From contig CAMYNX010000032.1 in the NCBI GenBank assembly GCA_947259875.1, positions 1-48,073 on the forward strand: a stretch of 48,073 bases of DNA. Reading direction: 5' to 3'. The position numbers and the translations under genes are program-made. Source of the stretch: an uncultured Gammaproteobacteria bacterium (lineage in GTDB: Bacteria > Pseudomonadota > Gammaproteobacteria > Arenicellales > JAANXG01). The notes under the pieces are model-generated. The model saw nothing but the letters and a program-made list of their open reading frames with translations. It was not told the origin of the DNA and did no database searches. How positions within the stretch are numbered: the stretch's first letter is position 1; the number at the start of each line of letters is the position of its first letter. Positions 1 to 48,073 of the stretch are shown piece by piece.

Positions 1-702
1 GCGGCGCTGGTCGCGGCGCTCGTCATGGGGACGAGACGAGGGTTTCCGTCGACCCCGATGCCGCCGCATAACATGACCATTACAGTTACCGGCGCGGCGA
101 TGCTGTGGGTCGGCTGGTTCGGGTTCAATGCCGGTTCGGCGCTGGCCGCGGACGGTTCTGCCGGTATGGCGATGTTGGTGACCCACATCGGTGCGTCGGC
201 GGGCTCGTTGGCGTGGATGTTCAGCGAGTGGGTGCGTTTCGGGAAGCCCAGCGTGCTGGGTATCGTGACCGGAATGGTCGCCGGACTCGGGACCATTACC
301 CCGGCCTCCGGCTTCGTGGGGCCGGTGGGGGCGCTGTGCATCGGCCTGGTTGCCGGGGTGGCGTGTTTTGCGGCCACGCAGTACATCAAGCGGGTGTTGC
401 AAATCGACGATTCGTTGGACGTATTTCCGGTCCACGGGGTGGGCGGAATCATCGGCACCGTGGCCACGGGGATATTCGCGGCGACGAGTCTTGGCGGTTT
501 GGGCCTGCCCGATGGGGTTGGTATCGGGGGACAGGTGATGATCCAGATCGTTGGCGTCGTTGCCACTATAGTGTGGTGCGGGGTGTTGACCTTCGTTATA
601 TTGAAGGTGGTTGATGCGATGGTAACGCTGCGGGTTAGCGAAGAAGATGAACAACAAGGTTTGGATATCGTGCTGCACGAGGAACGGGGTTACGATATCT
701 GA
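1..702 (+). CDS. amtB: Ammonium transporter AmtB, C-terminal part (5' end outside window)
   Basis: Inner-membrane channel for ammonium/ammonia. The reading frame is already open at base 1, so only about 233 C-terminal residues are present. Visible family marks are the GWFGFNAGSAL segment, alternating hydrophobic helices, and VFPVHGVGGIIGT, which carries the second conserved pore histidine. The C-terminus GLDIVLHEERGYDI is the usual cytoplasmic tail that GlnK contacts in other Amt proteins. The first pore histidine and the N-terminal helices lie upstream of the window. The ATG at 25 is internal to the gene and not its start. GlnD, which controls PII proteins, is encoded later in this window, but no glnK/glnB gene is visible. 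Confidence 0.95.
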   Translation, partial: AALVAALVMGTRRGFPSTPMPPHNMTITVTGAAMLWVGWFGFNAGSALAADGSAGMAMLVTHIGASAGSLAWMFSEWVRFGKPSVLGIVTGMVAGLGTITPASGFVGPVGALCIGLVAGVACFAATQYIKRVLQIDDSLDVFPVHGVGGIIGTVATGIFAATSLGGLGLPDGVGIGGQVMIQIVGVVATIVWCGVLTFVILKVVDAMVTLRVSEEDEQQGLDIVLHEERGYDI

Positions 703-764
703 TCTGACCGTCGCGGAGCACCGTTGATTCTTCTCGAAATAGTCGAGGTATCGCCATTAACTAT

Positions 765-2234
765 ATGAAAGGGCTTAGTATTTTATGGCTCGGCGCGATG
801 CTGGTGCCGCTGCTCTTAGGTGCCCAGGAGAACTTCGATCGAGGGCTGGATGCCTATCTGGCCGGAGAGCATCAACAGGCCTATAACATCTGGAAGCGCC
901 TCGCCGATGGCGGTGACAAGGTGGCAATGTTCAATATCGGGGTGCTGCGTGCGGAGGGCAAGGGTATCGAACAGGATATGCAGCAGGCCGCCCAGTGGTA
1001 TCGCCGCGCCGCGGAAGCCGGCTACGCGCCGGCGCAATTCAACCTTGGATCGGCCTACCTCGAGGGGCAGGGCGTCACTGCGGATAAGCGCCAGGCCTTC
1101 GAGTGGTGGACTAAGGCCGCGGCGCAGAATCATCCGCAATCCTTGTTTAATCTCGCGACCTTATACCTGCAAGGGGACGGGGTAGAGCCGGACCAGGCCC
1201 ACGCCCTCACGCTATACCGTCAGGCCGCGGAGCAGGGCGATGAAAGAGCGAAAAAGGTGGTTGACCAGCTTACTAGGTCCACGGCTCCGGTGGGTGGCAC
1301 ACCGGCATCCGCGAAGGCATCCGCGCCGCCAGCCACGGAAGCCGAGCTGCCACGCGCCCAAGCGGCCCCGGAGGCCGGTGATGCCAAGTCTTCTCTTACC
1401 GCAGCCTCTGCAGCGGCTACGGTTGGTGCGCCCGAGGCAGCCGCGCGGGAGGAAGCACCGGGCGGCGCCCGCAGGGAGCCTTGGATTCAGAGCCAAAATC
1501 CGCACCATGTCACGATCCAACTCGCGGTGTATTCGAACGAGCAGACGTTACAACAATTTGTCGCCAAGCATCGGCTTACCGAACAACCCGTGGCGTACTT
1601 CCGGGTCCGTCAGGGAACGCGGTACCAGTACAAACTGATCTATGGCGCGTTCAAGAATGTGCAACATGCAAAGGCGGTGCGGGACGCATTGCCGGAGGTA
1701 GTGAAGAAACAAAACCCGTGGATCAGACCGTTCGCCGGGGTCCACGCTGAACTCAAGCAGCGCGGACAGGGCGAGGGGAAATCCAGCCCCATGCGCACCG
1801 GTGCTGGTAAGGTGTCCGCTACGAAACGCGTCGCAACGGCCAGTGTTGGTTGGCGACGCGACCCCAGCGCCGGCTCAGATAACGCGCAAATACGAAAAGG
1901 ACAAGCGGCGTTTAATTCCCAGAACTATGCGAAGGCTCTCGAGATGTGGCAGCCGCTCGCACTGCGCGGCGTCCCGGTAGCGCAATACAACCTAGGTTTC
2001 ATGTACGAGAGCGGGTGGGGCGTGGCGCGTAACGATCAAGAAGCCGCAGGGTGGTATCAGTTAGCCGCCGACCAGGGACACGCCAAGGCCCAGTTCAATC
2101 TCGGACGGTTGTACATGGAGGGACGCGGGGTGGACAAAAATAAAGGTCTTGGCCTGTATTGGATACAAAACGCTGCTGATGGTGACGATAAACGCGCCAT
2201 CGACTATCTGAAAGACTACCAAGCACGACGCTAG
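765..2234 (+). CDS. Secreted/periplasmic Sel1-repeat protein with central SPOR domain
   Basis: 489 residues. A short signal sequence (about residues 1-20, MKGLSILWLGAMLVPLLLGAQ) is followed by Sel1/TPR-like repeats at roughly 25-165, recognisable from A-x-x-WY-x-x-AA-x-x-G and Y-x-x-G-x-G-V patterns. An Ala/Pro-rich linker follows, then a SPOR-like segment around 245-325 (VTIQLAVYSNEQTLQQF, then YKLIYGAFKN), then two more Sel1 repeats near the end. SPOR domains bind denuded septal peptidoglycan and Sel1 repeats bind proteins, so a cell-envelope scaffold is a reasonable guess; the specific role is unknown. The ATG at 765 is the first start giving a signal sequence. cpdA begins 10 bases downstream, so the two are probably cotranscribed. 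Confidence 0.8.
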   Translation: MKGLSILWLGAMLVPLLLGAQENFDRGLDAYLAGEHQQAYNIWKRLADGGDKVAMFNIGVLRAEGKGIEQDMQQAAQWYRRAAEAGYAPAQFNLGSAYLEGQGVTADKRQAFEWWTKAAAQNHPQSLFNLATLYLQGDGVEPDQAHALTLYRQAAEQGDERAKKVVDQLTRSTAPVGGTPASAKASAPPATEAELPRAQAAPEAGDAKSSLTAASAAATVGAPEAAAREEAPGGARREPWIQSQNPHHVTIQLAVYSNEQTLQQFVAKHRLTEQPVAYFRVRQGTRYQYKLIYGAFKNVQHAKAVRDALPEVVKKQNPWIRPFAGVHAELKQRGQGEGKSSPMRTGAGKVSATKRVATASVGWRRDPSAGSDNAQIRKGQAAFNSQNYAKALEMWQPLALRGVPVAQYNLGFMYESGWGVARNDQEAAGWYQLAADQGHAKAQFNLGRLYMEGRGVDKNKGLGLYWIQNAADGDDKRAIDYLKDYQARR

Positions 2235-2244
2235 CGGGTGGTAC

Positions 2245-3072
2245 GTGTCTGAGGGGGCGGGTGTGTTGGCGGTAGCAGCGGGCGACCCATCCCGCGTCAC
2301 CGTAATCCAGATTACCGACTCCCATCTGCTGCAAGATGCCGACGGTGCGGTATTGGGTGTGCCGACCCGGGAAGCGCTGCGACGGGTGTTATCGAACATT
2401 CGCCAGGACTATCCGCACCTCGACTTGATCATACACACCGGCGACATCGCCGAAGATGCGCACCCGGACAGTTATCGTCATCTGGACGCGCTGGTGCGTG
2501 ATCTCAGTGTCCCGGTGGTGTGCATACCGGGCAACCACGATGACCGGAAGGCGATGTCAGATGGGTTGGTCTCCGGGACGGTGCATATCAATCGTAGTGC
2601 GCGCGTCGGCAACTGGCTGATCGTGGCATTGGATACCTTGGTACCGAACGCGGAGTATGGACGCCTGTCTGATTTGGAGTTGCGGCGGCTGGCCGTGGAT
2701 CTGGCGTCCCACACCGGGATGCCGGCGCTGGTGTTCTTGCATCATCCACCCGTAAGGATCGGCAGCGAGTGGATGGATACCATGGGACTGCGTGATGCCC
2801 AACGATTGCTCGATACCGTCGATACAGGGGCCCAGGTGCGGGCCCTCGCGTGGGGTCACAATCATCAGATATTCGACGGTCGCCGCGGCGGCATGCGCTT
2901 GCTGGCTACCCCCGCCACCTGCTTTCAATTCACCCCCGGCGACCGTGACATGGAACTGGACCAGCTCGCCCCGGGGTACCGCGTCTTTACCCTGTATCAG
3001 GATGGGGAGATCGACACCAAGGTGGTACGGGTGTCGGATGCCTGGTTTCCGGCACAATCTGGTTCTGTGTAG
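2245..3072 (+). CDS. cpdA: CpdA-like 3',5'-cyclic-AMP phosphodiesterase (class III)
   Basis: Cytosolic metallophosphoesterase of about 275 residues, the normal size for CpdA, which hydrolyses cAMP to AMP. The calcineurin-like metal-binding motifs appear in order: ITDSHLL (D-x-H), HTGDIAED (GD), IPGNHDD (GNHD), FLHHPP and WGHNHQIFDG (G-H-x-H). The start is a GTG at 2245, ten bases after the Sel1/SPOR gene stop. A later start would cut into the beta strand before ITDSH. Other cyclic-nucleotide phosphodiesterases of the same fold are not excluded, but motif spacing fits CpdA well. A dispersed repeat begins at its stop codon. Confidence 0.88.
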   Translation: MSEGAGVLAVAAGDPSRVTVIQITDSHLLQDADGAVLGVPTREALRRVLSNIRQDYPHLDLIIHTGDIAEDAHPDSYRHLDALVRDLSVPVVCIPGNHDDRKAMSDGLVSGTVHINRSARVGNWLIVALDTLVPNAEYGRLSDLELRRLAVDLASHTGMPALVFLHHPPVRIGSEWMDTMGLRDAQRLLDTVDTGAQVRALAWGHNHQIFDGRRGGMRLLATPATCFQFTPGDRDMELDQLAPGYRVFTLYQDGEIDTKVVRVSDAWFPAQSGSV

Positions 3073-3145
3073 CCCGCATTTCTCACCAGGATCCCGGATG
3101 CTGGCAAAAGGTTCGGGCGGCTGAATGCCGCGCTGAAGCGAAGAA
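3070..3145 (+). repeat. Dispersed repeat, copy A
   Basis: Starts on the last base of the cpdA stop codon region with TAGCCCGCATTTCTCACCAG and GATCCCGGATG. It continues through GGGCGGCTG-AAT-GCCGCGCTG, a small hairpin, to AGCGAA. The same series occurs inverted at 21571-21668. A diverged version begins the 44845-45141 element. The repeat has no coding potential. It may be the end of a non-autonomous mobile element. Confidence 0.7.
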
Positions 3146-3189
3146 AATGGCGTCGGCGTAACCTGCCACCTCCTTCTGCAGGGGCCAGT

Positions 3190-3446
3190 CCCATCTGAAC
3201 CGAGTGATAATTTACAGGACACGCCGTGAATACGTCCGTGTAGGCTCGGCGCCCCGCCCTTAATTCGCCAGAGATCCTTGAGCGCCGAATGTCGTCAATT
3301 CCGAGAACAAACGCCATGAGCGTCCCCGGTCTTTATACTGTGAATAAGGGCGGGGCGACAGTCCCTTAAATTCTCCCTCGATTCAGTCTTGTTCAATCGA
3401 GGTTCCGGACCCATCTGAACCGAGCGGTGATTTCCGGGACCCGCCG
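3190..3446. repeat. Pair of imperfect direct repeats flanking a structured insert
   Basis: Two roughly 37-bp copies lie at 3190-3226 and 3410-3446. Both start CCCATCTGAACCGAG and continue with a diverged ATTT..GGAC..CGCCG. Between them lie the 106-bp inverted-repeat element (3251-3356) and a separate perfect 8-bp hairpin (CCTCGATT at 3376-3383, AATCGAGG at 3395-3402). Together with copy A of the dispersed repeat, this fills the 386-base gap between cpdA and the nucleotidyltransferase. I see no gene in it. Insertion-sequence remnants are one explanation. Confidence 0.6.
3251..3356. repeat. 106-bp element bounded by complementary arms (paralog of 45013-45117)
   Basis: The left arm GCCCCGCCCTTAATTC (3251-3266) is nearly the reverse complement of the right arm GAATAAGGGCGGGGC (3342-3356). 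The interior contains GAATGTCGTCAATTC and TATACTGTGAATA. A second copy at 45013-45117 has the same length and interior landmarks (GAATGTCGTCATTTC, CATACTATGAATA). Its arms have a different sequence yet remain complementary to each other. That pattern suggests selection on base pairing. Confidence 0.6.
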
Positions 3447-3458
3447 CCCACTGGGGCG

Positions 3459-4598
3459 TCACACACGCCGCTGCCTAGATCTCAGTGCATAGGCCAAACG
3501 CTTCACGTAGGGCCAAATCCATGGTGCGTGGCCGGGTGTCAGGCCTTGCAGGGTGAGATAGGACTTTGGCGGGAACAGGCTCACCCAAATCATGCGCAGA
3601 CGCTGACGCCAGCCCCTCACCGCGCTCAGTTCGGCAAGCCGGCGTGCAAGCATACCATCGGCGTGCAACATGCGCTCGGCGGGTTCCGAATTGTTTGACT
3701 TGGCCTCGATGAGCATCTGCAGCAAGGCAGGATCGACAATAGTGCCGAATCCATCGCGGGCCGCCACCAGGCCATCCAACAATACGCACGCCAAACCGCG
3801 GTCCACGGCAATCGCAGCCGCTTGCGCTATCTGTTTGGCGTTGGATCGTTGCAGCAACAGGTGAATATCGTAGATCCAGATCAACCGATCCTTGTGTGAC
3901 TCGGTGACACGATGTAAGCACGCGATCAACAGGCAGTGGACCGGGTCAGGCGCCTGGACTGCCTCTGTTAGCAGGCTGATTGGCGCGGCGGTGCGATATA
4001 ACTCTTCAAAGCGAAACATGCTCGCAAACAATAACGAGTTGCTAATGCGCCAGTGAGCATCGATGACACGGGTTGGTTGGCCGTCAACATGTCGGACGCA
4101 CGAGAACTGGGTGGTCAAGAACACCGACTGTTCCAAAGGTGTCACTAGCGGCTGACACTGATAGCCGAGCCCGGTCAATAATTGCCGGGCGGCGACGATG
4201 TCGGTGTCATCAAACAACAGGTCGATATCCGCACGCGGTCGCAGGGCCGGTGACGGATAAATTGTGTAGGCAAGGGGTGTACCTTTGAGCGCCAAGCAGC
4301 GTATATCGGTTCGTTTCAGCGCCGCATCTATGCGTTTCACCTCTTGTTCTTGAATCAAACTTCGGCTGGCCTCCAAATGGGACAACTGTTGTATTGCTCT
4401 AAACAGGTCCGGGTGATTGGAGCCAAACTCCGTTCGTGACAAAGTGTCATAAACCAAACCGTGAATGCCGTGGTCGACGAAAAATTCTGTGAGCCGTTGT
4501 ATTGACGTGCTGCCCACAAGATCGAGCAGCTGCGCGGGGTCATCCACGAGCACCCGTGCACACGCAGTGCGAAGTTTTTGATCGGTATCAGGGCGCAT
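3459..4598 (-). CDS. Nucleotidyltransferase family protein (NTP_transf_5-like)
   Basis: 379 residues. Around residues 98-130 it carries a pol-beta-type nucleotidyltransferase core: LALKGTPLAYTIYPSPALRP, then RADIDLLF with the metal-binding D-I-D, followed by a helix and GYQ. The remainder is largely helical with few family marks. Proteins of this family occur beside HPr-kinase-like enzymes and lasso-peptide genes, and in pseudomycoidin biosynthesis one acts after phosphorylation. That association is known; its role here is inferred from distance (about 2 kb from B2) and is not certain. The gene stands alone on the minus strand, with repeats downstream and a divergent GspC-like gene upstream. 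Start ATG at 4598. Confidence 0.75.
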   Translation of the reverse strand: MRPDTDQKLRTACARVLVDDPAQLLDLVGSTSIQRLTEFFVDHGIHGLVYDTLSRTEFGSNHPDLFRAIQQLSHLEASRSLIQEQEVKRIDAALKRTDIRCLALKGTPLAYTIYPSPALRPRADIDLLFDDTDIVAARQLLTGLGYQCQPLVTPLEQSVFLTTQFSCVRHVDGQPTRVIDAHWRISNSLLFASMFRFEELYRTAAPISLLTEAVQAPDPVHCLLIACLHRVTESHKDRLIWIYDIHLLLQRSNAKQIAQAAAIAVDRGLACVLLDGLVAARDGFGTIVDPALLQMLIEAKSNNSEPAERMLHADGMLARRLAELSAVRGWRQRLRMIWVSLFPPKSYLTLQGLTPGHAPWIWPYVKRLAYALRSRQRRV

Positions 4599-4742
4599 AC
4601 CTGGGAGCCGCGCCCGGCAGGTTCACAAATTGCCGTTGAATACCGAAAAATGTCACAGAATTCTGTTATATTTCTTTATGTTACCGATGTCAGAAAAGGT
4701 GCGAGGGGCGACCGTTAGGGTGAATCTACTGCCTATCATACA

Positions 4743-5423
4743 ATGACCTATAGAAATTACTTACCGACTGTCGCGTTATTGGCCGCGATCTTGATTCTCG
4801 CTTGGGTGCTGTACGATGTCGGCCAGCGATTCATTCCCGCATTGTCTTCGGCGCGCGATGCTGCCCCCATTCAGGTGAAACCAGGCGCTAAAACGCCCTC
4901 CGAGAATTATCGCGTGAATCAGATAATTGCTGCTCATTTGTTCGGCGTCGCCGCTAAACAACAACCCGTGGTACAACAGGCCCCGGAAACCCGGCTGCGA
5001 CTGACACTATTGGGGGTCTTGGCCAGTAATCGAGACGCAACAGCCCGCGCGGTGATTGCCTCCGATGCGGCTTCTGATCGCAGTTATTCGATCGGTGATC
5101 GCATTAATGGCACCGACGCGAAATTGTACGCGATCGAAACGGATCGTGTGATCATTGAACGTGGCAAACGTCTGGAAAAGCTGAGTCTGGAACGTCCGGA
5201 TCTCGCATCGGCGCCATCATCCCCGGCTCGTCCCACAGGGCGAACACGACGCGCCCCACAACAGCCGCGGGAGACCGAGGAACAGTCACAGCCCGATCCG
5301 CTCAAAGCGGCGGAACAGAAGGCACGGAAGTCACGGGAGGCACGGCAGGCGCGGCGGCGGCAGTCACGGAAACCGGGCCCCGATGGCAACCGCCAGCCTG
5401 AAATGCCACGCATACCTTTTTAG
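4743..5423 (+). CDS. GspC/type II secretion protein N-like membrane protein, no PDZ domain
   Basis: 226 residues. A short cytoplasmic start is followed by one membrane helix (about 8-27, LLAAILILAWVLY). A GspC homology region then covers about 55-150 (IIAAHLFGVA, LRLTLLGVLAS, ARAVIAS, YSIGDRING, VIIERGKRLEKL). True GspC proteins usually continue into a PDZ or coiled-coil region. Here that is replaced by a Pro/Arg/Lys-rich tail of about 75 residues (repeated RKSREARQARRRQSRK-type charge). No other gsp genes are in the window, so this is either an orphan or the start of a dispersed secretion system. Its role is unknown. Confidence 0.65.
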   Translation: MTYRNYLPTVALLAAILILAWVLYDVGQRFIPALSSARDAAPIQVKPGAKTPSENYRVNQIIAAHLFGVAAKQQPVVQQAPETRLRLTLLGVLASNRDATARAVIASDAASDRSYSIGDRINGTDAKLYAIETDRVIIERGKRLEKLSLERPDLASAPSSPARPTGRTRRAPQQPRETEEQSQPDPLKAAEQKARKSREARQARRRQSRKPGPDGNRQPEMPRIPF

Positions 5424-5530
5424 TCTACACTCGTTAACAACATCCCGTTCGTGCGATGTATTCGTGAGTCGTTACTAGTTTCGCGATAGTAATATGTTCA
5501 TGGGGCTGTGAAGCAGGTCGGGAATCATAT

Positions 5531-6403
5531 ATGTCAGTCAATACGGTACAGTTCATGTTGGTGCTGGCTTGTTTTGTTGTGGCCATGCCCCAGGCGGATG
5601 CGGATCTGTTTATCCGCTACCTGCCTTCCGATATCGCGCAGCATGCGTCCCCATCCCAGGCTGGTGCACAAACCGGACCGGAACCGGCAGACACCCCACA
5701 GCTTCGCGGTAATCTGGATATCTTTGTTGCGCAAGGGCGCGCATTGTTGTCGGGCACGGGACGTTCGGGACAAGAGTATTCCATCTGGTTCAACAGTGTT
5801 GACGACACGTTCCATGTTTTGGAGCGCTCCCACAACGGAGTTTTTGAGGTGTCGCGCACGTCTTTTGATGCGCTTGAAGCAGGTCGGCAACGGCTGCGAC
5901 AGGATCGTGACGCAAGATTGGCAAAATCGCCGCAAAAGGATCACGAAAAGATCAAACGTTTTGCTGCTAGCTTAGACAAGCGTTTGTACGGAGCGCGCCC
6001 GCAACTCGCGCAGTATCACGCTACCGAAAAAAAGGATCACAGTGGCATCTATTCCTGTACGCGAACGGAGGTAGTTGTCGCGCAAAGGAAGATCCGGGAG
6101 CTGTGCTCAACGAATCATACCGATCTAAATATCGCTGACAGCGATTGGTCGGTACTAGACAGAATGCAGCGTGTTGGCAAGGAGATCGCGACATCCACGG
6201 CTATTGGGGCGCGCTTGATCCCGCGATTCGTACTCGATTTGGCCCACGGTATTCCGATAAAGATAAAGTACCTGGAACCGGGAACTAACAGCAACGATCT
6301 GGTTCTTCAACAGGTATCAAACAAAAAAATAGCGCTCGACAAGATGGCCAGTTACCAGGCCTACCGCAAATTGCCGTTGCCCACCCATCGGCCTGGTGTT
6401 TAA
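5531..6403 (+). CDS. Secreted protein of unknown function
   Basis: 290 residues with an N-terminal signal peptide (about 1-24, ending VAMPQADA-D). The mature part has FNSVDDTFHVLERSHNGVFEVSR, which resembles the beta-sheet opening of periplasmic carrier-type domains, a charged helical middle, one CTRTEV..ELC cysteine pair (about 176/192), and a basic C-terminus. I do not recognise a family. It lies 107 bases behind the GspC-like gene on the same strand, so cotranscription is possible. Its stop overlaps the end of the convergent lasso B2 gene by four bases, which places it outside the lasso transcript. A substrate of a secretion system is only a guess. Confidence 0.55.
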   Translation: MSVNTVQFMLVLACFVVAMPQADADLFIRYLPSDIAQHASPSQAGAQTGPEPADTPQLRGNLDIFVAQGRALLSGTGRSGQEYSIWFNSVDDTFHVLERSHNGVFEVSRTSFDALEAGRQRLRQDRDARLAKSPQKDHEKIKRFAASLDKRLYGARPQLAQYHATEKKDHSGIYSCTRTEVVVAQRKIRELCSTNHTDLNIADSDWSVLDRMQRVGKEIATSTAIGARLIPRFVLDLAHGIPIKIKYLEPGTNSNDLVLQQVSNKKIALDKMASYQAYRKLPLPTHRPGV

Positions 6404-6882
6404 GTTACAAACGTGGGTTGAAACGAAGGCAAGCGGTAGAGCTTGGTGAACGCACTGATGCCCTCAACCGTATCATTTAATACCACCCCGTCTGCCTCTA
6501 ACCAGGCATGACCTTGAATATCGCCGCGGTTTTTACGGATCCCAATGGCGATCTGAGTCCTGAATCCGGCGCGACGACATAACGCGTGAAGCGCTAGACT
6601 CCTGCCCAGGCAGTTCACGTTCAAAAAGTGGTTGCGTGCTGCAATCGCAATGTTCTGGGCGATTTGTTTGCACTCCTGTTGCGCAGCCACGGTGGATGAC
6701 CCACCGTGGTCAGTATTTATTGCAGTATTGAGGCGCTTTAGCCAGTACCGGTAGGGTAGGACGTTGAGCGAAAACTGTACCAGCATTAACGTCCACCATG
6801 CACGCGCGATATTCCATCTTCGCTTGAGCGGCAGGGTTGAGGCGGTGCGTATTTTTCTAACCAGCACTTTCAATAAGTGCAT
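6400..6882 (-). CDS. Lasso peptide leader peptidase B2 (transglutaminase-like)
   Basis: Cytosolic cysteine protease that removes the leader from the lasso precursor, working with the B1 recognition protein. About 160 residues from the ATG at 6882; a TTG at 6900 would add six residues. The papain/transglutaminase-fold triad is visible: Cys in NVNCLGRSLALHALCRRAGF, His in GHAWLEADG and Asp in VVLNDTVEG. The N-terminal helix pair LPLKRRWNIARAWWTLMLVQFSL is typical of B2 proteins. The gene overlaps the end of B1, indicating translational coupling, and is the last gene of locus 1. It is the only B2 in the window and may also serve the second precursor. Confidence 0.88.
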   Translation of the reverse strand: MHLLKVLVRKIRTASTLPLKRRWNIARAWWTLMLVQFSLNVLPYRYWLKRLNTAINTDHGGSSTVAAQQECKQIAQNIAIAARNHFLNVNCLGRSLALHALCRRAGFRTQIAIGIRKNRGDIQGHAWLEADGVVLNDTVEGISAFTKLYRLPSFQPTFVT

Positions 6883-7129
6883 GTTGCTGTAACTCGTCAA
6901 TCAGGTCCTGGATGTCTCGTTCGAGAATGGTTTGTTCGACATCGAATTCTTCCAGTAAGTTTTGAGTTATCGAGGTAATGTCTTCGCCGCGTGACATGAG
7001 CTGAACGATGCGCGCTCCAATCTCGTTCAAGCCATAATACTGGCCGTCCGCGAGATTTAGGATCACTATCTCGTTGGCGACTTCCTGCAACAGGATATCG
7101 TTGGAGAGTTTGTATAAAGTCCGTGGCAT
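6857..7129 (-). CDS. PqqD-like lasso peptide B1 protein (RiPP recognition element)
   Basis: About 90 residues, the usual size of a stand-alone RRE that binds the leader peptide and delivers it to B2. The PqqD fold pattern is clear: DILLQEVANEIVILNLADGQYYGLNEIGARIVQLM, then a charged helix and a final wing (LERDIQDLIDELQQHALIE). I chose the ATG at 7129 because it sits seven bases after the K1 stop. An upstream start at 7174 would overlap K1 and add a tail unlike the family. The 3' end overlaps B2. No second B1 accompanies locus 2. The YxxPxL part of both leaders is the expected ligand. Confidence 0.88.
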   Translation of the reverse strand: MPRTLYKLSNDILLQEVANEIVILNLADGQYYGLNEIGARIVQLMSRGEDITSITQNLLEEFDVEQTILERDIQDLIDELQQHALIESAG

Positions 7130-7136
7130 CGTATGT

Positions 7137-8051
7137 TCAGTGAAAACTCTTTTTATGCCTGGTGTCAACGTCATTCACAACCGCATGATAAATATCGTCA
7201 AGGTGATGCATCCCATTAGGGTAAGTGAGACGGCGAACGGGGAGCGTTTCTACAATCCGTGCGAGGCGCGGCAAACGGTGCGGTTGTAGTCCAAGGGCCT
7301 GCAAGGTATTGGCGGCGGATGAGCCCCGGATCAAGGCACGCAACCCTTCGGCGGGCGTCAGGTCTTGAATCGCAATTCGTGCTTTGTCGTCCGCGACGCG
7401 ATGCAGAACATAGATGTAAGAAATTTTCACCGGTTTGTCGTGAAACATCCCGAATCCTGAAACGCCGACGGGAATCATTTTTTTTCCGATCTGTGGGTGT
7501 ACGCGCGACCGGGTTTCGGCGTCCGCGACAAATCGGTGCGCGACGTCAGAACATAACCGTATTTGAGGGTATCCCGGCCGGCCCCACACTGCTTGCGGCG
7601 TGACGGTTAGCGGAAGGATGTCGTCGGTCAGCAATGCGTGCTGATGGCTCAAAAAGGTCGCCGCAAGTGTTGATTTCCCGCTACCGCTGCTTTCCAGCAA
7701 CATAATCGCTGATTCGTCTACCACCACTGCTGACGTGTGCAGCGCCAAAATGTCATTGAATTCCAGCCACAGTGCCGATGCATGTATATGCCGTGGTGTG
7801 ACCATAATGTCCACAAGCCCTGGATATCGTATTAAGAGTCTTTGCTCGGTTCCGTATGTTTTCAGGAACGGCGAACCGTTACGGACCAGGGGGCTGGTAA
7901 AAAGGCAATTTGCCGGGGGTTCCGACAACTCGTGGACGCGCCGAAGTTCGACGTCGGTCTGGCTATCGGTGGGAGTCAAACAGGAGCGAAGGCGAAGGTC
8001 TGTCTCCCAAACAAAACCGTAAACAAAATATTTGAGTAATCGTCTTGTCAC
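7137..8051 (-). CDS. HPr-kinase-like protein of lasso locus 1 (K1)
   Basis: 304 residues, GTG start at 8051. The C-terminal half has the HprK-type nucleotide-binding fold: LALHTSAVVVDESAIMLLE, the P-loop SSGSGKSTL (about 121-129), then HALLTDDILPL with the acidic pair characteristic of this family, and GRPGYPQIRL. Related kinases in lasso clusters (paeninodin and relatives) phosphorylate a C-terminal hydroxyl residue of the precursor. Core 1 ends in Thr, which is a plausible target here by inference. K1 lies between precursor A1 and B1 in the same orientation. The 134 bases between A1 and K1 contain a weak GCCG/CGGC hairpin and no gene. Confidence 0.85.
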   Translation of the reverse strand: MTRRLLKYFVYGFVWETDLRLRSCLTPTDSQTDVELRRVHELSEPPANCLFTSPLVRNGSPFLKTYGTEQRLLIRYPGLVDIMVTPRHIHASALWLEFNDILALHTSAVVVDESAIMLLESSGSGKSTLAATFLSHQHALLTDDILPLTVTPQAVWGRPGYPQIRLCSDVAHRFVADAETRSRVHPQIGKKMIPVGVSGFGMFHDKPVKISYIYVLHRVADDKARIAIQDLTPAEGLRALIRGSSAANTLQALGLQPHRLPRLARIVETLPVRRLTYPNGMHHLDDIYHAVVNDVDTRHKKSFH

Positions 8052-8185
8052 GCAAAACCAAGATGAATAAAAGCGGTGATACGGCCTCGCTTGTGGTCCG
8101 ATCCCGTCAGTACCGGATCAGCATTTTAGAGAGAACGCCGGCTAAGCGGCAGATTCAATAACAAAAACGCCGTGGAATCGAACCC

Positions 8186-8353
8186 TCACGTGCCCCCCGT
8201 GCCCGTAAAGCCATCATCCACAGTCCCGCCCAAACCACCTCGGGTGATGTCCTTGACGCGACCCCAGCGGGTCAACGTTGGTCGGGAATATGTTTTCTTA
8301 TCCTTGCCTGGACGCAGCCGCCTGTGTTCCCGATCTTGGCGTTTCGGTTTCAA
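8186..8353 (-). CDS. Lasso peptide precursor A1
   Basis: 55 codons from a TTG at 8353 to a TGA at 8186-8188. An AGGGG sequence lies six bases before the TTG, and an in-frame TAG (8371-8373) closes the frame upstream. The N-terminus is very basic (MKPKRQDREHRRLRPGKDKK). The leader ends YSRPTLTRWGRVKDITR, containing the YxxPxL recognition motif and the penultimate Thr required by lasso leader processing. The predicted core is GGLGGTVDDGFTGTGGT, 17 residues, with Gly1 and Asp8 or Asp9 as possible ring acceptors. Phe11 is the only bulky tail residue. The gene sits between cyclase C1 and kinase K1. The identification rests on motif, position and similarity to A2; the mature product is predicted only. 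Confidence 0.9.
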   Translation of the reverse strand: MKPKRQDREHRRLRPGKDKKTYSRPTLTRWGRVKDITRGGLGGTVDDGFTGTGGT

Positions 8354-8421
8354 GACCAACCCCTGAGTTATCTAAACGCTATTGTAGCTAAAATCAACGC
8401 TTAGATCATCATCGATGCGCG

Positions 8422-10320
8422 TTATTGATTGTGATCACTAATGTGTAATTCCAGGTGGTAGCGTCGTAACCAGGTCTCCAGGGTGATTGGGAACCAGAAC
8501 ATCGCTCCTTTCATGGGCCTGCTGCCGGTACGAAAATCTTCCCATGCGCGACGCAGTTCGAACCTATTGATGAAACCCAGTGCGGCACAGATAGGGTCTT
8601 CAAACAACATCGAAATCCTGTCCGCGGAAATCTTTCTTAGACTGAAGTCTACGAACGCGGTTGAATAGGTCTTGTCCTGGCGGTTGCGAATGGCCTCGGG
8701 CAGTATACCGCGCAGCGCATTTCTCAATACCACCTTGGTCTTGCCTGCGTGGAACAATTGCTCGTTGGGTAGGGAGAGCACGTACTCAACCAGGCGTCGG
8801 TCCAGGAACGGGTGCCGGCATTCGAGACCAAACTCGGAAGCAGTGCGGTCCAGGTAATAGATTGCCCGGGCGACACTTCCGAGGTGCAGCATCTCGGTAA
8901 CACGCTCATGCCGGCCGCGACTATTTATACCCGGCAGGCGTGATTGCGTCCGCAGGCGGTGGCTCAACCCGATTCGGTTGGCAAACTGGGGCTCGATCCA
9001 TGCCGGGAAAGCCGGATCCTGCCATGGGGATTTGGTCTGCAGGATTGCCTTAACCGTATTGGGGATGAGGGGCCGCAGGAGATAGCGGCTCACCAGTTCC
9101 AACATCGACCGGTGCCGGAGCGCTGCGTGGACACGCATATCGCGAAACACCCCCAGATCGCCGCGCAGGAGTCGATCTAAATAGGACAGACCGCTGCCGG
9201 TCAACAGGCTATCGCCGCCATGGCCGGTTAGCAACACCGTTATCCCCAAATCCTGACATCGTTCGTAGAGATACCGCATGCAAGACGCGAAGCTTTGAAA
9301 CGGAGACTCCAGTTGCGGACAAAACGCCGCCTCATCCGCCAACAGCCAGAACCGTTCGGTGGGTACAGGCTCGATGTCCAATCCCAACTCGTGGGTCAAG
9401 TGGCGGCTGTAGTCGCGCTCATCGCACTGCACAAGTTGGTCATAAATCTGAGTGAAACCCTGGATCTTGGTGTCAGTATCGTAGTGCTGTGCGACGCTGG
9501 CGATGGAGCTGGAGTCCAGCCCGCCGCTGACAGTTATTGCCGCGCGTTCGAAGCCCCGTATTCGCTCCGTGACCGCGGTAATCAACAGCTCGCGAAAATG
9601 CTCGGCGTATAGACGTGGATCCGCGTATTGGATGAGTGGCAAGTCTTCGGGATGCCAGTAACGCGCCACCTGTATTCCATGACGCCGGGCAACCAGCGTG
9701 TGGCCAGCCGCAAGACTCTGGATGCCGACGAAAAACGTTTCCTGGAGATTCTCCCCGGCGCCCGCGAGGTACTCGCCGACTGTACCTTCGTTCAATCGAG
9801 ACGAGATCTCCGGGTGCTGTAAGATTTGCTGCGCTGCGGAAGCCACACATAGGCCGCGCGATAACTTTGTGTAATGCAGAGGTTTCACCCCCAGGGGATC
9901 GCGCGCGCAAAACAATGTTTGGTTGTCTGCGTCCCAAATGGCAAACGCAAAGTCGCCGATCAGACGCGATACGCACGCGATGTCCCATTTCAAGAAGGCC
10001 AAGAGAATCAGTTCGCAGTCGTCGTTAGCGATTGGTTTGTCATCGATACCCAGGGAGGACCGCAATTCTGTTCGATTATCAATACGCGCGTCTGCGGTAA
10101 TCAACCAGACGCGACCGTCTTGTTCGTGCCGAAGCAGTTGCGCAGTTTTCTTGTTGGCGGGATCGGCGTTCAGCGCTAGATGCGCAAAACCGCAGTCCTT
10201 GAATCGTTGGTAAAAGATGCCATCCGGTCCGCGATGTGGCGCGCCTTCCGCCACCGCCCGCAATGCATCATGGGTAACCGGCGATCCGTCAAACTGTGCA
10301 ATTCCTGAGATGCCGGCCAC
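8422..10320 (-). CDS. Lasso cyclase C1 (asparagine-synthase-like macrolactam synthetase)
   Basis: About 632 residues. It activates the Asp/Glu side chain of the core with ATP and closes the ring onto Gly1. An N-terminal glutaminase-like domain (AGISGIAQFDG, HRGPDGIFYQ) precedes the synthetase domain with PP-loop VSGGLDSSSIASV and TGHGGDSLLTGS. The glutaminase nucleophile Cys2 is absent (Met-Ala-Gly), as expected for an enzyme that needs no ammonia. The GTG at 10320 gives the family N-terminus. An ATG at 10371 in the same frame would add 17 residues encoded by a palindromic intergenic element, which I consider less likely. It is the first gene of locus 1, 68 bases before A1. It lies just behind the terminator of the SdrD-repeat gene. 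Confidence 0.9.
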   Translation of the reverse strand: MAGISGIAQFDGSPVTHDALRAVAEGAPHRGPDGIFYQRFKDCGFAHLALNADPANKKTAQLLRHEQDGRVWLITADARIDNRTELRSSLGIDDKPIANDDCELILLAFLKWDIACVSRLIGDFAFAIWDADNQTLFCARDPLGVKPLHYTKLSRGLCVASAAQQILQHPEISSRLNEGTVGEYLAGAGENLQETFFVGIQSLAAGHTLVARRHGIQVARYWHPEDLPLIQYADPRLYAEHFRELLITAVTERIRGFERAAITVSGGLDSSSIASVAQHYDTDTKIQGFTQIYDQLVQCDERDYSRHLTHELGLDIEPVPTERFWLLADEAAFCPQLESPFQSFASCMRYLYERCQDLGITVLLTGHGGDSLLTGSGLSYLDRLLRGDLGVFRDMRVHAALRHRSMLELVSRYLLRPLIPNTVKAILQTKSPWQDPAFPAWIEPQFANRIGLSHRLRTQSRLPGINSRGRHERVTEMLHLGSVARAIYYLDRTASEFGLECRHPFLDRRLVEYVLSLPNEQLFHAGKTKVVLRNALRGILPEAIRNRQDKTYSTAFVDFSLRKISADRISMLFEDPICAALGFINRFELRRAWEDFRTGSRPMKGAMFWFPITLETWLRRYHLELHISDHNQ

Positions 10321-10348
10321 GATTACGAAAGTCGGGAATATAGAAAGA

Positions 10349-10396
10349 GGGGTCAGCCCCCATTTTCTCATGGAATGGGGTCTGACCCCATTTTTT
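10349..10396. repeat. Two tandem GGGGTC-AG-ACCCC palindromes with ATTTT
   Basis: Copies are GGGGTCAGCCCCCATTTT (10349-10366) and GGGGTCTGACCCCATTTT (10377-10394, T-run to 10396), 28 bases apart. Each is an imperfect palindrome followed by a T-run on the plus strand. The pair lies over the putative start of cyclase C1, so it could affect C1 expression or be a small dispersed element. No plus-strand gene precedes it, so a plus-strand terminator would have no obvious client. Confidence 0.6.
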
Positions 10397-10401
10397 AAGG
10401 C

Positions 10402-10433
10402 AATAAAAAACCCCCCGGGAATGCCCCGGGGGG
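10402..10433 (-). terminator. Rho-independent terminator of the SdrD-repeat gene
   Basis: Stem of CCCCCCGGG (10411-10419) and CCCGGGGGG (10425-10433) with a five-base loop. Read on the minus strand it is followed by six U (10410-10405) and then UAUUG. It stands 40 bases behind the stop of the 1577-residue protein and just before cyclase C1. It should separate the two transcripts, though readthrough is possible. Confidence 0.88.
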
Positions 10434-10472
10434 AGGTTCAGTGGGGTTTGAACCTAAGCAAACTGTCAGCAA

Positions 10473-13400
10473 CTACCAGCCGGACCAACTGAACCGCGTG
10501 CCGCTGCGGTGGTCCTTGCTGGCGCCGTCGCCGCTGCTGTCGTCGTCATCGCTGCTGGCGTCGTCTTCACCCGGCCCGCAGATTGCGTTGGGGTGAAAGT
10601 CGCTGCTGGCGCCGTCGCCGCTGCTGTCGTCGTCATCGCTGCTGGCATCGTCGGCGCGATGATAACCGCTACTCCTGCTGGCGCCGTCGCCGCTGCTGTC
10701 GTCGCCGTCGCTGCTGGCGTCGTCACCCCCAGTCGGGCAACCGCAGCGTTTTCTAGTACCGCTGCTATCATCGCCGGACTTGCTGTCACCAGATTTGCTA
10801 TCGTCGGATTTGCTGTCGCCAGATTTACTGTCGTCGGATTTGCTATCGCCAGACTTGTTGTCATCGTCCGCGACACATTCCTCCGCACACAGCGGGCCGC
10901 CCCTGAGGCTTTCCCCGGCGATGACCTCGAAATTGCCGAACACCAGTCCCGGCCCGATCGGTTGCGAGCAACTGGTATGGATCTTGGTATTAAGGTGCCC
11001 GTTGACATAGACCGATATCTCGGTGCCCAAGGTACCCTTGTAGGAGCCGATAAAGCTAAAGGTTTGGCCAGGTTGCACCACGCCATCGAACACCACTGCC
11101 CCGTCTTTCTTCTGCTTCACCACGACATGGGAATTGTTCACGTGGCCGAGGTACTTGAGCGTCAGCTCGGTAACCTTGCCCTCGCATTTACCGCAGCGTT
11201 GTTGTGGAGCGAAGTATCCGAAGTCAAAGGTATCGTCGTCGCTGGACACGCTGCGGGTAATCGAATTACCGCCGGTGGTGTTGTCCTGGCCCTGCAACTG
11301 GCCGGTCGCGGCATAACCGAAGTTGATGTCGCTGACATCGGCGCCGGCCAGAGACACCGGTTGCCCGCTCACCGCGGCTGCCGTGGTCGGTAACAAGTCG
11401 GTCAGTTCACCGCTGACATCGGTCACCACCAGCCGGTATTCGCCGTCGGGCAGATCCAAGAAGCTGAAGTCGCCGTTGGCGTCGGTGGTGGTTTGCGCGA
11501 TCACGTAGTTGTCGGGGCCGATGAGCGCAACGGTAACGTCGGCGATGCCGCTCTCGGCGCCGTCCTGCGACATGTTGCGGTTAGCGTCCCGCCACACCCG
11601 GTCAAAAATCGCAAACAACGGGGTCGTGCGGTAGCCAAAGTCCACATCGAGGTTGATCTCTGCTGCCCCAAGCGCGACCACGGCAGGATCGATGCCCCCT
11701 GACATCGCGTAGCCTTCCAGGGCGCCGCCGGGATCAAAATTGCTGTCGGCGACATCCACGGTATAGGTGCCGGGCTCCAGGCCGGCGAACAAGTAATAGC
11801 CGCCTACCGTGGAGGCTGTGGCGACCACGGTAGCGCCGCTGTTGATCAGATTTACGACCACGCCGCTGATCCCGGGCTCGCCGGGCCCTTGGGTCATGGA
11901 ACCATCGCTATCGAACCACACGAAATCACCGATTGCCGCCTTACCCGCGGTCCCGTACCCGAAATCGAGGTCGAGGAATGCGCCGCCGGTAGCCGGGATC
12001 GTGACCCCCGCACTCGGGTCGCTGCCGCCGGATAGCGACAAACCAGCCGGCAGGGTGCTGCCGACCACACTCGTGTAGTAGCTGCCGGGCGCGAGGTTGT
12101 TGAAGCTGTAGAACCCGTTTCCGTCGGTACCGGTGGCGGCGAGCGCGGTGTCGGTGGTCGCGTCAAAAAGCATGACGCTGACATTGGGTATGCCGGGTTC
12201 ACCGTCATCGGCGCCATTGCCGTTAACATCCAGCCATACCCGGTCACCGACGATGCCCAAAGGCGCAGCGGACAAGCTCTCGGGACATACCTCGATCGTA
12301 TACTCGCCGGGCAGTACCGGGAACTCGTATTTGCCGCTGCCGTTGGTGACCGTGCGGCCGATCAAGTTGCCATCGCCATCGCGCAGGTTCAAGCACACCC
12401 CTGGGATCCCCGGTTCGCCAGGATCAGGCAGGCCGCTCTGATCCAGGTCCGCGAACACATCATCGCCGATGACCACGGGATTTAATTGATAGCCAAAGTC
12501 ATAGGTCAGGACATCCTGGTCCTGCACCGAATCGGTGATCTCCTGGGGCGGCGCACCGCCGGGCGTGGTATTGAAGGTATTGGCGAGCTGTCCTTGGACA
12601 TTGAAACCGAAGTGATTGCCGGTAACGTCAAATCCGGCGACCATCACGGCGTGGCTGGTTAATCCGGCCGGCGTCGTCGGCAGCAAACCTGCCAGCACGC
12701 CGTTGGTGTCGGTTAACACCATACGGTAATCGCCGTCGGGCACCCCGGCAAAACTGAACACCCCGTTGTCGTCGGTGGTGGCCACCGCCACCGAAATGTC
12801 ATCGCCGAAGATGCCCTGACTTTCATTCAGACTGACGGTCGCATCAGCCAAGCCGAGTTCGTCCGCATCGCGCACACCGTCGCGATCGGTATCCAGCCAC
12901 ACCGAATCGGTAATCATCGGCAGGTTGTCCCGCAGGTATCCGAAATCCTTGTCGAGCAAGGCATCGCCGGCGACCACTGCGAACGGTTCGGTGCGATCGG
13001 TGGGCAATGCGCTGCCGTTGGGCCCGAATACCCAGTCGTAATCGGTCAAGCGGGCACGCAGATCGGTGACTTCCACGATGTAGGTGCCATCGGCAACATT
13101 GGTGAACAGATAACGACCGCCGATGGTGTCGGCCGTCGCCGCCACCGTGTCGGTATTGCCATTGATACCGCCAATAGCGCCATCGTCGCCCAGATCGATC
13201 AACGCCACGGTGACGCCGTTGAAACCGGGTTCTTCCGCTTCGCGCATGCCGTTGTTGTTGACGTCGGTCCAGATCAGGTTGCCGATCATGGCGTCAGCGG
13301 CATTCTGGTAGCCAAAAGAAACGTCGAGTGCTTCGGTAGCGGTAATAGTGAGTATTGCACTGGGATCGATACCCCCTGAGAGCGTCAAACCTGCCGGTAC

Positions 13401-15206
13401 CGTGCCGTCGACCACATCGACGGTGTAGTCGCCGGGTGCGAGGTTGTTGAAGCGAAACAAACCATCGGCATCGGTGAGCGCCGCCCCGAGCGCGTTAACG
13501 CCGGCATCACGCAGGACTATCCTGATATTTCCAAGCCCGGCTTCGCCGGGATCTTGGGTTCCATTACCGTTGGCGTCCAGATACACGCCACAACCAATGG
13601 AACCCCGGGGGCCGAGGTCGCTGAAGTTTTCCGGTGCGACTTGAACCGTATACAGTGCGGCCGCCCCTTGGTTGCCTTCGGTCACGCGGAATTGATAGCG
13701 TCCGTCGGTGTCAGTGATGGTCTGATTAATCAGGTTGCTCTGGCTGTAGACGTTCATGAGTACGCCGGGGATTCCCGGCTCATCGTCGTTGTCGGGGCCT
13801 AAACCACCCCCGAGCGTGTCGCCATCTAGGTCCTGCCACACACGGTCACCGATGCGCACCGATTCGGGCTCGGGGCACGGGTTGCCGTCAGAGTCCACGC
13901 AGATTGCCGGCACGCGCCAGGCGTTGAAGTTCTGCTGATCCATTCCGCGAAGCACGATCTTATAGATGCCCGGCTTGAGATCCGCGATACCCCAATAATC
14001 CGCGGTGGAGGGGTTCTCAATCGCCTCGGATAAACGGAACTGCTCCCATTCCTGGTTCCCCGAGGGATTGTCGTTAACGAAGCGCGTCCCGCCGGGCCAG
14101 CCCGTATCGTCGGCGGGAAACACATCATATGCGACGGCTGGCGTCCGTACCAAGGCGCGCCTGAATAGGTTTAGGTCTTCCGGGATGGCAAAGTTGTCTG
14201 GTGGATTGTTGGAGTTAACCGGTTGTGCACCCTCAAATTTGGTGTCGGTGACCGCCCACACCGGCAACAGGTCATTGGGAGTGTTGGGATCATCGGTATC
14301 GAGCATCGTATTGTCGAATGACCCGCGGTCGAGGTCGCCGTCCCAGGCCACGAATTCTGTGGGGTCGACGCCGCCTTCGCCCGGCACGCCGTTGCGAGCA
14401 AAGAACGTGAACGTGCCGTCATAAGTGGTGTTGGGAGCATAATTGGGCTCCTTGGGCGTTAATTTGTCACCAAATCCAACCGGGTAGTCGTGATTTGGGT
14501 CGCCCACGTTATTGGGCCAGTCGGGAAAAATGATCTCGGCGTCGGCGAAGCTGTAGATCGGCGCTTGGAATCCGAATGGCTCACCGATGGTGGCCAACAC
14601 CGAGTCCGGGGTAACACGCAATTTGAAGTTGGAGATCGAGCTGCTCGCGGGGTTCGCCAAACGCACGCGCAACCGATAGCGATACAGGCCGTCCTCACCC
14701 TGGGCGCGGGCTTCGGTGTTGATTGTCGGCGCTGAAAACCAAGCGTTATCCGGCATCGCATTACCAATCCCGGTCAAAGGCCACGCGGGATTGTTGACCG
14801 GATCCCCGGTTCCATCGGCATAGAACATTTCAAAGTTCAAATCTTGTCCGAGCGTAAAGTTCAGATCCCAGTGCGAATCGGGGCCCCCGGTCAAATTGGT
14901 GTCGCCGTCGAAGATCTGGATTTGGAACTGGCCGACATCACTGGGAACCGCGATCCGGATGTTGATGTCCTGGGCGGTCAACGTGGATAAGTTCGCGCCC
15001 GGTATCGACAGAAATCGCCCGTCCGTTTCATCGCAGCTCGGCAGGCAGTTGGAAACCACCTGGGCCATCGCGCCGCTTGGTATGCTCAAGGCCATCCACG
15101 TTGCGAGCGACAACAGCAGATAGCTGAGTCGACCGACGCGAATCGGCGACGAGATTTTATTGTTAAGCTTGCCCAGATTAGAGCAGATCTGTGTTTGGAT
15201 AATCAT
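10473..15206 (-). CDS. Giant secreted SdrD-B-repeat protein with Ser/Asp-rich tail
   Basis: 1577 residues from the ATG at 15206, which has GGGGTG eight bases upstream. The signal peptide runs to about residue 48 (hydrophobic LSYLLLSLATWMAL, then AMA-Q). A unique beta-rich region to about 480 is followed by eight SdrD-B-like domains, each opening with a variant of IGDRVWxDxNxNGxxDxxExG and closing with DFGY. A Cys-containing domain comes next (CGKCEGKVTELTLKYLGHV). The last 150 or so residues are low complexity: about six KSGDS/KSDDS units, then three DDASSDDDDSSGDGAS-type blocks, ending FSWSGW. SdrD-B domains bind calcium and form stiff stalks, so a surface or matrix adhesin is likely. No LPxTG or PEP-CTERM anchor is present. 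An upstream in-frame extension would run through the riboswitch and is rejected. Confidence 0.85.
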   Translation of the reverse strand: MIIQTQICSNLGKLNNKISSPIRVGRLSYLLLSLATWMALSIPSGAMAQVVSNCLPSCDETDGRFLSIPGANLSTLTAQDINIRIAVPSDVGQFQIQIFDGDTNLTGGPDSHWDLNFTLGQDLNFEMFYADGTGDPVNNPAWPLTGIGNAMPDNAWFSAPTINTEARAQGEDGLYRYRLRVRLANPASSSISNFKLRVTPDSVLATIGEPFGFQAPIYSFADAEIIFPDWPNNVGDPNHDYPVGFGDKLTPKEPNYAPNTTYDGTFTFFARNGVPGEGGVDPTEFVAWDGDLDRGSFDNTMLDTDDPNTPNDLLPVWAVTDTKFEGAQPVNSNNPPDNFAIPEDLNLFRRALVRTPAVAYDVFPADDTGWPGGTRFVNDNPSGNQEWEQFRLSEAIENPSTADYWGIADLKPGIYKIVLRGMDQQNFNAWRVPAICVDSDGNPCPEPESVRIGDRVWQDLDGDTLGGGLGPDNDDEPGIPGVLMNVYSQSNLINQTITDTDGRYQFRVTEGNQGAAALYTVQVAPENFSDLGPRGSIGCGVYLDANGNGTQDPGEAGLGNIRIVLRDAGVNALGAALTDADGLFRFNNLAPGDYTVDVVDGTVPAGLTLSGGIDPSAILTITATEALDVSFGYQNAADAMIGNLIWTDVNNNGMREAEEPGFNGVTVALIDLGDDGAIGGINGNTDTVAATADTIGGRYLFTNVADGTYIVEVTDLRARLTDYDWVFGPNGSALPTDRTEPFAVVAGDALLDKDFGYLRDNLPMITDSVWLDTDRDGVRDADELGLADATVSLNESQGIFGDDISVAVATTDDNGVFSFAGVPDGDYRMVLTDTNGVLAGLLPTTPAGLTSHAVMVAGFDVTGNHFGFNVQGQLANTFNTTPGGAPPQEITDSVQDQDVLTYDFGYQLNPVVIGDDVFADLDQSGLPDPGEPGIPGVCLNLRDGDGNLIGRTVTNGSGKYEFPVLPGEYTIEVCPESLSAAPLGIVGDRVWLDVNGNGADDGEPGIPNVSVMLFDATTDTALAATGTDGNGFYSFNNLAPGSYYTSVVGSTLPAGLSLSGGSDPSAGVTIPATGGAFLDLDFGYGTAGKAAIGDFVWFDSDGSMTQGPGEPGISGVVVNLINSGATVVATASTVGGYYLFAGLEPGTYTVDVADSNFDPGGALEGYAMSGGIDPAVVALGAAEINLDVDFGYRTTPLFAIFDRVWRDANRNMSQDGAESGIADVTVALIGPDNYVIAQTTTDANGDFSFLDLPDGEYRLVVTDVSGELTDLLPTTAAAVSGQPVSLAGADVSDINFGYAATGQLQGQDNTTGGNSITRSVSSDDDTFDFGYFAPQQRCGKCEGKVTELTLKYLGHVNNSHVVVKQKKDGAVVFDGVVQPGQTFSFIGSYKGTLGTEISVYVNGHLNTKIHTSCSQPIGPGLVFGNFEVIAGESLRGGPLCAEECVADDDNKSGDSKSDDSKSGDSKSDDSKSGDSKSGDDSSGTRKRCGCPTGGDDASSDGDDSSGDGASRSSGYHRADDASSDDDDSSGDGASSDFHPNAICGPGEDDASSDDDDSSGDGASKDHRSGTRFSWSGW
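10517..10722 (-). repeat. Three imperfect Asp/Ser-coding repeats in the SdrD-repeat gene tail
   Basis: Three copies of a unit starting GCTGCTGGCGCCGTCGCCGC on the plus strand begin near 10517, 10602 and 10672. They encode the protein blocks DDASSDDDDSSGDGAS and are separated by unique spacers carrying Cys or aromatic residues. Internal, in-frame DNA repeats of this kind expand and contract easily. Confidence 0.75.
10777..10866 (-). repeat. Tandem 15-bp repeats (KSGDS/KSDDS)
   Basis: About six 15-bp units, alternating versions that encode KSGDS and KSDDS, just upstream in the coding direction from the larger Asp/Ser blocks. They stay in frame. Copy number is likely variable between strains and is easily miscounted by assemblers. 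Confidence 0.75.
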
Positions 15207-15261
15207 CTTACGTACACCCCACATGTATTTAAGACTCGAAGAAACGCAATCATCCCGTCCA

Positions 15262-15351
15262 GTTGCCTTGGCGACCCGGCTGTCTTGACAGTACGTAAGA
15301 TCCGCGGCTTTCCGTACCTGCCTGACGGCAGGTTTGGCTTTTGCGAGCAAC
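15262..15351 (-). promoter_or_regulatory. Cyclic-di-GMP-I (GEMM-I) riboswitch
   Basis: A 90-nt aptamer upstream of the SdrD-repeat gene. Outer stem P1 pairs GUUGC (15351-15347) with GCAAC (15266-15262). The conserved CGCAAAAGCCAAACC is followed by P2, a perfect 6-7 bp stem CCUGCC/GGCAGG with loop GUCA, and then by UACGGAAAGCC. P3 uses GG-A-UCUU and AAGA-CA-GCC, and the 3' core GACAGCCGGGUCGCC matches the family. Aligned from memory to the V. cholerae Vc2 aptamer, the specificity G (G20) is kept, which argues for c-di-GMP over cGAMP. The neighbouring G-C pair is swapped to C-G, a compensatory change. The loop GUCA is not a standard GNRA tetraloop. The gene start lies 55 nt downstream. Confidence 0.87.
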
Positions 15352-15380
15352 CCCCATTACAGTCATCCCTGGCGCCGATG

Positions 15381-15434
15381 AACCGGTTACCTTAAGACCG
15401 GTTGGTCGGCTGTAACGAGCCGGTCATCGGCTCG
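15381..15434. promoter_or_regulatory. Nested inverted repeats between the SdrD-repeat gene and lasso locus 2
   Basis: Two perfect 7-bp hairpins occur: AACCGGT/ACCGGTT (15381-15403) and CGAGCCG/CGGCTCG (15416-15434, loop GTCAT). In addition GCCGATGA (15375-15382) and TCATCGGC (15424-15431) are complementary, so one larger cruciform can form. The pair sits between divergent transcripts, close to a TACAAT-like -10 (about 15438) for locus 2. An operator or a structured 5' region is possible. A further GTGAC-TAT-GTCAC palindrome lies at 15523-15535. No gene is present between 15352 and 15621. Confidence 0.45.
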
Positions 15435-15621
15435 TGCTTTACAATTGTACTCGTTATGATCTCGGAAGAAAAACGTAAAAGTCTCATTTTTGTGACATCA
15501 AGCAAAAAATTCATGCGCGGATGTGACTATGTCACCGACCTTATCGCGGCCAACGTCGAGTACAACGAGCCAACGTCACTTTTTTGATCAGAAAACCTTT
15601 AGTAACTAGGTAGCCGAAGTT

Positions 15622-17475
15622 GTGAGTGGTCTTGCGTTGAGTTTCAGCCGCGACGATCGCCCGGCGTCGCCGAGTGTCGTTGAGGCGATGCTCTCGGTGA
15701 TGGATTATCTCGGTCCTGACGGCATGCATGTCGAGGCCAAAGGGCCGGTGGCGCTGGGCCACCTGCAGTTCTGCACGATGCCCGAGGATATCGGGGAACG
15801 CCAACCGCTATCACTTCCCGAGGCGTCGTTGACCTTTATGTGGGACGGGCGGCTGGATAACCGCCTGGACGTGTACCAACAATTGCCCGGGCGCCTGCCA
15901 CGGCTGGAGGACCTGTCCGACGCGCAGTTGGTTCTGCACGCCTACGCCTGCTGGGGCAGTGCCTGTGTCCGGCGCCTCCTGGGGCCGTTCGCGTTGGCGG
16001 TTTACGACCATTCACAGCGCGAAGTGGTGCTGGCTTGCGACCCCATGGGAGGACGTAATATTTTTTATTGGCTGTCGGAGCACACGCTAGTTGTGGCCTC
16101 TGAACCCGGCGGTGTGCTCGCCCACCCTGACGTTAATATTGAGCCCGATCACGGGCCGATGGTGATGTTTTTCGCCCACACGGAGCAGACCGATGCCGCG
16201 ACGTTGTTCCGCGGGGTCAAGACGTTGTTGCCGGCGCAGACGATGCGTGTGGGATTGGACTATGTGGCTACCGAATCGTTTTGGCCGTTTGATCCCAAGG
16301 TCCGGCTCCATTACCGCAAGGATGAGGAGTATGCCGAGCATTTTCTCGAATTGTTGACGAACAGTGTCGAGTGCCGTTTGCGAGCCACGGGTGAGCCGGC
16401 GGTGGCGCTGAGTGGAGGACTGGATTCCGCGCCGATTGCTGCGCTGGCCGCGCGCTGCTTGAGCACGCAAGGCCGCAGGCTCACGGCGGCGTCGTGGGTG
16501 TTCGACCAGTTCGCCGCATGCGATGAACGTGAGTACCTGGAGCAGATGTATCGCGTCCATAACCTCGAACCGTTACAAGTCAATTGTGATGCGGCGTGGC
16601 CGTTGAGTGACTTCGACACTTGGCCGATCCACCCCTGCGCGCCGTTTCAGAATCCCTATCGGCGTTTTCATGAGCACCTATACCGCGATCTTGAGCAACA
16701 GGGTGTGCGGGTGTTACTGAGCGGATTGATGGGAGATCATCTGTATACCGGCACCGAGCGGTGGCTCGGGGATTTGCTAGCGGAGCGCCGCATCGGGAGC
16801 GCAATGGGAGATGGTATCGGGTACATCATCGCGCATGGGTGGCGCGCGTTTGTGACGCAAGGGTTGTTGCGGGGCCTGCTTCCCCATCGCATCTATCGGA
16901 CCCTGCGGCCAAGGCCGGTACCTGAATGGCTAACGCCGTTTGCCCGTAGCCATCTCAATGGCAGCGACCCCTGGCCCCAGGAGTCCGAACAAGCCCGGCG
17001 TCCGCATCAATATTTGCGGGCGTTGGAACTGGTTACCGGCTTGGGGTACATAGAACGCTACTTTGCCAGGCGTTATCGAATCGAATTACGCTATCCGTTC
17101 CGGGACCAACGGTTGGTGGAGTTCATGCTCAAGATTCCCACCCATCAACTATATTCCCGCGGCATTAAACGGCCCATTGTCCGCAGCGCAATGCGAGGCA
17201 TCGTGCCCGCGGCAATCCTGGCGCGGCAAACAAAGACTTCATTTCAATCGTTGTATACATTTGGATTGTGTGAAAAAGAGTTAACCCGGATTAGTCAATG
17301 GTTGGATGACCCCGATAACCTCTGGTGCCGATACGTGGATCGGGACTGGTTACTCGCCAATCGCGACTGCGAACGCATGAGTGGATATGTCGGTTGGCTG
17401 TGTATTTCACTCGAAATGTGGAGCAGGTATACTTCGGTTGGCGCTGCGTTTCGCAACGCGCAAAAATTGCCTTAA
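15622..17475 (+). CDS. Lasso cyclase C2 (asparagine-synthase-like)
   Basis: 617 residues, GTG start at 15622. The layout is the same as C1: an N-terminal glutaminase-like domain without the nucleophilic Cys (MSGLALSFSRDD; LTFMWDGRLDNRLDVY), then a synthetase domain with PP-loop ALSGGLDSAPIAAL. The second synthetase motif is degenerate (SGLMGDHLYTG instead of GHGGDxL). It is clearly diverged from C1, so the two loci are not a recent duplication. The stop codon is 16 bases before precursor A2, so the two are surely cotranscribed. Expected role: ATP-dependent ring closure of core 2 onto Gly1. Confidence 0.88.
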   Translation: MSGLALSFSRDDRPASPSVVEAMLSVMDYLGPDGMHVEAKGPVALGHLQFCTMPEDIGERQPLSLPEASLTFMWDGRLDNRLDVYQQLPGRLPRLEDLSDAQLVLHAYACWGSACVRRLLGPFALAVYDHSQREVVLACDPMGGRNIFYWLSEHTLVVASEPGGVLAHPDVNIEPDHGPMVMFFAHTEQTDAATLFRGVKTLLPAQTMRVGLDYVATESFWPFDPKVRLHYRKDEEYAEHFLELLTNSVECRLRATGEPAVALSGGLDSAPIAALAARCLSTQGRRLTAASWVFDQFAACDEREYLEQMYRVHNLEPLQVNCDAAWPLSDFDTWPIHPCAPFQNPYRRFHEHLYRDLEQQGVRVLLSGLMGDHLYTGTERWLGDLLAERRIGSAMGDGIGYIIAHGWRAFVTQGLLRGLLPHRIYRTLRPRPVPEWLTPFARSHLNGSDPWPQESEQARRPHQYLRALELVTGLGYIERYFARRYRIELRYPFRDQRLVEFMLKIPTHQLYSRGIKRPIVRSAMRGIVPAAILARQTKTSFQSLYTFGLCEKELTRISQWLDDPDNLWCRYVDRDWLLANRDCERMSGYVGWLCISLEMWSRYTSVGAAFRNAQKLP

Positions 17476-17491
17476 ATCTATAGACAAAATC

Positions 17492-17683
17492 GTGAACCAC
17501 GGTCGGCCCAAAGAAAATCGCGCCAAAACAATTCCCACGAGCGATGTTCGATCTTTACCTTTAAGGAAGAAGAAACATTACCAGCGGCCGGTCCTGACTG
17601 CGTACGGCGATGTGCGCGATGTGACCTTTGGCTCTCCAACCGATAGCGGTGAGAGCGGCAATCCGACGTCATTTCGTAACTGA
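17492..17683 (+). CDS. Lasso peptide precursor A2
   Basis: 63 codons from a GTG at 17492 to the TGA at 17681-17683. No clear ribosome site precedes it, so coupling to C2 (stop at 17475) is likely. The leader is basic (RKKKH) and ends YQRPVLTAYGDVRDVTF. It matches leader A1 at Y, RP, L, T, G, V, D and the penultimate T. The predicted core is GSPTDSGESGNPTSFRN, again 17 residues, with Gly1 and Glu8 for an eight-residue ring. Phe15 and Arg16 are candidate plugs. Unlike core 1 it does not end in Ser or Thr. The frame extends upstream into C2, but that part is only a shadow of C2. Confidence 0.9.
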   Translation: MNHGRPKENRAKTIPTSDVRSLPLRKKKHYQRPVLTAYGDVRDVTFGSPTDSGESGNPTSFRN

Positions 17684-17708
17684 CGGACGTCAACTATCCG
17701 TGCCGCCT

Positions 17709-18614
17709 ATGCCGGCCATCTTTGTCCGACTAGCGCTTGCCCAGGAAAACCCCGACACGGTGGTCCGCGCGTACCGCATCGCCGGGTGCCGGTTTTGGGT
17801 CGATGCCTGCCTGCCAATGCTCGAGGCATTCCGCGAACCGCGCTTGCAGACCAAGCAATTTTCGTCTCAGGTCATGCCCAAGGTAGCGGTGGATAACATG
17901 GATGCCAGCGCCGAGCGGCGGGCAGAGGGGTGGGTCGGCGGTGTGCGTCAGGCGGTACGCTGTGGGCAGGTTGCCGACGGTTACGTCATCCAGGCAAGGG
18001 CTTTGCGGTTTTTTGTGCGTGACGACGGCAAGTGGATTGAACTGTTGGACCATCCCGAGAGCAACTCAGAAATGACGGACCTGTTGCTGGGTCCGGTACT
18101 GGTGTTGGCGTTGGCGTTACAACGACGATGGTGTCTGCACGGTGGTGCGGTGATTCAGCAAGGCGCGGCGATATTGTTCCTGGGCGAGTCGGGGTTTGGG
18201 AAATCGACCATTGCTGCTTGGTTGTCGGCGCCACACTCCGCGATGCAACGTCTTGCCGACGATGTCGTGCCCGTGGCCATGAATGGCAGCTTGCAAAGCC
18301 TCCCGCCGTATCCGCAATTTAATCTACCTGTCGCGCAACAGTATGCAGACTCCGCGCCGATTGCCGTAGAGCAAATATACGTGCTCGAGCCCGGGTCCGA
18401 AAATATACCGGTGACCCATGAGTTACCCGCGGGCGCCGCCGCGTTGGCGGTTGCCCGGCACACGTTATCAGCGCGCCTATTCCCGGAATCTTTGTTAGCA
18501 AGGCATCTCGAATTTTGCGCACAAGTCGCTGAAACGACGCACATTACGGCGTTGGAGTATCCGCATAACCAGCAATCCCTGGACATGCTCATGGAGATTA
18601 TCGAGCGCGATTGA
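17709..18614 (+). CDS. HPr-kinase-like protein of lasso locus 2 (K2)
   Basis: 301 residues from the ATG at 17709. A GTG at 17700 is the alternative; starts further upstream would overlap A2. The HprK-type fold is marked by CLHGGAVIQQGAAILFL, P-loop GESGFGKSTI (about 159-168), then LADDVVPV and LPPYPQFNLP. It resembles K1 in motif order but is divergent elsewhere, with a longer N-terminal half. Phosphorylation of precursor A2 is inferred from kinases of other lasso clusters. Core 2 has Ser2, Thr4, Ser6, Ser9, Thr13 and Ser14 as possible sites. The gene's TGA overlaps the ATG of the next gene by one base (TGATG). Confidence 0.83.
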   Translation: MPAIFVRLALAQENPDTVVRAYRIAGCRFWVDACLPMLEAFREPRLQTKQFSSQVMPKVAVDNMDASAERRAEGWVGGVRQAVRCGQVADGYVIQARALRFFVRDDGKWIELLDHPESNSEMTDLLLGPVLVLALALQRRWCLHGGAVIQQGAAILFLGESGFGKSTIAAWLSAPHSAMQRLADDVVPVAMNGSLQSLPPYPQFNLPVAQQYADSAPIAVEQIYVLEPGSENIPVTHELPAGAAALAVARHTLSARLFPESLLARHLEFCAQVAETTHITALEYPHNQQSLDMLMEIIERD

Positions 18615-19993
18615 TGCCGGCACCGACGACCTCCGGAGGGTACCGCGGATGGCTTCACGTCATGTGGATGGTGTTGTGCGTGGCGGCCGTGACCAATGGC
18701 GCGACGTTCTGGGGAAAGCGCGTCGGCTGGCTCGAGCCGGATGCCTACCATGCCTACCTTGCCGAGAAGTCCAGCTTCAGGGTTGCTTCACGACTCGATC
18801 CTGCCTATAGCGAGGCGCAGAAATTCCAGGGGCGGGCGACAAGCCGGCTTTACGCGGTCACGGAAACCCAGGTGATAACCAAGCTTGCCAAGTTCGGAGT
18901 GATCATATTAATCGTCGCTATCTCGCTGTGGACTGCTTGGCGCGAGGGTCGCCTGCCGGCGGCTTGGACGCAGCCCTTGTTTCTCGTATTTACGGCGTTG
19001 GTGCTGTGCGGCGCGATCGCGTCATGGATGCGTTACGGTGGTCTGCTGCTGTTGCCGGGCCTGCGTACGTTCGCGTTTCTTGCGGTCGCCTTCAGCGTCA
19101 CCTGGCTCGCCTCAACCAGAAGCTTAGCTTTATTGTCCAACTATCTGATTGGATTAGTGTTTCTTCAGCTCATATTAATGCCGCTCGAGATCATGTGGGG
19201 CTTGGATATCTTTACCGGAAGGGGGCTGTCGCTGTTGCCCGGAGATCGCATAACAGGCACTTTCCTGCAACCGACGACGCTGGGGCTGTTTTGCGTCATC
19301 GCGCTGATGTTCTATGTTTGCTTTGCAAACCCGCCGCCGCGAATGCAAGCTGCCACGGTGGTCGCGAGCGGTATCGTCATCATCGCGTCGGCGTCGGCGT
19401 CGGCATTGTTACTGTACCTGTTGGTGGTTGGCTACACATTTGCCGCCGCAGGTGGATTCCAGCACCGGACACGGGTGGCGGTGATAGTGGTGATCGGCGT
19501 GCTGGCGTTGCTGGCGTTACCCTGGCTAACCGGACGACCAGAGGTTTTTACGTCGATGTTTGGGCGCATCCTATGGATTCAATGGTACCTCAGCGAGGCG
19601 CCGGGACCGGCGACCGTACTGTTTGGCGAAGGACTCGGAGTCGGCACCAACGCGGCGGTCCATTGGCTCCGCTACGCAATCGATCACGGTACCGAGGTCC
19701 CTTTGCGGTTGCTGCGCGGTGGCAGCAACTCGACGCTGCAAAGTCTTATCAGCCAGGTCGGCGTGGTCGGCGGCCTCGGTTTTTATGGGCTATTGGCCTA
19801 CGGGGCATGGGGCGACCCCCGGGCCAGGCCACTGTATGCGGTGATCGGTATCGCCAGCCTGGCGACCAACGTAATCGAGTTTTTTCCGGTGAATGTGCTG
19901 CTTGGATTGTTGTTGGCCCACAGCGCCGCCACAATGCAAGGAAGTTTATCGCGACAACAGAAAAACACCTCATACATAAGGGTAAGTTGCTAA
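18614..19993 (+). CDS. O-antigen ligase/polymerase-like polytopic membrane protein
   Basis: About 459 residues with roughly ten predicted membrane helices. The long periplasmic loop before the last helices contains FGRILWIQWYL and LFGEGLGVGTNAAVHWLR, the kind of loop seen in Wzy_C-type ligases and polymerases. It starts at the ATG overlapping the K2 stop, so it is translated with the lasso genes. No lipopolysaccharide genes are adjacent. Lasso loci usually encode an ABC exporter here; this one encodes none. Whether this protein exports, glycosylates or otherwise handles the peptide, or is an unrelated passenger, cannot be decided from sequence. Confidence 0.65.
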   Translation: MPAPTTSGGYRGWLHVMWMVLCVAAVTNGATFWGKRVGWLEPDAYHAYLAEKSSFRVASRLDPAYSEAQKFQGRATSRLYAVTETQVITKLAKFGVIILIVAISLWTAWREGRLPAAWTQPLFLVFTALVLCGAIASWMRYGGLLLLPGLRTFAFLAVAFSVTWLASTRSLALLSNYLIGLVFLQLILMPLEIMWGLDIFTGRGLSLLPGDRITGTFLQPTTLGLFCVIALMFYVCFANPPPRMQAATVVASGIVIIASASASALLLYLLVVGYTFAAAGGFQHRTRVAVIVVIGVLALLALPWLTGRPEVFTSMFGRILWIQWYLSEAPGPATVLFGEGLGVGTNAAVHWLRYAIDHGTEVPLRLLRGGSNSTLQSLISQVGVVGGLGFYGLLAYGAWGDPRARPLYAVIGIASLATNVIEFFPVNVLLGLLLAHSAATMQGSLSRQQKNTSYIRVSC

Positions 19994-20048
19994 GACAAGG
20001 TAATGAATTAAAACTGGAATTGGTGTTTTACTCTGGTGTCTTATGTCT

Positions 20049-20077
20049 TTGCGCGCGCGTTGAATTTCCACTACAAT
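20049..20077 (+). promoter_or_regulatory. Sigma-70 promoter of rpsF operon
   Basis: TTGCGC (20049-20054), a 17-base spacer and TACAAT (20072-20077), about 70 bases before the rpsF start. The hexamers and spacing fit a strong housekeeping promoter, followed by a GC-rich discriminator (CGCGCCGCG), common for ribosomal operons. Confidence 0.7.
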
Positions 20078-20104
20078 CGCGCCGCGTTATCACATCTTCT
20101 CCTT

Positions 20105-20127
20105 GCCTCACCGTTATGACGGGAGGC
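20105..20127 (+). promoter_or_regulatory. S6:S18 autoregulatory leader hairpin
   Basis: GCCTC (20105-20109) pairs with GAGGC (20123-20127) and CCGT with ACGG, leaving a bulged A and a UAUG loop. The CACCG stretch at 20109-20113 matches the known S6:S18 binding motif that mimics the 16S rRNA site. It lies 24 bases before the rpsF ATG, where bound S6:S18 complex would block translation. The motif is established for rpsF leaders. Binding here is inferred. Confidence 0.72.
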
Positions 20128-20150
20128 TGTTGAGTCCATAAGGAGCAAAC

Positions 20151-20834
20151 ATGCGTCACTATGAGATCGTATTTCTGGTCCATCCGGACCAGAGCGAGCA
20201 GGTACCGGCAATGGTGGACCGCTACCGTGCAATGCTGGAAAAAGACGGCGGATCGATCCATCGGCTCGAAGACTGGGGCCGTCGGCAACTCGCGTTTTCC
20301 ATAAATAAGGTTCACAAGGCCCACTACGTGTTGATGAACGTCGAGTGTGAAAAACCGGCGTTGGACGAAATCGAAAACGCGTTTCGCTTCAACGATGCGG
20401 TGTTGCGCTCCCTGGTGTTGCGGCGCGATCAACCGGTCAGCGAACCCTCGCCGATGATGAAAGAGGTGGAGGAGGAAAAAGAGCGCGAGGCGGCTGCCCG
20501 GGCCCGGGCCGTCGAGGTTGAACCCACGGTCGAGCGCGACGAGCCCGCCCGGGCCGACGAGGTTGAACCCACGGTCGAGCGTGACGAGCCCGCCCGGGAC
20601 GAGGCGTTTGCCGGGGGCGACGAACTCGCCGGGGGCGATGAGCTTGCCGGGGGTGACGAGCTTGCTGGGGACGACGCACTCGCCGGGGGTGACGAGCCCA
20701 CCGAGTCGGGGGAACTTTCCGATGCTTCCGCGGTGTCCGCGGAGCCGAAACCCGCCGAGTTGGATGCCGACCCGTCACAAACTCCCGATGAACCCATTCC
20801 CGATCCCGAACAGGGAGACAATAAAGATGGCTAG
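20151..20834 (+). CDS. rpsF: 30S ribosomal protein S6 with long acidic repetitive tail
   Basis: 227 residues. The first 95 or so are ordinary S6 ([38 protein letters not shown]). An acidic tail of about 130 residues follows, with two [14 protein letters not shown]-type units and about four AGGDEL units, mirrored by DNA repeats at 20513-20700. Typical S6 has a much shorter Glu-rich tail. The start ATG at 20151 follows AAGGAGC. The stop overlaps rpsR by eight bases. The tail may be disordered and solvent-exposed on the ribosome; its function is unknown. Confidence 0.95.
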
Positions 20835-21054
20835 ACCCTATCGACGGCGCAAATATTGCCGGTTCACGGCGCTGGATGTCGACGAGATTGACTATAAGGA
20901 TCTTGCGACGCTCAAGAATTACATCACCGAGACCGGGCGTATCATTCCGAGCCGGAATACCGGCACCCGAGCTCGATATCAGCGGCAACTCGCACGCGCG
21001 GTAAAACTGGCGCGCTACCTGGCGTTATTGCCTTACACCGACGGCCACAACTAG
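20827..21054 (+). CDS. rpsR: 30S ribosomal protein S18
   Basis: 75 residues, normal length. It binds 16S rRNA as a heterodimer with S6. The sequence [26 protein letters not shown], then [19 protein letters not shown] is highly conserved. The ATG at 20827 lies inside the last codons of rpsF (eight-base overlap), so the two are translationally coupled. Confidence 0.97.
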
Positions 21055-21069
21055 CCTAGGAGGTCCGCC

Positions 21070-21519
21070 ATGGAAGTCATACTGTTGGAAAAGATTCAAA
21101 ATTTGGGGGATCTGGGCGACCTGGTGAAGGTGAGGCCGGGTTATGCGCGAAATTATCTCGTCCCTCAGGGCAAGGCAGCGCCGGCGACACCCGAAAACAG
21201 GGAGAAATTTGAGCAGCAGCGCACGGAGTTAGAAAAAACCGCAGACGACAAGCTCACGCACGCGCAGCAGCGTGCAGAGGCCATGGCCGGGGTAACGATT
21301 GAGATCGCGCGCCGGGTGAGCGAGGAGGATAAGCTGTTCGGGTCGGTGACCACCACAGACATTGCCGAGGCGATGCAGCAACGCGGTCATGACCTGCAAA
21401 GATCCGAGATCCATCTTTCCGAGGGACCGCTGAAGACGATCGGTGAGCATGAAGTCGCGGTAAGCTTGCATCCGGAAGTGCATTATTCGGTGACGGTCGT
21501 CATCGTGACGGAAGAATAG
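21070..21519 (+). CDS. rplI: 50S ribosomal protein L9
   Basis: 149 residues, standard length. The N-terminal rRNA-binding domain (MEVILLEKIQNLGDLGDLVKVRPGYARNYL is the family signature, written here only by its ends MEVILLEKIQ and GYARNYLVP) is joined by a helix to the C-terminal domain (GSVTTTDIAEA, VAVSLHPEVHYSVTVVI). A near-perfect AGGAGGT ribosome site precedes the ATG. Last gene of the rpsF-rpsR-rplI operon. Confidence 0.97.
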   Translation: MEVILLEKIQNLGDLGDLVKVRPGYARNYLVPQGKAAPATPENREKFEQQRTELEKTADDKLTHAQQRAEAMAGVTIEIARRVSEEDKLFGSVTTTDIAEAMQQRGHDLQRSEIHLSEGPLKTIGEHEVAVSLHPEVHYSVTVVIVTEE

Positions 21520-21570
21520 GGATTGCAGGCCGGAACCTTGCGGCCACCGACTCGCGGCCACCGATATGTA

Positions 21571-21668
21571 TTTCGCTCCCGCGCGGCGTCCAGCCGCCCG
21601 ACCCTGCGACTACGTGCAGTACCAGCCCGATCGCCATCAACCGGGATCCTGGTGAGAAATGCAGGCTA
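21571..21668 (-). repeat. Dispersed repeat, copy B (intergenic rplI-dnaB)
   Basis: On the minus strand it opens TAGCCTGCATTTCTCACCAG and GATCCCGG, and later has GGGCGGCTG-GAC-GCCGCGC and GAGCGAAA, in the same order as copy A at 3070. It lies in the 404-base gap between rplI and dnaB. The rest of that gap contains a 6-bp hairpin ACACCG/CGGTGT (21750-21764) without a U-run, presumably the dnaB promoter, and no gene I can support. Confidence 0.68.
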
Positions 21669-21923
21669 GCGTTGGCGCCGGTGAGCGGGCCGACGAGTAC
21701 ACGTTGCCGGTGTGACGAGTTTTGCGTTAACCTGCTTGTCGAGCGTCCGACACCGAGCCGGTGTGTGGACGGGTTGAATCCAGAGTACACGGTGTGGCGT
21801 CCGTTCATTAGTTAGAATGTCCTTGGGTGAAAACCGGGTTACTTGGTCTTAAACGCCTGGACTATACAGATCCATGCTGACGCGGACACCAACGGGAGTG
21901 GTTTCCATTTCGAAATTAGTTGA

Positions 21924-23321
21924 ATGAGCACACCGACCCTTTCCCCTCGCACCGAGACGATAAGCGATCATTTGCGGTTGCCGCCGCAGGCTATTGAGGC
22001 CGAGCAATCGGTACTGGGGGGACTGATGTTGGATAATCAGTTGATTGATGAAGTAAGCGGTGTCATCGGTGTCGATGATTTTTATCGTAACGATCACCGA
22101 GCCATTTTTCGCGCGATCTGTGCTCTCAATGAAAACAATGATCCCGCGGATGTGGTTACCGTATCTGAGTGGCTGAGTAATATGGGAGAAATCGACGCCA
22201 CTGGGGGTTTGGCATATCTTGGATCTTTGGCGCAAAACACTCCGAACACGGCCAACGTCACCGCCTACGCTCGGATTGTCCACGAACGCGCGATCCTAAG
22301 ACGGTTGATCGACGCCGGAAACGACATCGTGGGGCACGCCTACAACACCGAAGGGCGGAGTCCGGCGGAGGTGCTGGATCACGCGGAGCAAGTCATATTT
22401 GATATCGCACAACACGGCGTGCAGCGTGGTGGGAGTTTTCAACCCATCAAAGGATTGTTGAAGCAGACTCTGGAACGTGTCGAAGAGCTGTTTGCTTCCA
22501 AGGAGTCGGTTACCGGCCTGGCTACCGGCTTTGCCGATCTCGACGAAATGACAGCCGGATTACAATCATCCGATCTCATCATCATTGCCGGCCGACCTTC
22601 CATGGGCAAGACCGCGTTGGCGATGAACCTTGTCGAACACGCGGCGATCGATAAAAACCTGCCAGTGGCGATATTCAGCATGGAGATGCCTGGACAACAG
22701 TTATCGATGCGCTTGTTGGCGTCACTCAGCCGGGTGAACGCGCAAAAGATGCGGACCGGTCGTCTCGATGATGAAGACTGGCCGAGATTGACCAGCACTC
22801 TGAGCATGCTGGCCGACAAGCCGATCTTTGTCGACGACACGCCCGCACTCACACCCCTGGAACTGAGAACCCGGGCCCGCCGCTTGGCGCGTGAACACGG
22901 CCTCGGGCTGATCATTGTGGATTATCTGCAGTTGATGCAGTCCAACGATGGCTCGAGTGCGGAAAATCGCGCTACTGAGATTTCCAGTATCACCCGCTCG
23001 TTGAAGACTCTCGCCAAGGAACTCAGTGTTCCGTTGGTAGCGCTGTCGCAGCTCAACCGCAGCCTGGAGACTCGGCCCAACAAACGCCCGGTGATGTCGG
23101 ACCTGCGCGAAAGTGGCGCGATCGAGCAAGACGCGGATGTGATCTTCTTTATCTATCGCGATGAGGTTTACGACGAGGACAGTCGGGACAAGGGTACCGC
23201 TGAGATCATTATCGGCAAGCAAAGGAACGGCCCGGTGGGGACCGTGCGGTTGACGTTCATGGGCGAGTACACCCGGTTCGAGAGTTTCACTAGCACGGAT
23301 TACGATGGGTTGTATGGATGA
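21924..23321 (+). CDS. dnaB: Replicative DNA helicase DnaB
   Basis: 465 residues, the usual length, no intein. The N-terminal domain (LRLPPQAIEAEQSVLGGLM) is joined to a RecA-like motor with Walker A GRPSMGKTALA, Walker B LIIVDYLQLM, and the conserved SQLNRSLE and DLRESGAIEQDAD segments. It unwinds DNA at the fork as a hexamer. It overlaps the next gene, alr, by four bases (ATGA). Confidence 0.96.
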   Translation: MSTPTLSPRTETISDHLRLPPQAIEAEQSVLGGLMLDNQLIDEVSGVIGVDDFYRNDHRAIFRAICALNENNDPADVVTVSEWLSNMGEIDATGGLAYLGSLAQNTPNTANVTAYARIVHERAILRRLIDAGNDIVGHAYNTEGRSPAEVLDHAEQVIFDIAQHGVQRGGSFQPIKGLLKQTLERVEELFASKESVTGLATGFADLDEMTAGLQSSDLIIIAGRPSMGKTALAMNLVEHAAIDKNLPVAIFSMEMPGQQLSMRLLASLSRVNAQKMRTGRLDDEDWPRLTSTLSMLADKPIFVDDTPALTPLELRTRARRLAREHGLGLIIVDYLQLMQSNDGSSAENRATEISSITRSLKTLAKELSVPLVALSQLNRSLETRPNKRPVMSDLRESGAIEQDADVIFFIYRDEVYDEDSRDKGTAEIIIGKQRNGPVGTVRLTFMGEYTRFESFTSTDYDGLYG

Positions 23322-24397
23322 GTAGACCGGTGCGCGCGATCATCGATATCGCCACGCTGCGTCAGAATCTCCGTCTTGCTAAGCACCACGCTCCTAAATC
23401 AAGAGTCATGGCCGTCATCAAGGCCAACGGTTATGGGCATGGCTTATTGCGGGTTGCCAATGCCTTGGGTGACGCCGACGGTTTCGCAGTGGCAGATATC
23501 GATGAGGGCCTGGCCTTGCGGCAAGCCGGTCATCGTAAACCAATTTGTCTATTGACCGGTTTTCATGATCCTGCAGACCTTAACGAGGTGCTCCATCACG
23601 ATCTCACCGTCGTTTTGCATAGCATGCATCAGATCGATGCGTTGGAGTCGGCCGGCGCGAACCAATCGTTGCGCGTTTGGGTCAAGATTGATACCGGCAT
23701 GCACCGGGTCGGGTTTGCTCTGGAAGAGTTGGACGAGGTGTTGCGGCGTCTGAGCCAATTGTCTTTGGTTCCAACGTGTTTAATGTCTCATCTAGCCAAT
23801 GCCGATGATCGTGATGACCCCTATACGTGTGATCAACTGGAGAAATTCCAGGCATGCTGCCAGTCCCATCCTTATCCGCGTAGTCTCGCCAACTCCGCCG
23901 GCATCATGGCATGGAAGGAGACTCATTTCGACTGGGTGCGTCCTGGCATCATGCTTTACGGTTTGACACCACTATTGGGATGCGACGCCCGTGAACTCGG
24001 ATTACGCCAGGCGATGAGTTTCGAGTCACGTTTGATTGCTGTAAAACCTCTGCAGGCCGGCGACCCGGTCGGCTACGGCGGCGACTGGGTATGTCCTGAG
24101 TCGATGGTGGTGGGAGTGGTAGCCTGTGGCTATGGAGACGGTTATCTGCGTCATGCTCCGAGCGGTACGCCGTTGCTCGTGGATCAGCATCCGGCGCCAT
24201 TGGTGGGTCGGGTGTCGATGGATATGTTGACGGTCGACTTACGGAACCATCCGCGCCCGCGTGTTGGTGACCGGGTGACCCTGTGGGGTATGTCGCTGCC
24301 CGCGGATGAGATCGCACAACGGGCGGGGACGATCGCTTACGAATTGGTATGCGGCATCACGCCCCGGGTACCGAGACTGGAAGTCAATCAATCCTGA
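23318..24397 (+). CDS. alr: Alanine racemase
   Basis: 359 residues, PLP enzyme making D-alanine for peptidoglycan. The PLP lysine lies in VMAVIKANGYGHG. The catalytic tyrosine region VACGYGDGYLRHAPSGTP and GRVSMDMLTVDL are intact. The start overlaps the dnaB stop by four bases. The stop is two bases before radA, so dnaB-alr-radA form one transcript. Confidence 0.95.
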   Translation: MSRPVRAIIDIATLRQNLRLAKHHAPKSRVMAVIKANGYGHGLLRVANALGDADGFAVADIDEGLALRQAGHRKPICLLTGFHDPADLNEVLHHDLTVVLHSMHQIDALESAGANQSLRVWVKIDTGMHRVGFALEELDEVLRRLSQLSLVPTCLMSHLANADDRDDPYTCDQLEKFQACCQSHPYPRSLANSAGIMAWKETHFDWVRPGIMLYGLTPLLGCDARELGLRQAMSFESRLIAVKPLQAGDPVGYGGDWVCPESMVVGVVACGYGDGYLRHAPSGTPLLVDQHPAPLVGRVSMDMLTVDLRNHPRPRVGDRVTLWGMSLPADEIAQRAGTIAYELVCGITPRVPRLEVNQS

Positions 24398-24399
24398 GC

Positions 24400-25764
24400 A
24401 TGGCGTCCAAGAACAAGCCCATTTTCACCTGTACGAGTTGTGGGGCGCAGTCGCCGAAATGGGCAGGACAATGCCCGGAGTGTCAGGCCTGGAACGCCTT
24501 AATAGAGACCGTGGTCACGACGGGAACCGATGCTACGCATCGTTATGCGGGGTACGCCGCTCCGGAGCCGGTGCGCCGATTGGAGGCGGTGGAAATTAAT
24601 GGTGCCGAACGGACGTCGAGCGGTATCGCGGAGCTTGACCGGGTGCTGGGCGGCGGACTGGTCGTCGGGTCAGTGATTTTGCTCGGCGGTGATCCGGGCA
24701 TCGGAAAATCCACGCTGCTGCTGCAGGGACTCGCCGAGATCAGCCAACACGTCCGCACCTTGTATGTGACCGGCGAGGAATCCGTGCAGCAAATCGCCCT
24801 GCGGGCCAAGCGGTTGGGTGTTAATAGCCCTGACTTGAAGTTGCTGGCCGAAAATTGCCTGGAAACCATTATCGAGGCCGCCAACAAAGAACAACCCCAA
24901 GTGCTGGTGATCGACTCCATTCAAACGCTGTACACGAACAATCTTCAATCGGCGCCGGGCAGTGTCGCTCAAGTCAGGGAGACCGCCGCACAACTGGTGC
25001 GGTTTGCCAAACACACCGCCACCGCCGCGATTCTGGTTGGGCACGTCACCAAGGAAGGATTGCTCGCTGGACCGCGCGTGCTCGAACATATGGTAGACAC
25101 GGTACTGTACTTTGAAGGCGATAGGTCTAGCAGTTTTCGTCTGGTTAGGTCGTTCAAAAACCGGTTTGGCGCGGTCAATGAGATTGGCGTGTTCGCGATG
25201 ACGGATCGGGGGTTAAAAGAAGTGACCAACCCGTCGGCGATGTTCGTCAGTCGGGATCGAGCCAAATCCCCAGGCAGCGTTACCTTGGTGACCCAGGAAG
25301 GGACCAGGCCGTTGTTAGTGGAAGTGCAGGCACTAGTGGACAAGAGTCCATTGGCGAATCCGCGTCGATTGACCGTTGGCCTGAATTCTTCGCGATTGGC
25401 AATGTTGCTGGCCATCCTGCATCGGCACGCTGATTGCGTGTTGTATGATCGAGACGTATTCGTCAGTGTCGTCGGTGGTGTACGAGTCATCGAACCTGCT
25501 GCGGATCTCGCCATTTGTCTGGCCGTGGTTTCCAGCCTCAGGAATCAATCTTTACCCTGGGACACGGTGGTATTCGGTGAAGTGGGTTTGTCCGGAGAGG
25601 TGCGTCCGGTTCAACGTGGTGTCGATCGCGTGAAAGAGGCATTGAAGCTTGGATTTTCGCGCGCGATCATCCCTGACGCCAATGCCACCAGGCATTTACC
25701 CGACGCGATGACGGTGATTTCGGCACACCGCATCGGTGAAGCTATTGAACATGCATTCGGCTAG
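24400..25764 (+). CDS. radA: DNA repair protein RadA/Sms
   Basis: 454 residues from the ATG at 24400, two bases after alr; an upstream in-frame ATG at 24349 lies inside alr. An N-terminal zinc finger (CTSCGAQSPKWAGQCPEC) precedes a RecA-type ATPase with Walker A GGDPGIGKSTLL, the RadA signature KNRFGAVNEIG, and a Lon-like C-terminal domain (LPWDTVVFGEVGLSGEVRPV). It acts in branch migration during recombination. The stop overlaps the convergent FHA gene by four bases. Confidence 0.95.
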   Translation: MASKNKPIFTCTSCGAQSPKWAGQCPECQAWNALIETVVTTGTDATHRYAGYAAPEPVRRLEAVEINGAERTSSGIAELDRVLGGGLVVGSVILLGGDPGIGKSTLLLQGLAEISQHVRTLYVTGEESVQQIALRAKRLGVNSPDLKLLAENCLETIIEAANKEQPQVLVIDSIQTLYTNNLQSAPGSVAQVRETAAQLVRFAKHTATAAILVGHVTKEGLLAGPRVLEHMVDTVLYFEGDRSSSFRLVRSFKNRFGAVNEIGVFAMTDRGLKEVTNPSAMFVSRDRAKSPGSVTLVTQEGTRPLLVEVQALVDKSPLANPRRLTVGLNSSRLAMLLAILHRHADCVLYDRDVFVSVVGGVRVIEPAADLAICLAVVSSLRNQSLPWDTVVFGEVGLSGEVRPVQRGVDRVKEALKLGFSRAIIPDANATRHLPDAMTVISAHRIGEAIEHAFG

Positions 25765-26465
25765 TTCGTCACCCTCGAAATATCGCTGACGAAACGTAAC
25801 TTAACATCTTCTACCAGCAATTCGTCGTTCTCACACAGAACAACAGGTTCGTGCAGCGGTGCACCATTGAGAGCCACTTCAGAAGCATTGGCCAGGGACG
25901 AGACCATGTATTCCTCGCCTACTAGCTCAATGACAAGACTGCGCTTGTGATTTTTACCCAACGCAAGCCTTTCGTGGGTTAAATCTACGAGCGCGCCTTG
26001 ATTGACGCCATTTAACACCAGCAACTGCGCGCCGGGTACAGACACCTCAGCGTCGCCGCTCTCGACACCGGCATCGGATGTTGATTGCGGCGTGGGTTCG
26101 GCAGCGATGGGTTGCGCCGCACTTTGCTCCGGGGCCGGAGCCGTATCGGCGGCCGTATGAGCCGTTTGTTGGTTTGCGCCATGGTGTTGATAATGAAGCT
26201 TGTAACTGCCGATCAGAACGACGTCGTTATCGCTTAAGTCACAACGAGTGACGGATCTATCGTTGACAAAAGTGCCCAGTGAGCTACTCAGATCTTTGAT
26301 TGTGGAGCCGGAATCAGAAGTGAATATCCGCGCGTGCCGTTCGCTCACCGAAGGAGACTTTAACTGGATCTCGTTAACCGCAGAACGGCCGATTCCAACA
26401 CCCCCCTCGGGCAGATTGAATCGGGCAATGACTTCCCCTTGTCTGATTAACACCAATTTTGGCAT
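25761..26465 (-). CDS. FHA-domain protein (two FHA-like domains)
   Basis: 234 residues. The N-terminal FHA domain (about 20-95) shows the phosphothreonine-binding pattern GIGRS, SVSERHARI and LSSSLGTFVNDRSV. An Ala/Pro/Gln linker follows, then a second, more degenerate FHA-like domain (about 145-230: LLVLNGVNQGALVDL, then VALNGAPLHEP). It probably reads Thr phosphorylation. It lies 14 bases behind a PP2C phosphatase on the same strand, a familiar pairing in kinase/phosphatase signalling, but no Ser/Thr kinase is in the window. Confidence 0.85.
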   Translation of the reverse strand: MPKLVLIRQGEVIARFNLPEGGVGIGRSAVNEIQLKSPSVSERHARIFTSDSGSTIKDLSSSLGTFVNDRSVTRCDLSDNDVVLIGSYKLHYQHHGANQQTAHTAADTAPAPEQSAAQPIAAEPTPQSTSDAGVESGDAEVSVPGAQLLVLNGVNQGALVDLTHERLALGKNHKRSLVIELVGEEYMVSSLANASEVALNGAPLHEPVVLCENDELLVEDVKLRFVSDISRVTN

Positions 26466-26479
26466 GAGAACTCAGTAGA

Positions 26480-27247
26480 TCATGGGCTAGCTCGGCGCAC
26501 GAGGATTACCGACACGTTGTCCGGGCCACCGTTGTTGTTGGCGGCGGTGATCAGTTGCTCGACCTTCTGCTGCAAGCCATTGCCAGCTTGTTGCAGCAAT
26601 TTCTCGATATCAAGGTCTGTCATGGCGTCGGTCAAGCCATCTGAGCACAACAAAAAGAGATCATCATCACGTATCGAACCTTCCGTGATATCCGGAGTGA
26701 TTATTTCGCCGATGCCAAGTGCTTTCAAAAGAATATTTTTTCCATTCCAATTATCAGCTTGTTGCCGAGTGATGAAGCCTTGGCTCATGTATCGTTCAGC
26801 GAGGGTATGATCGATCGTCAACTGTTCGAGCTGTCCCTGGGAAAAGCGATACAGGCGTGAATCTCCTAAATGAGCCGCTATGAAGTACCGCTGGTGAAAG
26901 CTGACAACGACAACGGTAGCCCCCATTCCAGAACAATCGGGATTTTGCCCGGCAGCGTGCAATATCGCGGTATTCGCATTGTGTAATGAGTCAGCAAGGA
27001 ATTGCGCGCTGATGGGAGACCCGTGGTCAGCCTGGTGCTCACTGTTATTGGGGACGAGAAGGGACGCGATTACGTCTACCGCCATGCTGCTGGCAACGTC
27101 GCCGGCGCGATGTCCACCCATGCCATCGGACAGTATCACGATCCCTTGATTTGGGAAGATGCGCAGTGCATCTTCGTTTCGGGCTCGTATCAACCCGACG
27201 TCGGTACCAGCCGCCATGTCCCAGCCGATGATGCTATTCGCTGACAT
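26480..27247 (-). CDS. PP2C-family serine/threonine phosphatase
   Basis: 255 residues from the ATG at 27247, preceded by GGGGTG nine bases upstream; a longer start at 27358 would overlap dapE. All metal-binding motifs are present: ILSDGMGGHRAGDVAS, AAHLGDSRLYRF, LCSDGLTDAM and GGPDNVSVILV. It dephosphorylates Ser/Thr proteins in the cytosol. It is followed by the FHA protein, which may be its partner or substrate reader. It is the fifth gene of a map-glnD-dapD-dapE-phosphatase-FHA series. Confidence 0.9.
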   Translation of the reverse strand: MSANSIIGWDMAAGTDVGLIRARNEDALRIFPNQGIVILSDGMGGHRAGDVASSMAVDVIASLLVPNNSEHQADHGSPISAQFLADSLHNANTAILHAAGQNPDCSGMGATVVVVSFHQRYFIAAHLGDSRLYRFSQGQLEQLTIDHTLAERYMSQGFITRQQADNWNGKNILLKALGIGEIITPDITEGSIRDDDLFLLCSDGLTDAMTDLDIEKLLQQAGNGLQQKVEQLITAANNNGGPDNVSVILVRRASP

Positions 27248-27285
27248 TACATCGATCACCCCAGGTTCGACTGTATCAATCGCGA

Positions 27286-28416
27286 TTACAACAACAATTT
27301 TTCCATGATGCTCAAATAGACTCGAGACAGCTGATCCGGTTCTTGGACGGCCAAACACTCATTTGCTTTATGAATCGTCTCGTTCGTTGGGCCCAACTCC
27401 ACGACCTGTGCTCCGGTGGGCGCGATGAAACGGCCGTCCGATGTGCCGCCGTCGGTCGATAGCCGTGGCTCGATGCCCAATTGTTCGCGCACCGCCTGTT
27501 TTACGACATCAATTAATTGGCCGTCCGGAGTGAGATACGGGAGGCCCGACAAATTCCATTTAATATCATATTGTAGTTCATGTTTCTCAAACGTCGACTG
27601 TAACAAGGCCATCAGTTGCTCAGGGGTTACGTCTGAAGAAAATCGGAAGTTGAACTCCATCTTCAGCTTACCGGGAATGACATTGACTGCTCCGGAGTCT
27701 GAGTGAAGGTTTGTGATCTGAAAGCTGGTTGGTGGAAAATGGTCATTGCCTGTATCCCATACGGTTTCGGTCAGCACCTGGATTACAGGCGCCACCTTGT
27801 GAATAGGATTGGCGGCGAGGTGCGGGTAGGCGACATGCCCTTGTATGCCATATACAGTCGCGGTGCCGGACAGCGACCCACGACGTCCGTTCTTGATTGT
27901 ATCCCCGGTGTGGTTGCTGGAAGTCGGTTCGCCTACGACACAGAAATCGATATGCTCGTTGCGGCGTTGCAGTGCTTCGATGACCTTTACCGTGCCATCG
28001 ACCGCGGGTCCTTCTTCATCAGAGGTGATCAGCAATGCCACCGAGCCTGAATGATCAGGTTGTCGCGCTACGAATGTTTCCACAGCGGTTACGAACGCTG
28101 CCAACGACGCTTTCATATCGGCGACACCGCGCCCATATAACAATCCGTTGTCGATGGTGGGCGTAAACGGGTCGTATTTCCACGCGCTGGTCTCTCCGGG
28201 TGTTACCACGTCGGTATGTCCGGCAAAGACCAACAATGGAGACTTGTCGCCACGGCGCGCCCACAGATTGTCGACCTCTCCAAATCGCAAGCTTTCGATT
28301 TGAAAACCGATGACCTGTAGGCGCTCGGCAATGAGTCCCTGACAACCTTGATCGTCTGGGGTGATCGATGGCCGTCGAATGAGTGCCTTGGCGAATTCTA
28401 GTGTGGCATCATCCAT
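27286..28416 (-). CDS. dapE: Succinyl-diaminopimelate desuccinylase
   Basis: 376 residues, usual length. It removes succinate from N-succinyl-LL-diaminopimelate in the lysine/peptidoglycan pathway. Di-zinc ligands are visible in VFAGHTDVV, YGRGVADMKAS, ITSDEEGPAVDG, VVGEPTSS and NETIHKANE. It lies nine bases downstream of dapD, whose product feeds the same pathway. Confidence 0.95.
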   Translation of the reverse strand: MDDATLEFAKALIRRPSITPDDQGCQGLIAERLQVIGFQIESLRFGEVDNLWARRGDKSPLLVFAGHTDVVTPGETSAWKYDPFTPTIDNGLLYGRGVADMKASLAAFVTAVETFVARQPDHSGSVALLITSDEEGPAVDGTVKVIEALQRRNEHIDFCVVGEPTSSNHTGDTIKNGRRGSLSGTATVYGIQGHVAYPHLAANPIHKVAPVIQVLTETVWDTGNDHFPPTSFQITNLHSDSGAVNVIPGKLKMEFNFRFSSDVTPEQLMALLQSTFEKHELQYDIKWNLSGLPYLTPDGQLIDVVKQAVREQLGIEPRLSTDGGTSDGRFIAPTGAQVVELGPTNETIHKANECLAVQEPDQLSRVYLSIMEKLLL

Positions 28417-28424
28417 TATGCAGG

Positions 28425-29189
28425 CTAGTCGGCGCGCAGCAGTTCGTTGATGCCAACCTTAGCCCGAGTTTTGGCATCGACCCGTTTGACGATCACCGCG
28501 CAGTAGAGACTATGGGTACCGTCCCTCGCGGGCATGGACCCCGAGACGACCACCGATCCTGGCGGTATCCGTCCGTAGATGATTTCGCCGGTTTCGCGAT
28601 CCAAAATCTTAGTGCTTTGGCCGATATATACACCCATAGAGATCACCGATCCTTCTTCCACGATCACGCCCTCGACGATCTCACTGCGCGCTCCGATGAA
28701 ACAGTTGTCTTCGATAATGGTCGGCGCCGCCTGAATCGGTTCCAATACACCACCGATACCGACGCCCCCTGATAAATGAACGTTCTTTCCAATCTGGGCA
28801 CAGGATCCCACGCTAGGCATCAATACAACATTGGGAGCGATGAACGCACCTTTACGAACTGTTGCGGGTGGCACTACCCGGACATCTGATTCTTGAAAAT
28901 CATCGCGCTGAAAATGCGCAAACTTCAGCGGCACTTTATCAAAGTATTGAGTCCAGGTTCCTGCCATGGGTTCGTTTTCTGATATGCGAAAGTAAAGTAG
29001 CACCGCCTTCTTCAGCCATTGGTTCACGACCCATTTCCCATCCACAGGCTCGGCGACGCGTTGGTGGCCGGAATCGAGCATGTCGATCGCGTGAACAACC
29101 GCGTCTTTGACTTCAGCAGAGACATTTTGTGGCGTGATCTCGGCGCGATTTTCGAAAGCCTGATCGACCACCATGCTCATGTCGCTCAT
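28425..29189 (-). CDS. dapD: Tetrahydrodipicolinate N-succinyltransferase with an internal deletion
   Basis: 254 residues; the E. coli enzyme has 274. It transfers succinyl from succinyl-CoA to tetrahydrodipicolinate, giving the substrate chain for DapE. The left-handed beta helix is clear ([35 protein letters not shown], then KVGINELL). However, the usual stretch [31 protein letters not shown] reads [12 protein letters not shown] here: about 19 residues, one helix coil, are missing in frame at 28811/28812. The missing stretch contains the DEGTMVD segment belonging to the active site. The rest of the gene is intact. Either the copy is inactive or altered, or the sequence was misassembled. Confidence 0.9.
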
Positions 29190-29249
29190 GACAGCTACTC
29201 CCTTTTCTCGTATTGTTTAGTTAAGTCGATAGTGCAGTGTTGCCGCGCG

Positions 29250-31940
29250 CTATAAAGATGCGGCCTTGGGTGTTTTACTGTCGGTATCCAAAGACAATGC
29301 CTGTTGTATCCGGTGCGCCAAACAGGTTTGTTGCGTATGCTTGGTTACCAGATTCCCATCGCGGTCAGTAATAAAGAAAATGTCCTCGGCACGCTCACCG
29401 TAGGTCGCAATTTTAGCAGTTGCCAACTTAACCTTACACTCAGAAACACAACGCGCTACCTCATGCAATAGGCCGGGTTGATCCTGGGCTACGACCTCCA
29501 TCATCGTGTGTTGGCCGCTGGGAGATTGAGTGAAACTGACTCGGGTCTCGATCGGAAAATGTTTTAGGGTACGAGGTATATGGGCCTGTTTACGCGGCCG
29601 GTCCAACGCCGGGTTGACAATCTCGTTGTGAAGACGATGCTTTAGTCGCTGCAACGTTTCCGGGTCACTGGCTTGCCTATCGCCTTGCTCGAGGGCGATG
29701 AAGGTATACAGGGCAAATCCAGAGGGCGTCGCGTGGATGCGTGCATCGACGATATTCAAATTCATCCGTGCAAAACCTCCGGTCACCAAGCTGAGCAGAC
29801 GCTCGGTCTCCGGGGCGTACACCAGGAACACATTGGCAGCCAGATTTGGGTCATGCTGAACCTCGACTAAGGGAAGTTGGATTGCCGCTGTAGACGCGAT
29901 CATGTTGACATGCAGAGCAATCTCCCTGGCGGTATAGCGTAGAAAGTAGTCGTTAGGGAAGGATGCCCAATGTTGGCTGATTACTTCAGGGGCGATACGA
30001 TCCTTATCAATGAATTCCAGGGCCTGCTCTTTTGCGTCTTTTATACGTTGTTCGACGCGGGTCGGCTCGGCATGACCGCGTCGCAACGCCTGGGAAGTGA
30101 TGAAGTAAAGATCATCCAACAAACGCCCTTTCCAAGCATTCCAAACATGCGGGCTGGTGCCGCGTATGTCAGCAATTGTCAGCAGATATAAGTTATTCAG
30201 GCGTTCCTGGTCGCCGACCTTTTTCGCAAAATCCAGAACCACTCCCTCGTCGGTGATGTCTTGACGTTGTGCGGTCCAAGACATTAGCAGGTGATTACGC
30301 ACCAGCCAGGCAACGAAGTGTGCGTCATAATTGCTCATCGCATGAGACTTGCAGAAGTCAAAAGCGTCTCTCTCTCCAAGTACGGAGTGGTCGCCTTTGC
30401 GACCCTTGGCGATGTCGTGAAACAATCCGGCCAGATATAAACGCTCAGGCTTGAACGTTTGTGACATGAGTTGGCTGGCGCGGGGAAATTCGTCGCGGTG
30501 CTTGGGACGCGCGAAGCGTCGGAGGTTACGCACAACAAATAAAGAATGCGCGTCAACGGTGTACACATGAAACAGGTCGTACTGCATCTGTCCGACCACG
30601 GCGCCGAATAGCGGGATATAGGCACCGAGCACGCCGTAGGCATTCATTCTACGCAGGGTATGAGTCTGGCCGCGTGGTTGACGCATAGTCTCCATGAATA
30701 AACTGCGGCACCGAATGTCATTACGAAACTCCTGATCAATACGATGGAGGTTGGCACGAACTTGCCGAATGGTCCCCGCGCGAACGCCTTTCAGGTCGGG
30801 GTTTTGTTGCAGAATAAGGAACAGTTCTAATATCGCAAGCGGACTCTTTTCGAATATATCTTCGTCCACGGTTTCCAAGTAACCATTGTATGCCCTGAAA
30901 CGCCGGTTTATCGCCTCAACATGAGCCGATGTGGATGATAGATTTATCTCTTCGTAATGTTGCAGCAAAATTTCGTTCAACAGACGAAGTTCTTTAACCG
31001 TGCGATAGTATCGCTTCATCAATTGTTCAACGGCAAGACGGCTGTCATCATTCCGATACCCCATCTGTTCCGCCAGCACATGTTGATGGTCAAACAATAA
31101 TCGGTCCTCGCGTCGATTAGAATTGAAATGTAGGCCGTTGCGCAGTTTCCATAAGAAGTTACGGCCACGCACCAAGGATCGGTATTCATCCTCGGTCAGG
31201 AAACCGTGCTCAATGAGATCTCTCAGTTGGGTGGCCCCATATCGGCGCTGTGCAACCCATAATACGGTTTGGATGTCACGTAGTCCTCCGGGACCTTCCT
31301 TGATGTTGGGCTCGAGGTTATATGCGGTATCGTCAAACTTATCGTGCCGGACTTGTTGTTCTTCCAGCTTGGCTTTATAGAACTTGTCCGCCGGCCAAAG
31401 CCTGGGCGCGGCAGTCTTGTTCTGCATTTGGGCAATCAATTTATCGCTTCCCTCGAGCAGGCGCGCCTCCATAATGTTCGTGGCAACGGTGAGATCGTTC
31501 TTGGCTTCGCGTACGCAGTCCTTGATCGAACGTACGCTGTGACCGACTTCGAGCCCGATGTCCCACAGGAAGCTCAGTAAAGACTCGGTAAACGACCGTA
31601 TCTTTTCATAACGTTGAGTTTTCACCAGCAACATGAGATCCACATCGGAGTGGGGATGCAGCTCCCCCCTTCCGTATCCTCCCACCGCAACCAAGGCAAC
31701 ATCGATTTCTTTCGGAAGCAAGTCTTGGTGATGGATCCAGGCGAGATGCAGCACTTGATCAACCAGCCATGCGTGATGGTCCACAATGTCCTGCGATGGG
31801 GCACCTTGCATGTGGTAGTCGTGAAGTTGTTGGCGAGCCTGAGCAAGTGCAGCGCGCAATAATGCGATCGGGTCATCCACCTCAGCAAGCTGAGGCTGAA
31901 GAACTTGGATATCGATTAGCTTGGATTTCGCAAGATACAC
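29250..31940 (-). CDS. glnD: [Protein-PII] uridylyltransferase/uridylyl-removing enzyme GlnD
   Basis: 896 residues, full length, GTG start at 31940. The nitrogen sensor uridylylates PII at low glutamine and removes UMP at high glutamine. Domains in order: nucleotidyltransferase (GGYGRGELHPHSDVDLMLL), PII-uridylyltransferase helical region, HD hydrolase (LFHDIAKGRKGDHS), and two ACT domains (VYAPETERLLSLVTGGFARM; VVAQDQPGLLHEVARCV). It begins one base after the map stop and precedes dapD in the same orientation. Confidence 0.95.
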   Translation of the reverse strand: MYLAKSKLIDIQVLQPQLAEVDDPIALLRAALAQARQQLHDYHMQGAPSQDIVDHHAWLVDQVLHLAWIHHQDLLPKEIDVALVAVGGYGRGELHPHSDVDLMLLVKTQRYEKIRSFTESLLSFLWDIGLEVGHSVRSIKDCVREAKNDLTVATNIMEARLLEGSDKLIAQMQNKTAAPRLWPADKFYKAKLEEQQVRHDKFDDTAYNLEPNIKEGPGGLRDIQTVLWVAQRRYGATQLRDLIEHGFLTEDEYRSLVRGRNFLWKLRNGLHFNSNRREDRLLFDHQHVLAEQMGYRNDDSRLAVEQLMKRYYRTVKELRLLNEILLQHYEEINLSSTSAHVEAINRRFRAYNGYLETVDEDIFEKSPLAILELFLILQQNPDLKGVRAGTIRQVRANLHRIDQEFRNDIRCRSLFMETMRQPRGQTHTLRRMNAYGVLGAYIPLFGAVVGQMQYDLFHVYTVDAHSLFVVRNLRRFARPKHRDEFPRASQLMSQTFKPERLYLAGLFHDIAKGRKGDHSVLGERDAFDFCKSHAMSNYDAHFVAWLVRNHLLMSWTAQRQDITDEGVVLDFAKKVGDQERLNNLYLLTIADIRGTSPHVWNAWKGRLLDDLYFITSQALRRGHAEPTRVEQRIKDAKEQALEFIDKDRIAPEVISQHWASFPNDYFLRYTAREIALHVNMIASTAAIQLPLVEVQHDPNLAANVFLVYAPETERLLSLVTGGFARMNLNIVDARIHATPSGFALYTFIALEQGDRQASDPETLQRLKHRLHNEIVNPALDRPRKQAHIPRTLKHFPIETRVSFTQSPSGQHTMMEVVAQDQPGLLHEVARCVSECKVKLATAKIATYGERAEDIFFITDRDGNLVTKHTQQTCLAHRIQQALSLDTDSKTPKAASL

Positions 31941-31941
31941 G

Positions 31942-32709
31942 TCAACGTGTTTCCTCGAATGAATTGGTCAGCACTTCGCGTCCATCATCGGTTACAAGTA
32001 TCGTATGTTCCCATTGAGCAGATAGACTATGGTCGCGAGTGACCACGGTCCAGTTATCGGATAGCAGTCTGGTCTCCTTGCGTCCGGCATTGATCATCGG
32101 CTCGATGGTAAAGGTCATACCGGGAACGAGTTCGATACCGGTCCCGTGTTCGCCATAGTGTAAGACCTGCGGCTCTTCGTGAAACTCCCTGCCAATACCA
32201 TGACCACAATATTCGCGTACCACCGAGAAATTATGCGCTTCGGCGTGGCTTTGGATGACATGACCGATGTCGCCCAAGCGGGCGCCGGGCCGCACTATAT
32301 CAATAGCGCGAAGCAGGCACTCGCGACTCACTTGGGTGAGCCGTTTCGCCAGAATCGACGGCTTGCCGATGAAAAACATTCTACTGGTGTCACCGTGATA
32401 ACCGTCTTTTATAACGGTTATATCGATATTAATGATGTCTCCATTCTTGAGCTTTTTGTCCGCGGGAATACCATGACAAACCACGTGGTTGACGGAGGTG
32501 CAGATAGACTTCGGAAAACCCCGGTAATTCAATGGTGCCGGAACCGCGTTGAGATCGTTGACGATGTAATCATGGCAGATTTGGTCGAGCGTGCCGGTAG
32601 TCATCCCCGCCGTGACCCTGGAACCGATCATATTTAGGACCTGAGCCGCGAGACGCCCGGCGAACCGCATTTTTTCGATCTCGTTGTGAGTTTTTAGGGT
32701 GATGGCCAT
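31942..32709 (-). CDS. map: Methionine aminopeptidase, type I
   Basis: 255 residues. I chose the ATG at 32709 because MAITLKTHNEIEKMRFAGRLAA matches the family N-terminus; an ATG at 32742 would add 11 residues. Metal ligands are in NIDITVIKDGYHGDTS, GHGIGREFHEEP, TIEPMIN and SAQWEHTILV. It removes the initiator methionine from nascent proteins. It is the first gene of a minus-strand operon divergent from rpsB, as in other gammaproteobacteria. Confidence 0.95.
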   Translation of the reverse strand: MAITLKTHNEIEKMRFAGRLAAQVLNMIGSRVTAGMTTGTLDQICHDYIVNDLNAVPAPLNYRGFPKSICTSVNHVVCHGIPADKKLKNGDIINIDITVIKDGYHGDTSRMFFIGKPSILAKRLTQVSRECLLRAIDIVRPGARLGDIGHVIQSHAEAHNFSVVREYCGHGIGREFHEEPQVLHYGEHGTGIELVPGMTFTIEPMINAGRKETRLLSDNWTVVTRDHSLSAQWEHTILVTDDGREVLTNSFEETR

Positions 32710-32807
32710 GAATTCGAGCGCGATATGGGTATCGGGGCGCACATGCTACACGATTTTTCATGCCGGGCGCAGGCAGTCAAGGACTGTCCAGGGGCTAAGC
32801 GCCGCGA

Positions 32808-32836
32808 TTGCCCGAAAAAGGGGCCTGTGCTATAAA
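32808..32836 (+). promoter_or_regulatory. Sigma-70 promoter of rpsB-tsf
   Basis: TTGCCC (32808-32813), a 17-base spacer and TATAAA (32831-32836), followed by GCGCCG. The roughly 120-base leader from here to the rpsB ATG has no ORF. Known gammaproteobacterial rpsB leaders mediate S2 autoregulation, so a structured leader is expected, but I could not fit a specific fold. Confidence 0.75.
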
Positions 32837-32957
32837 GCGCCGTCATTTTTTAAACTTCGCACGCAGGTCGACACGGTTGCCCGGGTGCCTCGCGAATTGT
32901 TCGCTGGGGTCGGCGGCTGGGACCTTCGTTAGTGTAAACCCGAACGGAGAAAATTCG

Positions 32958-34133
32958 ATGGCAGACGTCACCATGCGCCAGATGCTCGAAGCTGGTGTTC
33001 ATTTCGGCCACCAGACACGATACTGGTCGCCCAAGATGCGTCCCTATATCTATGGGCAGCGCAACAAAATCTACATCATAAATCTGGAACAAACATTGCC
33101 GCTGTTCAAGGAGGCGATGGAATTCCTGAGACAAATGGCGGCTAACGGAGGTAACGTGCTTTTCGTGGGCACCAAGCGTCCGGCAAGCAAAGTAGTTAAG
33201 GAAGCCGCTGAAAGCTGCAGGTGTCCGTATGTGAATCACCGTTGGCTCGGAGGCATGCTTACCAATTTCAAGACCGTCAAAAACTCGATTCAACGGTTGA
33301 AGGATCTGGATGCCCAGGTTGCCGAAGGGGATCTAGAAAAACTAAGCAAAAAAGAGGCGCTGCGCCTGCAGCGCGAACGGGCCAAGCTGGAGAGAAGCCT
33401 GGCAGGCATTAAGGACATGGCGGGTCTTCCCGATGCGATGTTTGTCATCGATGTCAAACAAGAATACATCGCTGTGGCAGAGGCGAATAAACTAAAGATA
33501 CCGGTCGTCGCCGTGGTCGATACCAATTGTGAACCGGACAATGTGGACTACGTGATTCCGGGCAACGACGATGCGATTCGGGCGATCAGGTTGTATGCGA
33601 ATAGCGCGGCGGAAGCGATCCTCGACGGTCGTCAGGTTGTCGCGGAACAGCTGGTACCGCAAACCGGGGAGTATGTTGAAGTGGATGAAAGTGGCCAGGC
33701 GGTGGCATCGGCGAGCGTCGAGTCAGCGGTGGAACCTCCGGTCCCGGAGCCGGTTCAATCTGCTGATGCGGAAGCGAGCGTGTCCGCGCCGGTAACCGCC
33801 GAGCAGGTTACAGAAACTACAGCCGAAGATGCCAGCGAGGTTGAGGACACGAGCGTCACGGCACAGACAGCGAAGGCCGAAACCGATAAGGCGGAAGCGA
33901 AAACCGTCAACAAAAAGACCAAAAAGAAGGTGGCAAAAAAGACCTTGTCCAAAAAGGCTGCAACCAAGAAGACCGTGTCCAAGAAAGCGGCGTCCAAAAA
34001 GGTCGTGTCCAAAAAGAAAGTAACCAAAGCTACGTCCGCCAAGAGCCGCGCTGCGGCCAATACCCAAAAGGCCGATGACGAAGAGGCCGCGGAACAGTCG
34101 GATACCAATTCTGCTAACAAAGGGAAAGCTTAA
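32958..34133 (+). CDS. rpsB: 30S ribosomal protein S2 with histone-H1-like C-terminal tail
   Basis: 391 residues from the ATG at 32958 (GGAGA upstream); E. coli S2 has 241. The core is ordinary ([55 protein letters not shown]). From about 245 an acidic Ala/Glu/Val stretch is followed by a Lys/Ala-rich section with repeats of the form [20 protein letters not shown], then an acidic end. The tail resembles bacterial histone-H1-like proteins. It is encoded in frame without a stop and precedes tsf by 35 bases. Its function is unknown; it may be disordered and bind RNA or DNA. Confidence 0.95.
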
Positions 34134-34168
34134 GCAAACCTGTAAACGAATCGTTTGGAGATAACGAA

Positions 34169-35056
34169 ATGGCAATTACTGCCGCAATGGTGAAAGAACT
34201 GCGTGCGCGCACCGGCGCCGGAATGATGGAATGTAAAGGTGCCCTCACAGAAACTGATGGCGACATGGAAGCGGCGGTTGAGTTATTACGCAAGAAAGGA
34301 GCGGCCAAAGCCGATAAGAAATCCGGACGAATCGCCGCCGATGGAGTGATCGTCGCGTTGATCTCCGCTGATAAGAAATCTGGCGCATTGGCCGAGGTGA
34401 ATTGCGAGACGGATTTTGTCGCCAAGGACGACAATTTCTCTGCTTATGCCCACGCCGTGGTGGAAACCGTGATGGCTAAGCGGCCGGCCTCGTTGGAGGT
34501 GTTGAGTGAACTGGCGTTGAGTGGCGGCGAGTCGACTGTTGAAGAGGCAAGACGCGAGCTGATCACCAAGATCGGCGAAAACATCAATATACGCCGCTTT
34601 CAGGTAATTGCAGCGGAAACGGATGCTAGCGTGAGTGCCTATGTGCACGGAACCCGTATCGGGGTGTTGGTAACGGCAAGCGGCGGCCGAGCGGACTTGG
34701 GTAAAGACATCGCTATGCACATTGCCGCAAGCCGGCCGCTTTATGTATCCAAGGACGCAATACCTGCGGAAGTGGCGGCGAAAGAACGTGAGATTTATGC
34801 CGCGCAAGCGAGTGAAAGCGGTAAGCCAGCGAACATCGTCGAGAAGATTGTCGAAGGCCGGCTCCAGAAGTACTTCAATGAGATCACCTTGTTGGGACAA
34901 CCGTTTGTCAAGGATCCGGACCAGAGCGTCGGGAAGTTACTCAAGTCTGAAAAGGCCACCGTAAAAGAATTCATCCGGTTTGAGGTCGGCGAAGGTTTGG
35001 AACGCCGCGCTGACGATTTCGTGGCTGAGGTCATGGCGCAGGCAGAGGGAGCATAA
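34169..35056 (+). CDS. tsf: Elongation factor Ts
   Basis: 295 residues, usual length. It exchanges GDP on EF-Tu. Signature motifs are VKELRARTGAGMMECKGAL and the EF-Tu-contacting CETDFVAKDDNF. A GGAG ribosome site precedes the ATG. The gene lies in the rpsB-tsf-pyrH-frr order. Confidence 0.96.
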   Translation: MAITAAMVKELRARTGAGMMECKGALTETDGDMEAAVELLRKKGAAKADKKSGRIAADGVIVALISADKKSGALAEVNCETDFVAKDDNFSAYAHAVVETVMAKRPASLEVLSELALSGGESTVEEARRELITKIGENINIRRFQVIAAETDASVSAYVHGTRIGVLVTASGGRADLGKDIAMHIAASRPLYVSKDAIPAEVAAKEREIYAAQASESGKPANIVEKIVEGRLQKYFNEITLLGQPFVKDPDQSVGKLLKSEKATVKEFIRFEVGEGLERRADDFVAEVMAQAEGA

Positions 35057-35062
35057 ATCGAG

Positions 35063-35791
35063 GTGGATGCTCAGGGTGGCTTCTCCCGCTGCAGAGTGTT
35101 GCTCAAGCTTAGTGGGGAGGCATTGAGCGGTGGCACGATCGGCATTGATCGCTTGATGATGGAAGACGTTTGTGCACAGATAGCATCCGTAACGAGACTC
35201 CATGTGCAATTGGCAATCGTTGTTGGAGGCGGAAATTTTTTCCGTGGTGCGAACGCTGCAACGACCGGCCTGGACAAGGTGACCGCGGATTATGTTGGAA
35301 TGTTGGCCACGGTGATGAACGCCCTGGCCCTGCAAAGTGGTTTACAGGCGGTAGGGGTTGCGGCCAGGCTTCAATCCGCCATTCCGATGTCGCCTATAGC
35401 CGAGTCGTACAAACGTGATCGAGCGTTGAAATATTTGGAGAACGGTTGTGTCGTGATTTTTGCAGCCGGTACCGGAAATCCCTGTTTCACCACTGACACC
35501 GCCGCTAGCTTGAGAGCGATTGAGGTCGGTGCCGACCTGATGCTGAAGGCGACCAAGGTTAACGGGGTTTATAGCGATGATCCTGTCCAGAATCCGGATG
35601 CCACCAAGTATGAACAGATCAGCTATGATGAGGTACTGGAAAAGCGGTTAGCGGTGATGGATGCCACTGCAGTTGCGCTGTGCCGGGAGCACAATATGCC
35701 ATTGCGGGTGTTTGCGATTTCTCAACCAGGAAGCTTGATGCGAATCATCAAGGGCGAAGATGAAGGTACCCTCATCCTGAATGAGGCATGA
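35063..35791 (+). CDS. pyrH: UMP kinase
   Basis: 242 residues, GTG start at 35063, six bases after tsf. It phosphorylates UMP to UDP. Motifs: [38 protein letters not shown], and [16 protein letters not shown]. The product feeds UDP-sugar and nucleotide synthesis. frr starts three bases after the stop. Confidence 0.95.
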
Positions 35792-35794
35792 ATT

Positions 35795-36352
35795 ATGAGC
35801 AAAGAAATCAGAAATGACGCGGAAAAACGCATGAAAAAAAGCGCCGATGCGCTCATTCATGAATTGGCGAAGATCCGTACCGGACGCGCCAATACCGCGC
35901 TTCTTGACCACCTGCGGGTCGATTACTATGGAAACCCGACCCCCATTAATCAGGTCGCGAGCGTGAGCGTATCGGATGCCAGGAGTTTGGCGGTGACGCC
36001 ATGGGAAAAATCAATGATTCCGGTGATTGAAAAGGCGATCCTAGAATCAGAACTCGGTCTCAACCCGGTAACTTCGGGGGACACGATGCGCATACCGATT
36101 CCCGCACTTACCGAGGAGCGTCGTCGTGAGATGGGTAAACTTGTTCGCGCCGAAGGAGAGCACGGCAAGGTTGCAATTCGCAATATTAGACGTGACGCCA
36201 ATAATCATCTTCACGATATGTTAAAGAAAAAAGAGCTGGCTGAAGACGAAGAGAAACGGGCTTTAGATGAGATTCAAAGACTCACCGATCACTATGTGGA
36301 AGAAATAGAAAAGATCGTCGCTGAGAAAGAGAAAGAGATAATGGAAGTCTGA
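35795..36352 (+). CDS. frr: Ribosome recycling factor
   Basis: 185 residues, standard length. It splits post-termination ribosomes with EF-G. Conserved KIRTGRANTALLDHL, YYGNPTPINQVASVSV and RRDANNHLHDMLK are present. It is followed by uppS after 26 bases. Confidence 0.96.
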   Translation: MSKEIRNDAEKRMKKSADALIHELAKIRTGRANTALLDHLRVDYYGNPTPINQVASVSVSDARSLAVTPWEKSMIPVIEKAILESELGLNPVTSGDTMRIPIPALTEERRREMGKLVRAEGEHGKVAIRNIRRDANNHLHDMLKKKELAEDEEKRALDEIQRLTDHYVEEIEKIVAEKEKEIMEV

Positions 36353-36378
36353 GTTTGCCAACGTAGAATCCCGATACG

Positions 36379-37167
36379 ATGTCTGAAGAAAATCACGTCG
36401 CAAGCAAAGAGATGAAAGTTTCTTCCTTGGCAAGCTTACCGACGCATATTGCGGTGATCATGGACGGTAATGGCCGTTGGGCCAAACAACACGGATTGCC
36501 TCGTATTGCCGGACATCGCCGGGGATTGGAATCTGTACGAACTATGGTGAAGGCCTGCGCCGATTATAAAATTCCATATCTGACGCTGTTTGCATTCAGT
36601 AGTGAGAATTGGAAACGGCCACCTGCGGAAGTTAATTTATTAATGGATCTTTTCTCGAATGCGTTGGAGGAAAAAGCGCGAAGATTACATGAGAACAACG
36701 TCTGCTTGCGAATCGTAGGTGAAATTACCCGATTTAGCCCAAAGATCCGCATGTTGATTCAACGCGCCGAGACTCTAACCCGGGGAAACAAAGGACTGCG
36801 ATTGACGATTGCAGCTAATTACGGCGGTCGATGGGACGTGACACAAGCGTGTCAACAAATTATCCAGGATGTTACAGCAGGCAAATTGAAAGCGGAAGAT
36901 GTGAACGAGGATACCATAGCGCGTCGTTTAGCCACCGCGTATTTGCCCGAGCCTGACTTATTCATACGGACCGGTGGCGAGCAGAGGGTAAGTAATTTTT
37001 TGCTGTGGCAACTTGCATATACGGAGTTGTATTTTACCGAGACGTTGTGGCCGGCATTCGACCGCAAGGAGTTTGAACACGCTATAGCATCATTCGAAAC
37101 ACGTGAGAGGCGTTTCGGAAAAACAGGCGATCAGATCGTTAAACAGCGCCAAATACGTAATGCTTAA
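36379..37167 (+). CDS. uppS: Undecaprenyl diphosphate synthase
   Basis: 262 residues. A cis-prenyltransferase making the C55 carrier for peptidoglycan and O-antigen. The signature AVIMDGNGRWAKQHG, the FAFSSENWKRP segment and RTGGEQRVSNFLLWQLAYTE are intact. The stop overlaps the cdsA start by eight bases. Confidence 0.95.
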   Translation: MSEENHVASKEMKVSSLASLPTHIAVIMDGNGRWAKQHGLPRIAGHRRGLESVRTMVKACADYKIPYLTLFAFSSENWKRPPAEVNLLMDLFSNALEEKARRLHENNVCLRIVGEITRFSPKIRMLIQRAETLTRGNKGLRLTIAANYGGRWDVTQACQQIIQDVTAGKLKAEDVNEDTIARRLATAYLPEPDLFIRTGGEQRVSNFLLWQLAYTELYFTETLWPAFDRKEFEHAIASFETRERRFGKTGDQIVKQRQIRNA

Positions 37168-37999
37168 ATATCGAGTGCTCACCGCAGCACTACTGGTACC
37201 GCTATTAGTCATCTCTATTTTTTTGTTGCCCTCTCGATATTTCGCGCTGTTTCTCGGAGGTTTTGTACTGCTCGCAGCCTGGGAGTGGAGTGGTCTTGCA
37301 AACGTCATCTCGCCGTTAGTTAAATTTGCTTATACCGGTACTGTGCTCCTGTTGGGTGTTGTTTCATTCGAGTTACCCATCTTAATAGTGCCGATAGGTG
37401 TAATCGGTGTTCTATGGTGGATCGGCGCATCCTTTCAATTATTCCGTAAGCAGCGACTTTTGATGCCCTTGGGATCTGTCGGATCTACGGTGAAACCGCT
37501 GGTTAGCGGGTTATTTGTGTTAGTTCCAGCGTGGTGTGCGCTTTACGGGCTTCATCAAGGTCCTCGAGGTCCGACGATGGTGCTGATCTTCATGTTGACT
37601 ATCTGGATTGCGGATATTATTGCCTTTTTCGTAGGCCGGGCCTGGGGCAAACGGAAGCTTGCCCCAACCATCAGTCCGGGAAAGAGTGTTGAAGGATTGC
37701 TCGGCGGCCTGGCTGGGGTTATCGTGTTTGCCTCGGTAGTAGGGGTTTGGTACTTACACCTTTCTGCCTGGACGCTGTTGTTATGGCTGGTGTTGGCTTT
37801 AATTAGTGCGCTGTTCTCTGTTTGCGGCGACCTTTTTGAGAGCCAAATCAAGCGCCGGGCCGGCGTCAAGGATAGCGGAAAGACGTTGCCGGGACATGGT
37901 GGTGTCCTAGATCGCATAGATAGCATCAGCGCGGCGGCACCGGTTTTTTTTATTGGAGTACAAACGATACCGGTACTGTTGATACCCAACACGACATGA
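37160..37999 (+). CDS. cdsA: Phosphatidate cytidylyltransferase
   Basis: 279 residues from the ATG at 37160, which overlaps the uppS stop; an earlier in-frame start lies inside uppS. An integral membrane protein with about eight helices that makes CDP-diacylglycerol. The C-terminal family signature is present (KRRAGVKDSGKTLPGHGG, then LDRIDSI). It precedes dxr by 16 bases. Confidence 0.94.
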   Translation: MLKYRVLTAALLVPLLVISIFLLPSRYFALFLGGFVLLAAWEWSGLANVISPLVKFAYTGTVLLLGVVSFELPILIVPIGVIGVLWWIGASFQLFRKQRLLMPLGSVGSTVKPLVSGLFVLVPAWCALYGLHQGPRGPTMVLIFMLTIWIADIIAFFVGRAWGKRKLAPTISPGKSVEGLLGGLAGVIVFASVVGVWYLHLSAWTLLLWLVLALISALFSVCGDLFESQIKRRAGVKDSGKTLPGHGGVLDRIDSISAAAPVFFIGVQTIPVLLIPNTT

Positions 38000-38015
38000 T
38001 TCAAGATAGCGCAAG

Positions 38016-39269
38016 ATGAACACCATGGCACGACCGCTTGGCGTGGTGGTATTGGGATCGACTGGTTCTGTCGGTGTCAGCACGCTCGATGTTCTGTCTC
38101 GGCATCAAGCTCGTTATCATGTTGTCGCGTTGGCCGCCCACCGCAACGTCAGTATGTTGTTAAAACAGTGTCGCCTGCACCGACCGGAGTTCGCTGTATT
38201 GGCTGATGACGATGCGGCTGACGAGTTAAACACCAGGGTGAAACAAGCGGGGCTAGATACCGAGGTGTTGAGCGGTGAAGCGGGTGTACGACGGGTAGCG
38301 GCTTTGGAATATGCCGATGTGGTAATGGCAGCAATTGTCGGAGCTGCCGGTTTATTGCCGGCCCTGGATGCGGTGAAGGCCGGTAAAAGGGTGTTGATCG
38401 CAAATAAAGAACCCCTGGTGATGCTAGGGGGATTGTTCGTCAGAGAAGCGCGCCGTTCCGGCGCGACGATATTGCCCATCGACAGCGAGCATAACGCCAT
38501 ATTCCAGTGTTTGCCGGCATCGTGCGGAAGCGGCATACCGATTGCTGATGCGCCAGGCCGCTACGGCATTAACAAAGTCATATTGACCGCATCCGGCGGC
38601 CCGTTTCGAAACTGCAGTATTGAGGAGCTGGAGCATGTCACTCCAAAGCAGGCATGTACGCACCCGAATTGGGTGATGGGGAAAAAGATCTCGGTAGACT
38701 CGGCGACGATGATGAACAAAGGATTAGAGATTATTGAGGCCACATGTTTGTTCAATGTCAGCCCGGATATTGTCGACGTCGTGATTCATCCTCAGAGCAT
38801 TGTGCACTCATTGGTAGAATATGTAGATGGTTCGGTGCTGGCCCAACTGGCGAATCCCGATATGCGTATTCCTATCGCTCATGCATTGGCATGGCCGGAT
38901 CGCATGTCCTCTGGCGCGGAGACACTGGACCTGAGTAAATCAGGCGCGCTTGAATTTGAACCTCCGCGGTTAGATCGATTTCCATGTCTGCGTATCGCGA
39001 GAGAAGTCGCTAGCAGAGGCGGCACCGCGCCAAGTATCGCCAATGCCGCCAACGAAGTAGCGGTGGAGCATTTTCTGAACCGGAAACTCAAATTTACTGA
39101 TATTCCTTGGCTTATCTCCGAGACGTTGGAACACGTTGCAGCCATTGATGACTGCGACTTACAGTCGGTGTTAACCGCGGACGAACAAGCCAGGATGTTT
39201 GCACTTGATAAACTTCGTACCAAATCCTGGGTCGGTAATGTCGGCGATCAACGGGTAACTGTAACGTAA
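38016..39269 (+). CDS. dxr: 1-deoxy-D-xylulose 5-phosphate reductoisomerase
   Basis: 417 residues, first committed enzyme of the MEP isoprenoid pathway. The NADPH site VVLGSTGSVGVSTLDV, metal/substrate motifs LPIDSEHNAIFQC and ASGGPFRN, and MMNKGLEIIEA are intact. The start could be the ATG at 38016 or the in-frame ATG at 38025. rseP begins three bases after the stop. Confidence 0.95.
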   Translation: MNTMARPLGVVVLGSTGSVGVSTLDVLSRHQARYHVVALAAHRNVSMLLKQCRLHRPEFAVLADDDAADELNTRVKQAGLDTEVLSGEAGVRRVAALEYADVVMAAIVGAAGLLPALDAVKAGKRVLIANKEPLVMLGGLFVREARRSGATILPIDSEHNAIFQCLPASCGSGIPIADAPGRYGINKVILTASGGPFRNCSIEELEHVTPKQACTHPNWVMGKKISVDSATMMNKGLEIIEATCLFNVSPDIVDVVIHPQSIVHSLVEYVDGSVLAQLANPDMRIPIAHALAWPDRMSSGAETLDLSKSGALEFEPPRLDRFPCLRIAREVASRGGTAPSIANAANEVAVEHFLNRKLKFTDIPWLISETLEHVAAIDDCDLQSVLTADEQARMFALDKLRTKSWVGNVGDQRVTVT

Positions 39270-39272
39270 GCC

Positions 39273-40283
39273 ATGTCGGAATTGCTTTATAGCGTCGGTG
39301 GTTTTGTCGTTGCCCTGGGAATACTCGTGACCGTTCACGAGTTTGGCCATTTCTGGGTTGCCAGGCGCCTGGGTGTCAAGGTACTGCGGTTTTCGGTTGG
39401 TTTCGGACGGCCACTTTGGGTTCGGCGCGGCAAGCAGGATGGTACTGAATATGTCATTGCCGCGATTCCCCTTGGCGGATATGTGAAAATGCTCGACGAG
39501 AACGAGGAAGAGGTGCCGCAGCAGGAATTGCATCGTGCCTTTAATCGCCAGCCGCTGTGGAAACGGGTAGCGATTGTTCTCGCCGGTCCGATGTTCAATT
39601 TTCTGTTCGCAATATTGGCCTACTGGATCGTATTCGTTGCCGGCGTGGACGGCATAAAACCGGTCGTGGGACGGGTCGCCGAGAATTCGATCGCTCAGCA
39701 GGGCGGGTTTCAGGTTGGCGATCAGATCGTTACGATTGACGGCAAACCGAACCGCAGTTGGGATGAGCATCGGCTTTATTTATTTAATCAGGCGTTCAAG
39801 CAGCGACAGATTCCTGTTGAAGTCGTGGATGCGGACGGGGCTCGGCAAGCTAGAGAACTAGACCTTCGGCAGTTACCGTTGTCTGAAATAAACTCCGCAT
39901 TATTAGAGCGAGGAATCGGACTGATGGGATATATTCCAGAGGTCAAAACCATTATTGGCAGAGTGCAAGCCAACTCACCAGCTGATGCGGCAGGTCTTCA
40001 AGCGGCTGATCGTATCGTTAGTATCAATGGACAGCCCATCGAATCGTGGCTTGACGTAGTCAAGCTCATTCAACCGCTTGGTGGCAAGATGGTAAGAATG
40101 GAAGTTGTACGCGCGGGACAGTCCATGTCATTCGATATCGTTCCCGAGCGTATACAGGTAGACGGCAAGGGGATCGGGCGTATCGGTATTGAACCGACAC
40201 CTCTGGAGATTCCGCAGGAGTTACGGGTAAAGATCAGGTATGGCCCCGCTGAAGCGATGATAACCAGTCTGCAAAGCACCTGA
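39273..40283 (+). CDS. rseP: Site-2 protease RseP, N-terminal part (frame broken)
   Basis: 336 residues of an enzyme that normally has about 450. It cuts anti-sigma factor RseA within the inner membrane. Present here are the first helix with zinc motif VTVHEFGHFWVARRLGV, the GFGRPLW and GGYVKMLDE segments, and two PDZ domains (about 110-190 and 200-290). It ends abruptly at SLQST followed by TGA, before the last membrane helices. Other RseP proteins continue there with a TW-x8-ML segment; here the bases read ACCTG-ATGCTG, consistent with loss of about 25 bases and a frame change. Confidence 0.88.
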   Translation: MSELLYSVGGFVVALGILVTVHEFGHFWVARRLGVKVLRFSVGFGRPLWVRRGKQDGTEYVIAAIPLGGYVKMLDENEEEVPQQELHRAFNRQPLWKRVAIVLAGPMFNFLFAILAYWIVFVAGVDGIKPVVGRVAENSIAQQGGFQVGDQIVTIDGKPNRSWDEHRLYLFNQAFKQRQIPVEVVDADGARQARELDLRQLPLSEINSALLERGIGLMGYIPEVKTIIGRVQANSPADAAGLQAADRIVSINGQPIESWLDVVKLIQPLGGKMVRMEVVRAGQSMSFDIVPERIQVDGKGIGRIGIEPTPLEIPQELRVKIRYGPAEAMITSLQST

Positions 40284-40612
40284 TGCTGGTTAAGATTGTT
40301 CAGTTGGAGGTGTCGGCCAAGAACATCAGCGGACCGCTGACGATTGCCCAATATGCTGGACACACCGTGCGTATTGGGTTTGTCCAGTTTCTTATATTCC
40401 TGGCTGTTGTCAGCATCAGCTTGGGTGTTCTCAATCTGCTGCCCATCCCAATACTAGATGGTGGTCATCTTCTTTATTATTTGGTCGAAGCAATAAAAGG
40501 AGCACCACTCTCAAAGGAGGCACTTGCTTGGGGACAGCAAGTGGGAATCGTGTTGTTGTTCGCACTTATGAGCTTGGCTTTTTATAATGATATAGTTCGG
40601 CTGCTCCAGTAA
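40283..40612 (+). CDS. rseP: Site-2 protease RseP, C-terminal part (second frame)
   Basis: 109 residues beginning at an ATG that overlaps the stop of the N-terminal part (TGATG). It carries the remainder of RseP: SAKNISGPLTIAQYAG, then the third-helix motif LLPIPILDGGHLLYYLVE with the zinc-ligand Asp, and the last membrane helix. The HExxH and LDG halves of the active site are therefore in separate frames. It may be a pseudogene, a sequence error, or a coupled two-piece protein. bamA follows 81 bases later. Confidence 0.85.
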   Translation: MLVKIVQLEVSAKNISGPLTIAQYAGHTVRIGFVQFLIFLAVVSISLGVLNLLPIPILDGGHLLYYLVEAIKGAPLSKEALAWGQQVGIVLLFALMSLAFYNDIVRLLQ

Positions 40613-40693
40613 CGCATGTAGCGCTGGTCGTAATACTCTCGGCATATCGTTGGGAACAAGACCAATCTTTTAATCAATATACTGCATAAAAAA

Positions 40694-42976
40694 ATGAAAA
40701 AGATATTGGTTTTCTTATGTCTGTTGTTCACATTTAATCCGCCTGTGAGTGCGATCGAGAGTTTTGTCGTATCAGATATTCGAGTTGAAGGGTTACAACG
40801 CATATCAGCGGGCACTGTCTTCAATTATTTACCAATTAAAGTAGGTGACCGTATCGATGATGACACCGCTCAGCAATCGATTCGCGCTTTGTATCAGACT
40901 GGATTTTTTGATGATGTACAACTGGAACAGGAGGGAACGATACTGATCGTGATTGTTAAGGAACGACCTTCCATTGCAAATATAGAATTCAAAGGAAATA
41001 AAGCTTTGGATAAGGATACGCTCATGGAAGGCATGAAACAGATCGGATTTGTTGAAGGCCGTGTTTTTAACCAATCAATTCTCGATCGGGTCGTACAGGA
41101 ACTAAAAAATCAGTATTTCGCCCAAGGGAAGTACGGGGCGGAGATCGAGACAATCGTCACGCCGTTGGAACGGGGCAGAGTGTCTGTCACCGTTGACATC
41201 ACCGAGGGCGAAACCGCTAAGATCAAGCAGATTAATATTGTGGGAAACGAGGCGTTTTCCGAAAAAGACCTCCAAAAACGTTTCAAGCTCAGCACTCCAA
41301 CTGTTTTTAGTTTTTTGAGTAAGAAAGACAGGTACTCTAAACAAAAGCTATCCGCTGATCTGGAATCGTTGCGAAGCTATTATCAGGACCAGGGCTACTT
41401 GGACTTTGATATTGAATCTACGCAGGTCTCTATTACTGCCGACAAACGAGACATCTACATAACAATAAATATCATTGAGGGTGAGAAGTACACGGTTTCG
41501 GACTTCTCGATAAAAGGGAGATTAGTGGTTCCGGAAAGTGAACTTATATCTTTGGTTACGATTAATCCAAGTGATACCTATTCTCGAAAAGAGGTCAGTG
41601 CCAGCCGCAAGGTGATTGCTGATCGCCTTGCGGACGAAGGTTATGCGTTCACTAACGTTAGGGCGGTACCAGAAATCGATAAGGAGAACCGGGCTGTCTC
41701 ATTCACTTTCATTGTTGATCCAGGACGGCGAATTTATGTGCGTCGAATCAACATTAGCGGCAACACGACTACTCGCGATGCCGTCATCCGCCGCGAGATG
41801 CGGCAGCTAGAGGGCGCTTGGTACTCAGCCTCGAAAATCCAACGGTCGCGTGTCCGTTTGCAGCGACTTGGTTTTTTCGATGATGTAAAGATCGATACGC
41901 CCACGGTGGCTGGCAGTCCAGACCAGGTGGATGTCAATATTGAAGTCAAGGAGCGGGCCACTGGAAGTGTGCTGTTCGGTGTCGGTTTTTCGGATGCCGA
42001 CGGCCTTCTGCTCCAAGCGAGCGTCTCGCAGCGTAATCTGTTTGGAACCGGCCGAGAGTTGAATTTAAGTTTTGATAATTCGTCGGTGACTCGGGTGATC
42101 AATCTTCAGTACCTGAATCCATATCACACCATTGATGGCATTAGTCGAGGTTTTAACTTGTTTCGCCGGGAAGTTGATGCTGAGGAGGCAAACACTGCGG
42201 AGTATGTTACCGATACGACTGGACTTGGCGTCAATTACCGATTCCCATTGAGTGAGTTCAATTCGTTAAATGCCGGACTTTCATTTGAGCGTGTAGATCT
42301 CGAATCAACCCCGGAAACCCCACCAGAAATACTAAGTTTTATCGAACAGAGTCCATCTAATGATATTGTCCCGTTCAAGGGTAGCGTCGCCCATGACACA
42401 CGCGACAGCATTCTGTACGCGACAACTGGGCTGCTGAATCGGTTATCATGGGAGCTTGCGTTACCAGGACTCGACTTGGAATATTATAAATTGAACTACC
42501 GGCTCGCTTGGTATCGACCGGTGACTGCAAAGATGGTGTTCAAGGCGGCAGGCGAACTCGGATATGGAGATGGTTATCGCGACACGGAAGAACTACCGTT
42601 TTTCAAGAACTTTTTTGCTGGTGGTGCGGGGACCGTGCGTGGGTACAAAGCTCGATCGTTGGGACCGCGAGACAGCGGTGATACACCCGAGCCGCTGGGA
42701 GGTAGTCGCCGGGTGTTAACCAACGTGGAGCTGTTGTTCCCAATACCTGGCACCGAGGCGAAAGATAAGCGATTCAGCATCTTTGTGGACGGTGGGCAAG
42801 TCTACGGGCCAAATGCGGACGTTGATCTGTCTGATATGCGGTTTTCTACTGGGATTGCTTTTAATTGGTTTTCACCATTGGGGCCGTTGTCAGTCAGTTA
42901 TGGTGCACCGATAAATAAGAAAGACGGAGATGAAACTGAAAACGTTCAGGTCACGATAGGCCGATTTTTTCGTTAG
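40694..42976 (+). CDS. bamA: Outer-membrane assembly factor BamA
   Basis: 760 residues. A signal peptide (MKKILVFLCLLFTFNPPVSA) is followed by five POTRA domains (about 22-420) and a 16-strand barrel. The barrel has the loop-6 VRGY motif (GGAGTVRGYKARSLGP) and ends in the C-terminal aromatic signal GRFFR. It inserts beta-barrel proteins into the outer membrane. It lies after rseP and before skp, the normal order. Confidence 0.95.
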   Translation: MKKILVFLCLLFTFNPPVSAIESFVVSDIRVEGLQRISAGTVFNYLPIKVGDRIDDDTAQQSIRALYQTGFFDDVQLEQEGTILIVIVKERPSIANIEFKGNKALDKDTLMEGMKQIGFVEGRVFNQSILDRVVQELKNQYFAQGKYGAEIETIVTPLERGRVSVTVDITEGETAKIKQINIVGNEAFSEKDLQKRFKLSTPTVFSFLSKKDRYSKQKLSADLESLRSYYQDQGYLDFDIESTQVSITADKRDIYITINIIEGEKYTVSDFSIKGRLVVPESELISLVTINPSDTYSRKEVSASRKVIADRLADEGYAFTNVRAVPEIDKENRAVSFTFIVDPGRRIYVRRINISGNTTTRDAVIRREMRQLEGAWYSASKIQRSRVRLQRLGFFDDVKIDTPTVAGSPDQVDVNIEVKERATGSVLFGVGFSDADGLLLQASVSQRNLFGTGRELNLSFDNSSVTRVINLQYLNPYHTIDGISRGFNLFRREVDAEEANTAEYVTDTTGLGVNYRFPLSEFNSLNAGLSFERVDLESTPETPPEILSFIEQSPSNDIVPFKGSVAHDTRDSILYATTGLLNRLSWELALPGLDLEYYKLNYRLAWYRPVTAKMVFKAAGELGYGDGYRDTEELPFFKNFFAGGAGTVRGYKARSLGPRDSGDTPEPLGGSRRVLTNVELLFPIPGTEAKDKRFSIFVDGGQVYGPNADVDLSDMRFSTGIAFNWFSPLGPLSVSYGAPINKKDGDETENVQVTIGRFFR

Positions 42977-43014
42977 TATCATTGGACATAACGTTACGGC
43001 GGGTTAATCAAGTG

Positions 43015-43539
43015 ATGTGTTTAAAGAAATTTGTTGTCAGTTTATTTAGCATGGCGGTGCTGTTTCTTGCGCCGGCTGGTTGGGCACAACAGCTAAAAAT
43101 TGGATACGTCAATGTGGTTAAAGTGATTGAAGAGGCACCCCAAGGTGACGCGGCCTTGAAAAAACTGGAATCGGAATTCGGTCCCAAGGATCGGCAGCTG
43201 CGTACTACGCGAGACAAAGTGAAGAGTCTCGAAGACGAGTTGGAAAAAAACGAATTGGTGATAAAGGACTCTGAGCGTAGAGAGAAAGAAAGGCAACTGC
43301 GTGACCTCAAGCGAAAACTAAAACGTCAGACTCAAGAGTTTCGTGAAGATTATAGCGTACGGCGAAACGAAGAACTGCGCGAGTTGGAAAAGATCGTTCA
43401 CAAAGTTATTGTAGAGATCGCCAAAAGTGATAACTATTCGCTGATTATTCATCAAGGGGTTGTTTACGCCGACAATCAAATAGACATAACAGAGCATGTA
43501 CTCAAAAAATTAGCGGCCGCGCGTCAGGGCTCCAAATGA
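43015..43539 (+). CDS. skp: Periplasmic chaperone Skp (OmpH)
   Basis: 174 residues from the ATG at 43015, which gives a clean signal peptide (MCLKKFVVSLFSMAVLFLAPAGWA-Q by its ends); upstream TTG and GTG starts are alternatives. The mature protein has the Skp opening LKIGYVNVVKVIEEAPQG, a long charged coiled coil (about 55-120) forming the tentacles, and the closing strands. It carries unfolded outer-membrane proteins to BamA. Confidence 0.93.
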   Translation: MCLKKFVVSLFSMAVLFLAPAGWAQQLKIGYVNVVKVIEEAPQGDAALKKLESEFGPKDRQLRTTRDKVKSLEDELEKNELVIKDSERREKERQLRDLKRKLKRQTQEFREDYSVRRNEELRELEKIVHKVIVEIAKSDNYSLIIHQGVVYADNQIDITEHVLKKLAAARQGSK

Positions 43540-43540
43540 C

Positions 43541-43615
43541 ATGGGCGATACCCATTTATCCTCACGCGTGGTCACTCTCCCGGAGGGTGTCGATACAATC
43601 AGCGAGAATCAATAG
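43541..43615 (+). other. 24-codon ORF in the place normally held by lpxD
   Basis: ATG at 43541 to TAG at 43613-43615, encoding MGDTHLSSRVV then TLPEGVDTISENQ, exactly filling the gap between skp and fabZ. In most gammaproteobacteria lpxD lies here. The peptide does not resemble either end of LpxD to me, and no ribosome site is evident. It is listed because it fits the gap so exactly; it may be meaningless. Confidence 0.25.
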
Positions 43616-44059
43616 GTGGAAGGATTAGACATCCATAAAATAAGGGACTATCTCCCGCATCGTTATCCATTCTTGCTTGTTGACCGTATTGTCGAACTTG
43701 TCCCGGGCGAATCCCTGACGGCAATCAAGAATGTAACAATCAATGAGCCGTTTTTTCCCGGTCATTTCCCCAATCGGCCTGTCATGCCCGGAGTTGTGAT
43801 TGTGGAGGCAATGGCACAAGCCTGCGCGATTTTGGCAAGTTATGGTCTGGATAGATCGGGTGGTGAGAAGCGCGTTTATTATTTGACCGGCATCGATAAA
43901 GCGCGTTTTAAAAGGCCCGTGGAACCGGGCGACCAACTTCGTATAGATGTTTCTATCTTGCGCCGCATTAAAAACATGTGGCGCTGTGGCGGTGAAGCAA
44001 ATGTGGATGGTAGTTTGTGTTGTAGTGCGAATTTGATGTTTACCTATAAGGACCTGTAA
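43616..44059 (+). CDS. fabZ: 3-hydroxyacyl-ACP dehydratase FabZ
   Basis: 147 residues, GTG start at 43616. It dehydrates 3-hydroxyacyl-ACP in fatty-acid synthesis and competes with lipid A synthesis for the same substrate. The catalytic His lies in FFPGHFPNRPVMPG and Glu in VEAMAQACAIL; the opening YLPHRYPFLLVDRI is typical. lpxA follows with no gap. Confidence 0.95.
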   Translation: MEGLDIHKIRDYLPHRYPFLLVDRIVELVPGESLTAIKNVTINEPFFPGHFPNRPVMPGVVIVEAMAQACAILASYGLDRSGGEKRVYYLTGIDKARFKRPVEPGDQLRIDVSILRRIKNMWRCGGEANVDGSLCCSANLMFTYKDL

Positions 44060-44830
44060 GTGATCGATGACCGTGCGGTCATAGCGTCCGGCGCGCAATT
44101 GGGAGAGAGGGTCAGTGTAGGACCGTACTCAATAATAGGTGAAAACGTCGTTATCGGCGACGGTACTTGGATCGGTCCTCACGTTGTCATCACCGGTCAT
44201 ACGACCATAGGACGCGATAACAAGTTATATCAGTTCTGTTCCATCGGGGAAGCGCCACAACATCTCGCTTATCCTGGCGTGGACACCCGATTAGAGATTG
44301 GCGACGGTAACATTGTCCGTGAATACTGTACGATAAACCGGGGCAGCGAAGAACAAGAGGAGGTCACACGCATAGGCAGCAATAATTTCTTAATGGCCTA
44401 TGTTCACATCGCGCACGACTGCCAGCTTGGCGATAACACAATTTTTGCAAATTGCGCCAGTCTTGCAGGACATGTGACGGTGGGTGATTATGCGGTATTA
44501 GGGGGTTTTTCCCTGGTTCATCAGTACTGTCGAATCGGTGACCATTGCATAACGGGTATCGGAACAGTTTGTCTACAAGACGTGCCTCCGTACATCATGG
44601 CGGCCGGAAACCGCGCGGTACCGCATGGCGTCAATGTCAAAGGCCTGCGCAAGAGGTGTTTTTCTGACACCGACATTTCTGAGTTGAAACAGGCGTATAA
44701 ACTAATTTACCGAAGGAATCTCTCCCTCAAAGGATCGATTAGCCAGCTGGAGACCGACAAATGGCGAAGTCCGGAGGTGCGCAAACTCGCTCACTTTCTA
44801 AAACACACCCACCGCGGCATCGTTCGTTAG
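44060..44830 (+). CDS. lpxA: UDP-N-acetylglucosamine acyltransferase LpxA
   Basis: 256 residues, GTG start directly after the fabZ stop. First step of lipid A synthesis, transferring 3-hydroxyacyl from ACP. Left-handed beta-helix hexapeptides run through the first 190 residues, with catalytic His in YVHIAHDCQLG and the GGFSLVHQYCRIG and QDVPPYIMAAGN segments. A helical C-terminus follows. The usual direct step to lpxB is interrupted by a repeat element. Confidence 0.95.
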   Translation: MIDDRAVIASGAQLGERVSVGPYSIIGENVVIGDGTWIGPHVVITGHTTIGRDNKLYQFCSIGEAPQHLAYPGVDTRLEIGDGNIVREYCTINRGSEEQEEVTRIGSNNFLMAYVHIAHDCQLGDNTIFANCASLAGHVTVGDYAVLGGFSLVHQYCRIGDHCITGIGTVCLQDVPPYIMAAGNRAVPHGVNVKGLRKRCFSDTDISELKQAYKLIYRRNLSLKGSISQLETDKWRSPEVRKLAHFLKHTHRGIVR

Positions 44831-44844
44831 TGAGGGTATTGCGC

Positions 44845-45141
44845 CTAGCCCGCATATTGCACCAAGGATCCCGGATGATGGCGAAGGAATCGGGGGTCTG
44901 GTTCCCCTGCTGTGCGGGGACAAGCGCCGCGCTGGAGCGCAATGCATAGCCGTAGCTATGCGTTGAGTGAAGCGCAAGTCCAGGCGTTCGAAACCAAACC
45001 AGCGCCGGGATAGTCCCGCGTCTATTCTTGCCAAGTCACATCGAGTATTGAATGTCGTCATTTCATAGAAGTGACGTTGCGGGTCTCTCCAGTGCATACT
45101 ATGAATAGATGCGGGACGCCTTGGTGCAATATGTGGGCTAG
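44845..45141. mobile_element. Non-autonomous repeat element (copy C) with terminal inverted repeats
   Basis: About 297 bp between lpxA and lpxB. The ends are inverted repeats: CTAGCCCGCATATTGCACCA at 44845 and TGGTGCAATATGTGGGCTAG ending at 45141, differing at one position. The left part matches the dispersed repeat copies at 3070 and 21571 (GATCCCGGATG, GCCGCGCTGGAGCG). Inside is a 105-bp unit (45013-45117) with arms GTCCCGCGTCTATTC and GAATAGATGCGGGAC, the partner of 3251-3356. There is no transposase and no ORF of note. It looks like a MITE-like insertion. It accounts for most of the 397-base gap. Confidence 0.65.
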
Positions 45142-45227
45142 ACAGCGTAAACATTGAAATAGTGGTTGATCCGAAATCGGAAGCGAGTTCAACTTGATGA
45201 TGTTTGATTTACCCGGCCGCCGATGCG

Positions 45228-46373
45228 ATGCCTAAACAGCGTGTTGTGAAAATCGGTGTTGTTGCAGGGGAGACCTCGGGCGATTTTCTCGGTGCGCGGC
45301 TGATTCACGCAATCAAGACTCGGTGTCCTGATGCGGTGATCACCGGCATTTGTGGACCAAAGATGGTGGCACTCGGAGCAGTTAGCATGTTCCCCATGGA
45401 AAGCATTTCCGTCATGGGTCTTGATGACTTAGCTACCAGACTGCTAAGCATCCTAAAGACTCGACGACAACTTGCGGAACACTTTATCAACAATCCCCCC
45501 GACGTGTTCGTTGGCATTGATGTGCCTGATTTCAACCTCGGTCTTGAAGCCAAATTACGTAAACACGGCATAAGAACCGTCCATTATGTAAGTCCTACGG
45601 TGTGGGCCTGGCGTGGTTATCGTATCCGTAAGATACAACGAGCCGTAAGTCATATGCTGACACTGTTTCCCTTCGAAGCCGAGTACTATCGCAAACATTT
45701 AGTTCCGGTGACCTTTGTCGGACACCCAATCGCAGATGAAATAGACCCAAACGTCAACGTGACTTCCTTGCGCAAGAGTTTTGGGGTCACCGCAACACAA
45801 CTAGTGGCGCTACTACCGGGTAGCCGGAAAAGTGAATTAGAGGCTCTAGGAACATTGTTCATCGACGTTGCCAACACGCTATGTGAGCAGCACCGCGACA
45901 TTGAGTTCATTGCACCGTTTGCCGATGATGAGACGAAATCTTATTTCGATAATCTACTCCAGAAACGTCGTCAAGATCTTCCCATTCAAGTGGTCAAAGG
46001 AATGTCACGGCAAGCCATTGCTGCCAGCGATGTTGCGTTGCTGGCATCCGGAACCGCTGCCCTTGAGGCGGCGTTGTTCGCTAGACCGATGGTAGTAGCC
46101 TATAAGGTCTCGTGGTTAACCGGCGTTCTGGTGAAGATGTTTGCTCACGTGCGTTATTTTTCTATGCCCAATAATCTACTTGAGGGGCCCGTGGTGCCCG
46201 AATTACTGCAACACGAGGCGACGTCGGAGAATCTCACGACCGCTGTTGCCAGATTTCTCGATGACCCAACGTTACGAAACGAAGTTTCGAGCCGCTTATC
46301 GACTATCTACGATACCTTAAAAAAGAGTGCCAGCGAACGAGCGGCCGATATAGTTTTAGGCATTGCACGGTGA
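45228..46373 (+). CDS. lpxB: Lipid A disaccharide synthase LpxB
   Basis: 381 residues from the ATG at 45228; a TTG at 45204 would add eight. A GT-B glycosyltransferase joining UDP-diacylglucosamine and lipid X. The family opening VVAGETSGDFLGARLI, VGIDVPDFNLGLEAKLR, VSPTVWAWRGYRIRKI and LLPGSRKSELE are intact. It overlaps rnhB by four bases (GTGA). Confidence 0.95.
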   Translation: MPKQRVVKIGVVAGETSGDFLGARLIHAIKTRCPDAVITGICGPKMVALGAVSMFPMESISVMGLDDLATRLLSILKTRRQLAEHFINNPPDVFVGIDVPDFNLGLEAKLRKHGIRTVHYVSPTVWAWRGYRIRKIQRAVSHMLTLFPFEAEYYRKHLVPVTFVGHPIADEIDPNVNVTSLRKSFGVTATQLVALLPGSRKSELEALGTLFIDVANTLCEQHRDIEFIAPFADDETKSYFDNLLQKRRQDLPIQVVKGMSRQAIAASDVALLASGTAALEAALFARPMVVAYKVSWLTGVLVKMFAHVRYFSMPNNLLEGPVVPELLQHEATSENLTTAVARFLDDPTLRNEVSSRLSTIYDTLKKSASERAADIVLGIAR

Positions 46374-46987
46374 ACGCGGAACCAATGTACAAAAGCCCGC
46401 ACAAACAGCAGGTCGTAGGAGTAGATGAAGCCGGTCGAGGTCCCCTTGCGGGGCCGGTGGTAGCGGCGGCAGTGATGCTTCCGCCACGTTATTCCTTGAG
46501 CGGTATTGGCGACTCGAAACAGTTGACCCGGAGAAAACGCGAGCGTTTGGATCGGATGATAAAAGAACAAGCGGTTTGTTGGGCAATTGGTGAGGCTGAC
46601 GTTCCAGAGATCGACACGCTGAATATCCTGCAGGCCACGCTGTTAGCAATGTCCCGTGCGGTGGGCGCTTTAGCCATTCACCCCGAGCTAATCTTAATCG
46701 ATGGCTGTCATGCGCCGGACTTGAGTTGTAAAGTACGAACCGTCGTCAAGGGAGACGTATTCGTACCATCGATTTCCGCTGCTTCAATACTCGCCAAGGT
46801 ACACCGAGATAAATTGATGATCGGATTTCATCACCATTATCCACAGTACGGATTTGCAACGAATATGGGTTATCCGACACGTCGGCATCTTGTTGCCCTG
46901 GCGCAGCATGGGGCGACCGCCATACATCGACGAAGTTTCGCCCCGGTTCGTGCGGTGATAAGGAACTTTGAGGAGCATGTTCGGTGA
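46370..46987 (+). CDS. rnhB: Ribonuclease HII
   Basis: 205 residues, GTG start at 46370. It removes ribonucleotides and RNA from RNA-DNA hybrids. The catalytic acidic residues sit in [21 protein letters not shown] and [25 protein letters not shown] is also conserved. It overlaps lpxB upstream and dnaE downstream by four bases each, so all three are coupled. Confidence 0.95.
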
Positions 46988-48073
46988 GCGAATCCTTCAT
47001 ACACCTTCATCTGCATACCGAATACTCGCTCGCCAACAGTGTGGTTAGGATTAATAAACTGGTCGACAGGGTGCTGGAACTCGAAATGCCTGCAGTCGCC
47101 ATCACCGACCTGGTTAATCTGTATGGGATGGTCAAGTTCTATCGCAAGACGCTCAATTCCGGTATCAAGCCCATTGTCGGAGCCGATACGTGGGTAGTGA
47201 ATCCCACCAACCTCAATGCCCCCTACCGTCTGGTGCTTTTAGTGCAAGATCAACAGGGGTATCGAAATATTTGCAGCCTGATCAGTCGCGCCTACAGGGA
47301 ATCACAACACAACGGCCGGGCGTGTGTGATGAAAGAATGGTTAAAACATGAAAATGGCGGATTGATTGCACTATCAGGTGCCCAGGACGGGGATATCGGT
47401 CAAGGGCTGGCCTCAGGCGGCCGTGCACGCGTCGATCAATTAGTCGAGGAATATCGTCAGATATTTGGCAATCGGTTCTATCTGGAGCTACAGCGCGTGG
47501 GCCGCCAACATGAAGATGATTATATTCACGAAGCCGTGGACCTGGCAGCACGCTGTGGGATACCGGTAGTTGCGACAAACGATGTGCATTTTCTCTCGGA
47601 GCAAGATTTTGGTGTTCATGAGGTGCGTGTGTGTATCCACGAAGGCAGAGTGCTGAATGACCAGCGCCGCCAGCGTCGGTTTACCCCACAGCAGTATCTT
47701 CGGTCCGCAGATGAAATGATCGCGCTGTTTTCGGATATTCCGGAAGCGATCGAAAATTCGGTGGAGATCGCGAAACGTTGTAATTATTTTCTTGAGATCG
47801 GCGACTACTATTTACCGAATTTCCCGGTTCCCGAAAACCTTACGCCGGAACAACATCTTCGAGAGAAATCACGTCATGGCCTGGAGCAGCGACTTAAGGT
47901 AAATGATGTCGAAGCAGCCGAGGGCTACTGGGAAAGACTGGAGCTCGAGTTGGACGTAATTGCACAGATGGGCTTTCCTGGATATTTCCTAATTGTTGCC
48001 GACTTCATCCAATGGGCGAAAACTAACGAAATTCCTGTGGGGCCAGGGCGTGGTTCCGGCGCGGGTTCTCTGG
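46984..48073 (+). CDS. dnaE: DNA polymerase III alpha subunit, N-terminal part (3' end outside window)
   Basis: GTG start at 46984 overlapping the rnhB stop; about 363 codons to the window end without a stop. The N-terminal PHP domain ([41 protein letters not shown]) and the start of the palm ([24 protein letters not shown]) are clear. Replicative polymerase subunit. The order lpxB-rnhB-dnaE is typical of gammaproteobacteria. Confidence 0.96.

Follow-up and report, generated by a model that had tools for sequence, protein, structure and literature searches.

The window, the whole 48,073-nucleotide stretch of DNA analysed here, comes from an uncultured gammaproteobacterium and carries two lasso-peptide loci on either side of a gene for a giant surface-type protein (SURF), and we consider it probable that the region forms one extended lasso-peptide system with two products, whose site of action would be the cell envelope or surface, alongside SURF. 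Locus 1 lies on the minus strand and comprises C1, A1, K1, B1 and B2; locus 2 lies on the plus strand and comprises C2, A2 and K2 (table 1). An earlier sequence-only reading had described the same cyclase, precursor and kinase order on opposite strands, and this order holds. Its picture of two kinase-type lasso loci around a surface protein also stands, with the correction that B1 and B2 are confined to locus 1, which it had overlooked. What is new is the presence, alongside a lasso cluster, of a nucleotidyltransferase from family PF14907, a probably exported protein with a LolA-like predicted fold and a membrane protein whose best fold match is WaaL; a DUF7467/SdrD_B surface protein as a recurrent partner of lasso loci; and kinase residues that are intact, yet accompanied by precursors in which the known terminal-Ser phosphate site is rare. 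Few lasso peptides, to our knowledge, have an established function in nature, and a cyclase–precursor–kinase cassette kept with one type of surface protein across families offers a concrete partner to examine. No account of such a lasso–surface protein cassette was found in the literature searched, which lay mostly outside the subscription journals.

Table 1. Genes of the lasso-peptide region, with positions in the window and the matches that support each assignment.
Gene and product	Position	Strand	Evidence
NTF, PF14907 (NTP_transf_5) nucleotidyltransferase	3459..4598	-	Pfam E 7e-38
GspC-like (type II secretion)	4743..5423	+	TIGR01713 E 4e-18, below cut-off
PER, probably exported, LolA-like predicted fold	5531..6403	+	AF2 and Foldseek
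B2, transglutaminase-like leader peptidase	6400..6900	-	NF033537 E 8e-20, over cut-off
B1, PqqD-like leader-binding protein	6857..7129	-	PF05402 E 1e-16, over cut-off
K1, HPr-kinase-like	7137..8051	-	TIGR04352 E 8e-6, PF07475 E 1e-4, both below cut-off
A1, lasso precursor	8186..8359	-	NF033521 22.5 bits; TTG start tentative
C1, Asn-synthetase-like lasso cyclase	8422..10320	-	PF00733 over cut-off; NF033535 E 3e-116, below cut-off
SURF, giant surface-type protein	10473..15350	-	PF17210 E 9e-115, PF24269 E 1.5e-11
C2, second lasso cyclase	15622..17475	+	PF00733 over cut-off; NF033535 E 8e-95, below cut-off
A2, lasso precursor	17492..17683	+	NF033521 19.7 bits; GTG start tentative
K2, HPr-kinase-like	17628..18614	+	PF07475 E 0.014, below cut-off; start near 17700 likelier
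MEM, polytopic membrane protein	18611..19993	+	Best fold match WaaL O-antigen ligase

The best NCBIfam match of both cyclases is the lasso cyclase model NF033535, the cut-off of which is 525 bits. C1 and C2 are only 28% identical, on which ground recent duplication of one cluster was rejected, in agreement with the strong divergence of the enzyme pairs noted previously. Both precursors pass the lasso_leader_L3 model (NF033521, cut-off 19 bits) and combine this leader with a core that begins with Gly1 and has an acid at positions 7–9, Asp in A1 and Glu8 in A2. The A1 core, GGLGGTVDDGFTGTGGT, lies at 8189–8239, and the A2 core, GSPTDSGESGNPTSFRN, at 17630–17680. A1 was found in all eight genomes examined (G000–G007, the G001 copy being read by eye), and A2 in G000–G005 and G007; the objection foreseen earlier, that relatives might lack the precursors, thus falls away in the relatives examined. 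Chance open reading frames were rejected on the conservation of leaders and cores in relatives and on dN/dS, which, from few sites, is 0.11 for A2 against both G002 and G004 and 0.34 against G005, and for A1 0.43 against G002 and 0.72 against G005, the last figure being too high because an indel was compared without a gap. The search pattern, a first residue of Gly, Ala, Ser, Cys or Gln and an acid at 7–9, misses unusual precursors because it fixes these positions. No precursor was recognised, even with a looser pattern, at four further C1-like, kinase-bearing loci (G043 C33, G021 C27, G029 C3 and G043 C69), and the precursor counts given here leave these loci out.

By analogy with the known lasso pathway, B1 would bind the YxxPxL...G leader of A1 and A2 and B2 would cut both, while C1 would form the ring of A1 between Gly1 and Asp8 (or Asp9), and C2 that of A2 between Gly1 and Glu8. 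The B1 reading frame extends to 7174, the Met at 7129 being the likelier start. A genome-wide profile search returned one B2 match in the source genome, a 390-contig draft that is 91% complete; because locus 2 also has no B genes, it probably borrows B1 and B2, so that a single pair, judged from gene content, probably serves both loci. Related genomes likewise have one B2 match each against two or three lasso cyclases each (G001–G004, G006 and G007), and a second B2 could be missing from incomplete assemblies (G003, G004 and G007 are 74–86% complete). Decay of locus 2, with no product for want of B genes, was considered and rejected as highly improbable. It would account for the absence of B1 and B2 from this locus and for the stops that the search counted inside alignments: G002 showed them in C2 and K2, G003 and G004 in K2. 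Against it, G002, G003 and G004 have open frames of 613–679 aa for C2 and 301–321 aa for K2, C2 is 58–85% identical across six relatives, and A2 has the dN/dS of 0.11 given above. The K2 stops would fit a query that starts too far upstream; the true start of K2 is probably near 17700 rather than at 17628.

The block is retained in the six genomes of the genus that were searched and in one sister genus, the outcome of a comparison of gene order that the sequence-only reading had proposed. From the GspC-like gene to rpsF, the order is intact in G001, G002, G004 and G005, with an extra ORF between A1 and K1 in G001; in G003 it is spread over two contigs, and in G007 it is retained with 13 kb between the cyclases. 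G006 departs from it, with C2-, A2- and K2-like genes on a separate contig.

HPr-kinase models match K1 and K2 weakly, with all scores below cut-off, but both proteins have H, GKS and DD intact, and the kinase His, Lys, Ser, Asp and Asp are kept in all 24 K1/K2 proteins aligned. According to two reviews, paeninodin and the proteobacterial SyanA/SyanK kind combine a kinase that has the His-Lys-Asp-Asp residues with a lasso cyclase and genes for leader processing (PMC9266682, PMC8498205). Their precursors end in a conserved Ser, which is reported to take the phosphate. The window resembles these systems in its cyclases, leader-processing genes and kinase residues; it differs in that one B1/B2 pair is apparently common to two cyclases, in the linked surface-type protein, and in that neither A1 (Thr) nor A2 (Asn) ends in Ser, a residue that ends only 2/25 precursors at kinase-bearing loci. 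In one compared set, Ser follows the ring acid in 22/22 precursors. K1 and K2 would phosphorylate the peptides elsewhere than at a C-terminal Ser, candidate sites being the C-terminal or a tail Thr of A1 and, in A2, either a Ser/Thr of the tail or the Ser that comes after the ring Glu. It is also conceivable, if rather unlikely, that the kinases do not act on these peptides, and that the kinase, PqqD-like and nucleotidyltransferase genes form a separate HPrK-PqqD system neighbouring the cyclases. The best match of K1 is HprK_rel_A, the C-terminal Ser is missing from 23 of the 25 precursors, and K2-like, NTF and B1 genes lie by rpsF, apart from a cyclase, in G034 and G047, all of which would suit such a system. 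The invariance of the kinase residues in the aligned proteins argues against this, as does the position of K1 beside A1 in the G000, G002–G007 and G334 cassettes; K2 is conserved beside C2 and A2 in relatives. Both peculiarities are open to experiment: intact kinases next to precursors in which the established phosphate site is missing, and a leader-peptidase pair that two such divergent cyclases apparently share.

SURF contains SdrD_B repeats, DUF7467 and an Asp/Ser-rich C-terminus, and its true start is probably at 15206–15224. It shares SdrD_B repeat domains with the SdrD/MSCRAMM adhesins but belongs to a Gram-negative host, has DUF7467 near the C-terminus and shows no LPXTG in its C-terminal 190 residues. 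The suggestion that it is a c-di-GMP-linked adhesin was abandoned: a Pfam scan of 30 window proteins gave no GGDEF, EAL, PilZ or LapD/LapG-type protein, and this absence also sets SURF apart from adhesins of the LapA kind. The gene at 2245–3072 scores 220.6 bits against a cAMP phosphodiesterase model with a cut-off of 225.

A SURF-type DUF7467 protein adjoins C1 in 11 of 16 cases in 60 genomes and also in G334, which belongs to another family and has the order SURF-C1-A-K1-B1-B2 seen in the window. Such neighbours of C1 occur in three families (the genus, G006, G007 twice, G032, G037 and G334). This travelling of one lasso gene set with SURF in several relatives hints that the lasso peptides work at the cell surface, and the conserved gene neighbourhood is the basis on which the products may be assigned, with SURF, to the envelope or the cell surface. 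The principal alternative, which we regard as appreciable but the less probable, is an ordinary diffusible lasso pair, antibiotic or signal, with SURF an unrelated adhesin between two inherited clusters. Known lasso pathways do not require a surface protein, SdrD_B proteins are widespread, occurring in 28/60 genomes of the order, SURF is absent from the lasso loci mapped in the f10/g14 group, and 10 of the 22 DUF7467 proteins found lie elsewhere than beside a cyclase, four of them at contig ends (G000 C18, G002 C131, G015 C17 and G334 C2). The other 12 of the 22 adjoin a lasso cyclase, and the recurrence beside C1 across three families speaks against mere inherited proximity, as does the similarity of A1 tails among relatives, G001 being the one that differs.

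Within the extended system that we favour, the accessory genes suggest how the products might be modified and carried. NTF, PER and the fold of MEM had been overlooked in the sequence-only reading. NTF keeps its position in G001, G004, G005, G006 and G007 and adjoins GspC-like, B1 and B2 genes in G008 and G012; the pseudomycoidin protein PsmN is presumably a member of the same PF14907 family. The pseudomycoidin cluster contains a kinase (psmK) and a nucleotidyltransferase (psmN), a pairing also present here (PMC9266682, PMC8498205). In the window, unlike that cluster, two genes of the opposite strand lie between the PF14907 gene and B2, and the terminal Ser is absent. As has been reported for pseudomycoidin, the phosphate may receive a sugar or nucleotide, here from the NTF product. 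The GspC-like protein is the better of two GspC matches in the source genome, and its gene adjoins B1 and B2 in G008, G012 and G017 and B2 in G034.

No usual ABC exporter was seen among the genes scanned, and the products would exit the cytoplasm without one; PER and MEM, neither of which has a Pfam or NCBIfam match, are candidates for their carriage or attachment. The AF2 model of PER (pLDDT 81) matches LolA (8cgm_A, E 2.4e-4, TM 0.30/0.42) in Foldseek, which also returned PNGF-II, and because the TM-scores are low only a fold class is suggested. It is a long shot, though worth stating, that phosphorylated, sugar-linked lassos are surface parts and not diffusible antibiotics, which a WaaL-like ligase, aided by the LolA-fold carrier, attaches either to the tail of SURF, rich in Ser and Asp, or to a glycan of the surface; the cell surface would then be lasso-decorated. 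The fold of MEM is nearest WaaL and RodA/FtsW, a weak match from a poor-quality model, and a role as exporter was set aside on this likeness; its gene, unlike that of the WaaL O-antigen ligase, lies among lasso genes. PER homologues adjoin C1 in G032 and G037, and MEM is near lasso genes in nine of the ten genomes that have it, the exception being G015.

Open reading frames and profile scans bear out the layout proposed in the sequence-only reading, with two sets of cyclase, precursor and HPr-kinase-like genes on opposite strands (see table). The two cyclases share 28% identity; both pass the cut-off of PF00733, and for both the top NCBIfam match is the lasso cyclase model NF033535, at a score below its cut-off. 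Both precursors pass NF033521. Every match of K1 and K2 to kinase models falls under cut-off. A two-product lasso system with shared B1 and B2 proteins is well supported as a prediction from these gene assignments.

Genes of the two lasso loci and of the surface-type protein between them
Gene	Position	Strand	Assignment
B2	6400-6900	minus	leader peptidase
B1	about 6857-7129	minus	PqqD-like
K1	7137-8051	minus	HPr-kinase-like
A1	8186-8359	minus	lasso precursor
C1	8422-10320	minus	lasso cyclase
SURF	10473-15350		between loci; single ORF, 1625 codons; SdrD_B repeats (PF17210, E 9e-115); DUF7467 (PF24269, E 1.5e-11)
C2	15622-17475	plus	lasso cyclase
A2	end 17683	plus	lasso precursor
K2	end 18614	plus	HPr-kinase-like

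B genes are missing from locus 2, and the two leaders carry a common motif, so that sharing of B1 and B2 is the simplest reading. The A1 leader ends in YSRPTLTRWGRVKDITR before the core GGLGGTVDDGFTGTGGT, and the A2 leader in YQRPVLTAYGDVRDVTF before the core GSPTDSGESGNPTSFRN. A single B2 match is present in the window's own genome (G000) and in relatives G001-G004, G006 and G007. Two are present in G005, one of them adjoining a third lasso cyclase. Because these counts come from incomplete drafts (own genome 91% complete, G003 74%, G004 and G007 86%), it is only likely that one B1/B2 pair serves both cyclases.

The B2 family occurs in 41 of 194 related genomes, including all six genus genomes searched (G000-G005). 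C2 counterparts with 58-85% identity occur in G001-G005 and G007. In the regions fetched from G001, G002, G004 and G005 the order is GspC, PER (probably exported, LolA-like predicted fold), B2, B1, K1, A1, C1, SURF, C2, A2, K2, MEM (a polytopic membrane protein), rpsF, with one additional ORF between A1 and K1 in G001. By eye, this ORF (L081 4975-5658) resembles a fusion of phosphoribosyltransferase and PqqD-like domains. G003 has the same order over two contigs, each ending within SURF; in G007 the cyclases lie 13 kb apart, with SURF and another large SdrD_B protein in between. G006 keeps K1-A1-C1-SURF-MEM, with B2 beyond MEM and C2-, A2- and K2-like genes on another contig. Throughout these relatives (G001-G007) precursors persist where the enzymes are kept; their loss, named in the sequence-only reading as a refuting outcome, was not seen. 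A genome scan also found, in an Acidobacteria MAG (L136), a C2-like cyclase (43%), a precursor with core GPSPGVGESGNPTVFRAEGAAPLPGAD, a K2-like gene and a GEVED and P-domain protein; these lasso genes may reflect transfer.

Relatives of A1 read GGLGGTVDGDFTGTGGT (G002), GMTAGMADGFTGTGGV (G004), GPVGGTADGLTGTGGT (G005), GATGSSDDGFTGSAGT (G003), GPSSGSTDGLSGSGGT (G007), GNTTGTSDGGLTGSGGTT (G006) and GAAGNVGDGAGGSFFF (G001, read by eye, with Ile at the penultimate leader position). A2-like precursors are recognisable at 22 of 24 cyclase loci examined, with Glu8-Ser9 in 18, Asp8-Ser9 in three and Asp9-Ser10 in one; the search pattern demands the ring acid and not the Ser that directly follows it in all 22. 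Over 38 codons, A2 differs from its G002 counterpart by two amino-acid-changing and six silent changes (dN/dS 0.11); dN/dS is 0.34 for A2 against G005 and 0.43 for A1 against G002.

A search of 60 related genomes returned 16 DUF7467 proteins, 11 of which adjoin a lasso cyclase (G000 C32, G001, G002 C22, G003 C91, G004 C52, G005, G006, G007 C10, G007 C32, G032 and G037 C94). The other five are G004 C57, G007 C2 and, at contig ends, G000 C18, G002 C131 and G015 C17. Five more came from a class-wide draw of 369 genomes, one with lasso genes (G334 C12, ordered SURF-C1-A-K1-B1-B2) and four without (G185, G130, G188 and G334 C2, the last at a contig end and scoring under the family cut-off). A further protein, G695, from a draw of 398 genomes across the phylum, has no lasso genes beside it. 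Overall, 12 of 22 adjoin a lasso cyclase, in related genomes and so not as 12 independent events; they come from three families, f1 (genus g1, G006, G007), f7 (G032, G037) and f122 (G334). SdrD_B is common (28 of the 60 genomes), and its presence alone says little. In G037 C145 (L120 1972-11508) a 3178-residue protein with SdrD_B repeats and peptidase C25 lies between a lasso cyclase and precursor and a K2-like kinase. SURF is absent from the mapped f10/g14 lasso loci and would thus partner one kind of lasso locus, not all. The lasso peptides may function at the cell surface, as this gene company hints. Control by c-di-GMP, to which the sequence-only reading had linked the surface protein, found no support among the window proteins scanned.

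All 24 aligned K1/K2 proteins retain the His, the GKS Lys and Ser, and the two Asp without variation. Two reviews (PMC9266682, PMC8498205) describe lasso kinases as acting on a C-terminal Ser that is conserved in kinase-bearing clusters. We found 25 precursors at loci also holding a kinase gene: 11 A1-type (G000-G007, G032, G334, G025 C267), 12 A2-type (G000-G005, G007, G006 C59, G012, G017, G023, L136) and two from G037 (C41 and C145, with the kinase at a distance of one gene and about 10 kb). Terminal Ser is found in two (G012, G037 C41), and seven of the A1-type precursors have a terminal Thr. So few terminal Ser residues suggest that most of these kinases either use Thr or an internal Ser, or do something else. 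Precursor and cyclase lie on opposite strands in G017 and G037, and B2 lies between precursor and kinase in G023. In G034 (L126 8169-10531) and G047 (L129 6874-9232), K2-like kinase, PF14907-like and B1 genes adjoin rpsF; the G034 lasso cyclase is located elsewhere.

The GspC-like gene (4743-5423) adjoins the lasso B genes, as it does in G008, G012, G017 and, with B2, G034; the sole other GspC match in the window's own genome is weak. It may link the lasso genes to secretion. Two ribosomal proteins in the window are extended: S6 (20151-20834; 227 aa), whose model spans residues 1-93, has a long acidic repetitive C-terminal tail, and the S2 ORF (32808-34133; 441 aa) has its S2 domain at 59-274 only, followed by a long C-terminal extension.
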